Assembly (NCBI RefSeq): GCF_004681125.1
Contig: NZ_SIHO01000002.1
Location: 558,001-622,000, forward strand
Source: Glacieibacterium arshaanense
Lineage (GTDB): Bacteria; Pseudomonadota; Alphaproteobacteria; Sphingomonadales; Sphingomonadaceae
Direction: 5' to 3'
DNA: 64,000 bases
Below the pieces are notes generated by a model, which made no database searches, was not told the DNA's origin, and saw nothing but the letters and a program-made list of their open reading frames with translations. Positions 1 through 64,000 of the stretch are shown here, one piece after another. Made by a program: the position numbers and the translations under genes. Positions within the stretch are counted from its first letter, which is position 1. The number at the start of each line of letters is the position of its first letter.

Positions 1-38
1 CAATGCGTTTGCGGGACGACAAGCGCAAAGCGGATTAA
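1..38 (+). CDS. Possible 3' end of an upstream gene
   Basis: One plus-strand frame reads MRLRDDKRKAD and then TAA at 36-38. A basic, charged tail of this kind is common at protein C-termini, and a gene ending here would be convergent with nadK, as at most other copies of the repeat at 53-150. Only a dozen codons are visible, so the product cannot be named and the frame could be chance. Confidence 0.3.
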   Translation, partial: MRLRDDKRKAD

Positions 39-52
39 ATCTGCATGAAGCT

Positions 53-150
53 GAAGAGCCTCCGGCGGGCAGGGCCTCAGGCCCTGCACCCGATTGTCTG
101 GCGCTCTTCAAATGGGTGCAGGCCTCAGGCCTGCCCGCCGGAGGCTCTTC
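53..150. repeat. REPIN-like palindromic repeat, copy A
   Basis: The outer arms at 53-72 and 131-150 are exact 20-base reverse complements, built around CTCCGGCGGGCAG and its complement. Inside each arm sits a second hairpin: GCAGGGCC-TCA-GGCCCTGC on the left and GCAGGCC-TCA-GGCCTGC on the right. The repeat ends 6 bases before the nadK stop. Related copies are at 8079, 10599, 55588 and 60276. A bidirectional terminator or a REPIN-type mobile repeat both fit. Confidence 0.85.
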
Positions 151-156
151 CCAGCC

Positions 157-936
157 TCAGCTCAAAAACTGCTCGAGCGAAATCCGGTCATCGAGCGCAT
201 ATTCGGGGTCGAACAGCAGTTCGAGCGACACCGATTTGTCGGTGGTGATGCGGACATGTGCGACATCGCGGACTTCGAGCTGGTCGGCAACCGCGCTGAC
301 CGGGCGCTTGTCGGCTTCGAGCACGCGGAATTCGACCACCGAGGCGTCGGGGATCAACGCGCCGCGCCAGCGCCGCGGCCGGAACGGGCTGATCGGGGTG
401 AGTGCCAGCAGGTCGCTCGACAGCGGCAGGATCGGGCCGTTGGCCGACAGGTTGTAGGCGGTCGAGCCGGCGGGCGTTGCCACCATGACGCCGTCGCACG
501 CCAGTTCCGCCATGCGGACGCGGCCGTCGATGCTGATTTCGACCTTGGCGACCTGGCGGGTTTCGCGCAGCAGTGACACTTCGTTGATCGCCGGCGACGC
601 AACGGTGACGCCAGCGACGGTGGTTGCCGTCATCGCCAGCGGGTGCAGCGTAAAGCCCTTGGCCTTGCGCAGCCGCCCGTGCAGGTCGATGGCGCTGAAT
701 TCGTTCATCATGAAGCCAATGGTGCCGAGGTTCATCCCGAACACCGGGCGCGGCCGGCGCTCATGCAGCGCGGCGTGCAGCGTTTGCAGCATGAAGCCGT
801 CGCCGCCGAGCGCTACGACGATCTCGGCATCGTCAATCGGCACCCAGTCGTACAGCGTGCGCAGTTCCTCGGCCGCGGCTTCGGCCTGCGGCGTCGGCGA
901 TACCAGCAGCGCGAGACGGTCGGACTTATAGCTCAT
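157..936 (-). CDS. nadK: NAD kinase
   Basis: Phosphorylates NAD to NADP in the cytosol. The 259-residue protein carries the family signatures: GGDG at residues 44-47, the NE pair at 119-120, and the DG...TPAGSTAY block at 149-162 that binds NAD and closes the active site. Length is near the usual size for a bacterial short-form NAD kinase. The start is the ATG whose first bases overlap the moaA stop (ATGA), so the two genes are probably co-transcribed and translationally coupled. The gene ends just before repeat copy A, which may terminate the transcript. Confidence 0.95.
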
Positions 937-1976
937 CCGCCGGTGACACTCATGTGGCGCTTGACCGCCGGCGCGCGCGCGGTGCGGTCGATGATGAAGT
1001 CGTGACCCTTGGGCTTGCGCGCGATGGCCTCATTGAGCGCGACGTCGAGCGCAGCATCGTCAGGGCTGGCGCGCAGCACGGCGCGCAGATCGGCGGCATC
1101 GTCCTGGCCGAGGCACATGAACAGCGTGCCGGTCGCGGTCAGTCGCACCCGGTTGCAGCTTTCGCAGAAATTGTGCGTCAGCGGCGTGATGAACCCCAGC
1201 CGCTGGCCGGTTTCGGCGACGCGCACGTAGCGCGCCGGGCCGCCGGTCGAATCGGGTAGGTCGACGAGCGTGCGCGTGCGTTCGAGTTCGGCGCGCACGG
1301 CCTTCAAGGGCAGATACTGCTCGTTGCGGTCGCCGTCGATCTCGCCGAGCGGCATCGTTTCAATCAGCACGAGGTCGTGACCCTGCGCCGCGGTCCAGTC
1401 CAGCATCGCGCCGAATTCGTCATCATTGACGCCGTTGAGCGCCACCATGTTGATCTTGACGTGCAGCCCGGCGGCCTTGGCGGCAGCGATGCCTTCGAGG
1501 ACTTGCGGTAGCCGCCCCCACCGCGTGATTTGCGCGAACCGGTCGGGGTCTAGCGTATCGAGGCTGACGTTGATCCGCCGCATCCCGGCATCGAACAGCG
1601 GCTGCGCATATTTCGCCAACTGCGAGCCGTTAGTGGTCAGCGTGATTTCTTCTAGGCCATGGCCGATATGGCGCGCCAGTTGCTGCACGAGCTCGACGAT
1701 GCCGCGCCGGACCAGCGGCTCGCCCCCGGTCAGCCGCAGCTTGGTGGTGCCGCGCCGGATGAAGGCGCTCGCCAGCCGGTCGATCTCCTCGAAGCTCAAC
1801 ACATCGGCCTTGGGCAGGAACGTCATGTTTTCGGACATGCAATAGACGCAGCGGAAGTCACAGCGGTCGGTCACCGAAATCCGCAGATAGCGGATGGCTC
1901 GGCCGTACGGATCGACGAGCGGGGCCGTCGATGGCCGCGGCGCGACCGGCGTGCGTGTTACGGTGACCGTTTCCAT
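933..1976 (-). CDS. moaA: GTP 3',8-cyclase, molybdenum cofactor step 1
   Basis: Radical-SAM enzyme that makes the first ring-rearranged intermediate of molybdopterin from GTP. With the ATG at 1976 it has 347 residues. The SAM-cluster cysteines are C39, C43 and C46. A second cluster is indicated by the C-terminal [13 protein letters not shown]...C segment, and the chain ends in the conserved Gly-Gly. The open frame continues far upstream, but that part is low-quality sequence antisense to the next gene, so I start at the METVTVT methionine. It overlaps nadK by 4 bases. No other moa genes are nearby. Confidence 0.95.
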
Positions 1977-2103
1977 GGTGCCAAATTGGCCGCTGGCGCG
2001 TGCGAAGTCCACCCCTGCGCGCTTGTGGCAACTTGTGGAACGTCTCGAACGCGCGCTTTTGTCGAAAGTTGCTGGCCGTATGCAGGCAGTCGCGCTACGA
2101 TTA

Positions 2104-3930
2104 ATGGCGCAAAATGATTGGCCACCGATGCTCAAGGCGAACAATCCCGCGATCCTGATCTTTTCGCCGCGATACGCGCGCGAGCTTGAAGCGGTGACGG
2201 TGGAGGCCGGGCTCGATGCAGCGGTCGTGCGCACGCTCGAACAGGCGCTTGCCGGATTCGCCACCCCCGAAACGCGGAGCATCATCGTCGATGCGCGCGG
2301 CGCCTTTGTCGCCGGGCTCGGCGCAGCGCGCGAACTGGCGTTGCAGGTCGAAGCGCGGCGCGGCGCGTTGCTGGTCCTGCTGTCGAAGAACGATGCCGAG
2401 GCCGAATCGACGGTCGGGCGTGCCGGGGCGACGCATGTGCTGACCAGCCCGTTTTCTAATTCACAGCTGGTGTCGGCTATCGGTTTCAGCCAGCTGCATG
2501 TCGAACGGCTCGACAATGTCGCCAGCGGCCGCAGCGTCGACAGCGATGCCTCGCGACGCGATCCGCTGACCGGGCTGGCGTCGGCGGCGCATGTCCGCGG
2601 CTGGCTCGAACTCATCCTCGCAGCGCCGTCGGATTATGACCCGCGTGCAATCCTGTTGATCGTCGCCATCGGGCGCTTCGGCCAGCTCAACGCCGCCTAT
2701 GGCCGCAATGTTGCCGATGCGGTGCTCAAGGACGTCGCCGCGCGGTTGCAGGCGGTGGTGTCGGCATCGGCGGCGCTGGAGACCGTCGAACCCCGCATGG
2801 TCGCGCGGCTTGCCGGCGCCGAATTTGCGCTCGTTCTGCCCGGGCCAGTGCGCCTATCGGACGCGACGCAGCTGGCAGAACAGGTCAATGCGGTGTTCGA
2901 AGACGACTTTATTGTAGGCGACAACCGCATCCATCTCGGCTGTCGCATCGGTATTGCGGTTGCCGATTCGGTGGCGAAACCGGCGGACAGTCACGAAGTG
3001 GTCAGTGCGGAGGCCACCGAGGTGCTGTTTCGCCAGGCCAGCGCCGCGCTGTTGCAGGCGCGCGCCCGCGAGCCCGGCAGCATCGAGGTGTTCCAGTCGG
3101 CGCCGGGCGCCGAGCGCATCCTGCGTATGGCCGGGCTCGAGACCGACCTGCGCACCGCGCTCGTCACCAACCAACTTGAGATGGTGTTCCAGCCGCAAGT
3201 CGAAATCAGTTCCGGGCGTATCGTCGGTGCCGAGGCGCTGGTACGCTGGCAGCATCCGGTGCTTGGGCAACTGTCGGCCGAAACGCTGCTCGAGGTCGCC
3301 GAAAGCGCCGAGGTCGCGGTGCTGCTCGGTGACCGAATTCGGGAACTGGCGCTGTCGGTAGCGGTCGCATCAAATCCCGACCTGCACGACCTGCGCATGT
3401 CGATCAACGCCACTGCCGCCGATCTCGCCGCCGAAGGTTTTGTCGAGGCGATGGTCGGCGCGCTGGTGCAAACCGGCTTTCCGCCGGACCAGTTGATGAT
3501 CGAAGTTACCGAAGGCGACCTGATCGCCAACCTCGATGTCGCCGCAGCGACGTTGCAACGGCTGCGCGCGCACGGCATCCGCATCGCGCTCGACGACTTC
3601 GGCACCGGCTATTCGAGCCTAGCCTATCTGCGCGCGCTTCCGCTCGATTTCGTCAAGATCGACAAGCGCCTGGTGGCCGACTTCGGCGGCGACAGCCGCG
3701 ACCGCATCGTCGTCCAGTCGATCATCGAAATGGCGCACGGGCTGGGCATGTGCGTGATGGCCGAAGGCGTCGAAAACGCCACCCAGCTCGAAATGGCTGC
3801 CGCTGCCGGCTGCGACTGGTACCAGGGTTTCCATTGCGCCCCGGCGATGTCGGCCGAGGCACTGGCGGTGTTCGTCAAATCATGGAATGCCGACGCTGCC
3901 GAACAGCCGGCGCCGCGCATCGCAAGTTGA
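2104..3930 (+). CDS. Cyclic-di-GMP phosphodiesterase with degenerate GGDEF and intact EAL domains
   Basis: The 608-residue protein likely hydrolyses cyclic-di-GMP. The first 120 residues resemble a receiver-type fold without a clear phospho-acceptor. The GGDEF domain begins with DPLTGLAS, but its signature is AGAEF (237-241), so cyclase activity is unlikely; this domain may be regulatory. The EAL domain keeps E377-A-L, the EVTE motif, [10 protein letters not shown] (from 497) and AEGVEN, as expected for an active phosphodiesterase. No membrane segment is seen. ATG codons at 2104 and 2128 are both possible starts and neither has a clear ribosome site; the longer open frame from 1894 overlaps moaA and is rejected. 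Confidence 0.9.
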
Positions 3931-3944
3931 GGGAGGAATTGGCC

Positions 3945-4592
3945 ATGACGCCAGCAAGTGCAGTGACAACAGTCGACATGGTGTCCGATTTCATCTGCCC
4001 GTGGTGCTATATCGGCATGCGCAATCTCGATGCGGCGCTGACCGCCGGCCAGCCCGTCGCTTGGCGCTGGCACCCGTATTTCCTCAACCCCGGGCTGCCC
4101 AAGGGCGCCGACCGCAACGCCTATATGATCGCCAAGTTCGGCAGCGTCGAACGCGCCCGTGAGCTCGGCAAGAATGTCGAAGCCGCCGCCGCCGACGCCG
4201 GGCTGGCGCTCGACCTGTCAAAGGTAAAGCATCTGCCCAATACCGCCGACGCGCACCGGCTGATGCGCTGGGCAGCGGGTGCCGGCGTCGCTGACGCAGT
4301 GGCACGCGCACTGTTCGTGGCGCATTTCGAAGCGGGCGCTGATATCTCCGACGCCGATGTGTTGGTGAAGATCGCCGAGGGTGCGGGCATGGACGGCGCG
4401 TTGGTCCGCGACTTGCTGGCCGGTGACGCCGACCGGACGCTTATCGAGGATCAGGCCGAGCGCGCGCGCGATTCGGGCATCACCGGCGTTCCCAGCTTCG
4501 TTTTGAACGGAAAACTGCTGGTCGTGGGGGCACAGCCGCCGGCGGCGTTGGCTTCGGCGCTGGAGCAGTCGGCGCAGTTGGCTTCACAGTAG
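3945..4592 (+). CDS. DsbA-family (FrnE-like) thiol oxidoreductase
   Basis: A 215-residue thioredoxin-fold protein with the redox motif C18-P-W-C21 close to the N-terminus, a long helical insertion, and a cis-proline segment TGVPSFVLNGK near the C-terminus. There is no signal peptide, so it is a cytosolic FrnE/2-hydroxychromene-isomerase-like member, not the periplasmic DsbA. The start at 3945 follows a strong GGGAGG ribosome site 14 bases after the preceding stop, so it may share a transcript with the EAL gene. Its last 113 bases overlap the 3' end of mfd on the other strand. Confidence 0.88.
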   Translation: MTPASAVTTVDMVSDFICPWCYIGMRNLDAALTAGQPVAWRWHPYFLNPGLPKGADRNAYMIAKFGSVERARELGKNVEAAAADAGLALDLSKVKHLPNTADAHRLMRWAAGAGVADAVARALFVAHFEAGADISDADVLVKIAEGAGMDGALVRDLLAGDADRTLIEDQAERARDSGITGVPSFVLNGKLLVVGAQPPAALASALEQSAQLASQ

Positions 4593-7500
4593 GCTTGACT
4601 GTCGCGCCTTCGGCAATCCGCGCCAGCGACTTCGATAGCGCCAGCGCACCCTTGAGCCGTGCCTCGGTGCCGCCCCATTCGCCGCCGACGAACAGTTTCT
4701 GGTCGGGGCGGAACTTGGCGCGTTCGCCCAGCCGCGCGACATAGTCGAGCAAGCTCGCAGTATTGCGGAAGCTGTTGTTCTGGAACGTCACCACCGCGCC
4801 CTTCGCGCCGGCATCGACTTTGGCGATGTTGGCGCGCGTGCAATATTGCTTGATTTCGAGCACGGCGAGCAGGTTGGCGACTTCTTCGGGCAACGTCCCG
4901 AAGCGGTCGATCATCTCGGCAGCAAAGCCGTCGATCGCGGCGCGGTCGGGGAGTTCATTGAGGCGGCGATAGAGCGCCATCCGCAGGTTGAGATCGGGGA
5001 CATAGTCCTCCGGAATCAGGATCGGCGCATCGACGGTGATCTGCGGCGAGAATGCCTCGTCGGGCGCACGCAAGCCGGCACCGGTGGCACGCGCCGCCAG
5101 GATCGCGTCCTCAAGCATCGACTGGTACAGTTCGAAGCCGATTTCGCGGATATGCCCAGATTGCTCGTCGCCGAGCAGATTGCCGGCGCCGCGTATGTCG
5201 AGGTCGTGGCTGGCGAGCTGGAAGCCGGCACCGAGCGAATCGAGGCTCGACAGCACGTGCAGCCGCTTCTCGGCGGTCTCGGTCATCACGCTGTCGGCGG
5301 GCGTCGTCATATAGGCATAGGCGCGGACCTTGGCGCGCCCGACGCGGCCTCTGAGTTGGTAGAGTTGAGCAAGGCCGAAGCGGTCGGCGCGGTGGATGAT
5401 CAGCGTGTTGGCGCTGGGGATATCGAGCCCGCTTTCGATGATGGTGGTCGACAGCAGCACGTCATACTTGCGGTCGTAGAACGCGCTCATACGCTCCTCG
5501 ACTTCGGTCGGTGCCATCTGGCCGTGCGCCGTCACATATTTAACTTCGGGGACATTCTCGCGCAGGAATTCCTCGATATCGGGCAGGTCGGCGATGCGCG
5601 GTGTCACGAAGAAGCTTTGTCCGCCGCGGTAATGTTCGCGCAGCAGCGCCTCGCGCAGCACGACCTCGTCCCACGGCATCACATAGGTCCGCACCGCGAG
5701 CCGGTCGACTGGCGGCGTCGCGATGATCGACAGTTCGCGCAGGCCCGTCAGCGCCATCTGCAGCGTTCGCGGGATCGGCGTCGCGGTCAAGGTCAGCACA
5801 TGCACGTCGGTCTTGAGGTTCTTCAGCCGCTCCTTGTGGACGACGCCGAAGCGCTGCTCCTCGTCGACGATGACCAGCCCGAGGCGTTTGAATTCGACCG
5901 ACTTCGCCAGCAGCGCGTGCGTGCCGACGACGATATCGATGGTGCCGTCCGCGAGGCCCTCACGCGCCGCCTTGGCGTCGGCGGCGGTGACCAGGCGCGA
6001 CAGCTGGCGCACCTCGATCGGCAAGCCAGCGAAGCGCTCGCGGAAGTTGGCGAAATGCTGGCGTGCCAGCAGCGTCGTCGGGCAGATGACGGCTACCTGA
6101 TGGCCCTCGATGGCGGCGGCATAGGCGGCGCGCAACGCCACCTCGGTCTTGCCGAAGCCGACATCGCCGCAGACCAGCCGGTCCATCGGCTTGCCCGATG
6201 ACAGGTCGCCCAGCACATCGTCGATGGCGCGCTGCTGGTCATCGGTTTCGGCATAAGGGAAGCGGTCGACGAAGGCCGCCAGCCCGTGCGCGTCGGGGCT
6301 GATGATGTCGGCTTCGCGCAGCGCGCGCTCGGCGGCGATCTTGAGCAAATCGCCGGCGATTTCGCGGATGCGGTCCTTCATCCGCGCCTTGCGGTTGGCC
6401 CAGGCGACGCCGCCGAGCTTGTCGAGCCCGACGCCGTCGCTGTCCGAGCCGTAGCGCGACAGCACGTCGATGTTTTCGACCGGCACGTAGAGCTTGTCGC
6501 CGCCGTCATAGGTCAGCCAGACGCAGTCGTGCGGCGCGCGCCCGACCGAAATTGCCACCAGCCCCTCGTAGCGCCCGATGCCGTGGTCGGCATGCACCAG
6601 CAGATCGCCCGGCGTCAGCATCGACAGCTCGGCCAGGAAGGCATCGGCCTTGCGCGCCGAGCGCCGTCGCCGCACCAGCCGGTCGCCGAGCATGTCCTGC
6701 TCGGTCAGCACCGCGAGGTCGGGTGTGCTGAAGCCGTGGTCGAGCGCAATGACGGTCAGCGCGACCTGGCCCGCCGTTGAGGCCGCCAGCGCCTCCTGCC
6801 AGCTGTCGACCAGCACGGTGTTGGTGACGCCATGGTCGCCAAGCAGCCCGTGCAGACGCTCGCGCGAGCCGGCCGAATAGCTGGCAAGCACGACACGCAT
6901 TTTCTCGACATGCAGCGTCGCGACGTGATGGTGCACGGCTTCGTAGATATTGGCCTGCGCGGCGCGTTCGGGGGCGAAATCGCGTGCCGAACGCACGCCG
7001 CAATCGATAGTGTCGCGGGTGCCTTCGGGGACGCTGTAGGGCGAGGTCAGATGGACGTGGCGCGCGCTGCACAGCACCTTCCACTCCTCGGGATCGAGGT
7101 AGAGCGCGTGCGGCGGCAGCGGTCGGTAACTGCCCTTTTTGGCGGTCAGCGCGGTGGTGCGGTTGTCGTGATAGTCGGCAATCGCCTCGAAGCGCGCTTC
7201 GATCGCAGCCTCGGCGCCGGCTTCGCGGATGATCGTGCAATCGGGCGTCAGATAGTCGAACAGCGTGCCGAGCTTCGCTTCGAACAGCGGCAGCCAATGT
7301 TCCATCCCCGCCAGTCGTCGCCCGTCGCTGATGGCGCTGTAGAGTGGGTCGCCGGTCGCGGTGGCGCCGAAGCGTTCGAGATAGGCGCCGCGGAAGTTGC
7401 GGATGCTGTTTTCGCTGAGCAGCACCTCGCCGACCGGCAGCAGGTTGAACCCCGTCGAGGCGCCGATCGTGCGCTGCGTCGCCGGGTCGAAATAGCGCAT

Positions 7501-8073
7501 CGTCTCGATTTCATCGCCGAAGAAATCAAGCCGCAGCGCATGCTCCTCGCCCGCCGGAAACAAGTCGAGCAACCCGCCGCGAATCGCGAATTCACCGGCA
7601 TCGACCACGGTGTCGGTGCGGACAAAGCCGTTCGCGGTCAGCGTCGCCGCCAGCCGGTCACGGTCGATGCGCATCCCGGGCTTCAACGCCGCGCTCAGCC
7701 CCGCCATGCGGTCGCGCGGCAGGATCCGCTGCAACACCGCATTGACCGTGGTGACCAGCAGTTCGGCGCCCTCGTTGGGTTGAACCAATGCCGCCAGCGT
7801 CGCCATGCGGTCCGCCGAAACGCGCATCGACGGCGAGGCACGGTCATACGGCAAACAGTCCCACGCCGGGAAATAGCGCGTCGCCAGCTCGGGCGCGAAA
7901 TAATGCGCCGCGTCGAGCACGCTGCGCGCCGAGGCTTCGTCGGCGGCGATGAACACCGCGCGCCCCTTCGACGCCCGCGCAACATCGGCCATCAGCCACG
8001 GCAAATAGCCCGAGGCGCAGCCGGCCAAGGTCAGCGGGCGCCGCGCGGTGACGAAGTTGCGCAGGTCGATCAT
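4480..8073 (-). CDS. mfd: Transcription-repair coupling factor
   Basis: The 1197-residue DNA translocase dislodges RNA polymerase stalled at lesions and recruits UvrA. In order: a UvrB-like N-terminal module, an RNA-polymerase-interacting segment around HADHGIGRYEG, then the RecG-like motor with Walker A GDVGFGKT (636-643), the DEEQRFG box and TATPIPRTL. The last 35 or so residues are a low-complexity Lys/Pro/Thr/Ala tail followed by basic residues. That tail is encoded by the part overlapping the oppositely oriented DsbA-family gene. It lies downstream of sdhE on the same strand with repeat copy B between them. Confidence 0.97.
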   Translation of the reverse strand: MIDLRNFVTARRPLTLAGCASGYLPWLMADVARASKGRAVFIAADEASARSVLDAAHYFAPELATRYFPAWDCLPYDRASPSMRVSADRMATLAALVQPNEGAELLVTTVNAVLQRILPRDRMAGLSAALKPGMRIDRDRLAATLTANGFVRTDTVVDAGEFAIRGGLLDLFPAGEEHALRLDFFGDEIETMRYFDPATQRTIGASTGFNLLPVGEVLLSENSIRNFRGAYLERFGATATGDPLYSAISDGRRLAGMEHWLPLFEAKLGTLFDYLTPDCTIIREAGAEAAIEARFEAIADYHDNRTTALTAKKGSYRPLPPHALYLDPEEWKVLCSARHVHLTSPYSVPEGTRDTIDCGVRSARDFAPERAAQANIYEAVHHHVATLHVEKMRVVLASYSAGSRERLHGLLGDHGVTNTVLVDSWQEALAASTAGQVALTVIALDHGFSTPDLAVLTEQDMLGDRLVRRRRSARKADAFLAELSMLTPGDLLVHADHGIGRYEGLVAISVGRAPHDCVWLTYDGGDKLYVPVENIDVLSRYGSDSDGVGLDKLGGVAWANRKARMKDRIREIAGDLLKIAAERALREADIISPDAHGLAAFVDRFPYAETDDQQRAIDDVLGDLSSGKPMDRLVCGDVGFGKTEVALRAAYAAAIEGHQVAVICPTTLLARQHFANFRERFAGLPIEVRQLSRLVTAADAKAAREGLADGTIDIVVGTHALLAKSVEFKRLGLVIVDEEQRFGVVHKERLKNLKTDVHVLTLTATPIPRTLQMALTGLRELSIIATPPVDRLAVRTYVMPWDEVVLREALLREHYRGGQSFFVTPRIADLPDIEEFLRENVPEVKYVTAHGQMAPTEVEERMSAFYDRKYDVLLSTTIIESGLDIPSANTLIIHRADRFGLAQLYQLRGRVGRAKVRAYAYMTTPADSVMTETAEKRLHVLSSLDSLGAGFQLASHDLDIRGAGNLLGDEQSGHIREIGFELYQSMLEDAILAARATGAGLRAPDEAFSPQITVDAPILIPEDYVPDLNLRMALYRRLNELPDRAAIDGFAAEMIDRFGTLPEEVANLLAVLEIKQYCTRANIAKVDAGAKGAVVTFQNNSFRNTASLLDYVARLGERAKFRPDQKLFVGGEWGGTEARLKGALALSKSLARIAEGATVKPTVKPTAPTAPAPKPTPPAAVPPRPAVFRSKRSWERR

Positions 8074-8078
8074 CGGCT

Positions 8079-8178
8079 AAGAGCCTCCGGCGGGCAGAGC
8101 CTCGGGCCCTGCACCCATATGAATTGACAGCCCCAAATATGGGTGCAGGGGCAACCCCCTGCCCGCCGGAGGCCCTTC
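8079..8178. repeat. REPIN-like palindromic repeat, copy B
   Basis: Outer arms 8079-8097 and 8159-8177 pair with one mismatch. The side hairpins are GCAGAGCCTCGGGCCCTGC on the left and GCAGGGG-CAA-CCCCCTGC on the right. Unlike the other copies it lies between two genes of the same direction: it begins 6 bases upstream of the mfd ATG and ends 2 bases from the sdhE stop. It could therefore attenuate mfd or process an sdhE-mfd transcript. Confidence 0.85.
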
Positions 8179-8179
8179 A

Positions 8180-8479
8180 TCATCGCATCGTCCGTGAAAT
8201 CGTATCGAGCCGCTGCAGCTTTTCCATCCACGGGCTTTCAAACCGCGCCGGCACCACCTGCGTGCCGATCGCCCAGGCCATGACATCGACGTCCTGTTCC
8301 TCGAGCAGCGCTTCGAACCAGTCGAGCGCGGCGGCGTCCCATTCTGGGAGGTAAGCGTTGGCGAAGCCGCCGATCATCAGGTCGGCTTCACGGGTGCCGC
8401 GGTGCCAGGCGCGGAATGCGGCGCGGCGCTTGCGGAAGTCGAGTGATTTGGGTTCGGTCACGCAGCGCTCCAACGCCAA
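8180..8479 (-). CDS. sdhE: FAD assembly factor SdhE (succinate dehydrogenase assembly factor 2)
   Basis: A small cytosolic protein of 99 residues that assists covalent flavinylation of succinate dehydrogenase. The family signature RGTREADLMIGGFA, which contains the RGxxE core, is present near residue 27, followed by the acidic helical part with LLEEQDVDVMAWA. Length matches the family. It is divergent from recG (54 bases between the starts) and upstream of mfd on the same strand. Confidence 0.92.
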   Translation of the reverse strand: MALERCVTEPKSLDFRKRRAAFRAWHRGTREADLMIGGFANAYLPEWDAAALDWFEALLEEQDVDVMAWAIGTQVVPARFESPWMEKLQRLDTISRTMR

Positions 8480-8533
8480 TTAGCGCCGCACCGGTTTATC
8501 CGGCGGGCGCGTTCAGCTAGGCTCCCCTTTACC

Positions 8534-10600
8534 ATGCGCCCCGAAACCCTCAACCCGCTGTTCGCTGAAGTCTCCGCGCTGCCCGGCGTCGGCAGCGCAC
8601 AGGCGCGGCAATTGGCGCGGCTCGGGCTGACGCGCGCGGTCGATCTGCTGTTCCATTTGCCGGTAATGGCGCTCGAACGCGTCAACATCGACGAACTGGA
8701 TCTGGCCTATGTCGACCGGCTGGTGACGATCGATCTCGAGGTGCTGTCGTATCAGTCGGGCGGGCTGCGCGCGCCGATGCGGGTGCGCTGCCGCGACAAG
8801 GCCAACACCTGGATCGACCTCGTCTATTTTGGCCAGGCCGGCGGTTACGCACGGAAATTGCTGCCGATTGGCGAGGCGCGCCTCGTGTCGGGCAAGCTCG
8901 ATCGCTACGGGCAGGGGCTGCAGATGGCGCACCCCGACTTCGTGCTCAAGGTCTCCGAGCGCAGCCAAATTCCCGAACGCGAGCCGGTCTACGGGCTGAC
9001 CGAAGGCATCACCAACCGCCGCATGGGGGTGTTGGCGCAGGCCGCCTTAGCGCGCGCGCCTGAACTGGCCGAATGGATCGAACCGTCGGTGATGGCGCAG
9101 CACGACTGGCCCAGCTGGCGCGACGCTTTGGCGCAGGCGCACCGGCTCGAGGACGAGGTCCTGGCGCATGATCGGCTGGCCTATGACGAACTGCTGGCGA
9201 ATCAGCTGGCGCTGCTGCTGGTGCGCGCGTCGGCGCGGCGGCGGCGCGGCCGGCCGCTGGCGGGCACCGGCAAATTGACCGAGGCGCTGCTGGCGCGGCT
9301 GCCGTGGCCGCTGACCGGCGCGCAACAACGCTCGGCGCGCGAGATTGCCGGCGACATGGCGCAGGCCGTGCCGATGCTGCGGCTGCTGCAGGGCGATGTC
9401 GGCTCGGGCAAGACGCTGGTGGCGCTGATGGCGCTGCTGACTGCCGTCGAATCGGGCACACAGGGCGCGTTGTTGGCGCCGACCGAAATTCTGGCGCGCC
9501 AGCATCATGCGAACCTGCTCAACCTGCTCGACGGGCTGCCGGTGCGCGTTGGGCTGCTGACCGGCCGCGACAAGGGCCGCGCGCGTGCCGAACTGCTCGG
9601 GGCCTTGGCGAACGGTGAAATCGACATTCTGGTCGGCACGCACGCGATTTTCCAGGATGCGGTCGATTATCAGGCGCTGGGGCTGGCGGTGATCGACGAA
9701 CAGCACAAGTTCGGCGTCGCGCAGCGGCTGATGTTGGCCGCCAAGGCCGATGTGCCGCCGCATTTGCTGGTGATGACCGCGACACCGATCCCGCGCACGC
9801 TGGCACTGACGGCTTACGGCGAAATGGACCAGTCGCGGCTCGACGAACTGCCGCCGGGGCGGCAACCGATCGAAACGCGCGTCACCGCGCTCGAACGCCT
9901 GCCCGAAGTCGTCGACGGACTGGCGCGCCACCTTGCGGCGGGCAAGCAGGCCTATTGGGTGTGTCCGCTGGTCGAAGGCACCGAGTCGGGCGACACCGCC
10001 GCCGCCGAAACCCGCGCCGCCGCGCTGAGACAGCGCTTCGGCGACACCGTCGGCTTGGTCCACGGCCGGATGAAAGGACCCGACAAGGACGCGGTGATGG
10101 CCGAATTCGCCGCGGGCCGCTTGCAGATGCTCGTCGCCACCACCGTCATCGAAGTCGGCGTCGATGTTCCCAACGCCTCGCTGATGATCATCGAAGCCGC
10201 CGAACGCTTCGGCCTCGCGCAGCTCCACCAGCTGCGCGGCCGCGTCGGGCGCGGCACCGCGCATTCGGTGTGCCTGTTGCTGCGCGGCGGCGACATCACC
10301 GAAACCGCACGCGCCCGGCTGGCACTGATGCGGCAAACTAACGACGGCTTCCGCATCGCCGAAGAAGACCTGCGGCTGCGCGGCGCGGGCGAAATGCTCG
10401 GCCACAAGCAATCAGGCGAACCCGAATTCAAACTCGCCGACCTCGACCGCATGACCGCGCTGCTGCCGATCGCCCGCGATGACGCGCGGCTGCTGCTCGA
10501 CCGCGACGGTGGCCTCGACAGCGAGCGTGGCCGCGCCGCGAGGGTGCTGTTGTATCTGTTTGAACGCGATAGTGCGGTGGCGTTGCTGAGGTCAGGTTAA
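8534..10600 (+). CDS. recG: ATP-dependent DNA helicase RecG
   Basis: The 688-residue branch-migrating helicase rescues stalled forks. It has an N-terminal wedge/OB region with the PGVGSAQARQL helix-hairpin, then a superfamily 2 motor: Walker A GDVGSGKT (287-294), DEQHKFGVAQR, TATPIPRTLALTAYG, and the C-terminal QLRGRVGRG motif. Length is typical. The ATG at 8534 starts exactly where the wedge homology begins, although no strong ribosome site precedes it. The stop codon's last two bases are already part of repeat copy C. Confidence 0.97.
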   Translation: MRPETLNPLFAEVSALPGVGSAQARQLARLGLTRAVDLLFHLPVMALERVNIDELDLAYVDRLVTIDLEVLSYQSGGLRAPMRVRCRDKANTWIDLVYFGQAGGYARKLLPIGEARLVSGKLDRYGQGLQMAHPDFVLKVSERSQIPEREPVYGLTEGITNRRMGVLAQAALARAPELAEWIEPSVMAQHDWPSWRDALAQAHRLEDEVLAHDRLAYDELLANQLALLLVRASARRRRGRPLAGTGKLTEALLARLPWPLTGAQQRSAREIAGDMAQAVPMLRLLQGDVGSGKTLVALMALLTAVESGTQGALLAPTEILARQHHANLLNLLDGLPVRVGLLTGRDKGRARAELLGALANGEIDILVGTHAIFQDAVDYQALGLAVIDEQHKFGVAQRLMLAAKADVPPHLLVMTATPIPRTLALTAYGEMDQSRLDELPPGRQPIETRVTALERLPEVVDGLARHLAAGKQAYWVCPLVEGTESGDTAAAETRAAALRQRFGDTVGLVHGRMKGPDKDAVMAEFAAGRLQMLVATTVIEVGVDVPNASLMIIEAAERFGLAQLHQLRGRVGRGTAHSVCLLLRGGDITETARARLALMRQTNDGFRIAEEDLRLRGAGEMLGHKQSGEPEFKLADLDRMTALLPIARDDARLLLDRDGGLDSERGRAARVLLYLFERDSAVALLRSG

Positions 10601-10677
10601 GGGCCTCCGGCGGGCAGGGGTGACCCCTGCACCCAACAATCGGGTGCAGGCCTCAGGCCTGCCCGCCGGAGGCCCTT
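10599..10677. repeat. REPIN-like palindromic repeat, copy C
   Basis: Outer arms 10599-10617 and 10659-10677 are exact reverse complements. The side hairpins are GCAGGGG-TGA-CCCCTGC and GCAGGCC-TCA-GGCCTGC, different sequences that both pair perfectly. The element fills the gap between recG and the cupin gene, which converge: it overlaps the recG stop and ends 4 bases before the cupin stop. That position suits a shared terminator. Confidence 0.87.
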
Positions 10678-10681
10678 CAAC

Positions 10682-11077
10682 CTACTCCGTGGTCTTCCCA
10701 TCATACTCTTCATGCAACGCCTCGGCATCGGCACGCGTCAGCGCGATGATGCCGTCGACGTGCTGCGGCGGCGCGTAGAGCGTGTAAAGTCGCATCAGCT
10801 TGTCACCGGTGTTGATGACATTGTGCTTGGCGCCGGCGGGCACGATCATTGCGAAGCCGCTTTTGATGTTGCTGGTCTTGCCGTCGATGATGATTTCACC
10901 CTTGCCCTTTTCCACGCGGAAGAACTGGTCGTGCGTGGTGTGGACTTCGGCGCCGATGTCTTCGCCGGGTTTGAGCGCCATCAGCACGAGCTGCAGGTGC
11001 TTTCCGGTGTAGAGCACCTTGCGGAAGTTGGCGTTGTCTTCGGTCAGTTCCTCGATGTCGGCGATATAGCCCTTCAT
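10682..11077 (-). CDS. Single-domain cupin protein
   Basis: A 131-residue protein with both cupin motifs. Motif 1 is the stretch around HTTHDQFFRVEKGKGE and supplies metal ligands. Motif 2 is VPAGAKHNVINTG with its conserved His. The substrate cannot be told from sequence; small cupins of this kind act as dioxygenases, isomerases or binding proteins. It starts at an ATG behind an AAAGGAA ribosome site, 21 bases after the octaheme cytochrome gene, so it is probably the third gene of that operon. This operon position is the main hint to its role. Confidence 0.85.
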   Translation of the reverse strand: MKGYIADIEELTEDNANFRKVLYTGKHLQLVLMALKPGEDIGAEVHTTHDQFFRVEKGKGEIIIDGKTSNIKSGFAMIVPAGAKHNVINTGDKLMRLYTLYAPPQHVDGIIALTRADAEALHEEYDGKTTE

Positions 11078-11098
11078 GGTCGTTTCCTTTGTGGGGGG

Positions 11099-11809
11099 TC
11101 AGTCTTCGTCGCGTTCGCCGCCCTCGCCACCTTCGCCGCCCTCTCCGTCGGCGCTGCGGTGGCACTGGACGCAATTGTCGAGGTTGGTGGCGCGGACCTC
11201 GCGGTGTTCGGCGCGGATCTGTTCGGGGCGGTGTTCGTGGCAGCCGTAGCAGGTGTAGCGCGAGGTATCCTGCCGGATGTGGCAGGTCGCGCACGGCACA
11301 TTGTGCGGGCCGGTCAGCGCGAAATAGCGCGCATGGTCGAACGTCGCGGGGGCCCAGGCCTTGGTGGTGTGGCAGCTCGCGCAATCGCTGCCGAAGTTGC
11401 GGTGCATCGGCGTTTTGGGCGCGGCGTGGCAGGTCGAGCACTGGCGCTGAACCGCCGGCGCCAGCAGCGCATGGCTGAAGCTGAGCGGTGGCTGCGCGCC
11501 CATGTGATCGGTGTGGCAACCGAGGCAGTCGACCCCGGCCAGTTTCTGGTGGAACCCCGGTTTCGGCGGCACGATCGCGACGCCGAGGCTAGTCTTGCGA
11601 CCGATGTCCGCTACTGCGTGACAGGTGGTGCAGCGCGTCGCGCTGACGCCGCGCCACGGCACATGGCAGGCAAAGCAATCGGTGGCGAGCTTGGCGTGCG
11701 CCGGCATCAGCGGCCCCGATCCGACCATCGGCAAGGGTTGCACGAACGCCAGCGCGATGATGCCCGCCAGCAGCGCGGCGATCAGCGCGAGGAAGATCTT
11801 GCCGTTCAA
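11099..11809 (-). CDS. Membrane-anchored octaheme c-type cytochrome
   Basis: Eight CxxCH heme-binding motifs are visible: CFACH (45-49), CTTCH, CLGCH, CSTCH, CASCH, CATCH, CYGCH and CVQCH. An uncleaved N-terminal helix (about residues 5-24) would export and anchor the protein in the periplasm. The C-terminus is Gly/Glu-rich and acidic. The start is inferred as TTG at 11809: it overlaps the stop of the cytochrome b-like gene by 4 bases and places the helix at the N-terminus. No ATG fits. It is likely a multiheme electron carrier taking electrons from the membrane partner; donor and acceptor are unknown. It is related to the cytochrome c3/NapC-NrfH-like multiheme group only in a general way. 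Confidence 0.85.
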   Translation of the reverse strand: MNGKIFLALIAALLAGIIALAFVQPLPMVGSGPLMPAHAKLATDCFACHVPWRGVSATRCTTCHAVADIGRKTSLGVAIVPPKPGFHQKLAGVDCLGCHTDHMGAQPPLSFSHALLAPAVQRQCSTCHAAPKTPMHRNFGSDCASCHTTKAWAPATFDHARYFALTGPHNVPCATCHIRQDTSRYTCYGCHEHRPEQIRAEHREVRATNLDNCVQCHRSADGEGGEGGEGGERDED

Positions 11810-12390
11810 TGCCAGCCCCAGAACAGCGCGGTGCTGATGATATGCGCCAGCGCCAGCACCGCGAACGCCAGCGTGATCGGCACGTGCAGGCTGCGCCATT
11901 GCTTGATGATGCCGTAGGTCAGGCTATCCCAATACATCTGCGCTTCGATTTCTGCGGGGTCGCTACCATGGGCCGCGAGGTCGGTGCGCGTCTGGCCCAT
12001 GCGGGCCCGCGCCCGCTGCAGCAGATACTTGCCGGTCAACCCGCTGAGCACGTTGATCAGCATCGCCCCGACTGCGAGCCAGGCGAGTAACGCGTTGAAG
12101 TGAATGCCGGCATGGACCAGAATCAGCAACGCGCCGGCCCAGGCCCAGCGTTCATGCCGGCGCAGCCGCACGACGGGGTTGAACGGCTTGATCCATTTGC
12201 GCTTGGCCAGCGAATAGCTGAACGAGCCGAGGATGATCGCGACGCCGACAATGCCGAGATAGCGACCGATCCACACCAGCCCCGCCAGATGCAGCACCAG
12301 ATCGATCAGCAGCACGCCGCCGATCAGCGCCGCGAACGACAGCGCGAACGGCAGGATTTCCCGCGTCAATATGCTGGTGCGCCAAGCCAT
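11806..12390 (-). CDS. Cytochrome b-like membrane protein
   Basis: A 194-residue integral membrane protein with about five hydrophobic segments. Histidines lie at membrane-like positions (ILVHAGIHFNALLAW, the LHVPITLAFAVLALAHI helix, and a terminal WGWH), in the style of diheme cytochrome b561 or ferric-reductase-like membrane domains. It probably passes electrons from quinol to the octaheme cytochrome encoded next; their stop and start overlap. The family assignment is inference from topology and histidine spacing. An FNR-type site and a promoter-like element lie upstream. Confidence 0.72.
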   Translation of the reverse strand: MAWRTSILTREILPFALSFAALIGGVLLIDLVLHLAGLVWIGRYLGIVGVAIILGSFSYSLAKRKWIKPFNPVVRLRRHERWAWAGALLILVHAGIHFNALLAWLAVGAMLINVLSGLTGKYLLQRARARMGQTRTDLAAHGSDPAEIEAQMYWDSLTYGIIKQWRSLHVPITLAFAVLALAHIISTALFWGWH

Positions 12391-12397
12391 CGGCGGT

Positions 12398-12427
12398 TCA
12401 GCCTCGGAATTCGCGTTGGTCGTACAT
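12398..12427 (-). CDS. Possible 9-residue leader ORF ahead of the cytochrome operon
   Basis: ATG at 12427 opens MYDQREFRG and a TGA whose last base is 7 bases upstream of the cytochrome b-like start. It has a better ribosome site (GAGGTGG, 4 bases upstream) than the downstream gene. It could feed ribosomes to the next gene, be a tiny protein, or be the original start of that gene separated by a frameshift. No independent support. Confidence 0.3.
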   Translation of the reverse strand: MYDQREFRG

Positions 12428-12436
12428 TTCCACCTC

Positions 12437-12449
12437 GTTAAACTTTAAC
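12437..12449. promoter_or_regulatory. Perfect palindrome over the cytochrome promoter
   Basis: GTTAAA-C-TTTAAC is a perfect inverted repeat overlapping the predicted -10 element and start point of the cytochrome operon. It could be an operator for a repressor that acts together with the FNR-type activator. No regulator can be assigned. Confidence 0.35.
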
Positions 12450-12488
12450 ATACACCCGTTTCGCGGCCGTAACCTTGATGTTAATCAA
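12447..12488 (-). promoter_or_regulatory. FNR/Anr/FixK-type box with class II promoter
   Basis: TTGAT-GTTA-ATCAA at 12475-12488 matches the FNR-family consensus TTGATN4ATCAA perfectly. On the minus strand a TATGTT hexamer at 12452-12447 would place the start point near 12440, so the box centre falls at about -41.5, the class II activation position. The cytochrome operon is therefore probably induced at low oxygen. The box is also about 80 bases upstream of the divergent Sel1-like gene. Confidence 0.75.
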
Positions 12489-12566
12489 AGCCACACATCG
12501 CGCATCGGTTCCATCATGCGCCAAGCAAACTTGCCCTGCGTGGCGGCGCGGGCTAGGCGTGGCAGC

Positions 12567-13061
12567 ATGAGAGTTTGGGTTTTGGGGGCATTGCTGGCGC
12601 TGGCGGCACCGCTGTCGGCGGCGATGCCGTGGGCGCAGGGCGTGCTCGACGCCGGTTTAAGCGCGTACGCGGCGGGCGATTACAGCCAGGCGCATGCGCA
12701 GTTCACCACGCTCGCCAATCACGGTTCGGCCATCGGCGAAACCATGCTCGGTACAATGTATGCGCGCGGGCAGGGCGTTGCTGCCGATCCCGCCACCGCC
12801 GCGACTTATTGGTTCCGCGCTGCCAGCCGCGGCTATGCGCCAGGGCAACTGGCGCTGGCGCGGGCGCTGGCCGCCGGCAAGGGCGTCAACCGCGATACCG
12901 ATGATGCCTGGGTATGGGCGCAGCTTGCGGCAGCACGTGGCGACGCGGAGCTGCGCGCCGAAGCGCTGGAGCTCGCCAAGCGGCTTGAGTTGGCACTCGC
13001 CCCGGCCGAAGTTGAAGTGCTCAGCAAGCGCGTCGAAGGCTGGCGGCCGTGGCCGCAGTGA
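12567..13061 (+). CDS. Secreted Sel1-like/TPR-like repeat protein
   Basis: A 164-residue protein with a signal peptide (VWVLGALLALAAPLSAA) followed by about three helical Sel1-like repeats: AAGDYSQAHAQFTTLANHG, the IGETMLGTMYARGQGVAAD unit, and APGQLALARALAAGKGVNRD. Such repeats mediate protein contacts in the periplasm or envelope. The start is the ATG directly before the signal peptide; an in-frame ATG 51 bases upstream would bury it. It diverges from the cytochrome operon across the FNR-type box. The partner is unknown. Confidence 0.75.
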   Translation: MRVWVLGALLALAAPLSAAMPWAQGVLDAGLSAYAAGDYSQAHAQFTTLANHGSAIGETMLGTMYARGQGVAADPATAATYWFRAASRGYAPGQLALARALAAGKGVNRDTDDAWVWAQLAAARGDAELRAEALELAKRLELALAPAEVEVLSKRVEGWRPWPQ

Positions 13062-13068
13062 GCGGACT

Positions 13069-14286
13069 TTAGCCGGCGACCAGCACGCCGTGGCGCTTCT
13101 TGCCGACCGACAGCTTCGCCGCACCCGGCAGATGCAGCGCTTCGTCGCTGACAGTCACGTCATCGACCTTGACGCCGCCGCCGCGAATCAGCCGCCGCGC
13201 TTCGCCCTTTGACGCCGCCATGTTCAGTCCGACAAGCGCATCGAGCAGCCCGATACCATCCGCACCGATGGCAAGCGACGGCAGGTCGCCGCCGGCCTCG
13301 CCCGCCTCGAACGTCGCGCGCGCGGTTTCGGCCGCCGCTGCGGCGGCCTCCGCACCGCGGCACAGCGCGGTTGCGGCGTCGGCGAGCGCCTTCTTTGCGG
13401 TGTTGATTTCGGCACCTTCGAGCGCTTCGTAGCGCCGGATTTCGGCTTCGGGGATTTCGGTGAACAGCCGCATGAACTTGCCGACATCGGCGTCCTGGGT
13501 GTTGCGCCAGAACTGCCAGTAGTCATAGCTCGGCAGTGAATCCTCGTGCAGCCAGACCGCGCCGTTCGCCGTCTTGCCCATCTTGGCGCCGTCCGACGTG
13601 GTGATCAGCGGCGTCGTCAATCCGAACGCATCCTTGCTGTCGACGCGGCGGATAAGGTCGGTGCCGTTGACGATATTGCCCCACTGGTCCGACCCGCCCA
13701 TCTGCAGCCGGCAGCCGAAGCGCCGCGACAGTTCGAGGTAATCATAAGCCTGCAAGATCATGTAGTTGAATTCGAGGAAGCTCAGCGGCTGCTCGCGGTC
13801 GAGCCGCAGCTTGACCGAATCGAATGTCAGCATCCGGTTGATCGAAAAATGCCGGCCGATGTCGCGCAGGAACGGGATGTATTCCAGCTTGTCGAGCCAG
13901 TCGGCGTTGTTGACCATCACTGCATCGGTCGGGCCGTCACCGAAGGTCAGGAATCGTTCGAAGATGCGCTTGATCGTCGCCATGTTGCCGGCAATGCGCG
14001 CGTCATCGAGCAGCTGGCGCCCGGCATCCTTGCCCGACGGATCGCCGACCTTGGTGGTGCCGCCGCCCAAAAGCACGATCGGCTTGTGGCCGGTCTGTTG
14101 CAGCTTGCGCAGCATCATGATCGACACGAGATTGCCGATATGCAGGCTCGGTGCGGTGCAATCGAAACCGACATAGGCCGACACGACGCCGCCCGCCGCC
14201 GCTGCGTCGAGCGCGTCGGCGTCGGTGATCTGGTGGAGATAGCCGCGCTCGTCTAGGACACGGAGGAATTCGGATTTGTATGTCAT
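13069..14286 (-). CDS. tyrS: Tyrosyl-tRNA synthetase
   Basis: Charges tRNA-Tyr. The 405-residue class I synthetase has the HIGH-type motif HIGN (49-52), the tyrosine-binding GGSDQWGN segment, KMGKT (235-239) as the KMSKS loop, and a C-terminal S4 RNA-binding domain ending [10 protein letters not shown]. The frame stays open upstream for 360 codons, but that part is antisense to anmK. The ATG at 14286 gives the expected [15 protein letters not shown] start. Its start is only 18 bases from that of anmK on the other strand, so the two promoters must interleave with the coding sequences. Confidence 0.97.
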
Positions 14287-14304
14287 GGCGGGAGGGTGCC
14301 TAGC

Positions 14305-15417
14305 ATGAGCACGGGGGCTAGCGAAAGTCTGCTCGCGGTGGGCCTGATGTCGGGCACGTCGATGGACGGCATCGATGCGGCGCTGATCCGCACCGACGGC
14401 CATGACCTGGTGGCGCCGTTGGCATTCCACAGCGTCGCCTATGACGAACCGATGCGCGCGCGGCTGCGCGGTGCGATTGCGGCGGCGCTGACAATGGAAC
14501 GACCGGCCCCGCACGCCGAAATTGACGCGGTGGCCCGCGACCAGACGCTCGCGCACGCAGCGGCGGTCAAGGCGTTGCTGGCGCAGGCCGGCGTGGCGGC
14601 GGCCGATGTCGCGCTCGTCGGCTTCCACGGCCAGACCATCGCGCACCGCCCCGACCGGCGCTGGACGTGGCAGATCGGCGACGGCGCGCTGCTGGCGCGC
14701 GAAACCGGCATCACCGTCGTGCATGACTTCCGTTGCGCCGATGTCGAAAGCGGCGGGCAGGGCGCGCCCTTGGCCCCTGCCTATCACCGCGCTTTGGTAT
14801 CGGGATTCCGCAGCCAGGGGCCGGTCGCGGTGCTCAACCTCGGCGGCGTCGGCAACATTACCTGGTTTGCCGGTGACGACTGGGGGTCGTTCGATACCGG
14901 CCCCGGCAATGCACTGATCGACGACTGGGTCCGCGCCGAAGCCGGGCTGAGCCATGACGCCGGCGGTGCACTGGCCGCGTCGGGCAGTGTCCACGAACAG
15001 GTCGTCGCGGCAATGGCCGACCTGCCGTGGTTCGACCTTGCACCGCCCAAATCGCTCGACCGCCACGACTTCTCGCTCGGCGCGGCGCGCGGGCTCAGCC
15101 TCGCCGACGGCGCCGCGACGCTGACGGCGTTCACCGCGGTGACCGTCGCGCTGGCGCTCAACCACGTCCCCGCGCGCCCGTTGCGGCTGCTGGTCTGCGG
15201 CGGCGGCCGCCACAATGCGACGCTGATGGCGATGCTGGCGGCGCGAACCGGCGTCCAAACGTTGCCTGTCGAAGCGGCGGGCTGGAACGGCGACGCGCTC
15301 GAAGCCGAAGCCTTTGCCTATCTCGGTGCGCGGACGCTTATGGGCCTGCCGATCAGCTTCCCGCAAACCACCGGCGTCGCAGCCCCGATGTGCGGCGGGG
15401 TGATTTCACGCCCCTGA
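14305..15417 (+). CDS. anmK: Anhydro-N-acetylmuramic acid kinase
   Basis: Phosphorylates and opens 1,6-anhydro-MurNAc during peptidoglycan recycling, giving MurNAc-6-phosphate. The 370-residue protein opens with the ATP-binding [13 protein letters not shown] loop, followed by [32 protein letters not shown] and a C-terminal VCGGGRHN motif of the sugar-kinase fold. I chose ATG 14305, which has a GGGAGG ribosome site, over the in-frame GTG 9 bases upstream. The last 12 bases overlap the 3' end of the XRE-type gene. Confidence 0.96.
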
Positions 15418-16302
15418 TGGCGGTTCGAACAGCGGCCCGCGCGCCATCGACTGTGAGGCGCGCATGACCAGCAGCAGTTCGCCGCCATTGGCGAACGCCG
15501 TCGGGCCAAAGTCGCGGCACAGGTGGCGGCGCACATCGTCGGGAACCGATTCGCCCGGGATCACCGTACTCTGTGCGCACAGCGCCTCGAACGTCGCCTT
15601 ATCGGCATCGTCATTGCCCGACAGGTCGCCGACGCGTTCGAGCAGCACCGGCTCGGCGACCGGTGAACCGCTCGAATCGGCGAGGCGCGTGAGGGTCAGG
15701 CCGTCGAGCACTTCGGCCTTCAGCCTTGCGACCAGATTCAATATGGCGAACACGAGGTTGGTGTTTTCACTGTCGGCGACGAATGCGAGCATTTGATTGT
15801 CGAACAACACGGCGTAGCCATCGAGCCGCATCTTCACGGCACCCAGCGCAATCACCATCGCGCCGCCACCGTTGCAACTGATCATCAAATGTTCGCGTAT
15901 GAATTTGCCGGGGGCCAGTGCTGATGGTCGCGTCGAGCGCCAGAAACCCTCATACGCCCAGCCACGACGTGCGACATTGTCGCGCGCCTCCTCGATCAAG
16001 GGCGCGGCCAGCAACGGTTCGAGGACATCGTCGGGGCGAAGCCGCAACGTCGGCGGTGTCGTGACACCAAACCGCTTCGCCAGCTCGGCGATATCGACAT
16101 CCCAGTCGAGCAGTGAAAAGCCCGCTTGATAGCCGGCAATCCATACAGTCAGCCGTTCGAGACTGCGTGCCGAAGGGTGGACGGCACCGGAAACCCAGCG
16201 GCCGACCAGCGGCTTGTCGACGCCCATTTCGGCGGCAGCGCGGCCGCGCGAGATTGATAGCGCCTTGAGGATCAATTCGAGCTTTGTCGCAAAGCTGGCC
16301 AT
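15406..16302 (-). CDS. XRE-type transcriptional regulator with a large unknown C-terminal domain
   Basis: A 298-residue protein. Residues 5-55 form a Cro/C1-type helix-turn-helix (LILKALSISRGRAAAEMGV then KPLVGRWVSGAVHPSARSL). The rest, about 240 residues, resembles no family I recognise; it has a hydrophobic core region and could be a ligand or partner domain. It is divergent from the first BLUF gene, and the palindrome TGCAAGGGTTGCA lies between them. By analogy with the E. coli BluR-BluF pair it may be the DNA-binding partner of the BLUF photosensors; that is inference from position. The upstream in-frame start at 16350 would overlap the operator-like region, so I prefer 16302. Confidence 0.8.
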   Translation of the reverse strand: MASFATKLELILKALSISRGRAAAEMGVDKPLVGRWVSGAVHPSARSLERLTVWIAGYQAGFSLLDWDVDIAELAKRFGVTTPPTLRLRPDDVLEPLLAAPLIEEARDNVARRGWAYEGFWRSTRPSALAPGKFIREHLMISCNGGGAMVIALGAVKMRLDGYAVLFDNQMLAFVADSENTNLVFAILNLVARLKAEVLDGLTLTRLADSSGSPVAEPVLLERVGDLSGNDDADKATFEALCAQSTVIPGESVPDDVRRHLCRDFGPTAFANGGELLLVMRASQSMARGPLFEPPSGA

Positions 16303-16353
16303 GCAAAACCACCCGTCACACAGGCGAAACAAATGCGACACAAACTGCAAAAA

Positions 16354-16366
16354 TGCAAGGGTTGCA
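16354..16366. promoter_or_regulatory. Palindromic operator candidate between regulator and BLUF gene
   Basis: TGCAA-GGG-TTGCA is a perfect palindrome 52 bases upstream of the XRE-type start and 110 bases upstream of the first BLUF start. Another TGCAA half site (16346-16350) is close by. The same half sites recur upstream of the second BLUF gene. Confidence 0.5.
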
Positions 16367-16475
16367 CATATTTAATGCATCGCTAAGGCTGTCGCTGCAC
16401 GTTTCACTAATGTAACTAATTTCATTAACTCTGCATATCAAAGCCTTTTTGATGTTGCTGGAGGGAGCAGCTGTG

Positions 16476-17054
16476 ATGGTAGCGAAGTGCACTGGGTGTC
16501 TTATCGAGCGGCGCGATCAACGGACTGTCGATTGCAACTTGCGTAGCGGGGCAAGTTGCGCGGCGACGACGGGGCCAACTGGCCGACGCTTTTATCAGGT
16601 TCTTTACCTTGGCGAACACGGGATGTCGGACGCGGCGCTCGACGGTTTCATCGACGACATCGAGGCCAAAACGGCCGAGCGGGCGCGGACATTCCGGCTC
16701 ACCGGTGCACTGATGTTGACCAAGAACGTATTTGCGCAACTGCTGGAAGGTCCGCGTGACGAGGTCGAAGAATGCCTTGCCGGGCTGAAGAGCGACCCGC
16801 GCCACGCCAATGCGCTGTTGGTCGAGGAAGGCGCGGTCGGCGCGCGGCAGTTCAGTGGCTGGTCCGTGTCCTATGCCGATGCCGCAAGCTTCATCGGCCG
16901 CACAATGTTCCGGGCAATCGCCGGCGCGGCACTGGGTGGGCGCGGCGACATCAATCGACTCGTCCGGTTGATGCTTGAAGCCGGCGACTGCAACGACGTC
17001 GGCCTTGATGCCGCGCTGCAAGCCGTCGCCGATCAGGCGCCGAACATGGCATAA
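16476..17054 (+). CDS. BLUF-domain blue-light sensor protein, copy 1
   Basis: A 192-residue soluble protein with a BLUF flavin-binding domain at about residues 38-135. FYQVLYLGE carries the Tyr; FAQLLEGP carries the Gln that switches hydrogen bonds with FAD; DPRHANALL and the Trp in FSGWSVSY are also present. The Asn usually found just before the ITG motif is not apparent in RARTFRLTG, and Val replaces the Met after the Trp, so the photocycle may be unusual. Ahead of the domain is C5-x2-C8-x11-C20-x7-C28. A C-terminal helical part follows. The start at 16476, behind GAGGGAG, matches the start of copy 2 exactly, giving equal lengths. Confidence 0.88.
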   Translation: MVAKCTGCLIERRDQRTVDCNLRSGASCAATTGPTGRRFYQVLYLGEHGMSDAALDGFIDDIEAKTAERARTFRLTGALMLTKNVFAQLLEGPRDEVEECLAGLKSDPRHANALLVEEGAVGARQFSGWSVSYADAASFIGRTMFRAIAGAALGGRGDINRLVRLMLEAGDCNDVGLDAALQAVADQAPNMA

Positions 17055-17131
17055 ACCGCGCGCTCGAACGCGCCGAACTGCGCCATCGCCGGCGAACGGC
17101 AGCATCTGCATCAGCAGCACGCCCGTGCCAA
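17052..17131 (-). pseudogene. Remnant of a serine-hydrolase 3' end between the BLUF copies
   Basis: This stretch aligns with 17991-18090, the 3' end of the serine-hydrolase gene, including the block encoding GVLLMQMLPFA. It carries an 8-base deletion that breaks the frame, and the similarity stops abruptly near 17131. It marks the scar of a tandem duplication that copied a BLUF gene together with the end of its convergent neighbour. Confidence 0.75.
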
Positions 17132-17415
17132 AGGCAGTAGCGCACAGCAATATCCATCGGCAGCAAAAAGCCGTCATTGCAGGTGGTGATCGCGCACGTC
17201 AGTCGGGCATGCCTGCGATGCAGGATTGCCTGTCGCGTGCGAGAAACAAACCCTACCCGCAATGAAAAAATGCAACCAGTGCACCTAGTTGCATTCAGTT
17301 GCATTGGCTTTGCCGATTTTTTTGTGACGTCGATGGAACCTTTGGCGCCGCGTGACGTTTCTTCGTCGATGCGCGGCAACGCACACTTTTCTGGTTTCTG
17401 GATGGAGTTGTTGGG
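17132..17415. promoter_or_regulatory. Upstream region of the second BLUF gene with TGCAA/TTGCA half sites
   Basis: No gene is visible here. At 17271-17303 there is a TGCAA followed by two TTGCA sites in the direct repeat AGTTGCATTC-AGTTGCATTG, spaced exactly 10 bases apart, so they face the same side of the helix. The half sites match the palindrome at 16354-16366, which suggests the same regulator binds ahead of both BLUF genes. Confidence 0.45.
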
Positions 17416-17994
17416 ATGGCAACAACATGTATCGGGTGTCTGATTGAACGACGGGGTCAGCGAACCGCCGATTGCGACAGGGACCGCGGTCGCAACTGCG
17501 CGGCAACTGCAGACTCCACTGGCTGGCGCTTCTATCAAATCCTCTATCTCGGCGAACACGGGCTTGCGGACGACACGCTCGAGTGCTGCATCGACGATAT
17601 CCGCGCCGAAACGGCCGCACGGGCGCGGGCATTCCGGCTGACCGGCGGGTTGATGTTGACCAAAAGGGGCTTCGCGCAACTGCTCGAAGGGCCGCGCGCC
17701 GACGTCGAAAACTGCCTGGCGGCGCTGCGCAGCGACCCGCGCCACGCCAATGGCTTGTTGCTTGAAGAAGGCGAAGTGGGCGCCAGGCAGTTCGACGGCT
17801 GGTCGACGTCCTATGCCGGCCCCGCGAGCTTTGTCGGCCGCATGACATTCCGGGCGATCACCGCGTCGGCGTTCGGCGCGCGCGGCGAAATCAACCGACT
17901 GGTGCGGCTGATGGTCGAAGCCGACGTACGCGACAGCGGCGACATTGACGCCCTGGCGCTAGATGCGGGCGATCACGCATTCACTGCGGCATAG
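17416..17994 (+). CDS. BLUF-domain blue-light sensor protein, copy 2
   Basis: A 192-residue paralogue of the protein at 16476, the same length and collinear throughout. It has FYQILYLGE, FAQLLEGP, DPRHANGLL and FDGWSTSY, with FRLTG again lacking the usual Asn. The N-terminal cysteine array is identical in spacing (C-x2-C-x11-C-x7-C), although most residues between the third and fourth cysteines differ. The C-terminal helix (GEINRLVRLMVEA) is also shared. The last 22 bases overlap the 3' end of the convergent serine-hydrolase gene. Both copies look intact, so they may heterodimerise or sense different light levels. Confidence 0.88.
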   Translation: MATTCIGCLIERRGQRTADCDRDRGRNCAATADSTGWRFYQILYLGEHGLADDTLECCIDDIRAETAARARAFRLTGGLMLTKRGFAQLLEGPRADVENCLAALRSDPRHANGLLLEEGEVGARQFDGWSTSYAGPASFVGRMTFRAITASAFGARGEINRLVRLMVEADVRDSGDIDALALDAGDHAFTAA

Positions 17995-19133
17995 ACCGCG
18001 CGCTCGAAAGCCCCGAAAAGCGCCATCGCCTGCGCGTCGGCGAACGGCAGCATCTGCATCAGCAGCACGCCCGCGACGTTGGTCGCGGGGTCCGCCCAAT
18101 AGTAGCAGTTGGCGAGCCCGGCCCAGGCGAGACTGCCGGCGCTGCGGCCATCGGCGCCGGGCGCCGGGTTGATCTGCCAGCTCAGCCCCCAGTGCGCTGG
18201 GGCGCCCTGTGCCAGATCGAGGTCGTTTGACAGGTGCGGCGCGGCGCTGGTCAGTGTGCGCAGGGCGACGTCGCCAAGGTGGTTGGCCTGCATGACGCGC
18301 ACGGTTTCTGGCTTGAGGATGTGCGCGCCGTTGAGCGTGCCGCCGTTCAGGACCATCTGCAGGAAGCGCAGATAATCATGCGCCGTGCCGTGCAGCCCGC
18401 CGCCGCCGCCGTGGAATTCTGGGTCTTCGGCTGTGGCGAAATCGATCGTGGCGATGCTGCCGTCGGCGGCGCGTGCGGTCATGCCGGCGTGGCGCGTCGC
18501 CCAGCTGGCGCGCGGGGTGAAGCTGGTATCGACCATGCCCAGCGGTGCGGCGATATGGTCTTCGACATAGGCGTCGAGCGCTTTGCCCGACGCCGCCTCG
18601 ACCGCCTTGCCGGCCCAATCAATACCGATGCCATATTCCCAGTTGGTGCCGGGATCGAACATCAGCGGTGTGTTCAACGCGGCGTTCAATGAGGTGCCAA
18701 GGCTCGGGATCCCGAGCACCTTCGCCGCCTTGGCGAAGTCGGCGTTCCACATGTCATAGACATGGCCCGAGGTGTGGGTGAGCAGGTGGCGCAGTGTGAT
18801 CGGGCGCTTGGGGGCGCGCAACTTGACGCTGCCATCGGCGGCAAAGCCGTCGAACACCTGCGCGCGGCCGAGTTCGGGGAGCAGGTTGCCCAGCGGTGCG
18901 TCAAGGTCGAGCTTGCCGGCTTCGACGAGCTGCATCGCGGCGGTCGCGGTCACCGCTTTGGTCATCGAGGCGAGCCAGAAAATGGAGTCCTCGGTCATCG
19001 GGGTGGGGGTGCCGGGCGCCAGCCTGCCGAAGGCCTGCGAAAACAATGACTTGCCGTTGTGCGACGCGGCAGCGACGAAGCCGGGGGTAAGGTGCTGCGC
19101 CGATGCGGCGGACAGAGCTTGGGCGATGGTCAT
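17973..19133 (-). CDS. Serine hydrolase of the beta-lactamase/family VIII esterase type
   Basis: A 386-residue protein with the class C beta-lactamase fold: catalytic S56-M-T-K59, a Tyr in the NWEYGIG segment as the probable YxN equivalent, and an HxG-like GGGGLHGTAHDY. No convincing signal peptide is present, which favours a cytosolic esterase or peptidase over a periplasmic beta-lactamase. Size is normal for EstB-like esterases. It converges on the second BLUF gene with a 22-base overlap, and its 3' end has been duplicated at 17052-17131. The substrate is unknown. Confidence 0.88.
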   Translation of the reverse strand: MTIAQALSAASAQHLTPGFVAAASHNGKSLFSQAFGRLAPGTPTPMTEDSIFWLASMTKAVTATAAMQLVEAGKLDLDAPLGNLLPELGRAQVFDGFAADGSVKLRAPKRPITLRHLLTHTSGHVYDMWNADFAKAAKVLGIPSLGTSLNAALNTPLMFDPGTNWEYGIGIDWAGKAVEAASGKALDAYVEDHIAAPLGMVDTSFTPRASWATRHAGMTARAADGSIATIDFATAEDPEFHGGGGGLHGTAHDYLRFLQMVLNGGTLNGAHILKPETVRVMQANHLGDVALRTLTSAAPHLSNDLDLAQGAPAHWGLSWQINPAPGADGRSAGSLAWAGLANCYYWADPATNVAGVLLMQMLPFADAQAMALFGAFERAVYAAVNA

Positions 19134-19144
19134 GGCGTTGCTTT

Positions 19145-19157
19145 CGTTATCATAACG
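19145..19157. promoter_or_regulatory. Palindrome upstream of the serine-hydrolase gene
   Basis: CGTTAT-C-ATAACG is a near-perfect inverted repeat 11 bases upstream of the hydrolase ATG. It is in the position of a repressor operator covering the ribosome site or promoter. No cognate regulator can be named. Confidence 0.3.
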
Positions 19158-19315
19158 TAATGATTTGCGTTCAACGAAAGCTTAGGATGGAGGGCGTGCA
19201 CGCGCAATAACGCTGGACCCGTAAAGACTGACCAGATTCGGCGCGCAAGTTGTTGCGATTGTTGAGGTGGGCGAATCGCGCAACTGTACTCTGTTGCATT
19301 GAAAATAAACCAACA

Positions 19316-19389
19316 CCGCTCATCCCGAGCGAAGTCGAGGGACGCGCCGACAGTTGGGCATGTCCCTCGACTTTGCTCGGGATGAGCGG
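19316..19389. repeat. Long inverted repeat, CTCATCCCGAGC family, copy 1
   Basis: Arms of 28 bases (19316-19343 and 19362-19389) pair with a single mismatch. The core is CTCATCCCGAGCGAAGTCGA, and four T follow within two bases on the plus strand. A second copy in inverted orientation is at 50383-50458; the two share 14 bases of loop sequence (TTGGGCATGTCCCT). It may act as a terminator for the divergent neighbourhood. Confidence 0.8.
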
Positions 19390-19421
19390 GTTTTAGGTAT
19401 GTAGGGGTTCAAGCGGCCCGT

Positions 19422-19474
19422 CGTGGCAAAGCCACGCCGTCGGACGGGTTCGGGCGGGGTGTCCGCCCGACCCG
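19422..19474. other. Two hairpins in the gap before the alpha/beta hydrolase
   Basis: CGTGGC-AAA-GCCACG (19422-19436) and a longer hairpin with arms CGGGTTCGGGCGG and CCGCCCGACCCG (19445-19474) lie in the 423-base gap between 19134 and 19556. With the inverted repeat at 19316 they make up most of this gap, in which I see no gene. They may terminate the hydrolase transcript ending at 19557. Confidence 0.45.
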
Positions 19475-19556
19475 CCGGCCGGGCCTGCGCGAGTCCGCGC
19501 CCAAGTCGAAAATCGCGAAGGGCAATTCTCGCCTTGTGCGCTGGCTGCGCTACGCC

Positions 19557-20204
19557 TTAGCGGTCCGCGCTGAGCCTTTTGTCCAGATAAGCATCCACCA
19601 CCTTCATCAAATCGGGCATCTCATGCTCGAAGAAGTGGTTGGCGCCCGGAATGGTCGCATGGTCGATGGTGATGTGGCGCTGCGTCTTGAGCTTGTCGAC
19701 GAGCTTCTGGACGCTGCTGCCGGTCACGACTTCGTCGGCCCCGCCATCGACGATCAGGCCCGACGACGGGCATGGCGCGAGGAAGGTGAAGTCGTACATG
19801 TTGGCGGGCGGTGCGATGCTGAGGAAGCCGCGCACTTCGGGGCGGCGCATCAGCAGCTGCATGCCGATCCACGCGCCGAAGCTGAAGCCGCCGACCCAGG
19901 TCGTCGATGCTTCGGGGTTGAACTGCTGCATCCAGTCGAGCGCGCTCGCGGCATCCGACAGCTCACCGACACCGTTGTCGAAAGTGCCCTGGCTGCGGCC
20001 GACGCCGCGGAAGTTGAAGCGCAGCGTCGCAAACCCACGACGGACAAACGTGTTGTACATCGCCATGACGATGCTGTTGTTCATCGTGCCGCCGCCCTGC
20101 GGATGCGGGTGGAGCAGGATGGCGACGGGGGCACGCGGCCGGCTGGCGGGCTGGTAACGACCTTCGAGGCGGCCTTCGGGGCCGGCAAAAATGACTTCGG
20201 GCAT
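19557..20204 (-). CDS. Alpha/beta hydrolase of the dienelactone-hydrolase-like/YsgI type
   Basis: A 215-residue soluble hydrolase. The oxyanion region is HPHPQGGGTMNN, the nucleophile S108 sits in GGFSFGAW, and the acid and base are probably the Asp in VDGGADEVV and the His in PGANHFFEH. This is the small-serine-hydrolase pattern often annotated as a conserved alpha/beta hydrolase in alphaproteobacteria; the natural substrate is unknown. ATG 20204 is chosen because the sequence before it in the open frame is not conserved-looking. It diverges from the cysteine desulfurase gene, with 100 bases between them. Confidence 0.85.
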   Translation of the reverse strand: MPEVIFAGPEGRLEGRYQPASRPRAPVAILLHPHPQGGGTMNNSIVMAMYNTFVRRGFATLRFNFRGVGRSQGTFDNGVGELSDAASALDWMQQFNPEASTTWVGGFSFGAWIGMQLLMRRPEVRGFLSIAPPANMYDFTFLAPCPSSGLIVDGGADEVVTGSSVQKLVDKLKTQRHITIDHATIPGANHFFEHEMPDLMKVVDAYLDKRLSADR

Positions 20205-20304
20205 CGGACCTGCGCAGATTGAGGTGAGGGGGTGCGCTCGGGCACCGTTGGCGTCTATATAGTCACCAGCGCCAAAATCGCAACGTAAACCGCCGGAGCC
20301 CAAG

Positions 20305-21393
20305 CTGAACGCACCCGCCTATCTCGATTATGCCGCGACCGCGCCGATCGATCCGGCAGCGGTGGCAGCGATGACGGTGGCGGCGGCGCACTGGGCCAAT
20401 CCGTCATCGGTGCACCGCGCCGGCCGTGCCGCGCATGCCGCGCTGGAGGACGCCCGCGAAGGCATCGCGCGCGGTCTCGGCTGCCAGCCGTCGGCGCTGG
20501 TGTTCACCAGCGGCGGCACCGAGGCGCTGGGGCTGGCGTTGAACGGCGTGGTCGCAACGCGGCGGCTGGTGTCGGCGGTCGAACATGATGCAGTGCGCGC
20601 GCAGGCGGCGGGTGCCGAAATCATCCCGGTCGACGGCGAAGGCCGTGTGGACCTTGATGCGCTCGAAAAGCTGCTCGCAGCCGGCCCGGCGCTGGTCGCT
20701 GTGATGCAGGCGAACAATGAAACCGGCGCGCTGCAGCCATTGGCCGACGTGCAGGCGCTGGTCCATGCGGCGGGTGGCCGCCTGCTCGTCGATGCGGTGC
20801 AGGGTGCCGGCAAAATCGCCTGCCCGCACGGCGATTTTGTCGCGGTGTCGGCGCACAAGCTCGGCGGCCCGCCGGGTGTCGGCGCGCTAATCGCGCGCTG
20901 CGCCGAAGACCTTGTCGGCGTCCAGCGCGGCGGCGGCCAGGAACGCGGCTTCCGCGCCGGCACCGAGAATTTGCCCGGCATTGCCGGCTTTGCCGCCGCA
21001 CTCGTGGCACGTACCGCCGACGCCGGCTGGCAGGACCGTGTCGGTGTGTTGCGCGACCGGCTCGAAACACGACTGCGCGCGGCGGGCGCCATCGTTCACG
21101 GCGCCGGTGCACCCCGCCTTCCAACTATTAGCAACCTCGCGATGCCCGGAGTCGCCGCCTCGACGCAGGTCATGGCGCTCGATCTGGCCGGCTTTGCGGT
21201 CAGCGCCGGCGCGGCGTGTTCATCGGGCAAGGTGACCACCAGCCATGTGCTGACCGCGATGGGGATTGCCCCGGCATTGGCCGGCCAGTCGATCCGCGTC
21301 AGTCTCGGCTGGTTGACCACCGAGGCCGAAATCGATGGCTTTGCCGCCGCGTGGGAAGCGCTGGCGGCGCGGCAGGCGAGCCGCGCGGCATGA
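20305..21393 (+). CDS. Cysteine desulfurase (NifS/IscS family), first of a pair, apparent CTG start
   Basis: A PLP enzyme that takes sulfur from cysteine for cluster assembly or thiolation. The family N-terminus AYLDYAATAPIDP begins right after a CTG at 20305 with a GGAG ribosome site. The frame closes at the TAG at 20260-20262 and contains no ATG, GTG or TTG before a GTG inside the conserved region (20362). CTG is therefore the likely start, giving 362 residues. The PLP lysine is K185 in SAHKLGG and the catalytic cysteine C305 in GAACSSGK. The stop overlaps the next gene in ATGATG. Confidence 0.87.
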   Translation: MNAPAYLDYAATAPIDPAAVAAMTVAAAHWANPSSVHRAGRAAHAALEDAREGIARGLGCQPSALVFTSGGTEALGLALNGVVATRRLVSAVEHDAVRAQAAGAEIIPVDGEGRVDLDALEKLLAAGPALVAVMQANNETGALQPLADVQALVHAAGGRLLVDAVQGAGKIACPHGDFVAVSAHKLGGPPGVGALIARCAEDLVGVQRGGGQERGFRAGTENLPGIAGFAAALVARTADAGWQDRVGVLRDRLETRLRAAGAIVHGAGAPRLPTISNLAMPGVAASTQVMALDLAGFAVSAGAACSSGKVTTSHVLTAMGIAPALAGQSIRVSLGWLTTEAEIDGFAAAWEALAARQASRAA

Positions 21394-22526
21394 TGCCGGT
21401 CTATCTCGACTATGGCGCGACGACGCCGCTCGACCCGCGTGTGGCCGCCGCGATGGAGCCCTGGGGCGTCGAAAAGTTCGGCAACCCGCATTCGGCGCAC
21501 CGCTGGGGCTATGAGGCCGCCGCCGCCGTGGCGCTGGCGCGCGAACAGGTGGCGGTGTTGATAGGCGCGGCGCCCGACCGCGTGCAGTTCACCAGCGGCG
21601 CCACCGAGTCGGTCAACTGGGCGCTCAAGGGCGTGCTCACCGCGCCGGGGCAGCGCCGCAACCGCATCGTGACGGTGGCGACGGAACATAGCTGCGTGCT
21701 CGAAACCGCGCGCTACCTCGAACGGCTCGGCGCGACGTTGACGGTGCTGCCGGTCGGCGAAGACGGGTTGGTCGATATCGACGACGTCGAAGCTGCCGTG
21801 TCGGGCGATGAAGTCGCGCTGGTCTCAACTATGCTCGTCAACAACGAGATCGGCGTCATCCAGCCGATCGCCGATATTGCCGGCATCGCGCATCGGCACG
21901 GCGCGTTGATGCACTGCGACGCCGCTCAGGGCTTCGGCAAAATGCCCGTTGACGTCAACGCGCTCGGCATCGACCTGCTCAGCGTCACCGCGCACAAATG
22001 CTACGGGCCCAAGGGCATCGGCGCACTCTACATCCGCGACGGCGTCGAACTCGAACCGCTGCTCCAAGGCGGCGGGCAGGAGGATGGGCGTTCGGGCACG
22101 CTGCCGACGGCACTGTGCGTCGGACTCGGTGCGGCGGCGGCGCTGGCGCAGGCCGAACTTGAGACGGGAGAGGCGCATGCCCGCAGGCTGCGCGACCGGC
22201 TGCTCGGCCAACTCGACTTCGACTATCGCATCAATGGCGCGCTCGACCCGCGCTGGCCGGGCAATCTCAATTTCGAAGTCATCGGCATCGCCGGCGAGCG
22301 GCTGCTGTCGTCGCTGCGCGGCATTGCGGTTTCGTCGGGTTCGGCCTGCGCGGCACAGTCGGGGCGGCCGAGCCATGTGCTGCTGGCGCTCGGGCGCTCG
22401 CCGCAAGCGGCGCGTGCCAGCCTGCGCCTCGGCTGGGGCCGCTTCACCACCGAAGCCGACATCGACACTGCCGCCTCTGAACTCAACGCAGTCGTCGCGC
22501 GGCTCAAAGCAGGTCGCGCCGCATGA
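21390..22526 (+). CDS. Cysteine desulfurase (NifS/IscS family), second of a pair
   Basis: A 378-residue PLP enzyme with YLDYGATTPLDP at the N-terminus, PLP lysine K203 in TAHKCYGPKG, and catalytic C320 in SGSACAAQSGRPSHVL, typical of IscS-type enzymes. It starts in the ATGATG that overlaps the first desulfurase's stop and ends in an ATGA overlap with the ferredoxin gene, so the three are coupled. The two desulfurases are clearly diverged, so this is not a recent duplication. They may form a heterodimer or serve different sulfur acceptors. No scaffold gene is beside them. Confidence 0.92.
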   Translation: MMPVYLDYGATTPLDPRVAAAMEPWGVEKFGNPHSAHRWGYEAAAAVALAREQVAVLIGAAPDRVQFTSGATESVNWALKGVLTAPGQRRNRIVTVATEHSCVLETARYLERLGATLTVLPVGEDGLVDIDDVEAAVSGDEVALVSTMLVNNEIGVIQPIADIAGIAHRHGALMHCDAAQGFGKMPVDVNALGIDLLSVTAHKCYGPKGIGALYIRDGVELEPLLQGGGQEDGRSGTLPTALCVGLGAAAALAQAELETGEAHARRLRDRLLGQLDFDYRINGALDPRWPGNLNFEVIGIAGERLLSSLRGIAVSSGSACAAQSGRPSHVLLALGRSPQAARASLRLGWGRFTTEADIDTAASELNAVVARLKAGRAA

Positions 22527-22858
22527 CATTGGTGCGCTTCATCTCCGCCGATGGCGCCAGCGTGACCGAGGTCGAGGCCAAGCCCGGCACACGGCTGCTC
22601 GACCTCGCACAGGTCAACGACCAGCCGCTCGAAGGCACCTGCGAAGGTGCGATGGCGTGCTCGACCTGCCATGTGCTGATCGGCGCCGCCGACTTTGCCA
22701 AATTGCCGCCGCCGACCGACGAGGAGGAGGACATGCTCGACTTCGCCGCCGGCGTCGGGCGGACCTCGCGGTTGGCGTGCCAAATCTGGTTGACCGATGC
22801 ACTCGAAAGCCTTGAAGTGCGGATGCCTGCCGCGGCGGTCGACATGTCGCGGCGCTGA
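22523..22858 (+). CDS. Adrenodoxin-type [2Fe-2S] ferredoxin
   Basis: A 111-residue electron carrier with cluster ligands C40, C46, C49 (CEGAMACSTC) and C86 (RLACQIW), and the acidic PPPTDEEEDMLD segment used to dock partners. In Isc-type systems this ferredoxin supplies electrons for cluster assembly, in keeping with the two desulfurase genes it overlaps by 4 bases. It could also serve a P450; none is in the window. Confidence 0.93.
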   Translation: MTLVRFISADGASVTEVEAKPGTRLLDLAQVNDQPLEGTCEGAMACSTCHVLIGAADFAKLPPPTDEEEDMLDFAAGVGRTSRLACQIWLTDALESLEVRMPAAAVDMSRR

Positions 22859-22881
22859 CAACAAACCCGGGGGAGACGACG

Positions 22882-24081
22882 ATGCTGCTGACCGACTGGA
22901 CCGCCGATGCGGATGCGCTGCTCCCCGAAACCGTCGCATTGCGCCGTGCCATCCACACCGAACCGGAAGTCGGGCTGCACCTGCCCAAGACCACCGCGCG
23001 CATCAAGGCCGAGCTTGCCGGGCTGCCGCTCGAATTCCGCGAGGGGCCATCGACCACCGGGCTGATCGCGGTGCTCAAGGGTGCTGCAAACGGCCGCACC
23101 GTGCTGCTGCGCGGCGACATGGACGCGCTGCCGATGACCGAACACACTGGGCTCGATTATGCCTCGCAGACCGATGGCGCGATGCACGCCTGCGGCCATG
23201 ACGCGCATGTCGCGATGCTCGTCGGTGCGGCGAAGGTGCTGTGCGCCAAGCGCGACAGGCTGGCCGGCACGGTGCTGTTCATGTTCCAGCCCGGCGAGGA
23301 AGGCTGGCACGGTGCGCGCCACATGCTCGATGACGGGCTGATTGACCCGCTGCCCGACGCCGCGTTCGCGCTGCATATGTCGCCCAACATGCAGGCGGGC
23401 GTGTTCGCCGGCCGTGCCGGGCCGCTGCTGGCGTCGTCGGACAAATTGCGCATCACCGTCAACGGGCGAGGCGGCCATGCCTCGATGCCGCACGACGCGC
23501 TCGACCCGATTCCGGTGGCGTGCGCGATTGTCGGCGCAATCCAGACCTATATCACCCGGACGATTTCTGTGTTTGACCCCGCCGTCGTTACCTTTGGCCG
23601 CATCGAGGCGGGCTCGACCGACAACGTCATTCCCGCCGAAGCCAAGATGTGGGGCACCTTGCGCACACTGTCCGAACGTACCCGCGACACGATGCACGCC
23701 GGATTGAAGGCCATCGTCGAACATACCGCGCTGGCTTACGGCGCCACCGCCGAAATCGACATCGAGACAGGCTTCCCGGTCACCGTCTGCGACAGCCGCG
23801 CCGCCGCGCTGGCGCAACGCACCGTACAGGACGTGTTCGGCGCCGACGCCTGGGCGACAATGCCGACGCCGATGATGGGCGCCGAGGATTTCGCCTATGT
23901 CCTGCAGCGCGCGCCCGGCGCGATGATGTTCCTGGGCGCGGCGCCGGTCGCCACCGGCTGGCACAGCTGCTGCGGGTTGCATTCGAACCGCATGACCATC
24001 GACGACTCGGTGCTGGCCCGCGGTGTCGCGCTGCACTGCGCGCTGGCCGAACGCTATCTTGCGGAGGGGTTCGCGGAGTAG
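22882..24081 (+). CDS. M20 family metallo-amidohydrolase (hippurate/N-acyl amino acid hydrolase type)
   Basis: The 399-residue zinc hydrolase has GDMDALPM, HACGHDAHVAML, FMFQPGEEG and a C-terminal AEDFAYVLQ, the standard metal and catalytic blocks of the AbgA/HipO/IAA-amino-acid hydrolase group. It removes acyl groups from N-acylated amino acids; the particular substrate is not shown. There is no signal peptide. It starts behind GGGGGAG 23 bases after the ferredoxin gene and is followed after 5 bases by the membrane hydrolase, so all may be one transcript. Confidence 0.92.
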   Translation: MLLTDWTADADALLPETVALRRAIHTEPEVGLHLPKTTARIKAELAGLPLEFREGPSTTGLIAVLKGAANGRTVLLRGDMDALPMTEHTGLDYASQTDGAMHACGHDAHVAMLVGAAKVLCAKRDRLAGTVLFMFQPGEEGWHGARHMLDDGLIDPLPDAAFALHMSPNMQAGVFAGRAGPLLASSDKLRITVNGRGGHASMPHDALDPIPVACAIVGAIQTYITRTISVFDPAVVTFGRIEAGSTDNVIPAEAKMWGTLRTLSERTRDTMHAGLKAIVEHTALAYGATAEIDIETGFPVTVCDSRAAALAQRTVQDVFGADAWATMPTPMMGAEDFAYVLQRAPGAMMFLGAAPVATGWHSCCGLHSNRMTIDDSVLARGVALHCALAERYLAEGFAE

Positions 24082-24086
24082 CCCCG

Positions 24087-25775
24087 GTGCGCGGGTTCTG
24101 GCTGCTGGTGCTCGGCCTTCTACTGGTCATTGGCGGCAGCTGGGCGGCGTCGCGCATCCAGTCGGCGGACGGCACGCGTGTCACCGACATCCGTTTTGCC
24201 GGCGACAATGGCACGACCTTGCGCGCGCTGCTTTATATCCCCGCCGGTGTCGATGCGGCGCACAAGGCCCCCGCCATCCTTGCGGTGCATGGCTATATCA
24301 ACACCGCTGAAACACAGAGCGCCTTCGCGATCGAATTCGCGCGCCGCGGCTATGTAGTGCTGGCAATCGACCAAGCGGGGCATGGCTATAGTAGCGGCCC
24401 GGCGTTTGCCAACGGCTTCGGCGGTCCGGCGTCGCTGCGTTACCTGCGGTCACTGCCCTATGTCGATACCGCCAACATCGGCCTTGAAGGTCATAGCATG
24501 GGCGGTTGGACGGTGCTGGCGGCGGCCTCCGCGCTGCCCGACGGCTACCGGTCTATAGTCCTCGAAGGGTCATCGACGGGCAAGCCGTTTGCTGCCGACG
24601 GCACGCCAAGCTGGCCGCGCAACGTCGCGGTGGTGTTCAGCCGTTTCGATGAATTCTCGACGATCATGTGGGGTGTCGACCGTGCACAGGATGTTGCAAC
24701 CAGCCCGAAACTGCAGGCGCTGTTCGGCACGACTTCGCCGGTCATCCCCGGCCGCATCTACGGTGACATCGCTGCCGGTACCGCGCGCCGGCTGACGACG
24801 CCGGTCGCCACGCATCCAGGCGATCACATCAGCCATGCCGCCGTCGCCGACAGCCTCGACTGGTTCGGCCGCACGTTGCAAGGCGGCGAGCCGCGCGCGC
24901 TGACCGATCACATCTGGCTGACCAAGGAACTCGCCACCGGCGTCGCACTGGCTGGCATCGTGCCGTTGCTTGTCGGCGCGTTCAGTCGGTTGCTAGCGCT
25001 GCCACCGTTTGCGCCTTTGCGCCGCACTCCCGAACCGCGCGTGCGCCGCCGTGACGCGCAATGGCGCCGGAGCTTCTGGCTGACAACGCTGGTGCCGCCG
25101 CTGACGCTACTACCGGTGTTCATCGCCGTCACTTTGTTGCTGCCGCCCAGCGCGTTGCTGCCGCAAACCGTCAGCACGCAGGTCGTATTGTGGATGCTGG
25201 TCAATGCCGCGATCACCTGGGCGCTCGACCGCCGCCAGCCGCCAGTGCCCTATGTCGCGCCCTATTGGGGCCGTTCGCTGGCCCTGGCGCTGCTGACTGT
25301 TGGGTTTGCCTATGCCTTGGTTGAGGCCATCGCTGCGTTGTTCATCGTCGATCTGCGCTTCTGGGTCGTCGCGCTCAAACCGCTCAGCGCCGCGCAGGCG
25401 CGGATGCTGCCCATCTACCTGCTGCCGATGCTGCTGTTCTTCATTGTCAGCCAGCGCGCGCTACTCGGCCGGTTGATGGTCGCGGGCGAGGGGCCGTGGC
25501 GCCAGACATTCGTCGCCGTCGGTGCGCTCGCGGGCGGCTTCGCCCTGCTACTCGGGCTCGACTATGCGCTGCTGTTTGCCACCGGACGTCTGCCCACCGG
25601 CTTCGATCCGTTGACTACCGTCATCGCCATCCAGTTCATTCCCCTGCTCGCCGCGCTCGGTGTCATCACCGTGGCATGTTGGCGGCGTACCGCGAGCGCT
25701 ATCCCCGGCGCGTTGCTGAGCGCGCTGCTTGTCGCTTGGTACGTCGTCGCTGGCACCGCGACGCAATTTGGCTGA
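24087..25775 (+). CDS. Alpha/beta hydrolase fused to a multi-pass membrane domain
   Basis: A 562-residue protein from a GTG start. An N-terminal anchor helix (residues 4-18) is followed by an extracytoplasmic-looking alpha/beta hydrolase: HGYINTAE oxyanion region, DQAGHGYSSG, nucleophile S137 in GHSMGG, and a late His in HPGDHISH. Residues from about 290 on hold roughly seven hydrophobic helices. The open frame extends back into the M20 gene, but the anchor helix fixes the start. It looks like a membrane-bound esterase or acyltransferase; I do not recognise a named family for this fusion. Confidence 0.8.
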   Translation: MRGFWLLVLGLLLVIGGSWAASRIQSADGTRVTDIRFAGDNGTTLRALLYIPAGVDAAHKAPAILAVHGYINTAETQSAFAIEFARRGYVVLAIDQAGHGYSSGPAFANGFGGPASLRYLRSLPYVDTANIGLEGHSMGGWTVLAAASALPDGYRSIVLEGSSTGKPFAADGTPSWPRNVAVVFSRFDEFSTIMWGVDRAQDVATSPKLQALFGTTSPVIPGRIYGDIAAGTARRLTTPVATHPGDHISHAAVADSLDWFGRTLQGGEPRALTDHIWLTKELATGVALAGIVPLLVGAFSRLLALPPFAPLRRTPEPRVRRRDAQWRRSFWLTTLVPPLTLLPVFIAVTLLLPPSALLPQTVSTQVVLWMLVNAAITWALDRRQPPVPYVAPYWGRSLALALLTVGFAYALVEAIAALFIVDLRFWVVALKPLSAAQARMLPIYLLPMLLFFIVSQRALLGRLMVAGEGPWRQTFVAVGALAGGFALLLGLDYALLFATGRLPTGFDPLTTVIAIQFIPLLAALGVITVACWRRTASAIPGALLSALLVAWYVVAGTATQFG

Positions 25776-25788
25776 AAGGAACCTGCGT

Positions 25789-26208
25789 GTGACCGTTACC
25801 ATCTACCACAACCCGGCTTGCGGGACCTCGCGCAACACATTAGCGATGATCCGCGCGGCGGGCATCGAACCACAGGTCATCGAGTATCTGAAAACACCGC
25901 CGTCACGCGACACGCTGAAGGCGCTGGTCGCGGCAAGCGGCGGCAGTGTCCGCGCACTGATCCGCGAAAAGGCGCCGCCCTATGCCGAGCGCGGCCTCGC
26001 CGATCCGGCGCTCTCCGACGACGCACTGCTCGACGCCATGCTGGCCGAACCGATCCTGATCAACCGGCCCATTGTGGTGACGCCCAAGGGCACCGCCTTA
26101 TGCCGGCCGTCGGAACTGGTGTTCGGCCTGCTCGACGCCCCGCTGGCGACCGACTTCACCAAGGAAGACGGCGAAGTCGTACCCGCGCGCAAGTCCGACA
26201 ATGCCTGA
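25789..26208 (+). CDS. arsC: Glutaredoxin-dependent arsenate reductase
   Basis: A 139-residue ArsC of the E. coli type that reduces arsenate to arsenite. The catalytic cysteine is C11 in NPACGTSRNT, and the arginine and proline-rich RPIVVTPKGTALCRPSE segment of the family is present. The GTG start follows an AAAGGA ribosome site 13 bases after the previous gene. It overlaps the aquaporin gene by 8 bases, which supports a joint role in arsenic handling. Confidence 0.93.
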   Translation: MTVTIYHNPACGTSRNTLAMIRAAGIEPQVIEYLKTPPSRDTLKALVAASGGSVRALIREKAPPYAERGLADPALSDDALLDAMLAEPILINRPIVVTPKGTALCRPSELVFGLLDAPLATDFTKEDGEVVPARKSDNA

Positions 26209-26869
26209 ATCGTTGGCGCGCCGACTGGTGGCCGAAGCACTCGGATCGGCATTGCTGTTCGCTACCGTCGTGGGCTCGGGCATCATGGCGTTGCAGCTCG
26301 CGGGCGGCAATGTCGCGGTGGCTTTGCTCGCCAACACGCTCGCCACCGGCGCGATGCTGTTTGTGCTGATCACGGTCTTCGGGCCGGTTTCCGGGGCCCA
26401 CTTCAATCCAGCGGTGTCGCTGGTCATGGCATTGCGTGGTGATCTCGGGCGCGCCGACGCGTTGGCCTACGCGCTGGTCCAGCTCGGCGGCGGCATCATC
26501 GGCGTCTGCGTAGCGCATGCGATGTTTGAAGCGCCGATCTGGCAGCTTTCGAGCCACGTCCGCACCGGCGGCGGCCAATGGCTCGCCGAAGGCGTCGCAA
26601 CTTTTGGCCTGGTGCTGACGATCCTCGGCACGGTGCGCCACCGGTCGGCATGGGTGCCCGCGACGGTGGCGCTGTATATCAGCGCAGCTTATTGGTTCAC
26701 TGCTTCGACCAGCTTCGCCAATCCGGCAATTACTGTAGCGCGCTCACTCAGCGACAGTTTCGCCGGTATCCGGCCAGTCGATGTGCCGGGGTTCGTTGCG
26801 GCGCAATTTGCCGGCGCGCTGCTTGCTGCGGTTGTGGCGCGCAAGCTGTTCGACGTGCCTCACCGCTGA
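26201..26869 (+). CDS. Aquaporin-family channel, probable arsenite exit channel (AqpS-like)
   Basis: A 222-residue MIP-family channel with six membrane segments and two NPA half-helices: GAHFNPAVS and SFANPAIT. Overlap with arsC mirrors the rhizobial arsenic operons in which AqpS lets arsenite leave the cell passively. Function by context is inference; an AqpZ-like water channel would look similar. No ArsR or ArsB gene is adjacent. Confidence 0.88.
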   Translation: MPESLARRLVAEALGSALLFATVVGSGIMALQLAGGNVAVALLANTLATGAMLFVLITVFGPVSGAHFNPAVSLVMALRGDLGRADALAYALVQLGGGIIGVCVAHAMFEAPIWQLSSHVRTGGGQWLAEGVATFGLVLTILGTVRHRSAWVPATVALYISAAYWFTASTSFANPAITVARSLSDSFAGIRPVDVPGFVAAQFAGALLAAVVARKLFDVPHR

Positions 26870-26880
26870 CGCAGGGTCGG

Positions 26881-26910
26881 CCCGCGTCTGCGGTGGTTAG
26901 CAGACGCGGG
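26881..26910. terminator. Bidirectional terminator between aquaporin and ftsZ
   Basis: A perfect 11-base stem (CCCGCGTCTGC / GCAGACGCGGG) with an 8-base loop lies in the 66-base gap between the two convergent genes. There is no long T run on either side, so it may work by stem stability. Confidence 0.6.
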
Positions 26911-26935
26911 TCGAGACGTTTCAAAGTCCGATGGC

Positions 26936-28372
26936 CTAGTCGTTAATCTGGCGCTTGAAGAAGCGCGGGATCTCCATGTCGGCACCGGCATCGGTCGAGA
27001 CTTCGGGCTCGGGCGCCAGCGTTGCTGGACGCGCCGGCTTGGTCGAGCGGCTGAGGTTGAGCATCTTCTGGAACAGCGAAGGCGCCGGTTCGGCCTCGGC
27101 TTCGTCTTCGAGCACCATCGGCTCGGGCTCGACCGGTGCCGTGACGGCAGCGATTGGCTGGTCGCCGGGGGTGAAGCGGAAGCTGGCAACCGGTGCTTCC
27201 TCGACGGGCTCAAGATCGAGCTCGGCGACTTCGGGGGCTTCGAGGACCAGCGGCGCCTCCTCGATTTCGACAGACTCGACAACCGCCGCGACCACCGGTT
27301 CGGCAACCGCAGGTGTCGCCGGCCGTGCCGCTGATGTGGTCGGGAAGGCGGTACGGACGCCCCCCCATTCGGACGATTTGGTCGGGACGGCCACCGACGG
27401 CGTGCGGGCGACGGCGTCGATGCCGGTGGCGACCACCGACACGCGCATCACGCCGTCGAGGTCGGGGTTGAACGCCGAGCCGACGATGATGTTGGCTTCG
27501 GGATCGACCATTTCGCGGATATAGGTCGCGGCTTCATCGACTTCCATCAGGCGGAGGTCATCGCCGCCGGTGATGTTGATGATGACGCCCTTGGCGCCGC
27601 GCATGCTGACTTCGTCGAGCAGCGGGTTGGCGATGGCCTTCTCTGCGGCTTCGATGGCGCGGTTGTCGCCCGAAGCCTCGCCGGTCCCCATCATCGCCTT
27701 GCCCATTTCGGACATGACGGTGCGGATATCGGCAAAGTCCAGGTTGATCAGGCCGGGCATGATCATCAGGTCGGTGATGCCGCGCACGCCCTGGTGCAGG
27801 ACCTGGTCGGCCATCGCAAACGCTTCCTTGAAGGTCGTGTTGGCGTTGGCGATCAGGAACAGGTTCTGGTTGGGGATGATGATCAGTGTGTCGACGTGCT
27901 TCTGCAGTTCGGCGATGCCTTCTTCGGCCGAACGCATCCGGCGGATGCCTTCGAACGCGAACGGCTTGGTGACGACACCGACGGTCAGGATGCCTTTTTC
28001 GCGCGCCGCGCGGGCGACGACGGGGGCCGCACCGGTGCCGGTGCCGCCGCCCATGCCGGCGGTGATGAACACCATGTGCGCGCCTTCGAGGCTGGCATCA
28101 AGCTGGTCGATGGTTTCCTCGGCGGCAGCACGGCCGATTTCGGGGCGCGAGCCGGCGCCCAGGCCCTGGGTGATCTTCAGGCCGAGCTGGATGCGGGTTT
28201 CGGCCTGGCTGGCGGCGAGCGCCTGTGCATCGGTGTTCGCCACGACGAAATCGACGCCCTGCAGATTGGCGTTGATCATGTTGGTGACTGCGTTGCCGCC
28301 CGCGCCGCCGACACCGATAACGGTAATCCGGGGCTTGAGCTCGGTCAGTTCGGGTCGTTTCAGTTCAAGCAT
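26936..28372 (-). CDS. ftsZ: Cell division protein FtsZ
   Basis: The tubulin-like GTPase forms the division ring. The 478-residue protein has [13 protein letters not shown], the tubulin signature GGGTGTG (108-114) and the T7 region NLDFADI. A long Pro/Ala/Glu-rich linker (about residues 330-460) leads to the conserved C-terminal peptide IPRFFKRQ, which binds FtsA. The long linker is common in alphaproteobacteria. The start has a GAGGGAG ribosome site, and unlike the rest of the cluster the gene is separated from its upstream neighbour, by 75 bases. That leaves room for its own promoter. Confidence 0.98.
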
Positions 28373-28447
28373 TTCAGGTCTCCCTCTATCCCTGTTTGGC
28401 GCCCGGATTGGGCCTTGTTGCGGTAAAGTTCGTTTCTTGGTCTTGGA

Positions 28448-29731
28448 TCAGATTGATGACTTCAGGCGATCGAACATGTTGAGCCAGCGCCCGCCGCCGC
28501 TGCGGGGGTTGGATGGTGCAGGTGTCGGTCCCTTGTTCCACAGGTCGGGGACGTCTTCGGCGGCAAACAGTGCGAGCCCGGCGAGCGTTGCGAAGGCGCA
28601 GCTCGATTGGGCGTCGGGCAATCCGGTGAGGCCACGCGGGCGGGCAATGCGGACGTTGCGGCCCAGCACGCCCTGGGCGAAATCGGCGATGGCCTTGAGT
28701 TCCGCGCCACCGCCGGTCAGCACGACCTGACGCGCCTGCGGGCCGGTGAAGCCCATGGCGATCAGGCTTTTGGCCACTTCGCCGAACAGCATGTCGAGGC
28801 GGTGGCGAATGACGCCGACAATCTGCGCCTTTGGGACGCGCTGGCCCTCGGCACCTTCGTCATCGCTGACCGGCGGGATCTCGATGACTTCGTGATTATC
28901 CTTTTGCACGGTGATGGCAGCACCATGCAGGGTCTTCAGCCGCTCGGCATGGCTGCGCTTGGTGGCAAAGGCGCTGGCGATGTCGTTGGTGATATCGCCG
29001 GCACCCATGGCGATCGACGCGAGGCCGACAAGCTGCCCGCCAGCGTGCACCGCGACATTGGTGACACCTGCGCCAATTTCGACCAGCGCGACCCCAAGCT
29101 CGCGTTCTTCTCGCGCCAGACAGGCGAGGCTCGAAGCGACTGGCGCGGCGACGATAGTGTGAACGCCGAGGTGGGCAGTGCGCACGACAAGGTCGAGATT
29201 GCGGATCGGCGGCGTCTCGGCGGTGACGACATGAATGTCGACGCCTAGACGGTCGGCATGGAAGCCAAACGGATTGGCGACGCCTGTCAGCCCGTCGATC
29301 GTGTAAAGCGCCGGTTGCGCATGCAGCACGGCGCGGGTGCCGGGGTCGATGCGGGCGCGCCCGGCGGCGAGCAACGTGTCGATGTCGATCTTGGTGATGG
29401 CATGGCCGGAAATGTCGATTTCAACGGTGACGACCTCGCTGTCGAGCCCGCCTGCAGAAATGTTGACATACACAGCATCGGCCGTGACGCCGGCGCTGCG
29501 TTCGGCCTGGTCCATCGCCGCGCGGATCGCACTTTCGGTCTTTTCCATGTCGGCGACCAGCCCGCGCCGGACACCCTGACAGGCGCGCTGGCCGGTGCCG
29601 ATGACACGCGGTTCATTACCTTCGCTGCCGATCATCGCGATCAACGCAGCGACCTTCGACGTGCCGACATCGAGCACGGCAATGGTGCGTTCGCTGCGGC
29701 CGACGCCGCGGCTTACCTTGGCGGCGCTCAT
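28448..29731 (-). CDS. ftsA: Cell division protein FtsA
   Basis: Actin-like ATPase that tethers FtsZ to the membrane. The 427-residue protein starts with the actin phosphate-1 motif VLDVGTSKVAALI, has VEIGAGVTNVAVH and VVLTGGGAEL, and ends in an amphipathic, basic tail (GRWLNMFDRLKSSI) that should insert in the membrane. Its ATG overlaps the ftsQ stop by 4 bases. Confidence 0.97.
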   Translation of the reverse strand: MSAAKVSRGVGRSERTIAVLDVGTSKVAALIAMIGSEGNEPRVIGTGQRACQGVRRGLVADMEKTESAIRAAMDQAERSAGVTADAVYVNISAGGLDSEVVTVEIDISGHAITKIDIDTLLAAGRARIDPGTRAVLHAQPALYTIDGLTGVANPFGFHADRLGVDIHVVTAETPPIRNLDLVVRTAHLGVHTIVAAPVASSLACLAREERELGVALVEIGAGVTNVAVHAGGQLVGLASIAMGAGDITNDIASAFATKRSHAERLKTLHGAAITVQKDNHEVIEIPPVSDDEGAEGQRVPKAQIVGVIRHRLDMLFGEVAKSLIAMGFTGPQARQVVLTGGGAELKAIADFAQGVLGRNVRIARPRGLTGLPDAQSSCAFATLAGLALFAAEDVPDLWNKGPTPAPSNPRSGGGRWLNMFDRLKSSI

Positions 29732-30606
29732 ATCGACATCTCGCGCGGCGTAGGGTTGGTACTGCCGGCGTCGCTGCGCACCCGCACTGTCATCTTGCCG
29801 GGCAAGCGCATGTCGAAGCGCGCAAAGCCGCGGTCGAGCAGCTGGTTGCTGCGGTTGAGCTTGGCGAAGCTGGCGAGCGCCTTGGCGGCCGCTGCACGGC
29901 CTTCGGGCAGCGCCAGCGTCTCGCCCGACTTGAAACGCACATCCCAGCGACGTGTGCCGACGAACGTCGCGGCATCGACCTTGTCAGCGATATCGGGCTG
30001 GGTCGCGAGCAGCATCAGCAAGTCATGCGCCTGAATGTTGGCACCCGGTCCGACGACAAGCGGCAGCTTGGCATATTCCAGAAGATTCTCGTTAGTCAGC
30101 TTTCTGCCACTCTTGTCGATGACCGTAAGCTGATGCTGGTATTGCCAAAGCGCCATCGGCGCGCGCTCGACGATCGTAACGCGCAGCGTATCGGGCAGTC
30201 GTCGCGAAACGCTGGCGTCGGCAACCCAAGGCAGTGCGAGCAGTCTGGCGCGTGTTGCATCAAGATCGACGAGCAGCATCGAGTTGGTCGGACCATCGAG
30301 CGTGGCACCATAGATTTTCAACTTGGGTGCCTTTTGAACGCCCGCAACCTCGACATGCTTGACTTCGAAGCCGGCGCGGCCTGCGGCCTGCGCGGTCGCC
30401 ATCCACCATTGCTGCGGCAGTCCGAGCAGGGTGATGACCACCACGCCCGCCGCCAGCGCCAACAAGATGAACGCCGTAATGGCGTTGCGGCGCAATACGG
30501 CCGCCGAAATTGGCACTGCGATGCGCCGCAGTGATGGTTGTGGCGCCGGGCGCCGCGCGGCAGGGCGCTTGCGGACTTCGCCGCGCTTGAGGGCGACGCT
30601 GCTCAT
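29728..30606 (-). CDS. ftsQ: Cell division protein FtsQ
   Basis: A bitopic divisome protein linking early and late division proteins. The 292-residue sequence has a basic cytoplasmic start, one membrane helix (about residues 43-65), a POTRA-like part (GFEVKHVEVAGVQ) and a beta domain with LPWVADASVSRRLPDTLRVTIVE split over the family block. It overlaps ddl and ftsA by 4 bases each. Confidence 0.95.
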   Translation of the reverse strand: MSSVALKRGEVRKRPAARRPAPQPSLRRIAVPISAAVLRRNAITAFILLALAAGVVVITLLGLPQQWWMATAQAAGRAGFEVKHVEVAGVQKAPKLKIYGATLDGPTNSMLLVDLDATRARLLALPWVADASVSRRLPDTLRVTIVERAPMALWQYQHQLTVIDKSGRKLTNENLLEYAKLPLVVGPGANIQAHDLLMLLATQPDIADKVDAATFVGTRRWDVRFKSGETLALPEGRAAAAKALASFAKLNRSNQLLDRGFARFDMRLPGKMTVRVRSDAGSTNPTPREMSI

Positions 30607-31526
30607 GCCAGCGCACTCGCGACAATACGCGCTACCAGCGCGTCGTAATCGATACCGCGATACTTGGCCTGCTCGGGCACCAGGCTGAGCGGAGTCATGC
30701 CCGGCTGGGTATTGACCTCAAGCAGGTAAAGTCCGGCCAGGCCCTGCGCGGGATCGTAGCGGAAATCCGAGCGCGTCGCGCCGCAGCAACCCAGCGCGAT
30801 GTGCGCATCGACCGCCATTTTCATCGCCGCCTGCGTGACGTCGGCGGGCAATTCAGCGGGGCATTGGTGAACGGTCAGTCCGTCGGTGTATTTGGCGTCA
30901 TAGTCATAAAAGCCCTGCGTCGGCATCAGTTCGGTAACCGCCAACGCCTCGCCGTCGAGCACCGCAACGGTCAGTTCCTTGCCAGCGATGAACGGCTCGG
31001 CGAGCAGTTCGTCGAACTGCTGCCACGGGCCTTCGGCAGAGTGTGCGATCGGATTGCCATAGTTCGATGCGTCGGTAACGATGGCAACGCCGACCGACGA
31101 GCCCTCGTTGACGGGCTTCAGTACATAGGGGCGCGGCAGCGGGTCGCCGTCGTGCAGCGATGCCGACTTGACGACATGGCCACCGGGCATGCGGATGCCA
31201 CGCGGCGCGAGGATCGCCTTGGTGAGCTGCTTGTCGATGGCAATCGCCGAGGCGGTCAGCCCCGAATGCGTGTATCTGAGGCCCATCAGGTCGAGCATGC
31301 CCTGCACCGTGCCGTCTTCGCCGGGCGTGCCGTGCAGCGCGTTGAACACCACATCGGGTGCAATCTCGCGCAGCCGCAACGCGACATCGCGGTCCATGTC
31401 GATTTCGGTGACCTTGTGGCCGATGCGGCGCAATGCTGCAGCGATCCCCGCACCCGACGTCAGCGAGACCTGGCGCTCGTTCGACCACCCGCCCATCAGC
31501 ACGGCCACATGAAGCCGTGCCGTCAT
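30603..31526 (-). CDS. ddl: D-alanine--D-alanine ligase
   Basis: Makes the D-Ala-D-Ala end of the peptidoglycan stem. The 307-residue ATP-grasp enzyme has VLMGGWSNERQVSL, HGTPGEDGTVQG, PVNEGSSVGVAI and LEVNTQPGMTPLSLVPEQA. The ATG at 31526 overlaps the murB stop (ATGA) and begins exactly at the family start; the frame is open 10 codons further, but that is inside murB. Confidence 0.97.
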   Translation of the reverse strand: MTARLHVAVLMGGWSNERQVSLTSGAGIAAALRRIGHKVTEIDMDRDVALRLREIAPDVVFNALHGTPGEDGTVQGMLDLMGLRYTHSGLTASAIAIDKQLTKAILAPRGIRMPGGHVVKSASLHDGDPLPRPYVLKPVNEGSSVGVAIVTDASNYGNPIAHSAEGPWQQFDELLAEPFIAGKELTVAVLDGEALAVTELMPTQGFYDYDAKYTDGLTVHQCPAELPADVTQAAMKMAVDAHIALGCCGATRSDFRYDPAQGLAGLYLLEVNTQPGMTPLSLVPEQAKYRGIDYDALVARIVASALA

Positions 31527-32434
31527 TGCTTCACACCCACGCGCTGGATTTCCCATTCGAGTTCAATGCCCGACTGCGCCTTGACGCGCGTCCGGACTTC
31601 CTCGCCCAGCGCTTCGATGTCGGCACTACTCGCCTTGCCGGTGTTAAGCAGGAAGTTCGTGTGCTTTTCGCTGACTTGCGCGCCGCCGATCTTCAGCCCG
31701 CGGCAGCCGGCCGCATCGACGAGCTGCCAGGCTTTCTCGCCCGGCGGATTCTTGAACGTCGAGCCGCCGGTGCGCGAGCGCAGCGGCTGTGAGGCTTCGC
31801 GCTCGGCAGCAATGCGATCCATTTCGGCGGTGACCGCGGCCTTGTCGCCGGGGACACCACGAAACCGCGCGCTGACCACGACGGCGCCGTCTTCAAGCCC
31901 CGAATGGCGATACGAAAAGCCCAAGGCAGCGGCAGCCAAAGTTTCGACGCGGCCATCCCGGTGGACGACGGTCGCGTCGATCAGGCAGTCGGCGACTTCG
32001 CGGCCATAGGCACCGGCGTTCATCCGCACCGCGCCGCCGACCGTGCCGGGGATGCCGCGCAAGAATTCCAGGCCCGCGAGCGATGCGTCGCGCGCCGCGC
32101 TGGCGACGGTGATGCCCATGGCTGCCGCACCCGCCGTCACGACATCGCTTTCCACGCTGACCGATGCAAAACGCTTCGGCAAGCGAACGACAACGCCGGG
32201 GACGCCGCCATCGCGGACGATGAGGTTCGACCCGACGCCGACGGGCAGCACCGGCACATCGGCGGGCAGTGCTGTCAGGAAGGTCGACAGGTCATCGACA
32301 TCGGCAGGACGCACCAGCCACTCGGCCTCGCCGCCGGTGCGGAACCAGATGAAGTCGGCAAGGCTGGCATGCGCGGCAACACTACCACGCAGCGGCGGCA
32401 GGGCGGGATGGGCAAGGCGCGGCGCGGCGTTCAT
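31523..32434 (-). CDS. murB: UDP-N-acetylenolpyruvoylglucosamine reductase
   Basis: FAD enzyme that reduces UDP-GlcNAc-enolpyruvate to UDP-MurNAc. The 303-residue type I protein shows [26 protein letters not shown] (FAD binding), the catalytic [15 protein letters not shown] block with Tyr, and [13 protein letters not shown] with the Ser and Glu region. It overlaps murC and ddl by 4 bases each. Confidence 0.97.
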
Positions 32435-33882
32435 CCGCCACCCCGCGCGGTGTTGATGGCACTGGCCAGGCCGGCGGCCCATTTGGTGATGTCACCGGCA
32501 CCCAGGCAGATGATCATGTCATCGGGGGCAATCATCGCCGCAAGGCGCACGGCAAGGTCATCGGCGCCGGTCACGGTGCCGACCGAGCGATGGCCGGCGC
32601 GCTTCAGTCCGGTCGCCAGTGCATCGCTGTCGACGCCGGGGATCGGCGCTTCGCCCGCCGTGTAGACCGGCGCGACCAGCACCGCATCGGCATCGTTGAA
32701 CGCCGTCTGGAACTCGGCCATCAGCGACTGCAGCCGCGTGAAGCGGTGCGGCTGGACCACCGCAATGACGCGGCCCTGTGCGCCTTCCCGCGCGGCGGCC
32801 AGCACAGCCTTGATCTCGACGGGGTGATGCCCATAGTCATCGATGATCGTCGCAGTGCCGCCTTCGACGATGACTTCGCCGACCTTGGTGAAGCGTCGCT
32901 TGACGCCGCCGAAGCGTGCGAAGCCGGTGATGATGTCGGCATCGGCAATGCCGAGCTCGACCGCGACGGCGACCGCCGACAGCGCATTCTGGACATTGTG
33001 GCGGCCGGGCATCGGCAGCATCAGATCGTCGATACGGCGCGTGCTGCCGTCGCGGTTGCGGATGACGGCCGCGAAGCGGTTGCCGCCCGGCACTGGCGTC
33101 ACGGCCTCGCCGCGGACATCGGCCTGCGCGCTGAAACCATAGGTCACGATGCGGCGGTCCTGCACGCGCGGCAGGATAGCCTGGACTTCGGGATGGTCGA
33201 TGCACAGGACGGCGGCGCCATAGAACGGCACATGCTCGACGAACTGGACGAAGGCGTCCTTGACCTTGTCGAAGCTGCCGTAGTGATCAAGGTGTTCGGG
33301 ATCGATGTTGGTGACGACGCCGATCGTGCCGCCGAGCCGCAAGAAGCTGCCGTCGCTTTCATCGGCTTCAACAACCATCCACTCACCGGCGCCAAGCCGG
33401 GCGTTCGAGCCGTAGCTGTTGATGATGCCGCCGTTGATGACCGTCGGGTCAAAGCCTGCGGCATCGAGCAGCGCTGCCACCATCGACGTCGTGGTGGTCT
33501 TGCCGTGCGTTCCGGCGACGGCGACGCAGGACTTCAGTCGCATCAGCTCTGCAAGCATTTCGGCGCGTCGCACAACGGGGATGCGGCGTTCGAGCGCGCG
33601 CTCGACTTCGGGATTGTCGCGGCGGATCGCGGTTGAAGTCACGACAACGGCTGCGTCGCCGAGGTTTTCGGCCTTGTGGCCAATGGTGACATTGATGCCG
33701 CGGTCGCGCAGGCCCTGCACGACATAACCTTCGGCGACGTCCGAGCCCTGCACCTTGAAGCCGAGGTTGTGCATGACTTCGGCGATGCCCGACATGCCGA
33801 TGCCGCCGATGCCGATAAAGTGGATCGTGCCGAGCTGGCGGCCGAACGCCGGCGAGACGAGCGGAGTGGGACGGGTACTCAT
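32431..33882 (-). CDS. murC: UDP-N-acetylmuramate--L-alanine ligase
   Basis: Adds the first amino acid to UDP-MurNAc. The 483-residue Mur ligase has the N-terminal [15 protein letters not shown] loop, ATP loop [11 protein letters not shown], the central [15 protein letters not shown] and the [10 protein letters not shown] motif. The start is an ATG overlapping the murG stop. Confidence 0.97.
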
Positions 33883-34976
33883 GCGGCCTCCGCAACGGCA
33901 ATAACAAGGTCGGCCAGCGCCGACGCGGCATCAGGACGGCCGGCCAGTCGTGCGCCGGCCGCAGCGCGCGCCAGTGCCACGGGATCGCCCAGCCAGGTGA
34001 CGAGTGCAGCGCTGACCGCAGCAGGCGTGAACGCCGGTTGTGCAATGACCTGCGCGCCACCCAGGTCGGCAATGGCGCGGGCGTTGTCGGTCTGGTGGTC
34101 GTCGGTGGCAATCGGCAGCGGCACGAGGATAGACGGGCGCCCGGCGACAGCGAGTTCGGCAACCGTCGACGCTCCGGCGCGCGCCACGACGACATGGCTG
34201 GCGGCGATTTCGGCGGGCAGGTCGACGAAATAGGCGGCGACCGTTGGTTCAATGCCAGCGGCGCGGTAGGCGGCGGTGACGGCGGCGGCATCCTCGTCGC
34301 GGGCCTGATGCACGACATCTAGCCGCGCGCGCAACGCGTCGGGCAGTGCGGCAACCGCTGCGGGGACGACCTGCGACAGGATGCTGGCGCCCTGGCTGCC
34401 GCCGGTGACAAGCAACCGCAGCCGCGGCGCATCGGCAAGGAACGGCACGGCGCGTGCGGCGATGACTTCGGGGCGCACCGGATTGCCCGTCAACACCGTC
34501 TTGCCCGCCCAGCCGGCAGCGAGGCGGCGGACCTTGGCATAGCTGGTGGCAATGCGGTCGACGCGCGGCGCGAGGAAGCGGTTGACGCGGCCGAGCACGG
34601 CGTTCTGTTCATGGATGACGGTGGGCAGCTTCATCGACAGTGCCGCCAGCAGGCCGGGCAGCGCCGGATAGCCGCCGAAGCCGACGACAGCGCGCGGGCG
34701 GATGTCGGCGAACAGCCGGCGCGCCGTGCCGCGGCCGCGCCAGATGCTCGCGGCGACCTTGGGCAACGCCAGCATGCCGCTGCGACCGGTACTTGCGGCA
34801 TCGACGACCGTACGCGGGAAACCTTCAAAGAGTCCGGGAAAGCGCAGGCCGCGCGCGTCGGTGACGAGGTGGACCGCATGCCCGCGCGCGCGCAGCTCAG
34901 TTGCCAGCACATGCGCGGGCACCATGTGACCGCCGGTGCCACCGGCGGCGAGTACGAAGGGGCGGCCAGCGGTCAC
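33879..34976 (-). CDS. murG: UDP-GlcNAc:lipid I GlcNAc transferase MurG
   Basis: Makes lipid II at the inner face of the membrane. The 365-residue GT28 protein has the glycine-rich [55 protein letters not shown] and the donor-binding [21 protein letters not shown] regions. ATGA overlaps at both ends. Confidence 0.97.
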
Positions 34977-36178
34977 GCCGCCTGCCAGCGGCGCGCATAG
35001 GGCGACGCCTTGAGGAACGGATTACGTCGCGTCAGCGCCAGCAAAAGACCCATGCCGATCGCCAGCGCGAGGTACGACGACCCGCCATGGCTGATGAACG
35101 GCAGCGTCATGCCCTTGGACGGCAAAAGCTTGAGATTCACGGCCATATTGATCGCCGCCTGAAGTCCGAATTGTGTCACTAGCCCCGCCGCTGCGAGAAA
35201 GATGAAGGGATCTTCCTCATCAAGCAGTTGTAGCAAAACCCGGATGACAATCGCAAGATATAGTATTGCCAGCAGCATGCAGGCGATGGCGCCGAACTCC
35301 TCGCCGATCACCGAAAAAATGTAATCGGTGTGCGGTTCAGGCAGCTTGAACTTCATCCGGCCTTCGCCCGGACCGGTACCGAATAGGCCGCCGGCGCGGA
35401 AGCAGTCGAGCGCGCGGTCAATCTGATAGGTGTCGCCGCCGCCGGTGATGAAACGGTCGATGCGGCTGGTGACGTGCGGCACGAACAGATACGCGACGCC
35501 GATGCCACCGGCGGCAACAACGATGAGGATGCCGATGACCGACAGCCCCATGCCGGCGAGCACCGCCTGAGCCAGCCACACCGCGCTGAACAATGCCGTC
35601 TGGCCGAAATCGGGCTGTTTGACGAGCAACCCCGCGACGACGAGCAGCAACAGGAACGATAGTTGCATTGTCGGCATCGTCGGGTCCTCAATGCGTGCCG
35701 ACAGCAGCCACGCCGTGGTCACGATGAACAGTGGCTTGAGGAACTCGGAGGGCTGGAAGCCGAACCCCGGCAACTGCAGCCAGCGCGTCGCGCCATTGGC
35801 TTCATGGCCGAGGATCGGCACCAGCATCAGCGCGACGATGCAGAACGCCGTACCGCCAATCGCCAGGCGCTTGGCCCAGACAATCGGCAGCATCGAAACC
35901 GCCAGCATCAACGGCACGCCGGCAATGATCCACAGGATCTGGCGCTTGAGGTAATACAGATCGCCGACGACCACTGTGCCGCCCGAATAACGATGCGCTG
36001 CTGCGGGCGATGCCGCAGCCACCGCCAATGCGCCGCAGCCGATGAGCATCAACACCATGACCAGCAGCGGCCGGTCAATCGTCCAGAACCAACGGCCCAG
36101 CGCCGAACGGTTGTTGCGCGACAGCGTTGCCGACAGCGAGTTAGTCAGCGAATTGGCGGGGGCGGCGCGTGATGCCAT
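34973..36178 (-). CDS. ftsW: Peptidoglycan glycosyltransferase FtsW
   Basis: SEDS-family polymerase of septal peptidoglycan, paired with FtsI. The 401-residue protein has about ten membrane helices. GATRWLQLPGFGFQPSEF is the SEDS signature, and KGMTLPFISHGGSS the C-terminal family motif. Its ATG overlaps the murD stop as TGATG; a GTG one codon earlier is an alternative start. Confidence 0.97.
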   Translation of the reverse strand: MASRAAPANSLTNSLSATLSRNNRSALGRWFWTIDRPLLVMVLMLIGCGALAVAAASPAAAHRYSGGTVVVGDLYYLKRQILWIIAGVPLMLAVSMLPIVWAKRLAIGGTAFCIVALMLVPILGHEANGATRWLQLPGFGFQPSEFLKPLFIVTTAWLLSARIEDPTMPTMQLSFLLLLVVAGLLVKQPDFGQTALFSAVWLAQAVLAGMGLSVIGILIVVAAGGIGVAYLFVPHVTSRIDRFITGGGDTYQIDRALDCFRAGGLFGTGPGEGRMKFKLPEPHTDYIFSVIGEEFGAIACMLLAILYLAIVIRVLLQLLDEEDPFIFLAAAGLVTQFGLQAAINMAVNLKLLPSKGMTLPFISHGGSSYLALAIGMGLLLALTRRNPFLKASPYARRWQAA

Positions 36179-37449
36179 CACAGACTCTCCACAATGCTGA
36201 CGAAGGCGCGGCCGCGCGCTTCGAAATCGCTGAACTGGTCGAACGAGGCGCAGGCCGGTGACAGCAACACCGTGTCACCCGGGCGTGCGGCGGCAGCGGC
36301 AGTGCGCGTCGCGACATCGAGCGTGCCGGCTTCGATGACGGGAACATGCGGCTTCAAGATTGCAGAGAACACCGGCATCGCCTCGCCGATCAGATAGGCG
36401 GCGGCGACATGGCCAAGCTGCGGCAGGCAGGCGTCGAGTTCGGGAGTCTTGGCGAGGCCGCCGGCAATCCAGTGGATGCGCGGGTAGGCAGCGAGCGCCG
36501 GTGCCGTCGACGTCGGATTGGTCGCCTTGCTGTCATTGACGAACAACACGCCGTTTAACTCGCGCACCCGCTCCATGCGGTGTTCGAGGCCGGGGTAGCT
36601 CGCCAATCCGGCAGCGATTTGCGCGTCGGTTAGTCCCAGCGCGCGCACTGCGGCAATCGCAGCGGCGGCATTCTGGGCGTTGTGCGGACCCTGCAGGCTC
36701 GGCCAGTCGGCCTGTTCGGCGCCGATGTCGGCGGCGGCTACGGTGACCAGCTTCGCGCTGACCGAGGCGGCAATGGCACGCGTGTAATCGTCTTCGGCGG
36801 CGATGACCGCCGTATGGGCATCCGACTGCATCGCGAACAAACGCGCCTTGGCTGCGGCGTAACCGGCCATGTCGCCGTGGCGGTCGAGGTGGTCGGGGGT
36901 AATGTTGAGCAGCACCGCGACGTCGCAGTCGAGGCTGAAAGTCAGGTCAAGCTGGTACGACGACAGCTCGAGGACATAAACGCCGCCGGCGGGCAGTGGC
37001 TCCTGCGCCATGATCGGCAGTCCGATATTGCCGCCAAGCCGTGCGCTCACTCCGGAGCTTTGCAGTAGATGGTGGATCAGCGCCGTGGTCGTCGATTTGC
37101 CGTTGGTGCCGGTAATGCCGACGACGCGGTGCGGCGGCAGTTCGGCACGTGCCTGGGCGAACAGTTCGATGTCGCCGATGATCTTGACGCCGGCGCTGGC
37201 TGCACGCTGCGTCAGCGGATGCGTGCGTAGCGGCACGCCGGGCGACACCACCAATGCGTCAAGACTGACCAGCTTCGCGTCATGCAGATCCACCAGCGGC
37301 ACCGCACAGCTTTCGCGCGCTACTGGCTTATCGTCCCAGGCGACGACATCGGCGCCGCTCGCGACCAGCGCGTCGATGACCGCCTTGCCGGTGCGCGCCA
37401 GGCCGTAGACCGCGTAGCGTTTACCGCGAAAGGCGTTTGCCGTGATCAC
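36178..37449 (-). CDS. murD: UDP-N-acetylmuramoylalanine--D-glutamate ligase
   Basis: Adds D-glutamate to the stem peptide. The 423-residue ligase has [14 protein letters not shown] at the N-terminus, ATP loop [27 protein letters not shown], and [16 protein letters not shown] at 37449 overlaps the mraY stop (GTGA) and sits right before the family start; the frame is open upstream only in antisense-like sequence inside mraY. Confidence 0.96.
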
Positions 37450-38525
37450 CGCAGCTTCAGCGTGGCGAGACCCGCGAGCGCCAGCACGATCGCGACGATC
37501 CAGAAGCGGATCACCACGGTCGACTCGCTCCAGCCGAGATGTTCGAAATGGTGGTGGATCGGTGCCATCTTGAAGACGCGCTTGCCGGTGGTCTTGAAGC
37601 TGACGACCTGGACGATGACACTGACGGTTTCGAGCACGAACAGCCCGCCGATTAGCAGCAACACGATTTCGTGACGCGTAATGACGGCGATCATGCCGAG
37701 CGCGCCGCCCAATGCGAGGCTGCCGGTATCGCCCATGAACACCGCGGCCGGCGGCGCGTTGTACCACAGGAAGCCGAGGCAGGCGCCGATGACTGCCGCC
37801 GTAAAGATGGCCAGCTCGCCCGAGCCGGCGACATGGTGGATGCCGAGGTAGTCGGCGAATTTGATGTTGCCGGCGAGATAGGCGATCACGCCCAGCGTCA
37901 GCGCCGCAATGATGACCGGCATCGTCGCCAACCCGTCGAGCCCGTCGGTCAAGTTCACCGCATTGCCGAACCCCGCGATGATGAACGATGCAAAGGCGAT
38001 GTAGAACAGCCCGAGCGCCAGCCCGCCGTCCTTGAGCAGCGGCAAGTACAGCGTTGAATCACCTGTGTACCAGACTACCCAGGCACATGCGGCACCAGCG
38101 ATGGCGAACTCCATCAACAGCCGGATGCGGCCTGAAACGCCCTTGTGCGAGCGCTTGGTGACCTTGTCATAGTCATCCATGAAGCCGATCGCGCCGAAGC
38201 CCAGCGTCACAAACAGGCACGCCCAGGTGTAGCCGTTGCCAAGGTCCATCCACAGCAAGGTCGAAAGCGTCATCGAAATCAGGATGAGCAGGCCGCCCAT
38301 TGTCGGGGTGCCGCGCTTGGTGATGAGGTGCGATGCCGGCCCGTCTTCGCGGATCGGCTGGCCTTCCTTGCCCTGCATCTTGCGCAACCAGATAATGAAG
38401 CGCGGTCCGGCAATCAGCGCAATGGCGAGCGCAGTGATTAGCGCTGCGCCGCTGCGGAAGGTGATGTAGCGGAAGAGGTTGGAAAAGCCTTCGAAGCCGG
38501 CCAGGTCGGCGAGCACATAAATCAT
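37446..38525 (-). CDS. mraY: Phospho-N-acetylmuramoyl-pentapeptide transferase
   Basis: Transfers phospho-MurNAc-pentapeptide to undecaprenyl phosphate to give lipid I. The 359-residue protein has about ten membrane helices, with the cytoplasmic catalytic loops: [35 protein letters not shown] and the PIHHHFE loop. ATGA overlap with murF. Confidence 0.98.
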
Positions 38526-39910
38526 GACGCCACATCCCCCTGCAGTTCAGCCACCAGCCGGCCGAGGCCGACACTGTTCGAGCCCTTGACGAGCAAAACA
38601 TCATCCTCGGCGAGTTCGCCGTTCACCGCCGCGAGCGCAGCCGCCGCATCAGGCACATAGAGCGTGCTGAGTTTCTGCCGAAGCGTTGCTGCAAGCGGTT
38701 TGATTTCGTCGCCAACCAGAATAGCGCGATCGACCCCGGCGGCCGCGACAGCGCTGGCGAGCCCAAGGTGATAGTCATCCGAGCCGCTGCCGAGTTCACG
38801 CATCGCGCCGAGCACGGCAAGCCGTCGACCGCGACGCAACGGACGAATTTCGCCGAGGACTGCAAGTGCCGCCGCCATCGAAGCGGGGTTGGCGTTGTAG
38901 CTTTCGTCGATGATGACGGCGCTGCCGTCACCACGCGCTATACGTAGCCGCTTGCCGCGCCCTGGCAGGTCCGACAGTTCGGCGAGCGCCAGTCCGGCGA
39001 GCGCCAGATCGCCGCCGGCGGCCTGCACGGCGGCGAGCACCGCGAGCGCATTGCCGAGCCAGTGGCGGCCCGCCATGCCAACCTTGAACGTCAGCCGCGT
39101 GCCCAGCACATCGGCGGTGGCGGTGGTGCAATCGGGAAGGATGGCATAATCGAGTGCGCGAACATCGGCGCCTTCGCCCAGACCGAAGGTGATGATGCGC
39201 GCCGCGTGCGGTTTGGCATGGGCGATCAGTCGGTCGCGGTGGATGCTGTCGAACGGAATGATGGCGATGCCGCCGGGCTCGAGCCCGCCGAACACTTCAC
39301 CCTTGGCGTCGGCAATCGCTTCCTCGCTGGCGAAGAATTCACGGTGTGCGCTGGCAATCCATGTGATGATCGCGATGTTGGGCCGCACCAGCTGCGTCAG
39401 CGCGGCCAATTCGCCGGCATGGTTCATGCCCATTTCGAAGACGCCGAAGCGGCTATCGGCGGGCATCCGCGACAGGCTCAGCGGCACGCCGGTGTGGTTG
39501 TTGTACGACTTGACCGACGCATGCGTGTGGCCCGGCGCGAAACGGTCGAGCGCGGCACGCAGCGCCTCTTTGACTCCCGTCTTGCCGACACTGCCCGTGA
39601 CGCCGATGATCGTGGCGGCGGTACGTGCCCGTGCAGCGCGACCAAGTGCGTCGAGTGCGGCGGTAGTATCGGCGACCAGCACATGCGGTGCGCCGGCCGG
39701 CGTGCTGACCAGCAGTCCCGAAGCGCCGCGCTCGAGCGCAGTCGGGATGAAGCGGTGGCCGTCGGTGGTTTCGCCCTTGAGCGCCACGAACAATTCGCCG
39801 CCGATGACTTCACGCGAATCGAAGCAGACACCGCCCGCATTGAACGGCGCGGATACGGTGCCGCCTGTGGCTGTGGCAATCGCGTCTGCTGTCCAGAGCG
39901 GGGCGGTCAT
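38522..39910 (-). CDS. murF: UDP-MurNAc-tripeptide--D-Ala-D-Ala ligase
   Basis: Completes the pentapeptide by adding D-Ala-D-Ala. The 462-residue ligase has the substrate-binding FDSRE, ATP loop [15 protein letters not shown] (with GSVGKT in place of the usual TNGKT), the [12 protein letters not shown] segment and [12 protein letters not shown] start at ATG 39910, which overlaps the murE stop; a second ATG three codons upstream lies inside murE. Confidence 0.96.
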
Positions 39911-41334
39911 TGGGCGCACTCGCGCGCAACCTGCACGTCATCGAACGGCAGTACGCGGTTGCCGACGATCTGGCCCTGTTCATGGCCCTTTCCGGCAATC
40001 AGAATGACGTCATCGCCGTCGGCTGCTTTGATGGCAGCCGCAATTGCCGAGCGGCGGTCGCCGATTTCAGTGGCGCCGGCGGCCGCTGCCATGATGTCCG
40101 CGCGGATGCTTGCCGGATCCTCGCTGCGCGGATTGTCGTCGGTGACGATGACGACGTCGGCCTGCTCGATGGCGATGGCGCCCATTTGCGGACGTTTGCC
40201 GGTGTCGCGGTCGCCGCCAGCGCCGAAGACCAGATGCAGCTTGCCACGCGTATGCGGCCGCAGCGCCGCAATCGCCGCGACAAGCCCGTCGGGCGTATGG
40301 GCATAATCCACATAGACCGGCGCACCCGCCGCAGTGATGACCGCGCGTTCGAGCCGCCCGCGCACTGGTTGCAGGCGTGACAGCCCGCCGAGGGTCGTGG
40401 CCAGGTCACCGCCGGTCGCCAGTACCAGCCCTGCAGCGACGAGCGCATTAGCGGCCTGATAGGCGCCGATCAGCGGCAGGATGACCTTGTGCGCCTTGCC
40501 ACCGGCTTCGAGTTCGAGCGTCTGGCCAAGCTGGGTTGGTGTCCGCGATACCATGCGGATAGTTTGGCCGAGCGTCCCGACGGTCAGCAGCTTGAGGCCA
40601 CGGGCGCGCGCCGCCGCAATGGCGCGCTCGCTCCAGGCATCATCGGCCCAAATCACGGCGGCGCCATCGGCATCGACGACTTCGCTAAATAGCCGCAATT
40701 TGGCGGCGAAATAGGCCTCCATCGTCTCGTGATAGTCGAGGTGGTCGCGACTCAGATTGGTGAAGGCCCCGGCAGCAACCGGCAGTCCTTCGGTGCGATA
40801 CTGCGCCAGACCGTGGCTCGAGGCTTCGAAGCTTGCGTGGGTGATGCCCTCGCGCTGCAGCCCTGCCATATTGGCCAGAAAGGTGACGACGTCGGGCGTG
40901 GTCAGCCCAGTCGAGACTTGATCGTTGGCGGTAGTGACGCCGAGCGTGCCGATGCTCGCGGCGACATGACCGGCCAGCCGCCACAGTTGCCGCGTCAGTT
41001 CAGCGGTCGACGTCTTGCCGTTGGTGCCGGTGACGGCCACGGTAGTTGCGGGGAAGGGTGCGAAGAACTTTGCAGCAAGGCGGGCGAACACGCGACGCGG
41101 CTCCGCATCGGAAATGTGCAGTGCGCCTTCGACGACGGCCTCGGGCCGTGCCACGACCGCGACGGCACCATTGGCGATGGCATCTGCGATGAAATCCTCG
41201 CCATTGAAGCGCGTGCCGATAAAGGCGCCAAATACCGTGCCCGGCGCAACCTTGCGATGATCAAGCGCAAAACCGCTGACACGCAGGTCAGCGGCACTGG
41301 TCGGCGCAGCAGGGTAGAGCGCCCCCAGTTTCAT
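39907..41334 (-). CDS. murE: UDP-MurNAc-dipeptide--diaminopimelate ligase
   Basis: Adds the third residue of the stem peptide. The 475-residue ligase has ATP loop VTGTNGKTSTAEL, EASSHGLAQYR, NLSRDHLDYH and the DNPR motif (TDDNPRSEDP) that marks enzymes using meso-diaminopimelate, not lysine. The ATG overlaps the ftsI stop. Confidence 0.97.
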   Translation of the reverse strand: MKLGALYPAAPTSAADLRVSGFALDHRKVAPGTVFGAFIGTRFNGEDFIADAIANGAVAVVARPEAVVEGALHISDAEPRRVFARLAAKFFAPFPATTVAVTGTNGKTSTAELTRQLWRLAGHVAASIGTLGVTTANDQVSTGLTTPDVVTFLANMAGLQREGITHASFEASSHGLAQYRTEGLPVAAGAFTNLSRDHLDYHETMEAYFAAKLRLFSEVVDADGAAVIWADDAWSERAIAAARARGLKLLTVGTLGQTIRMVSRTPTQLGQTLELEAGGKAHKVILPLIGAYQAANALVAAGLVLATGGDLATTLGGLSRLQPVRGRLERAVITAAGAPVYVDYAHTPDGLVAAIAALRPHTRGKLHLVFGAGGDRDTGKRPQMGAIAIEQADVVIVTDDNPRSEDPASIRADIMAAAAGATEIGDRRSAIAAAIKAADGDDVILIAGKGHEQGQIVGNRVLPFDDVQVARECAQ

Positions 41335-43076
41335 TCGGCGGCCTTGTCGTGGATCTCGCTGAGCAGCGCTGCGACATCTACGTCTTTGTTGACGTCGGGG
41401 GTGACGCCGAGGATCGGACCGATGCGCTGGACGATCCGCGACACCGCGGGCGCGATCACCATCCCCGCGGTGCGGAAGCCATAGGTTGCCTTGCTGCCCT
41501 GCGGATCGTCGATCATCGTCACCACGACATAGCGCGGGTGATCCATCGGAAACGCGGCTGCGAAGGTCGAAACGTTGGCGTGCTTGGAATAGCGGCCACC
41601 CGACAATTTTTCGGCAGTGCCGGTCTTGCCGCCGACGCGGTAGCCCGGCGCGTCGGCCTTGCGCCCTGTGCCGTCGGTGACGACGAGCCGCAGCAGCGCG
41701 CGCATCGTGTCCGACGTGCCGGGACTGAACACACGCGTGCCCGCGGGCGCGTGGCCGGGTTCGACCTTGAGCAATGTCGCTGGCCGCAGCACGCCGCCGT
41801 TGACCACCGCGGCATAGGCGCTGGCGAGGTGGACGAGGCTAACCGACAGCCCGTGGCCGAAGCCGATCGTCATCGTCGCGAGTTCGCCCCAGTTCGACAG
41901 CGGCGGAAAATGCGGAGACGCACGCTCGGGCAGCTCGATCTCGGCCTGTTTCAGAAAGCCGAGCTTGTCGAGATACGCACGCTGTCGATCGCGGCCGAGT
42001 TCGGCAGCCATCTTGGCGGTGCCGATATTCGAAGAATGGATGAAGATTTCTGGGATGGTTTCGGGACGGCGCAGCGCGTGATCGTCGTGGATGGTGAAGC
42101 CAGCGATGCGGATCGGGTTGGTCGCATCATACTTCTGGTTCATGCTGGTAACGACACCCGTGTCGAGCGCCATCGCGATCGTCAGAGTCTTGAACGTCGA
42201 TCCCAGTTCGTAGACGCCGTAGCTGACCTTGTTGTATCGCGTCGCCGGATCGGACTTGCCCGGGGCGTTTGGATTGAAATCGGGCAGCGACGCGAGCGCA
42301 AGCACCTCACCGGTCTGGACGTCGAGGACGATGCCCGCAGCACCTTGGGCACGCTGGTCGGCGAGCACGGCGCCCATTTCGCTTTCGAGAGCTTGCTGGA
42401 CACGTGCATCGATCGACAGATGCATCGGCGTGCCGCGTGTCGACGGGTCGGACAGCCGGTGGTCAAAGGCCTTTTCGACGCCGACCTTCCCGACACCGTC
42501 GACCGCATAGCCGATCACATGCGCGGCCAGATTGAGGTTGGGATAAAGGCGCTCGGGCTCGCGTTCGAGGGTGATCGCTGGCTCGCCGAGGTCGTTGATA
42601 CGCTTCGCCTGCTCAGGCAGCACGCGGCGCGAGATGTAGCGGAACGAGTTGCGCGCCGTCAGTTCCTTGTAGATGCCGTCTACGGTCTTGTCGGGCAGGA
42701 TGGCGGCAATTTGTTCGGCGAGGACGCGCGGATTGCCGACCAGTTTGCGCGGCGCCACAGCGATGCCATAGGCCTCAAACGTCCGCGCCAGCTCGACATT
42801 GTTGCGGTCATAGATGTCGCCGCGCACCGGAATTGCCCCCGTGCTGCGGTTGGCACCGACGGTCGGACGTCCTTGCAGCAGTGATAGATCGGCGAGCCGC
42901 AGGACGAGTACGCCGATGGCAATGCAGAACAGCAACAGCCCGGTCATCAGCCGTTGACGCCCGAGCGCCAACGTCTGCTGGCGTTGGCCGGCGAGTTGAA
43001 TGGGGCTGCTCGCTGCCGAACGCGGGCGCCCCACGGCGCCCGACAGGATTTCAGAGCGGAGCGGCAGCGCCGTCAT
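41331..43076 (-). CDS. ftsI: Septal peptidoglycan transpeptidase FtsI (PBP3)
   Basis: Class B penicillin-binding protein that cross-links septal wall with FtsW. The 581-residue protein has a basic cytoplasmic part, one membrane helix (about 44-64), the pedestal segment starting near GAIPVRGDIYDRN, and the transpeptidase domain with S293-T-F-K296, S348-S-N350 and GGKTGTAEK. Its ATG shares one base with the ftsL stop. Confidence 0.97.
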   Translation of the reverse strand: MTALPLRSEILSGAVGRPRSAASSPIQLAGQRQQTLALGRQRLMTGLLLFCIAIGVLVLRLADLSLLQGRPTVGANRSTGAIPVRGDIYDRNNVELARTFEAYGIAVAPRKLVGNPRVLAEQIAAILPDKTVDGIYKELTARNSFRYISRRVLPEQAKRINDLGEPAITLEREPERLYPNLNLAAHVIGYAVDGVGKVGVEKAFDHRLSDPSTRGTPMHLSIDARVQQALESEMGAVLADQRAQGAAGIVLDVQTGEVLALASLPDFNPNAPGKSDPATRYNKVSYGVYELGSTFKTLTIAMALDTGVVTSMNQKYDATNPIRIAGFTIHDDHALRRPETIPEIFIHSSNIGTAKMAAELGRDRQRAYLDKLGFLKQAEIELPERASPHFPPLSNWGELATMTIGFGHGLSVSLVHLASAYAAVVNGGVLRPATLLKVEPGHAPAGTRVFSPGTSDTMRALLRLVVTDGTGRKADAPGYRVGGKTGTAEKLSGGRYSKHANVSTFAAAFPMDHPRYVVVTMIDDPQGSKATYGFRTAGMVIAPAVSRIVQRIGPILGVTPDVNKDVDVAALLSEIHDKAAE

Positions 43077-43735
43077 TACATCGGCGCCTTCGGCGTGCTG
43101 GTGTTGTCAACGACTGCCGGCGCGGCAGCGGCGGCGCTGGTGACCGACTCAACCAGTGACGAATCGAGCCCAGCGGAGACCGCCGCAGGCTTGGCCGGCA
43201 CTTTGGTTGCGACTGCCGGCGCCATTGCTGCCGGTGCGGTGATCAGCCTTGGCCGGCTGGCACTTGAGACGGCATAGTTGATAGTCTTCATGCCAGGCGC
43301 GAGCTGGTTTGCCGTGCGCGGTGTGACCGGCAGCAGCGGTGCGGCGGTAACCGGCGCCGGCGCGGCAGTAGCCGGCGCGACGTTGACAGGCGCCGTCGCG
43401 ACCGGCGCCGGTGCCGCCTGATGCGGTGCCCCGGGGGCGTAGCTGGCAAGCTGGACGCCGTCGCGGACAAACTGCCCAACCTTGGGCGGGCTCAGCGCGA
43501 GCGCCGTATCGTTCCAACGCTGCAACTCGGGTAGGCGGGCGCGGGTGCGGACTTCGGACTGCAACATGCGGATGTCATGCGCGTCGGCAACGACCTGCGC
43601 CCGCAGCTTGTCGACGGCGGCGCGTTCGGACGACACCTTGAGCGAAATCGTGTAGCACCCCAGTGCAGCCAGCATGGCGACCGAGATCAGTGCGCCATTG
43701 CCAATGAAGCGCGATCGACCAAATGAACTCGACAT
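43076..43735 (-). CDS. ftsL: Cell division protein FtsL with extended C-terminus
   Basis: A bitopic protein that with FtsB/FtsQ controls FtsWI. Residues 1-14 are cytoplasmic, about 15-32 form the membrane helix (ALISVAMLAALGCYTISL), and 35-75 a heptad-like coiled coil (SERAAVDKLRAQ on). The remaining 130 or so residues are Ala/Pro/Val-rich and look disordered. Most FtsL proteins are 100-130 residues long, so the 219-residue form is unusual. Identity rests on position between rsmH and ftsI plus topology. Confidence 0.88.
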   Translation of the reverse strand: MSSSFGRSRFIGNGALISVAMLAALGCYTISLKVSSERAAVDKLRAQVVADAHDIRMLQSEVRTRARLPELQRWNDTALALSPPKVGQFVRDGVQLASYAPGAPHQAAPAPVATAPVNVAPATAAPAPVTAAPLLPVTPRTANQLAPGMKTINYAVSSASRPRLITAPAAMAPAVATKVPAKPAAVSAGLDSSLVESVTSAAAAAPAVVDNTSTPKAPM

Positions 43736-43738
43736 GGG

Positions 43739-44674
43739 TCAAATCCTCCAGGCTGGGGCTGCGGTACGCGTTGCCGCGCGCAGCGTGGCCGAGCGGGCGC
43801 GCGGGTTGCGTGCCGCTTCGGCTTCGGAAGCACGCACCGGCTTTGCCGGTGCGCAAAAGGTCGGGGCAGGGCCGGTGGTGCCGGCTTGCGGCAAATGGCG
43901 CGATCCGCCAGGTTCGTTGCCCGAACGGCTACGCAAAAATCCCTTCACGGCGCGGTCTTCGAGGCTGTGGAAGCTGACCACCGCCAAGCGGCCACCCGGG
44001 CGCAGCAGTCGTTCAGCGGCGCGCAGTCCGGCATCAAGCTCGCCGAGTTCGTCGTTGACGTGAATACGGATGGCCTGGAACGTCTTGGTGGCGGGGTCCT
44101 TGCCGCCGGGCTTGTAGCCGCAGACGCTGCGCACCAGCCGTGCCAGTTCCGAGGTCCGCGTCAGCGGCCGGTCGGCGACGATGGCGCGTGCGATACGACG
44201 CGCTTTCGGCTCGTCGCCAAGCTGGAAGATGACATCGGCGATTTCGGATTCGTCCGCAGTGTTGAGGAAATCGGCAGCGGTCGGGCCGTCGCTGCTCATC
44301 CGCATATCGAGCGGGCCGTCGTTCATGAACGAAAAGCCGCGCTCGGCCTGGTCGAGCTGCATCGACGACACGCCGATATCGAGCGCCACGGCGTCGACCT
44401 GCGTGACGCCGAGTGCTTCCAGCGATTTGTCCATATCGGCAAAGCGACCATCGATCAGCGTCAGCTGGCCAGCAAACTCAGCCGCCAGTGCCGCGCCGCG
44501 CGCCAGCGCCTGCGGGTCGCGGTCGATCCCATAGGCCCGCGCGCCCGCGGCAAGCGCGGCGCGCGTATAGCCGCCGGCGCCAAAAGTGCCATCGACATAG
44601 ATGTCGCCATTGGCCAGTGTCAGCGCTGCCATCACTTCGTCGAGCAGCACGGGGATATGCGGAGCGGCGGTCAT
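43739..44674 (-). CDS. rsmH: 16S rRNA (cytosine-1402-N4)-methyltransferase
   Basis: Methylates C1402 in the ribosomal P site using SAM. The 311-residue protein has HIPVLLDEV at the start, the SAM-binding [30 protein letters not shown], and [13 protein letters not shown] near the end. The C-terminus is Arg/Ala-rich. Its ATG overlaps the mraZ stop by 4 bases. Confidence 0.97.
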
Positions 44675-45135
44675 TTGCGCGCGTCGAGCAGTTGCTGGAC
44701 GATACGCCCGACGGGGCTGGTCGCGCCCTTGTGCTCGATCAGCCGTTGCGGGTGCCAGATTTCGAAATAGTCACCGGCGGCGATGAAGAACGCCAGCTTG
44801 TCGATGCCGCTGGCGAACTTGAGCGACTGCGACAGGATGATGCGGCCAGTCTCGTCGTATGGCAGGCTTTCGTTGAGACCGAAGGCATCGCGCGCGAAAT
44901 CATCGCGTTCGTCCGAATAGTTGCCTGCAAAGCGCTCGTTGAGCTGAGCCTGCAGCCGCTCGAAGCGCAGTACGTCATAGCCGACGAGGCACGGCGCGCG
45001 TTCGGCGGGGCCGACGATCAGCTGCTTTTCGCCCGAGCGCTTTTCGTTGGTGTCACGATAGCCCGACGGCACCGACAGCCGGTTCTTCGCGTCGACCGCG
45101 TTCAACGCATAGCCGTGGAAGAAAAACGCCGTCAC
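44671..45135 (-). CDS. mraZ: Transcriptional regulator MraZ
   Basis: Ring-forming AbrB-fold protein that binds TGGGN repeats upstream of its own operon. Two MraZ half-domains are visible: [15 protein letters not shown] near the start and [18 protein letters not shown] in the second half (the DxxGR-type motif). The start is uncertain because both candidates are GTG. I chose 45135 (154 residues, beginning [11 protein letters not shown]) over 45153. First gene of the 16-gene dcw cluster. Confidence 0.93.
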
Positions 45136-45257
45136 CTGTTGTCCCGCCCTCACCGTCAGGGCGCGAACCTTCCCACGTTCGCGCCTAGTCCGTTGCGAGG
45201 CGCACTACCGGATCATGGGTGATACAGCCCCGCATACACTGTGCAGAAGCGTTATCA
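45136..45257 (-). promoter_or_regulatory. Leader of the dcw operon
   Basis: The predicted start point near 45341 gives mraZ an untranslated leader of about 205 bases, and the MraZ boxes lie inside the transcribed part. I see no strong terminator-like hairpin in this leader. Confidence 0.4.
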
Positions 45258-45292
45258 TGGGATTTGATGGGTAACAATGGGAAAACGTGGGT
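45258..45292. promoter_or_regulatory. Four MraZ boxes (TGGGN at 10-base period)
   Basis: TGGGA, TGGGT, TGGGA and TGGGT start at 45258, 45268, 45278 and 45288, so each is exactly one helical turn from the next. This is the known MraZ target (TGGGN repeats with 5-base spacers). As written they read on the plus strand, opposite to mraZ transcription, and lie downstream of the predicted start point. Binding here would repress by roadblock. Confidence 0.88.
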
Positions 45293-45347
45293 CAGAGTAG
45301 CATATTTGGCAGAAATGGCGGATTTTCGGGCTTTGTGAAATGCGAAA

Positions 45348-45376
45348 ATTATATGTTCTACTTTTGATCTGGTAAA
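45348..45376 (-). promoter_or_regulatory. Sigma-70-type promoter for the dcw cluster
   Basis: On the minus strand TTTACC (45376-45371), a 17-base spacer and a perfect TATAAT (45353-45348) form a good promoter in an AT-rich stretch of this otherwise GC-rich region. The start point would be near 45341. Confidence 0.7.
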
Positions 45377-45514
45377 GATTGCCTGTGGATAACTTTGTGG
45401 ACGCGGGCGTGATATTCAATGCTGGTGGGCCGCTGATTCGCGCGCGCAGCACTTCGGGCCGCGCGAGAGCTCGGGAAGACTAGGTATCGATGCGGTATTT
45501 GAACGTGGCCGCTG

Positions 45515-45730
45515 TCAGGTCTTGCTGGGGCGGCGCTCGGGAGTCGTCGTGGTAGTTTGCGCCGATTTGACAGCGTCACCCGAACTCGGCGCGACACCAA
45601 GCACGGCAAGCGTTTCGCCCTGTCCTTGTGGCTGGACGGTTTTGGCCGCAGGCTTCAGGCCCGCGGCGGCAATCATGACGAGAAGGAAAATTGCGGCAAG
45701 CCCGGTAAGGCCTACTCGAACGCGTTGCAT
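45515..45730 (-). CDS. Small single-helix membrane protein
   Basis: A 71-residue protein with one hydrophobic helix (about residues 7-24, VGLTGLAAIFLLVMIAAAGL) and a polar Thr/Ser/Pro/Gln-rich remainder. It may be an anchor with an exposed disordered tail, facing the periplasm if the basic N-terminus stays inside. I recognise no family. It lies upstream of the dcw promoter in the same direction. Coding likelihood rests on the clean hydrophobic helix directly after the ATG. Confidence 0.55.
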   Translation of the reverse strand: MQRVRVGLTGLAAIFLLVMIAAAGLKPAAKTVQPQGQGETLAVLGVAPSSGDAVKSAQTTTTTPERRPSKT

Positions 45731-45900
45731 GCTACTCTACTCCGGCTTTTGGCCTGCCGCTGCGCGCACCGAACGCTTGTGCGTGCGCAGTGACAATCGA
45801 CGTGAAATGCCGGGTGAATTGCCCGGCGCGACGCGCCTTGGATGCACCTATATAGGCACAGAATAGGTTAATGTCAGGTTTATGACAAATCGGACGTGCC

Positions 45901-46905
45901 TCAAGCGTCGCGCAGCCATGGCGGCGCGGGCAGTCCCTTGGCGGCGCACCAGGCCGGATTGTAGATCGTCGAAAGGTAGCGCAGACCCGAGTCGCACAAG
46001 ATGGTGACGATGGTTTTCCCGGGGCCCATATCGCGCGCCAGCCGTACCGCACCGGCAACGTTTATGCCCGACGAAAGGCCCAGGCACAGGCCTTCATGTT
46101 GTTGCAAATCATGGACATAGCCCAGCGCTTCGGTGTCGGGCACGCGGAACTGGGTGTCCACCGACAGCCCTTCGAGGTTGGCGGTGATGCGGCTCTGTCC
46201 GATGCCTTCGGACACCGAGTTGCCCTCTGCCCGTAGCTCGCCGTGCGCGAACCAATTGTACAGTGCCGCGCCTTCGGGATCGGTCAGCGCCAGCACCAGA
46301 TCGGGGTTGAATTCCTTAAGGCCCATACCGGTGCCGGTCAGCGTGCCGCCGGTGCCGACGGCGCAGGTGAAGCCATCGATGTTGCCATCGGTCTGCGCCC
46401 AGATCTCGGGCGCCGTGGTGCGCAGATGCGCGAGGCGATTGGCGATATTGTCGAACTGGTTGGCCCAGACCGCGCCCGGCGTCTCCTCGGCAATGCGCCG
46501 CGACGTGTGCACGTAGTGCGCGGCGTTGCTGTATGGCGCCGCCGGGACCAGAATGAGCTCGGCACCAAGCGCGCGCAGCGTCTGCTGCTTTTCCTGCGAC
46601 TGGGTGTCGGGCATGACGATGATGGTCTTGTAGCCGCGGGCATTGGCGACGACGGTCAGCCCGATGCCGGTGTTGCCCGCCGTGCCTTCGACAATCGTGC
46701 CGCCGGGCAGCAGGGCGCCGCGGGCTTCGGCATCGGCGACGATGAACGCGGCCGCACGGTCCTTGACCGAGCCACCGGGGTTCATGAACTCGCACTTGCC
46801 GAGGATGGTGCAGCCGGTCGCTTCGCTGGGCCCGCGCAGCCGCACCAGCGGCGTGTTGCCGATCAGTTCGAGGACGTCGCGGGCGGGTTGCTTGTGGCTA
46901 TCCAT
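45901..46905 (-). CDS. cysK: Cysteine synthase A (O-acetylserine sulfhydrylase)
   Basis: PLP enzyme making cysteine from O-acetylserine and sulfide. The 334-residue protein has IGNTPLVRL, the PLP lysine in GGSVKDRAA, EGTAGNTGIGL, and the phosphate-binding VGTGGTLTG. A C-terminal extension (about 310 on, STIYNPAWCAAKGLPAPPW) matches a subgroup of proteobacterial CysK-like enzymes. Single gene; it diverges from the binding-protein gene over a 77-base gap. Confidence 0.92.
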   Translation of the reverse strand: MDSHKQPARDVLELIGNTPLVRLRGPSEATGCTILGKCEFMNPGGSVKDRAAAFIVADAEARGALLPGGTIVEGTAGNTGIGLTVVANARGYKTIIVMPDTQSQEKQQTLRALGAELILVPAAPYSNAAHYVHTSRRIAEETPGAVWANQFDNIANRLAHLRTTAPEIWAQTDGNIDGFTCAVGTGGTLTGTGMGLKEFNPDLVLALTDPEGAALYNWFAHGELRAEGNSVSEGIGQSRITANLEGLSVDTQFRVPDTEALGYVHDLQQHEGLCLGLSSGINVAGAVRLARDMGPGKTIVTILCDSGLRYLSTIYNPAWCAAKGLPAPPWLRDA

Positions 46906-46982
46906 GCCTCCGGCTTAGCGGCACGCACCTTAGGCTTCAAGTGCGCGTTGCCCGTGCGGCGCCGGCTGTCTAGATTGGCGGG

Positions 46983-48551
46983 ATGTCCAGCTTGCCATCC
47001 CATCGCGTGCTTCGGGCCGCATTCGCTGTGGCGCTGGTGGTGGGTCTCGCCGCGTGCAAGCCGGACAGCGATGGCGGCGGCGCGACACTGCGCGTTGACA
47101 GCGTCGGGGACGGCGGCCGCGCCGAAACGCTGATGCGGCAGCAGGCCCTCGACGTTACCAGCCAGGGGCTGGTGCAGTTCGATGCCGCGGGTCAGACCGT
47201 ACCGGGGCTGGCGACGAGCTGGCGCATTGCCGATGACGGGCTCAGCGTCATCTTCCGGCTGCGCGCGGCCAAGTGGAGCGACGGTCGCCCGGTGACTGCC
47301 GAACAGGTCGTGCTGTCATTCCAGCGCTTGCTGGCGCCCGCCAGTCGCAGCACGCTCAAGCCGCTGCTCGGGCGCATCGTCAATGCCCCGCAGGTTGCCT
47401 CTGGCCGGCTGGCGCCGCGGACGCTCGGCATCAGTGCGCCGGTGAACAACATCGTCGAGATTCGGCTGTCGGCGCCAATGCCCGAGCTGTTGCAGCTGCT
47501 GGCGCTGCCCGATGCGACGGTGCGGCGCAGCGGCGGCAATGCGCCGGTCAACGGGGCGTTCCTGCGCGATACCGGCGAAACCGCCGTGCCTGATCAGCAG
47601 CGGTTCAAGCGCAACCCCGATTTCCACGCGGCAGACAGCGTCAAGCTCGGTGCGCTCAACCTGACCGCGACCGCCGACCCGACGGCGGCAGTGGCGCGCT
47701 TCACCCGTGACGCGACCGATGTCGTGGTCGGCGGTGGCATCGGTAGCCTCGGCGAGGTGCGCGCGCTGACCAAGCCGGCGACCTTGCATGTCGAGCCGGT
47801 GCGCGGTGTCTATGGCTATGTCGCCAACGTCCGCAGCGGGCCGCTCGCCGATGTCCGGGTGCGCACGGCGCTGGCGATGGCAATCGACCGCGAGGCGCTG
47901 GTGCGCCGGCTGTTCACCGCCGACGATGTGCCACCACTGGCGGCGCTGCTGCCCGACTCACTGGTCGCGGCGCCGGTGCAGCCAAGTTGGAGCCATTTGT
48001 CGGTCGAGGAGCGGCTGGCGTCGGCGCGCGCGCTGCTGGCGGATGCCGGCTACGGCCCCGACCGCCCGCTCACCGTCAACCTGCGACTGCCCGCCGGGCG
48101 CGGCCATGCCGTGGTCGCGGCGGCAGTGGCGGCGGATTGGCAGGCGCTTGGTGTCGAGACCAAAACGCTGGCCGAGCCCGATGCCGCCTACACCCGCGCC
48201 ATGGCCGCTGGCGACTTCGATCTCGCCGTCGTCGAACGCGCCAGCCCGGTCGATACGCCCTGGGCGCTGCTGGCCCCGCTGGGCTGCGCGGCGCGCATCG
48301 GCGGCTATTGCAACAAGGACGCCGACGCGCTGGTCGCCGCGGCTCTCACAGTCAAGGATCCGCCCAAGCGCGTCGAGGCGCTCGGCCAGGCCCAATCGCT
48401 GATGCTGATCGACACGCCGATGATCTCACTGTTCGTGCCGGTGCGCTGGTCGCTGGTCAGCCCGCAGGTCAGCGGCTGGGTCGACAACCCCGGCGGCCAC
48501 CATCCGCTGGCGCGACTCACCAAGAACCAGCGCCGCCGGCTGATCAACTGA
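46983..48551 (+). CDS. Peptide/nickel-type ABC transporter substrate-binding lipoprotein
   Basis: A family 5 extracellular solute-binding protein of 522 residues. The signal ends in a lipobox, GLAAC with C25, so it should be a lipoprotein. LVQFDAAGQTVPGLATSW and FRLRAAKWSDGRPVTAEQV are the standard DppA/OppA blocks, and MAIDREALVRRLF appears near the middle. No permease or ATPase gene is adjacent, so it is an orphan whose ligand cannot be predicted. It ends before the FNR-type site of the monooxygenase gene. Confidence 0.9.
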   Translation: MSSLPSHRVLRAAFAVALVVGLAACKPDSDGGGATLRVDSVGDGGRAETLMRQQALDVTSQGLVQFDAAGQTVPGLATSWRIADDGLSVIFRLRAAKWSDGRPVTAEQVVLSFQRLLAPASRSTLKPLLGRIVNAPQVASGRLAPRTLGISAPVNNIVEIRLSAPMPELLQLLALPDATVRRSGGNAPVNGAFLRDTGETAVPDQQRFKRNPDFHAADSVKLGALNLTATADPTAAVARFTRDATDVVVGGGIGSLGEVRALTKPATLHVEPVRGVYGYVANVRSGPLADVRVRTALAMAIDREALVRRLFTADDVPPLAALLPDSLVAAPVQPSWSHLSVEERLASARALLADAGYGPDRPLTVNLRLPAGRGHAVVAAAVAADWQALGVETKTLAEPDAAYTRAMAAGDFDLAVVERASPVDTPWALLAPLGCAARIGGYCNKDADALVAAALTVKDPPKRVEALGQAQSLMLIDTPMISLFVPVRWSLVSPQVSGWVDNPGGHHPLARLTKNQRRRLIN

Positions 48552-48619
48552 TAGCCAGGCTTCGCCGACGGAAACGATATGGCGAATTGACGGGCTGGCG
48601 GCAGGCTGCGATGGCAAGG

Positions 48620-48633
48620 TTGATTTGCATCAA
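48620..48633 (+). promoter_or_regulatory. FNR/Anr/FixK-type box upstream of the flavin monooxygenase
   Basis: TTGAT-TTGC-ATCAA matches the FNR-family consensus perfectly and is centred 66 bases upstream of the monooxygenase ATG. If the start point is near 48668 the centre would be at about -41.5, but the -10 there (TAGCAA) is weak. Confidence 0.65.
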
Positions 48634-48692
48634 AGATCGCCACGTCAGATGGCGCTAGCAACATCTCTAAATCCAGCTCTGGGGAGACTGTC

Positions 48693-50198
48693 ATGACCGC
48701 AACCACCACCGCCGCACGTCCCGCGTCCACCGCCGCCGTCGAACACTTCGACGTGCTGATTGTCGGGGCCGGTATCTCGGGCGTCGGCGCGGCCTATCAC
48801 CTCGGCCAGCAATGCCCGCAGAAGTCGTTCGTGGTGCTTGAGGCACTCGAAAGCCACGGCGGCACCTGGCTGACGCACAAGTACCCCGGCATCCGTTCGG
48901 ACAGCGACCTGTATACCTTCGGCTACCGCTTCAAGCCGTGGACGACGGCGCCGATCGCCACTGCCGAGGAGATCAACAAGTACATGGGCGAGGTCATCGA
49001 GGAGAACGACCTCGCGCGCCACATCCGCTACAAGCACAAGATCGTCCACGCCGAATGGTCGAGCAAGGACAACCTCTGGACCATCGACGCGGTCCGCACC
49101 GACACCGACGAGAAGCTGCGCTTCACCGCCAACTTCCTGTTCATGTGCCAGGGCTATTACCGCCACAACAAGGGCTACACCCCTGATTGGCCGGGCATGA
49201 GCGACTATAAGGGCACCATCGTCCACCCGCAGACCTGGCCCGAAGACCTCGTCTACAAGGGCAAGCGCGTGCTGGTCATCGGCTCGGGCGCGACCGCCGC
49301 GACGCTGGTGCCGGCGATTGCCGGCGACTGCGAACACGTCACGCTGCTGCAGCGTTCACCGACCTATTTCATCCCCGGCCGCAACGAGAACGAGCTCTAC
49401 AACACGCTCGTCGAACTCGACATCGACCCGATGTGGATCCACGAAATCGTCCGCCGCAAGGTGCTCTATGACCAGGCGGTGTTCACCCGCCGCGCCATCG
49501 AGGAATCGGACACTGTCCGCGACGAATTGCTCGCCGGCGTCCGCGCCTTCCTCGGGCCCGACTATCCGGTCGAAAAGGACTTCACGCCGAGCTACCGGCC
49601 GTGGCGCCAGCGCATCGCCTTCATTCCCGATGGCGACCTGTTCCAGGGCATCAACGCCGGCAAGGCCGATGTCGTCACCGACGAGATCGACCGCTTTACG
49701 GCCAAGGGCATCCTGCTCAAGTCGGGCAAGGAGCTTGAGGCCGACATCATCGTCACCGCGACGGGGTTCAACCTCAACGTGCTCGGCGACATCGATTTTG
49801 TCATCGACAACAAGCCGATGGTGTTTTCGGACACCGTCACCTACCGCGGCATGATGTTTACCGGCGTACCCAACCTCGTCTGGGTGATGGGCTATTTCCG
49901 CGCCAGCTGGACGCTGCGCACCGAACTCGTCGCCGACTTCGTCTGCAAGCTGCTCAATGACATGGACCGCCGCGGTGCCAAGCGCGTCGTGCCGCAACTG
50001 CGCGACGATGAAAAGGACATGAAGCTCGGGCCGTGGATCGACCCCGAAAACTTCAACCCCGGCTATCTGATGCGCGGCATGCACCTGATGCCCAAGCGCG
50101 GCGACAAGCCCGAATGGCAGCACAGCCAGGATTACTGGGCCGAGAAGGATTCGATCCCGGCAATCAATCTCGACGACGGGCGCCTGCGCTTCGATTGA
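48693..50198 (+). CDS. Flavin-containing (Baeyer-Villiger-type) monooxygenase
   Basis: An NADPH- and FAD-dependent oxygenase of 501 residues. The first Rossmann loop is GAGISG (25-30). The fingerprint Y172-K-G-x3-H178-x3-W182 follows the FxGxxxHxxxW rule with Tyr for Phe. A second Rossmann loop, VIGSGATAATLVPAI, comes next, and ATGFN lies near the end. Likely substrates are ketones or hydrophobic carbonyls, not determinable here. The start has a GGGGAGA ribosome site. It stands alone behind an FNR-type box. Confidence 0.93.
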   Translation: MTATTTAARPASTAAVEHFDVLIVGAGISGVGAAYHLGQQCPQKSFVVLEALESHGGTWLTHKYPGIRSDSDLYTFGYRFKPWTTAPIATAEEINKYMGEVIEENDLARHIRYKHKIVHAEWSSKDNLWTIDAVRTDTDEKLRFTANFLFMCQGYYRHNKGYTPDWPGMSDYKGTIVHPQTWPEDLVYKGKRVLVIGSGATAATLVPAIAGDCEHVTLLQRSPTYFIPGRNENELYNTLVELDIDPMWIHEIVRRKVLYDQAVFTRRAIEESDTVRDELLAGVRAFLGPDYPVEKDFTPSYRPWRQRIAFIPDGDLFQGINAGKADVVTDEIDRFTAKGILLKSGKELEADIIVTATGFNLNVLGDIDFVIDNKPMVFSDTVTYRGMMFTGVPNLVWVMGYFRASWTLRTELVADFVCKLLNDMDRRGAKRVVPQLRDDEKDMKLGPWIDPENFNPGYLMRGMHLMPKRGDKPEWQHSQDYWAEKDSIPAINLDDGRLRFD

Positions 50199-50206
50199 GC
50201 TGATTT

Positions 50207-50236
50207 GGGCAGGCCCGGCGAGACCCGGGTCTGCCC
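50207..50236 (+). terminator. Terminator-like hairpin after the monooxygenase
   Basis: Arms GGGCAGGCCCGG and CCGGGTCTGCCC pair with one wobble over a 6-base loop, 8 bases after the stop. There is no T run, so strength is uncertain. Confidence 0.5.
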
Positions 50237-50248
50237 ACTCTCGATCAT

Positions 50249-50287
50249 CCCCGGCTTCGGGGAGGGGGACCATGCTCTTCGCATGGT
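50249..50287. other. Two further small hairpins
   Basis: CCCCG-GCTT-CGGGG (50249-50262) and ACCATGC-TCTTC-GCATGGT (50269-50287) follow the terminator-like stem. They belong to the 858-base gap after the monooxygenase and may be degenerate intergenic repeats. Confidence 0.4.
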
Positions 50288-50382
50288 GGAGGGGTAGAGC
50301 GGACCGCCGGTTGCACGCGCAGCTGGCTTGACGCGAATGGCCTTCAACCCCGCTGCTTTCGAGCCATTCAAAAGAATCCAAA

Positions 50383-50464
50383 CCCGCTCATCCCGAGCGA
50401 AGCCAAGGGACATGCCCAACCGTGGGCTTGTCCCTCGACTTCGCTCGGGATGAGCGGGTTTTTT
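50383..50464. repeat. Long inverted repeat, CTCATCCCGAGC family, copy 2, with T run
   Basis: Arms 50383-50411 and 50430-50458 pair with two mismatches, and six T follow directly on the plus strand (50459-50464), a complete intrinsic-terminator layout. Its loop shows it is inverted relative to the copy at 19316. Confidence 0.8.
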
Positions 50465-51056
50465 GTTTGGTGGAGCCGGTTTCAGGCAAGGCGCTCACCC
50501 ACGACGAATTTCCGGCCAGCGGATATCCCCGCCCCGGTCCATCGTCCTTGGGTACTGACCCCCACCGCCACGGTGGAGATAATCCTCTTCCCGATGACGG
50601 CGTCCTTGGGAGGGTTGCTTGGTCATCGGGAAGAGGCAGGCTTTGTGACGTTGATCGGGATAGCCGGTAGCGGAGGACGTTTTTGCGGTTTCTTACGCCG
50701 CCAGCACTAGGGTCAGCACTGGTTTCAGTACAAAGTTTAGCACTAGGGTAGAGGTGTCCTCCTTGGAACACTTGGAGCTGAAGTTCCCGATCTAACAGAG
50801 CGCGGGGCTGAAAAGCGCGGCGGTGAGACGTCACGCCCGGGTACGCAAGTGGCGATCGTGAGCCCGGACAGGTTGGACGAGGAACTCCCATTCCTCGCCG
50901 CCTTGATTGATCTAATAACCTATTAGGTTCGTAATGTCAAGAAGAATCGCGTTTGCGGTGTGCTTATTCCTTCTTCCTCGAGAGGGCAGGAAGCCCACCC
51001 CGCTCGCGTGCCGCGAGACGCCCCTCCCGTTCCGGGAGGGGAGAAGAGGGGTTTGG
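50465..51056. other. Gene-free gap with repeats
   Basis: I see no convincing gene in this stretch. It has a 14-base inverted repeat (CCTCTTCCCGATGA at 50584-50597 and its complement at 50623-50636) and an 11-base direct repeat, AGCACTAGGGT, at 50703 and 50739. Codon-like periodicity is absent and AT content rises around 50905-50945. It could be a decayed mobile element or hold a structured RNA. Confidence 0.5.
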
Positions 51057-51284
51057 TTACACCGTGATGCTGTAGCAGGTCGCGCCGTGCGCGGCGGGTG
51101 CGGTGGTGAGCGCTGCCCAGCCGCGTTCGCGCACGAACGCCGGCACGTCGGTCGCGGCGGCGGCGTCATCGGCGATCAGGTCGAAGCGGCGGCCTGGCGC
51201 GGCATCGCGCGCAGCTGCCGCCAGCCGCAGCACCGGCAGCGGGCAGCGCAGGCCGCGTGCATCGATTGTCGTGACATTTTCCAT
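51057..51284 (-). CDS. TusA-family sulfur carrier protein
   Basis: A 75-residue protein with the TusA core TIDARGLRCPLPVLRLA, whose cysteine carries persulfide sulfur. The rest of the small two-layer fold follows (FDLIADDAAAATDVPAFVRERG). Typical size. ATG 51284 has a GGGGAGG ribosome site; the frame is open upstream without support. It diverges from the carbonic-anhydrase gene. It might link to the cysteine desulfurases, but they are 29 kb away. Confidence 0.88.
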   Translation of the reverse strand: MENVTTIDARGLRCPLPVLRLAAAARDAAPGRRFDLIADDAAAATDVPAFVRERGWAALTTAPAAHGATCYSITV

Positions 51285-51402
51285 TGCCTCCCCTTGTAGC
51301 ACGGCCGTCGCGGACCGCCACCGCCCCGCCACCGCACTGCGGCTTGCCAGCCATTTGGCGCCATGTCAGACTTGTCGCCGCAACGACTTGGGGGACGCAA
51401 AA

Positions 51403-52146
51403 ATGACCGGACATGATGATTGCTGCGCCGTGGATCGCCGCGGGTTTCTCGGGCGCGGACTGGTCGGCGGCGGGCTGGCGGCCGGGCTGGCCTTGGTCGG
51501 CGGACTGGGCTGGGCCGACGGCGCGCGCGCCGCGTCGCTGACGCAGGCGCAGCGCGACGCGATGACCCCCGACCAGGTCGTGCAGGCGATGCTCGACGGC
51601 AATGCGCGTTTCCTGTCGGGCGTCCACCGCCAGCGCGATTTTCTTGCCGAAATGCGGTCGAGCGCGTCGGGCCAGTATCCGATGGCGGTGACGCTGTCGT
51701 GCATCGATTCACGCGCGCCGGTCGAGGCGATTTGCGACCTCGGCATCGGCGACACCTTCAGCGCGCGCGTCGCCGGCAATGCCGTCAACGACGACATCCT
51801 CGGCTCGATGGAGTTTTCGTGCGCGGTGGCCGGTGCCAAGGTGGTGATGGTGCTGGGCCACACCAAGTGCGGCGCGATCAAGGGCGCGATCGACAATGTC
51901 GTGCTCGGCAACCTGACGCTGCTGCTGGCGCGCTTCAAATCGGCGGTCGATGCGACCGAGTACAGCGGCGACCGCAGCGGCAAGAATTATGGCTTTGTCG
52001 ATGCCGTGGCGGTGACCAATGTCCGCATGGTCATCGACACCATCCGCGAACGCAGCGAGGTGCTCGCCAAGCTTGAGAAGGCCGGGAAGATCAAGCTGGT
52101 CGGCGCGATGTACGACATCAGCACCGGCAAGATCGCGCTCGTCTGA
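51403..52146 (+). CDS. Tat-exported beta-carbonic anhydrase
   Basis: Interconverts CO2 and bicarbonate with zinc. The 247-residue protein begins with a twin-arginine signal (DRRGFLGRG, then a hydrophobic stretch to about residue 43 ending ARA). The zinc ligands and catalytic pair C100-x-D102-x-R104 and H153-x2-C156 are intact. Export by Tat means it folds with zinc in the cytosol and acts in the periplasm. The ATG follows a GGGGGACG site. Confidence 0.92.
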   Translation: MTGHDDCCAVDRRGFLGRGLVGGGLAAGLALVGGLGWADGARAASLTQAQRDAMTPDQVVQAMLDGNARFLSGVHRQRDFLAEMRSSASGQYPMAVTLSCIDSRAPVEAICDLGIGDTFSARVAGNAVNDDILGSMEFSCAVAGAKVVMVLGHTKCGAIKGAIDNVVLGNLTLLLARFKSAVDATEYSGDRSGKNYGFVDAVAVTNVRMVIDTIRERSEVLAKLEKAGKIKLVGAMYDISTGKIALV

Positions 52147-52147
52147 G

Positions 52148-52480
52148 CTAGTCGCTGCTGCCGTCGCTGCCGCTGTCGCCGTCGCCGTCGCCGTCATCGC
52201 TCCAGTCGCCGGTGGCACCGCCGCCGCCGAAGCTGCCGCCGCCGCTGCGGAAGTCCCCGTCATCGGGTTCGGCGGTGCCGAAGAAGTCGCCATCGGTCGC
52301 CCCGGGCAGCGTTGGCAGCCCGTAGTTGTGGTGCAGCCCGGAGTCGGGTTCGGCGACCGGCGGCGTTTCGGACGCGGCTGCGGGTTTGCGACGGCCGAAC
52401 TTGATCAGCAATAGCAGCAGCATCGCCAGCGTCAGGATGGGTATCAGGATGATGGCGGCGACCCTCCGGTTCAGCGCCAC
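52148..52480 (-). CDS. Membrane-anchored protein with a Gly/Ser/Asp repeat tail
   Basis: A 110-residue protein with one helix (about 8-27, AAIILIPILTLAMLLLLLIK), a short Pro-rich linker, and a tail rich in Gly, Ser and Asp (GGGSFGGGGATGDW, then GDGDGDSGSDGSSD). The tail recalls the ends of YgcG-like proteins, but the catalytic part of that family is missing, so this may be a stand-alone remnant or a surface tail. It is not recognised further. It converges on the carbonic-anhydrase gene with one base between the stops. Confidence 0.6.
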   Translation of the reverse strand: MALNRRVAAIILIPILTLAMLLLLLIKFGRRKPAAASETPPVAEPDSGLHHNYGLPTLPGATDGDFFGTAEPDDGDFRSGGGSFGGGGATGDWSDDGDGDGDSGSDGSSD

Positions 52481-52543
52481 TCTAACCGCAGTGGCGGCAG
52501 CTTGATAGCTGCGCTAGGTTTGCGCGGCGTTTCGGGGGAATTC

Positions 52544-53788
52544 ATGGCGGCCAGCAGGACAAACCACGGCCTTGCCTTCATCATGGTGACGGTGCTGATC
52601 GACAGCATCGGCTTCGGCATCGTCATTCCGGTGCTGCCGGGGCTGATCGTGCAATTGACCGGCCGCAGCATCGAAGGTGCGGCGCAGATCAGCGGCTGGC
52701 TGATGTTCGGCTATGCGGTCATGCAGTTCGTCTTCGGGCCGGTGATGGGGGCGCTGTCGGACCGCTTCGGGCGGCGACCGGTGCTGCTCGCGTCGCTGGC
52801 GGCATTCAGCGTTGATTATTTCGCGATGGGGTTCGCGCCGACGCTGGCATGGCTGTTTGCCGGGCGGCTGGTCGCGGGCATCACCGGCGCGTCGTTCAAC
52901 ACCGCGTACGCCTATATCGCCGATGTCTCGCCGCCGGAAAAGCGCGCCGCCAACTTCGGCCGCATCGGCGTGGCGTTCGGGCTGGGGTTCATCCTCGGGC
53001 CGGCGCTGGGCGGCATGCTGGCGACCTACGGACTGCGCGTGCCGTTTTACGTGGCGGGCGGGTTGGCGTTGCTCAACGTCGCCTATGGCTGGTTCATCCT
53101 GCCCGAAAGCCTCGACGCCGAACACCGCCGGGCGTTTGAGTGGCGCCGCGCCAATCCGGTGGGTGCGCTGCTGCATCTGCGCGCCGCGCAGCCGGTGGTG
53201 CTGGCGCTGGCGAGCGCGACATTCCTGTGGGTGCTCGGCCATCAGGCGCTGCAGGGGACCTGGAGTTTCTACACCATCTACCGCTTCGGCTGGACGCCGG
53301 CGCAGGTCGGCACCAGTCTTGCGGCGGTCGGCGTCGGCTCGATCCTGGTGCAGGGGTTGCTGATGGGGCGGCTGGTGCAGCGTTTTGGTGAGCGCACGCT
53401 GGTGGTCGCCGGCGGGCTGAGCGCGATTGCCGGCTATCTGACCTACGCCTTCGCCGGCGCGGGGTGGATGATGTACCCCGGCATCCTCGTCGCGGCGCTG
53501 TCGGGGGTGGTCTATCCGTCGCTGCAGGGGCTGATGTCGAACCTGACCGCGAAGACGGGGCAGGGCGAGTTGCAGGGCGCGGTCGCCAGCCTGTTCAGCC
53601 TCGCGACCATCATTGGCCCGCTGGTGATGACGCAGGCGTTCGCGTTCTTCACCGCACCCGCCGCGCCGTTCCAGCTGCCCGGCGCGGCCTTCGTGATGGC
53701 GGCACTGCTGACGGTCGGGGCGCTGCTGTTGTTTGGGCGCGCGATGCGGATGCGCGACGCGGTGGAGGCTCCGCTCAGTTCCCCGTAA
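52544..53788 (+). CDS. MFS transporter of the TCR/Tet efflux type
   Basis: The 414-residue protein has twelve expected membrane helices. It shows [15 protein letters not shown] in the first helix, motif [15 protein letters not shown], and [23 protein letters not shown], all close to TetA-type drug:H+ antiporters. The substrate is not shown; tetracycline resistance should not be assumed. ATG 52544 follows GGGGGAA. It overlaps the convergent enoyl-CoA hydratase gene by 14 bases. Confidence 0.93.
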
Positions 53789-54584
53789 ACACCGCCGGGC
53801 GCTTTTCGATGAAGCTGGCGACGCCTTCGCGGTGATCGGCGGTGCCCATCAGCTTGAAGATGGTTTCGATGGCCCAGCCGCCGATGTCGTGGGGGTCGCC
53901 GTAGCTGGTGCGGCGCAGGCCTTCCTTCATGTAGCGCAGCGCCAGCGGCGGGTTGGCGGCGATGCGTGCGGCCATGGCGTTCGCCTCCGCCATCAAATCG
54001 GCGAACGGCACAACCTTGGTGACCAGCCCGATGCGCAGCGCTTCCGCGGCGTCGATGACATCGCCGGTGAACAGCAGTTCGGCGGCCTTGGACGGGCCGA
54101 CAATGGCGGGAAGCCGCCACATGCCGCCGATGTCGGCGATCAGCCCGCGCTTGATGAACAGCTCGGCGAACTTGGCGGTGTCGGCGGCGATGCGGATATC
54201 GGCGAACAGCGACAGCTCCATGCCCCAGCCGACCGCCGGGCCGTTGACTGCGGCAATAACCGGCCGGTCGCAATTGAGCGCTGCCATCGCCGCGGGCGTC
54301 GCCGGCATCCGCACGCGCGGCAGCGTCGCGGACTTGGTCGGGCCCTTGCCGGTCAGCATCTCGACGACATCCTCGCCCGAACAGAAGCTGGCTTCGGCCC
54401 CCGTCACGATGACGCAGCGCACTTCGGGGTCGGACTGGACGTGCAGGAACGCCGCCTCGAGCTCCGCATAGGCGCGCGGGTTGAGCGCGTTGCGCCGATG
54501 CGGCCGGTCGAGCGTGATCGTCGCGACATGGTCGACCAGGGTGTAGCGCGTCACTTCGAACTGGTCGGGGTGGATGTTGGTCAT
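53775..54584 (-). CDS. Enoyl-CoA hydratase/isomerase family protein
   Basis: A 269-residue crotonase-fold enzyme with ITLDRPHRRNALN, the oxyanion-hole segment ASFCSGEDVVEM, and PVIAAVNGPAVGWGMELSLFADIRIA. A hydratase glutamate is not obvious in the second block (GMWRLPAIVGPSKAAELLFTG with neighbours), so it may be an isomerase or another crotonase. It diverges from the SDR gene. Confidence 0.9.
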   Translation of the reverse strand: MTNIHPDQFEVTRYTLVDHVATITLDRPHRRNALNPRAYAELEAAFLHVQSDPEVRCVIVTGAEASFCSGEDVVEMLTGKGPTKSATLPRVRMPATPAAMAALNCDRPVIAAVNGPAVGWGMELSLFADIRIAADTAKFAELFIKRGLIADIGGMWRLPAIVGPSKAAELLFTGDVIDAAEALRIGLVTKVVPFADLMAEANAMAARIAANPPLALRYMKEGLRRTSYGDPHDIGGWAIETIFKLMGTADHREGVASFIEKRPAVFTGN

Positions 54585-54691
54585 GTTCGTCTCCGCTAAG
54601 AATGCAAGCGGCCATGTTCCGCATTTTCGCTGCCGCGTCCAGCGCGCAGACGCTTGCGAAACCGCTTGGCATTTTGCGGGGCAGCCCCGAC

Positions 54692-54707
54692 TATGCTGCG
54701 CAGCATA
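54692..54707. promoter_or_regulatory. Perfect 16-base palindrome between ECH and SDR genes
   Basis: TATGCTGC-GCAGCATA is a perfect inverted repeat, with another half site (ATGCAGCAT) immediately after it. It lies 26 bases upstream of the SDR start in a divergent promoter region, as expected for a TetR- or GntR-type operator. No regulator gene is adjacent. Confidence 0.5.
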
Positions 54708-54733
54708 ATGCAGCATTGGGGAGTTATACGGGC

Positions 54734-55582
54734 ATGAAGGATCTGGTCGGCAAGGTGGCGTTCGTCACGGGCGCAGCGTCGGGCATCGGGCTGGGGATTG
54801 CCACCGCGCTGGCGCAGGCCGGGGTCAAGGTTATGCTGTGCGATATCGAAAAGGACGCGCTCGACACCGCGGTGGCGGGATTGAAGCGCACCAACGCCGA
54901 TGTCGAGGGCGTCGTCGCCGACGTGTCGCTCAAGGAAGCGCTGCAGACCGGCGCCGATGCGACGATGGCGCGCTTCGGCCGCGTCGATATTCTGGTCAAC
55001 AACGCCGGCGTCGGCGGCGGTGGCAACTACGGCACGTGGAGCGATGGCGGCTGGAACTGGGTCATCGGCGTCAACCTGCTGTCGGTGGTCTGGGGCTTCG
55101 AGATTTTCGGGCCGCTGATCGAGCGCCAGGGGCCGGGCGGGCACATTGTTTCGACCGCGTCGATTGCCGGCTTGGTCGCCGCCACGAACCCCGCCTATGA
55201 CGCGACCAAATACGCCGTCGTTGCGCTGTCCGAAGGGCTGCGCATCACGCTGGCGGAGCGCGGCATCGGTGTGTCGGTGCTGTGCCCCGGCCTCATCCGC
55301 ACCAACATCATGAATTCGACGCGCAACATCCCGTCGCGCTTCGATGTCAAGGTCGTGGCACCGCCGACCGAAGGCCCGATCGCCGACTTCATCAAGGCGT
55401 TTTCAAGCGCGCTCGAAGCCGGCATCGACCCGCTCTATGTCGGTGAGCTGGTGCGCGAAGGCATCGAGAACGACTGGCCCTACATCTTCACCGACACGCA
55501 GTTCGAGCCGGCGGTCGAGGCGCGCTTCGCCAACATCAAGGCCGGGTTCGACCGCATCCGTGACCGCGTGCCGCGGCATTGA
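54734..55582 (+). CDS. Short-chain dehydrogenase/reductase
   Basis: A 282-residue classical SDR: cofactor loop TGAASGIG (12-19), NNAGVGGGG, a catalytic Ser in STASIAG and Y155-x3-K159. The Asp in CDIEKD after the second strand suggests NAD preference. C-terminal extension of some 40 residues beyond the core. The start is the ATG just before the cofactor fold; the open frame upstream crosses the palindrome. The gene ends 5 bases before repeat copy D. Confidence 0.92.
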   Translation: MKDLVGKVAFVTGAASGIGLGIATALAQAGVKVMLCDIEKDALDTAVAGLKRTNADVEGVVADVSLKEALQTGADATMARFGRVDILVNNAGVGGGGNYGTWSDGGWNWVIGVNLLSVVWGFEIFGPLIERQGPGGHIVSTASIAGLVAATNPAYDATKYAVVALSEGLRITLAERGIGVSVLCPGLIRTNIMNSTRNIPSRFDVKVVAPPTEGPIADFIKAFSSALEAGIDPLYVGELVREGIENDWPYIFTDTQFEPAVEARFANIKAGFDRIRDRVPRH

Positions 55583-55587
55583 GGAGG

Positions 55588-55624
55588 TAGAGCCTCCGGC
55601 GGGCAGAGCCTTGGCCCTGCACCC
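55588..55624. repeat. REP-like half element, copy D
   Basis: Contains one arm only: the CTCCGGCGGGCAG core followed by the side hairpin GCAGAGCCTTGGCCCTGC and ACCC. The matching right arm is absent or degraded. It lies between convergent genes (SDR and phosphoesterase). This looks like the single-REP form of the element seen as inverted pairs elsewhere. Confidence 0.75.
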
Positions 55625-55638
55625 GGATTTTGGCGGGC

Positions 55639-56307
55639 TCAGCCGAGGCGTGAGGTCAGTATGAAGCTGACAGGCGGCAGCATTTTGCCGGTGCCGCTTT
55701 CAATCGACGCGGCGTTGATGAACAGCGTTTCGCCGATTTTGCGCTGGCCGGCGCTGGCGTGCACATGGCCGAAGCAGTGCACGCGCGGCGCGATGCGCGG
55801 CAGTTCATCGGCGAGCGCCGGGCACCCCAACGACTTGCCGCTGCGCGCGGCGTCGAGGATGCCTTGCGGCGGCGTGTGCGTGACCAGAATGTCGATGCCC
55901 GGTGGAGCTTTCGCCCAGGCATCGGCGAGCCCTGCCGGCCCCTTGAAGAAGGCATGGCGCGGCAGAAACGGTACCCATGACGCGCCGTGGATTTTCAGCC
56001 CGCGAAACTCGACCGTCTCGTCGTGCAGGAAATGCGCATTGCGGAACGGTTGCGGCTGGCGCCCCAGCGCCGCTTCAAGCTCGCGGTCATGGTTGCCGCC
56101 GATGCACAATATCCGGTCGAAACGCTGCCGCCCGAACCACGCATCGATTTCCGCGATACGGTCCGGCGTCCGGCCGAACAGGCGCTGCGGCGGCTTGCTG
56201 AACAGGTCGAACATGTCGCCGCAATGGATCAGCAAGTCGCCCGCCGGCAGGTCGAATTCGCCGTGCCGGCAGTGCGTGTCGCTGATGACGGTGACGCGGG
56301 TTTCCAT
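55639..56307 (-). CDS. Calcineurin-like metallophosphoesterase
   Basis: A 222-residue protein with all five metal-binding blocks: D10-T-H12, GD with D31, GNHD (71-74), THTPP and GHVH. It resembles the MPPED/239FB group, which hydrolyses phosphodiesters or nucleotides. It is cytosolic and the substrate is unknown. The region before its start is shared with the DUF885 promoter on the other strand. Confidence 0.9.
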   Translation of the reverse strand: METRVTVISDTHCRHGEFDLPAGDLLIHCGDMFDLFSKPPQRLFGRTPDRIAEIDAWFGRQRFDRILCIGGNHDRELEAALGRQPQPFRNAHFLHDETVEFRGLKIHGASWVPFLPRHAFFKGPAGLADAWAKAPPGIDILVTHTPPQGILDAARSGKSLGCPALADELPRIAPRVHCFGHVHASAGQRKIGETLFINAASIESGTGKMLPPVSFILTSRLG

Positions 56308-56409
56308 GCCATAAGCTTAGCAGCACCAGCGAATTCGGCCAGCCGCGAAGAAGGGCTTCACCGCGATTTGGCCAACGCCTATGGTTGCTGCAACCAACAG
56401 GGAATCAGC

Positions 56410-58242
56410 ATGAAAATCAGCTTCAAAATCGGCGTGGCAGCAGTGATGGCGGGGCTGATGCTGCCTGCCACGAGCGCCGGCGCCGCGGCGCCCGTTTCTG
56501 CAGCCACTGCCAGCGAGGATGCGCGGCTGACGGCGTTCCTCGACGCCGAGTTCGCCGAATGGGTCAAGCAGCAGCCACAGCTCGCGACACGGCTCGGCAT
56601 CAAGGCTGGCGGTGACCGCTGGAACGACATCAGCGAAGCCGCCGCCGCGCAGCAACTGGCGTGGCGCAACGCCAGCGTGGCGCGGATGAAGGCGCAGTTC
56701 GACCGTGAGAAGCTGTCGCCCGAAGCGCGCGTCAATTACGACATCTGGGCGCTCGAGGCCGACCGCGCGGCGTTGGCGCAGGCCAACCGCATCTATCGCC
56801 CGCCCTTCTATTCGTTCCTCTATTCGGCACACAGCCAGTTGCCCGATTTTCTGGTCAACACCCACGCCGTCGCCGATACCGTCGACTTGAAGAACTATAT
56901 CGCCCGGCTGCGCGGGCTGCCGGCGGTGCTCGACACTGCCATCGCACGCAGCAAGGTCAGCGACGCCGCGGGGATACGCGCGCCGAAGTTCCAGATCGAA
57001 CGCATCATCGCCGGCAGCGAGACGCTCATCACCGGCGCGCCGTTCGGGCCGGGTCCAGACTCGCCGCTATGGGCCGATGTCAACGCCAAGACCGAGGCGC
57101 TGGTCAAAGCCGGCAAGCTGCCGCGCGCCGAAGCCGACGCGCTGCTCGGCGAAGCGCGCACTGCGCTGCTCGGCATCAAGCCCGCCTATGAACGCGTCAT
57201 CGCCTGGGCGCGCGCCGACCTGCCGACCGCGCCGAGTGGCCGCGTCGGCGCGATCTCGCTGCCCGGCGGCGCGGCCTATTACGCCAATGAACTGCGGCTC
57301 AACACGACGACCGACCTGACCGCCGACCAGATCTATGCCATCGGCCTGAAGGAAGTCGCGCGGATCGAGGCCGAACAGGATGCGCTGGCGCGCAAGGACG
57401 GCTTCAAGGACCGCGAGGCCTATTACGCAGAGCGCGCCCGGCTGTTCCCGCCGCGGCCGTATGACGATGCGGCGCGCGCCGAATATCTCGCCGCGTCGAA
57501 CGCCGCTGTCGCGCGCAACCGTACGCTGCTCGCGCCCTATTTCGGCACGCTGCCGGCGTACAAGATGGAGGTCGTGCGCGAACCGGCGTTCAGCGAAGTC
57601 GCCGGTGGCGCCGCGCACGCAGCACCACCCAGCCCCGACGGTGCGCGGCCCGGCCGCGTCTATCTCCACCTCGTCGGCGATACCAAGGACCCCGCCGAAA
57701 CCATCGACCTGATGTGCCACGAAGGCGTGCCGGGCCATGTCATGCAGGGCGACATCCAGGTGCGGCAGAGCGGCGGGCCGAAGTTCCGCAAGGTGACGGG
57801 CTATGTCGCGTTCGGCGAAGGCTGGGGGCTGTATGCCGAGGCGCTGTGCAAGGAAATCGGTGCTTACCCCGATACCGCCAGCGACTTCATGCGGCTCGAC
57901 GCCGAACTGTTCCGCGCCGCGCGACTGGTCACCGACACCGGCATCCACGCGCGCGGCTGGACCGAGGACGAGGCGGTCGCCTACATGATCAAGACCGGCC
58001 GCCAGTCACCCGAAGCGTCGCGCTCCGAAGTCCGCCGCTACATCACGCTGCCGGGGCAGGCGACCGGCTACAAGATCGGCATGTTGAAGATCATGGAGCT
58101 GCGGCAGCGGGCCGAGGCCGAGCTTGGGCCGAAGTTCGATATCAAGGGCTTCCACGACCTGCTGATTGCGTCGGGGTCACAGCCGTTGCCGATCCTCGAA
58201 CGCCGCGTTGATGACTGGATTGCGGCGAAGAAGGCGGGCTAG
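56410..58242 (+). CDS. DUF885 family zinc peptidase-like exported protein
   Basis: A 610-residue protein with a signal peptide (IGVAAVMAGLMLPATSAGAAA). The zinc-peptidase-like motif H437-E-G-V-P-G-H443 (HExxxxH spacing) is followed by GEGWGLYAE, whose Glu would be the third ligand. This is the DUF885 pattern, found in exported proteins of unknown substrate; metal peptidase activity is inference. The ATG has an AGGGAA ribosome site. It converges on the epoxide hydrolase gene with a 4-base overlap. Confidence 0.9.
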   Translation: MKISFKIGVAAVMAGLMLPATSAGAAAPVSAATASEDARLTAFLDAEFAEWVKQQPQLATRLGIKAGGDRWNDISEAAAAQQLAWRNASVARMKAQFDREKLSPEARVNYDIWALEADRAALAQANRIYRPPFYSFLYSAHSQLPDFLVNTHAVADTVDLKNYIARLRGLPAVLDTAIARSKVSDAAGIRAPKFQIERIIAGSETLITGAPFGPGPDSPLWADVNAKTEALVKAGKLPRAEADALLGEARTALLGIKPAYERVIAWARADLPTAPSGRVGAISLPGGAAYYANELRLNTTTDLTADQIYAIGLKEVARIEAEQDALARKDGFKDREAYYAERARLFPPRPYDDAARAEYLAASNAAVARNRTLLAPYFGTLPAYKMEVVREPAFSEVAGGAAHAAPPSPDGARPGRVYLHLVGDTKDPAETIDLMCHEGVPGHVMQGDIQVRQSGGPKFRKVTGYVAFGEGWGLYAEALCKEIGAYPDTASDFMRLDAELFRAARLVTDTGIHARGWTEDEAVAYMIKTGRQSPEASRSEVRRYITLPGQATGYKIGMLKIMELRQRAEAELGPKFDIKGFHDLLIASGSQPLPILERRVDDWIAAKKAG

Positions 58243-59378
58243 CGCACCTGCCGGAAACAGTCGCGGATCTCGCCAACGTATAGCGCCGGCTGCTCCCATG
58301 CCGCGAAATGCCCGCCCTTGGGCATTTCGTTCCAGTGGATGATGTTCGACATGTGGCGTTCGCCCCAGCGCCGCGACGAGCGGAAGATTTCCTTGGGGTA
58401 GATGCTGACGCCCACCGGCAGGTCGAGCTGCTGCGAGCCGAAGCTGCCGAAGCTTTCCCAGTATAGCCGCCCCGATGACGCGCCGGTCGCGGGCAGCCAG
58501 TAGAGCATGATGTTGTCGAGCATTTCGTCCATCGTCAGCGCGTCTTCGGGGTTGCCCTGGTTGTCGGTCCACGCCCACATCTTCTCGTAGATCCACGCCG
58601 CCTGGCCGGCGGGGGAGTCGACCAGCGCGTAGCCGAGCGTCTGCGGCCGCGTGCCCTGCTGCTTCGAATAACCCGAATCCCACTCCTGATAATGCTGGAG
58701 CCCGGCGACGGCGCTGGCCTCCATCGGCGTCAGGTCGGCCATGTCTTCGGGTCCGGGGAAAATCAGCGGCATGTTGACGTGGATGGCCGCGCACGCCGGC
58801 GGCTTGATGACGCCGATTGCGGTGGTGACGGCGGCGCCCCAGTCGCCACCCTGCGCCACCCAGCGTGTGTAGCCGAGCCGCTCCATCAGCTTGATCCAGC
58901 TCATCGCAATATGCGGCACGCCCCAGCCGGTCTGCGTCGGCTTGCCCGAAAAGCCGAAGCCCGGCAGCGACGGCATGACGACATGGAAGGCGTCTTCGGC
59001 CTTGCCGCCGTGCGCGGTCGGGTCGGTCAGCGGCCCGATGACCTTCATGAACTCGATCACCGACCCCGGCCAGCCGTGCGTGACGATCAGCGGCAGCGCG
59101 TCCGGATGCTTCGAGCGCACATGGAGGAAGTGGATGTCGAGCCCGTCGATGTTGGTCTTGAACTGGCCGAGCGCGTTAAGCCGCGCCTCGCAGGCGCGCC
59201 AGTCGTAGCGGGTGCGCCAATGCTCGACGAGCGCCTGGACCTTGGCGAGCGGGCTGCCCTGCGTCCAGTCGGCCACGGTTTCCTTTTCGGGCCAGCGCGT
59301 CGCCGCCAGCCGCGCCGCAAGGTCATCGAGCTGCGCCTGCGGGACAGCGAGCGTGAACGGCGTGACGGTATCGGACAT
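58239..59378 (-). CDS. Epoxide hydrolase of the EHN family
   Basis: A 379-residue alpha/beta hydrolase with the N-terminal EHN domain (residues 4-100). The oxyanion motif is HGWPG (101-105), the nucleophile D179 lies in GGDWGAAV, and the general-base His is in KGGHFAAWEQP. The lid tyrosines are likely in YSKQQGTRP and neighbouring segments. This is the juvenile-hormone-type epoxide hydrolase family; bacterial members open xenobiotic epoxides. Asp as nucleophile excludes a simple esterase. Confidence 0.93.
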   Translation of the reverse strand: MSDTVTPFTLAVPQAQLDDLAARLAATRWPEKETVADWTQGSPLAKVQALVEHWRTRYDWRACEARLNALGQFKTNIDGLDIHFLHVRSKHPDALPLIVTHGWPGSVIEFMKVIGPLTDPTAHGGKAEDAFHVVMPSLPGFGFSGKPTQTGWGVPHIAMSWIKLMERLGYTRWVAQGGDWGAAVTTAIGVIKPPACAAIHVNMPLIFPGPEDMADLTPMEASAVAGLQHYQEWDSGYSKQQGTRPQTLGYALVDSPAGQAAWIYEKMWAWTDNQGNPEDALTMDEMLDNIMLYWLPATGASSGRLYWESFGSFGSQQLDLPVGVSIYPKEIFRSSRRWGERHMSNIIHWNEMPKGGHFAAWEQPALYVGEIRDCFRQVR

Positions 59379-59462
59379 GGTGGCTTTCCCCGGACTTGAT
59401 GCACGGTCATTATGACCAAGGCGTGCGGCTTGTATAGGGTGCGGCGCGGCAAAATGGGGACA

Positions 59463-60314
59463 ATGGCGGTGGCCGAAACGCAGCCTGAAATCGACGTGGT
59501 GGAGATGCTGGCGACGGCACTCGCGGCACGTCGCCGTGCGGGGCGGGCACAGCTGATCGGCATCGCCGGGCCGCAAGGGAGCGGCAAGTCGACGCTCGCG
59601 GCGGCGCTGGCGACACGGTTGCAGGGCGGCGTCGGGTTGCGCGTCGCGGTGCTTGGGCTCGATGACCTGTATCTGCCCAAGGCGACGCGCGCGGCGCTGG
59701 CGCAGCAGGTCCACCCGCTGCTGGCAACGCGCGGCGTGCCCGGCACGCATGACGTGGCGCTGGGGCACAAGCTGATCGACGCACTGCTGCACGGCGACGC
59801 GCCGGTCGCGCTGCCGGTATTCGACAAGAGCCGCGATGACCGCGCGGCGGAACCGCGGATTGTCGACGCGCCGGTCGATGTGCTGCTGTTTGAAGGCTGG
59901 TGCATCGGCGCGCGGCCACAAAGCGCTGCCGCACTGGCGCGACCGGTCAACGCGCTGGAAGCACAAGCCGACCCGCACGGCATCTGGCGACGCTGGGTCA
60001 ACGCGCGACTGGCGGCTGACTATGTACCGCTGTTCGCAAAGGCCGACGCGCTGGTCTGGCTGCAAACGCCGGCCTATGCGACCGCGCTGGCGTGGCGCCA
60101 ACAACAGGAAGCCGAACTGCGCGCCGCCACCGGCCGCGGCATGAGCATGGCGGAAGTCGCCGACTTCATGGCGCACTACGAACGCCTGTCACGCGCGATG
60201 CGGCGCTCGCTACCGCGCCGCGCGGATTATGTGGTGAGCATTGACCGCGCGCACCGGCTGACGGGGTTGAAGACCAAGGGCCTCCGGCGGGCAGGCCTCA
60301 GGCCTGCACCATAG
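59463..60314 (+). CDS. P-loop kinase of the D-glycerate 3-kinase type with a repeat-derived C-terminus
   Basis: A 283-residue kinase with Walker A GPQGSGKST (36-44), LDDLYLPKATRAAL, TRGVPGTHDVALGHKL, FDKSRDDR and FEGWCIGARP, as in plant-type glycerate kinase (GlxK/YfhK-like). The natural acceptor is probably D-glycerate. The last eleven or so residues (GLRRAGLRPAP) are encoded by repeat copy E, which has replaced the original stop region. Starts at 59412, 59454 and 59463 are possible; I prefer the ATG after the GGGGACA sequence. Confidence 0.85.
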   Translation: MAVAETQPEIDVVEMLATALAARRRAGRAQLIGIAGPQGSGKSTLAAALATRLQGGVGLRVAVLGLDDLYLPKATRAALAQQVHPLLATRGVPGTHDVALGHKLIDALLHGDAPVALPVFDKSRDDRAAEPRIVDAPVDVLLFEGWCIGARPQSAAALARPVNALEAQADPHGIWRRWVNARLAADYVPLFAKADALVWLQTPAYATALAWRQQQEAELRAATGRGMSMAEVADFMAHYERLSRAMRRSLPRRADYVVSIDRAHRLTGLKTKGLRRAGLRPAP

Positions 60315-60407
60315 GTTTGGGTCGGCGCCACCGGAACCTACGTCGGCGCATGTGGGGCGCCCGCAAACTATTGGTGCAGGCCTGAGGCCTGCCCGCCGGA
60401 GGCTCTT
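60276..60407. repeat. REPIN-like palindromic repeat, copy E
   Basis: Outer arms 60276-60294 and 60389-60407 pair with one mismatch. Side hairpins are GCAGGCC-TCA-GGCCTGC and GCAGGCC-TGA-GGCCTGC. The spacer is longer (about 60 bases) than in the other copies. The left arm lies inside the kinase reading frame and the right arm ends 7 bases before the gabD stop. Confidence 0.85.
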
Positions 60408-60414
60408 TGAATCT

Positions 60415-61890
60415 CTAGGCGCTCGCCACCTGCCGCACGAGGAACTTCATCTCCAGATATTCCTCCAGCCCGTGGCGCGAGCCTTCGCGGCCGAGGCCGC
60501 TTTCGCGCCAGCCGCCGAACGGGCCGACTTCGGTCGAGATCAGGCCGGTGTTGATGCCGACCATGCCGTATTCGAGCGCTTCGGAGACGCGAGTCATGCG
60601 GTCGGCGTCGCGGGTATAGAGGTAGGCGGCGAGCCCGGCCTGGCCGCGGTTGGCGTAATCGATGGCTTGCGCTTCGGTGTCGAATTTGACGATGCCGGCG
60701 ACCGGCCCGAAAGTTTCCTCGCGGGTCAGCAGCGCGTCGGCGGCGACGCCGGTGAGCACGGTTGCTTCGAAGAAGTCGCCGGTGGTGGCCTTGCCGCCGG
60801 TGACCAGCGTCGCGCCGCCGGCGAGGGCGTCGGCGACGTGGGCGGCGGCCTTTTTGACGGCGCGACCGTCGATCAGCGGGCCTTGTTCGGTCGGGCCGTC
60901 GAGGCCGTCGCCGGCCTTCATTGCGGCGGCGCGCGCGGCGAGCTTGGCGGCGAAGGCGTCGTGGATGCCGGCCTGGACGTAGAAGCGGTTGGCGCAGACG
61001 CAGGTCTGGCCGGTGTTGCGGAACTTGGAGACCAGCGCGCCTTCGACGGCGGCGTCGAGGTCGGCATCATCGAAGACGATGAACGGCGCGTTGCCGCCGA
61101 GTTCGAGCGAGACTTTCTTGACGGTGCCCATGCACTTGGCCGCCAGCATCTTGCCGACCGCGGTCGAGCCGGTGAAGGTGAATTTGCGGACGCGCGGGTC
61201 GGTGGTCAACACCTCGCCGATCGGCGGGGCATGACCGGTGACGATGTTGAACACGCCCGCCGGGACGCCGGCCTCCGCGGCGAGCACCGCGAGTGCCAGT
61301 GCCGAAAACGGCGTCAGCTCGCTGGGCTTCAGCACCACGGTGCAGCCGGCAGCGAGCGCCGGGCCGACCTTGCGGGTGATCATCGCGGCGGGGAAGTTCC
61401 ACGGCGTGACGGCAGCGACGACGCCGACCGGTTGGCGCAGCACGCTCAGCCGGCGGTCGGGGAAGTGGCCGGGGATGATTTCGCCGTAAGCGCGGCGGCC
61501 TTCTTCGGCGAACCATTCGAGGAACGACGCGGCATAGCCGATTTCGCCGGTGGCCTCGGCGAGCGGCTTGCCCTGTTCGGCGGTCATCAGGCGCGCGAGG
61601 TCGCTGGCGTTGGCCATCATCAGCGCGTGCCAGCGCTTGAGGATGTCGCCGCGCGCCTTGGCGGTCATGGCGGCCCAGGCCGGGAAGGCGGCGGCGGCTG
61701 CAGCGACGGCGGCTTCGGTTTCCGCTGCACCCAGTGCCGGGATCGTGCCGATCGGCCGGCCATTAGCGGGGTTGGTGACGGTGATGGTTTCGGTCGCGGT
61801 CACCCACTCACCGTTCACCCACGCGGCTTCGCGCAGCAGGTCGGGGCGCTGGAGAGCAAGGCGGGTGCGTTCGGCGGTCGTATCGAGCAT
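60415..61890 (-). CDS. gabD: NAD(P)-dependent succinate-semialdehyde dehydrogenase
   Basis: Oxidises succinate semialdehyde to succinate. The 491-residue ALDH has TPWNFPAAMI, the NAD-binding GSTAVGK, catalytic Glu E263 in LELGGNAP, and catalytic Cys C297 in NTGQTCVCANR with a second Cys two residues on, typical of GabD. The substrate assignment is from this motif pattern and length. There is no transaminase next to it. Confidence 0.92.
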   Translation of the reverse strand: MLDTTAERTRLALQRPDLLREAAWVNGEWVTATETITVTNPANGRPIGTIPALGAAETEAAVAAAAAAFPAWAAMTAKARGDILKRWHALMMANASDLARLMTAEQGKPLAEATGEIGYAASFLEWFAEEGRRAYGEIIPGHFPDRRLSVLRQPVGVVAAVTPWNFPAAMITRKVGPALAAGCTVVLKPSELTPFSALALAVLAAEAGVPAGVFNIVTGHAPPIGEVLTTDPRVRKFTFTGSTAVGKMLAAKCMGTVKKVSLELGGNAPFIVFDDADLDAAVEGALVSKFRNTGQTCVCANRFYVQAGIHDAFAAKLAARAAAMKAGDGLDGPTEQGPLIDGRAVKKAAAHVADALAGGATLVTGGKATTGDFFEATVLTGVAADALLTREETFGPVAGIVKFDTEAQAIDYANRGQAGLAAYLYTRDADRMTRVSEALEYGMVGINTGLISTEVGPFGGWRESGLGREGSRHGLEEYLEMKFLVRQVASA

Positions 61891-61987
61891 GGGGGAATCC
61901 TCGGCAAATCAATGCCGCACGTCTTAGTGGGTTCAGGCGGGCGGCTCCAGTGCTATGCTGACAAATCATATGGGCGGGGGATTGAGG

Positions 61988-62794
61988 ATGCGATTGCAAA
62001 AGTGGCTGTTGGCGGCGGTGCTGGCGCTGGGTGTGGGCGGCAGTGCAGCGGCGGCAGAGTTCGCCTCCACCGTACCGACAGCGCGCGTCGATTACTGGCA
62101 GAAGCGCGAGGCCGACATCACCGCGATGCTGGCGGACACCAAGGACCTGTCAGCGGTGAAGCTGGTGTTTCTGGGCGATTCGATCACCGATTTCTGGCAC
62201 CTTGGCGAAAACCCGTGGTTCAAGGGGCTGTATTGCGGCCGCGCCGTTTGGGACGAAAGCTTCGGCGGCGCGGTGCCGGCCAACACCGCGATCAACCTCG
62301 GCGTGTCGGGCGACCGCATCGAACATGTGCTGTTCCGGCTGCTGCCGGCGTCGGCGGGTGGCAAGGGTGAGCTTGACCGCGCCGATCTCAACCCCGATTT
62401 CGTCGTGCTGATGCTCGGCATCAACAACAGCTTCGATGCCGAAAACCCCGCGGTCGACAGCATCTTCGCCGGCGTCAAGACGGTGGTCGAGGCGGTGCAC
62501 GCGCGCAAGCCTGGCACGCGCATCCTGTTGCAATCGCTGCTGCCTACGAATGACCCGGTCAAGAACCGCGACCTCGTCCAGCCGATCAACGCGAAGCTCG
62601 CGGCGTTGGCGAAGTCGCCGCCATTCAACACCTATGTCGTCTGGCTCGACCTGTATCCGGCGTTCGTTGATACGGCGGGGCTGCAGCAAACCAAGCTGTT
62701 CAACGACGGCCTGCACCCGAGCGAGGCCGGCTACCGCGTCTGGCGCGACAGACTGGTGCCGGCGCTCGCGGCAGCGCGCGCCACACCGCGCTAG
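61988..62794 (+). CDS. Exported SGNH/GDSL-family hydrolase
   Basis: A 268-residue protein with a signal peptide (LLAAVLALGVGGSAAAA). Block I is FLGDSITD with S65, block II NLGVSGDRIE, block III GINNS in place of GxND, and block V DGLHPSEAGY with the catalytic Asp-His. It resembles the PAF-acetylhydrolase-like esterases that deacylate sugars or lipids. ATG 61988 is directly followed by the signal peptide. The stop overlaps the TonB-receptor gene by 4 bases. Confidence 0.9.
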   Translation: MRLQKWLLAAVLALGVGGSAAAAEFASTVPTARVDYWQKREADITAMLADTKDLSAVKLVFLGDSITDFWHLGENPWFKGLYCGRAVWDESFGGAVPANTAINLGVSGDRIEHVLFRLLPASAGGKGELDRADLNPDFVVLMLGINNSFDAENPAVDSIFAGVKTVVEAVHARKPGTRILLQSLLPTNDPVKNRDLVQPINAKLAALAKSPPFNTYVVWLDLYPAFVDTAGLQQTKLFNDGLHPSEAGYRVWRDRLVPALAAARATPR

Positions 62795-64000
62795 TCGCGC
62801 GTCCAGCTTAGCCCGATCCAGAACGTCTGCGGGGTGGCGCGGTCGATAGTGCCTGTGCTGGAGATGCCCGACACGACGAGTTCGTCGAACAGGTTTTCGA
62901 CGCGGGCGGTGGCGGCGAGGCCGTAGCGCAGCGGCACGGTGACGGCGGCGTCGAACGTCGTGGCGGGCGGTAGCGGGCGCTGGTTGAGGTCGTCGTCGAA
63001 CTGCTCGCCGACATAGCGCAAGGTCGCGCTGGCGTTGATGCCGGCATGGCTCCAACCGAGCGTGCCGCTGGCCATCCATACCGGCGCGTTGGCGGGGCGC
63101 AGGCCGTTTAGCGCCGCTGCCACGCCGCTGGCTTCGACCTTTGGGTCGGCCCAGGACAGCGAGCCTTGCGCGCTCCAGTCGCCGAGCGTCAGGTTGGCGT
63201 TGGCCTCAAGCCCCCAGACGGTGATCGCATCGATGTTTTCGCGGACGCGGTAGGCACCGCCCGCCGCGACGAAGCCGACTTGCGGGAAGACGCCGGGGCC
63301 GAAGCCCTGCGTGACGTTGGTGATCGCGCCCGCGAGCTTGTTCCAATAGCCGGTGACGCTGAGCTTGGCGGTGGGCAGCGGTGCCCAGTCGACGCCGATT
63401 TCGGCGCCACGCAGCTTTTCAGGGTCGAGCGCGGCGTTGGCGGCGGTGGCGTCATTGCCAACGCGGAAGGGCCGGTAGAGTTCGTTCGGCGTCGGCAGCC
63501 GGAAGCCGATATAGGCGGCACCGCGCAGGTCGAGCGGCGGCAGCGGCGTCCACACCAGCCCGGCACGCGCGGTGGGCAACGTGCCCGAACGGTCGGGGTA
63601 GATTTCGGTCAGCGTCGGCGTGCCGGTCTGCAGGTCGCGTTCGAGCAGATGGCCGTCTGAAATGCGCCAGCTGTCGAGCCGCGCGCCGCCGGTGAGCAGC
63701 AGCTGTTCGGTGGCGTTCCAGCTGTCTTCGACATAGATGCCTGCCGAGCGCGTCTGGCCGCCGGCGTCGCGCAGCCGCGTGAAGCGGCCGAGCTGGTAGC
63801 GGAATTTCTCGTTGTCGGTGCCGCTGTTGATGCGGAAGTCGGCGCCGATCTGCAGCGTCTGGTTCGCACCCACCGGCGGGCGCAATTCGACCTTGGCACC
63901 GTAGCCGTTGGCGGGCGTGCTGAACTGGTCGAGCGACGGCGTCGCGATGGTGCGGCTGGCGTTGACCGAGACGAAGCCCGAGCTGAACTGCCGCGCCTGG
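62791..64000 (-). CDS. TonB-dependent outer membrane receptor, C-terminal part (cut by window end)
   Basis: The reading frame stays open from the stop at 62791 through the last base, about 403 codons, so the N-terminal plug and the TonB box are outside the window. The visible part is a beta-barrel: alternating strand pattern, YGAKVELRPP, AGLVWTPLPPLDLRGAAYIGFRLPTPNE, ANLTLGDWSAQGSLSWADP, and a receptor end near NLFDELVVSGISSTG. The terminal residues are FWIGLSWTRD. The ligand is unknown. Confidence 0.88.
   Translation of the reverse strand, partial: QARQFSSGFVSVNASRTIATPSLDQFSTPANGYGAKVELRPPVGANQTLQIGADFRINSGTDNEKFRYQLGRFTRLRDAGGQTRSAGIYVEDSWNATEQLLLTGGARLDSWRISDGHLLERDLQTGTPTLTEIYPDRSGTLPTARAGLVWTPLPPLDLRGAAYIGFRLPTPNELYRPFRVGNDATAANAALDPEKLRGAEIGVDWAPLPTAKLSVTGYWNKLAGAITNVTQGFGPGVFPQVGFVAAGGAYRVRENIDAITVWGLEANANLTLGDWSAQGSLSWADPKVEASGVAAALNGLRPANAPVWMASGTLGWSHAGINASATLRYVGEQFDDDLNQRPLPPATTFDAAVTVPLRYGLAATARVENLFDELVVSGISSTGTIDRATPQTFWIGLSWTRD

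Follow-up and report, generated by a model that had tools for sequence, protein, structure and literature searches.

In the BluR/BluF system of E. coli, as at the locus described here, a DNA-binding repressor gene is located beside a BLUF gene (PMC3509220). BLUF domains contain a strictly conserved Asn that contacts the flavin C4=O, and a Met on β5 that relays the signal (PMC5899715). MltR, an MmyB-like XRE regulator, combines an XRE helix-turn-helix (HTH) with a C-terminal ligand-binding domain, and myristate has been observed in its crystal (PMC3406030).

The locus lies in a 64-kb window, the whole stretch of DNA analysed, of a Polymorphobacter-like host that is a probable phototroph, having the pufL/M reaction-centre genes in its own genome. 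A check of the open reading frames in the window gives a regulator gene on the reverse strand (15406–16302) divergent from two BLUF genes on the forward strand, BLUF1 (16476–17054) and BLUF2 (17416–17994), as originally predicted. A convergent serine hydrolase gene (17973–19133, reverse strand; beta-lactamase fold, AcmB-like) overlaps BLUF2 by 22 bp at its 3′ end. The regulator-BLUF unit is kept in 3/3 genomes of the genus, namely the window's own genome, G001 and G002, which include both other species. In the neighbourhoods of 79 regulator homologue loci in all, no BLUF has been found near the homologues at the 77 other loci. The conserved gene pairing, whose absence from related genomes was to count against the original prediction, is present within the genus but not outside it. 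We propose a local regulator that responds to a ligand, regulates its own gene and controls the two non-canonical BLUF genes, a reading that we consider probable (about 0.6).

The regulator has 298 aa, starting from the ATG at 16302, with an XRE/HTH_3-like N-terminus and a C-terminal predicted barrel. A TTG start at 16350 (314 aa) has been rejected because the homologues begin at the ATG equivalent of 16302, aligning from MxxFxxKL. The HTH is formed by residues 4–56 (16135–16293, reverse strand), for which AF2 gives helices H4-14, H19-26, H30-38 and H45-56 with high pLDDT. The HTH_3 match of the window regulator (E 6.6e-4, 20.1 bits) is below the curated cut-off of 23; the profile is matched at E ≤ 0.01 in 56 of the 60 homologues (best 1.1e-7), confirming the predicted XRE-type N-terminus as HTH_3-type. 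The HTH profiles met in the family are HTH_3/HTH_31 only and never of the MerR type, in agreement with the earlier expectation of a DNA-binding partner from a family other than MerR. In the alignment of 60 homologues, V28-D29-K30-S/P-L-V-G-R35-W36 is nearly invariant. Near-invariance of this recognition-helix region (VDKSLVGRW) fits one operator common to the family.

The ~240 residues after the HTH had been described as an unknown domain. This description holds for profile searches, since no Pfam or NCBIfam match has been found there for the window regulator; the fold is predicted to be a lipocalin/avidin-like (calycin) barrel. A C-terminal Pfam domain, the MmyB/MltR ligand-binding profile included, is likewise absent in 60/60 family members. 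AF2 and Foldseek place a predicted 8-stranded up-and-down beta-barrel, lipocalin/avidin/nitrobindin-like, at residues 119–225 (15628–15948, reverse strand), with eight sequential strands and a mean pLDDT of 90.8. Calycin folds occupy the top of the Foldseek list of the barrel (crustacyanin E 1.3e-3; nitrobindin E 7.6e-3; bradavidin2 TM(target) 0.73 at 2.5 Å), where no match reaches E<0.001, and searches of PDB sequences with the barrel, single and profile, gave no significant match. The calycin signature is a GxW on the first strand and an Arg on the last. Among the 60 homologues, R223 is conserved at 100% and G119 and W121 at 90% or more, giving a GxW on strand A and an Arg on the last strand. 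Based on the fold resemblance and these three residues, the barrel looks calycin-like, and a regulator with such a predicted barrel probably binds a ligand of its own, small and likely hydrophobic. A search of the available literature found no paper on a BLUF protein with an XRE repressor in blue light, on a BLUF protein in Polymorphobacter, or on TGCAACGGTTGCA. As its C-terminal part matches nothing in Pfam/NCBIfam and its operator was found in none of the available papers, this alphaproteobacterial regulator family appears to be undescribed. The HTH-barrel family comes with a predicted operator and could be tested immediately in many Caulobacterales, Sphingomonadales and Parvularculales.

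Both predicted BLUF domains score above the curated cut-off of PF04940 (E 5e-17 and 1e-15; 62.2 and 57.6 bits vs 25), and most BLUFs in related genomes score 70–107 bits. BLUF1 and BLUF2 (192 aa each) are products of a segmental tandem duplication, in which the duplicated stretch passes the BLUF1 stop and matches to about 18073 (blastn). The duplication scar between the two genes (17055–17126) carries a duplicated 3′ end of the hydrolase gene that lies downstream. The same scar is present in G002; G001 has one BLUF with the hydrolase directly after it. BLUF1 keeps Y44, Q88 and W129, and has A70 for the flavin Asn and V131 for the Met, while BLUF2 has A70 and T131. The flavin-contacting Asn is replaced with Ala in 6/6 BLUFs of the genus and is Asn in 43/43 other BLUFs; the signal-relaying Met is replaced with Val or Thr in the genus and is Met in 37/43 others. 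With both BLUFs lacking the flavin-holding Asn, light sensing is unproven. The original prediction had missed both this loss and the duplication. The Tyr is kept in 5/6 genus BLUFs, and the Gln and Trp in 6/6. Y44 and Q88, of the flavin hydrogen-bond triad, are invariant in the five regulator-linked BLUFs, and the DxRH motif is mostly kept in these.

The N-terminal extension of BLUF1 (16476–16589, forward strand) contains C5-x2-C8-x11-C20-x7-C28, as seen in the alignment of the regulator-linked BLUFs, and BLUF2 has the same four Cys. C5, C8 and C28 are invariant in 5/5 of these proteins; BLUF1 of G002 lacks C20 but has another Cys close to that position. AF2 modelling of BLUF2 with five aligned sequences gave no usable structure (pLDDT 36). 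The BLUF dN/dS of 0.14–0.6 (purifying selection) indicates that the proteins are kept functional. Selection keeps a BLUF without the “strictly conserved” Asn, providing a natural experiment on the role of BLUF proteins when photochemistry is compromised. It is possible, if on the unlikely side, that the BLUFs have no photochemistry at all and survive as redox/metal-responsive or structural partners via the Cys-rich N-terminus. No Cys-bearing extension has been seen in relatives, one more BLUF of G001 lacks the Tyr as well, and the loss of Asn and Met together with the purifying selection points in the same direction. On the other hand, the retained Tyr, Gln, Trp and, mostly, DxRH are more than expected were flavin chemistry useless, and metal binding by the Cys residues is putative, with C20 missing in 1/5. 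This reading concerns the BLUFs and is compatible with a ligand-responsive regulator.

The original prediction regarded the BLUFs as light sensors acting on the regulator. In such an antirepressor mechanism, modelled on BluF acting on BluR and AppA on PpsR, FAD would be bound by one or both BLUFs, and a conformational change of these in blue light would displace the regulator from its operators. The divergent pairing in 3/3 genus genomes and the Tyr, Gln and Trp of the regulator-linked BLUFs are in its favor, and photoactivity persisted in a BLUF protein whose Asn had been replaced (Kita 2005, as cited in PMC5899715). The pufL/M genes of the host also leave a relevance of light possible. Nevertheless, the sensor role is unsupported and the mechanism doubtful, given the Asn to Ala change in every genus BLUF and the loss of the Met, since PixD with the M93A mutation no longer undergoes the light-induced conformational change (PMC5899715). 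The regulator also has a likely effector domain of its own in the predicted barrel, and needs no BLUF, as none is nearby at 77/79 homologue loci. The gene divergent from the regulator at other loci has a signal-peptide-like start, scored by a home-made predictor, in 25/38 cases vs 70/423 other ORFs (p 2.5e-10). Since the regulator unit elsewhere often faces exported-protein genes and never a BLUF gene, the divergent gene appears to be an exchangeable target rather than an obligatory sensor. If the BLUFs did signal to the regulator, it would be a BLUF partner of a new class.

Control by the regulator is suggested by two operator sites. Operator A (TGCAAGGGTTGCA, 16354–16366), a 13-bp palindrome in the intergenic stretch between the regulator gene and BLUF1, lies 51 bp ahead of the regulator's ATG and is the sole perfect copy in the 64-kb window; the two congeners have TGCAACAGTTGCA and TGCACCCGTTGCA. 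Operator B (TGCAACCAGTGCA, 9/10; 17271–17283) is located upstream of BLUF2. G002 retains it as TGCAACCGGTGCA, and this variant precedes two other regulator homologues as well. At 9/10 or better, the palindrome occurs at only 4 places in the window. Shared TGCAA/TTGCA sites had been noted, and the palindrome is indeed found before both BLUF genes, but the frequency of the bare pentamers does not exceed chance in either of the intergenic stretches (3 vs 2.3 expected, p 0.40; 4 vs 2.7, p 0.30), and their counts have been rejected as evidence. TGCAAN3TTGCA (at least 9/10) is found upstream of 34/79 regulator homologues, compared with 0.16 expected in shuffled sequences; among control stretches of 300 bp the rate is 0.6%. 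Its usual position, 50–150 bp ahead of the regulator start, is in keeping with autoregulation. The other 45/79 have no such site upstream; in some of these the site may be altered or autoregulation absent. It is rather improbable that the BLUFs are chance neighbors, in one genus, of a regulator that only autoregulates, for although the linkage is confined to three genus genomes and autoregulation adequately explains operator A, operator B lies 0.9 kb away before BLUF2 and is kept in G002, against the 0.6% per 300 bp of the controls.

With shared operators before BLUF1 and BLUF2, regulation of both genes by the regulator, or by a paralogue using the same site, is likely on sequence grounds. One paralogue (48% identity; C3:257 kb) has TGCAACCGTTGCA upstream and could bind operators A and B too. 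The host genome contains six perfect palindromes, two of them at regulator genes, with about one expected by chance (hand calculation). A wider regulon in this genome has been rejected, the other four being within or close to ORFs that are unrelated and show no evident common theme, as has an operator link to the photosynthesis genes at C3:361 kb, where there is no perfect site. A sigma-70 promoter scan of both intergenic stretches, uninformative for alphaproteobacteria, found none.

In the proposed mechanism, the regulator would be a one-component transcription factor in which a calycin-like barrel follows an XRE-type HTH. We infer that a dimer would bind TGCAAN3TTGCA and, assuming repression rather than activation, would repress the regulator gene itself, the divergent BLUF1 and, via operator B, BLUF2. 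A small, likely hydrophobic ligand in the barrel would alter operator binding or repression. The BLUFs would be the targets, or output, of the regulator, duplicated in situ; with altered flavin sites they are possibly weakly photoactive, and more likely redox/metal reporters or protein-protein adaptors. A light/ligand double-input switch is more speculative and seems unlikely. Here, a repressor of the new HTH-calycin family would have exchanged its local exported-protein target genes for duplicated BLUFs in a single phototrophic genus, and the rewired BLUFs (Asn to Ala, Met to Val/Thr, Cys-rich N-terminus) would feed a redox/light signal back on the repressor.

In comparison with known systems, the regulator with its XRE/HTH_3 domain and predicted barrel differs from BluR, a MerR repressor, and the two BLUFs, without EAL and with an altered flavin site, differ from the antirepressor BluF, a BLUF-EAL protein (PMC3509220). 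Rhodobacter AppA is the closest PDB match to the BLUF domain here (E 2.7e-10), and its host is phototrophic too. AppA and the regulator-linked BLUFs each have a Cys-rich region attached to BLUF, which is C-terminal in AppA; here, the Cys residues are N-terminal with a different spacing, and there is no PpsR-type partner. AppA keeps Asn45, Gln63, Trp104 and Met106, whereas the window BLUFs have lost the Asn and Met. The short BLUFs PixD, BlrB and BlsA are similar as stand-alone BLUF domains with C-terminal helices, Tyr and Gln, and differ in lacking the N-terminal Cys extension and in the Asn and Met lost here. The regulator shares the GxW and Arg with lipocalins, avidins and nitrobindin, and its predicted 8-stranded up-and-down barrel resembles theirs; at undetectable sequence similarity to known calycins, the predicted barrel is cytoplasmic and fused to a DNA-binding domain. 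MltR is alike in having an XRE HTH and a C-terminal domain (PMC3406030), which in the regulator described here is a predicted calycin-like barrel.

The product of the regulator gene (15406-16302, minus strand) is 298 residues long and has an HTH_3-like N-terminus; the gene is divergent from two genes for BLUF-domain proteins of 192 residues each, BLUF1 (16476-17054) and BLUF2 (17416-17994). A convergent gene for an AcmB-like serine hydrolase follows the pair. The genome measures 3.26 Mb, and its nearest relatives in the named genome collection are uncultured Polymorphobacter, with regulator identities of 78% and 75%. Anoxygenic phototrophy is probable for this organism, since pufL/pufM-type reaction-centre genes are found at G000:C3:360850-362514 (G000, this genome; C1 and C3, its contigs), about 210 kb from the window. 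The window itself also carries an ordinary division and cell-wall cluster (ftsZ, ftsA, ddl, ftsW, mur ligases, PBP, mraW) at 26936-44674.

The 13-bp palindrome TGCAAN3TTGCA in the regulator-BLUF1 gap (operator A, 16354-16366) is the only 10/10 copy in the window, and a 9/10 form precedes BLUF2 (operator B, 17271-17283). Operator A is kept at the equivalent position in both congeners. The GTDB genome collection supplied 79 homologous loci; in 34 of them a palindrome matching at least 9/10 lies no more than 300 bp upstream of the regulator gene, against 0.16 expected from shuffled sequence; the same threshold is reached in 0.6% of control stretches. The most frequent forms are TGCAACGGTTGCA and TGCAACCGTTGCA. 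This excess marks the palindrome as the predicted operator of the family and indicates that autoregulation is most likely. The positions of operators A and B make control of both BLUF genes likely as well. The original prediction had picked the right palindrome, while its loose pentamers (TGCAA/TTGCA) add no evidence. Two regulator paralogues are encoded in the same genome. The first (G000:C3:257327-258199, L012; 48% identity) has TGCAACCGTTGCA upstream, is flanked by a DUF885 gene and PEP carboxylase, and could cross-talk with the regulator. The second (G000:C1:1215465-1216304, L015; 41%) adjoins a PQQ dehydrogenase gene.

The 79 loci, obtained by a contig search of genomes, are in Alphaproteobacteria, including Phenylobacterium, Caulobacter, Maricaulis, Parvularcula, Sphingomonas and Croceicoccus. 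The divergent regulator-BLUF unit that had been proposed is real and conserved within the genus, but in a BLUF profile search of the homologue loci, the two Polymorphobacter loci with an orthologue are the only ones to contain BLUF. Elsewhere, by a simple home-made signal-peptide rule, the nearest divergent gene has an exported-protein-like start in 25 of 38 cases versus 70 of 423 other ORFs (p 2.5e-10). Examples include PEP-CTERM proteins and, from sequences read by eye, YadA-like repeats, glycine-rich lipoproteins and ADYC neighbours. The regulator and its operator are therefore a local module with a changing target, of which BLUF is one, in one genus. At two sites in genome G074 (L021, L030), homologues adjoin NG-rich pentapeptide-like repeat proteins (LNGISLQGVQFNGI) and an ADYC-domain protein.

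The two BLUF genes are tandem duplicates: they share 73% DNA identity, and the similarity extends beyond the stop codon, where some 70 bp match the 3' end of the hydrolase gene downstream. Of the two other species of the genus, G002 has the same hydrolase-derived scar, and G001 has a single BLUF with the hydrolase directly next to it. Between the window and the G002 locus (L019), the intergenic stretch and BLUF2 (17127-17994) are 91% and 93% identical, compared with 80% for the regulator and 71% for BLUF1, which suggests later recombination of the BLUF2 block between lineages or species.

BLUF1 and BLUF2 score ~60 bits against the BLUF profile, whereas the majority of BLUFs in related genomes reach 70-107. 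An alignment with 43 other BLUF domains shows the Tyr, Gln and Trp retained in the regulator-linked proteins, but the flavin Asn is Ala in 6/6 genus BLUFs (Asn in 43/43 others) and the Met is Val or Thr (Met in 37/43 others). A review describes the Asn as strictly conserved and bonded to the flavin C4=O, yet its replacement left photoactivity in place, whereas mutation of the Met kept the spectral shift and abolished the conformational change (PMC5899715). Photochemistry would therefore be possible in principle and signalling of the usual type is doubtful. The proposed light-sensing module is not established. Purifying selection acts on the genes (dN/dS 0.14-0.6). A further BLUF-like protein of G001 (L176:379-939), read by eye, has lost both Tyr and Asn, and BLUF decay seems general across the genus. 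An N-terminal extension with C5, C8, C20 and C28, without a match in relatives, suggests metal or redox sensing.

A partial literature search found no described system of this make-up. The more surprising features are BLUF proteins maintained by selection without the flavin Asn, and a family of HTH-barrel regulators whose operator is clear. In a Pfam/NCBIfam search, the C-terminal domain is matched in no member of this family. In the AlphaFold2 model (60 homologues, pLDDT 90.8), four helices form the HTH and are followed by a linker helix; eight strands in succession (residues 119-225) and short helices come next. A Foldseek search of the PDB finds lipocalins (crustacyanin ranks best, at E 1.3e-3), nitrobindin and avidins, none passing 0.001; the bradavidin2 match has a TM of 0.73 by target at 2.5 Å. 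The second domain is probably a ligand-binding barrel. Calycins are recognised by GxW on the first strand and Arg on the last, and the regulator domain shares this signature in G119-x-W121 (G119 and W121 each at least 90% conserved) and R223 (100%).
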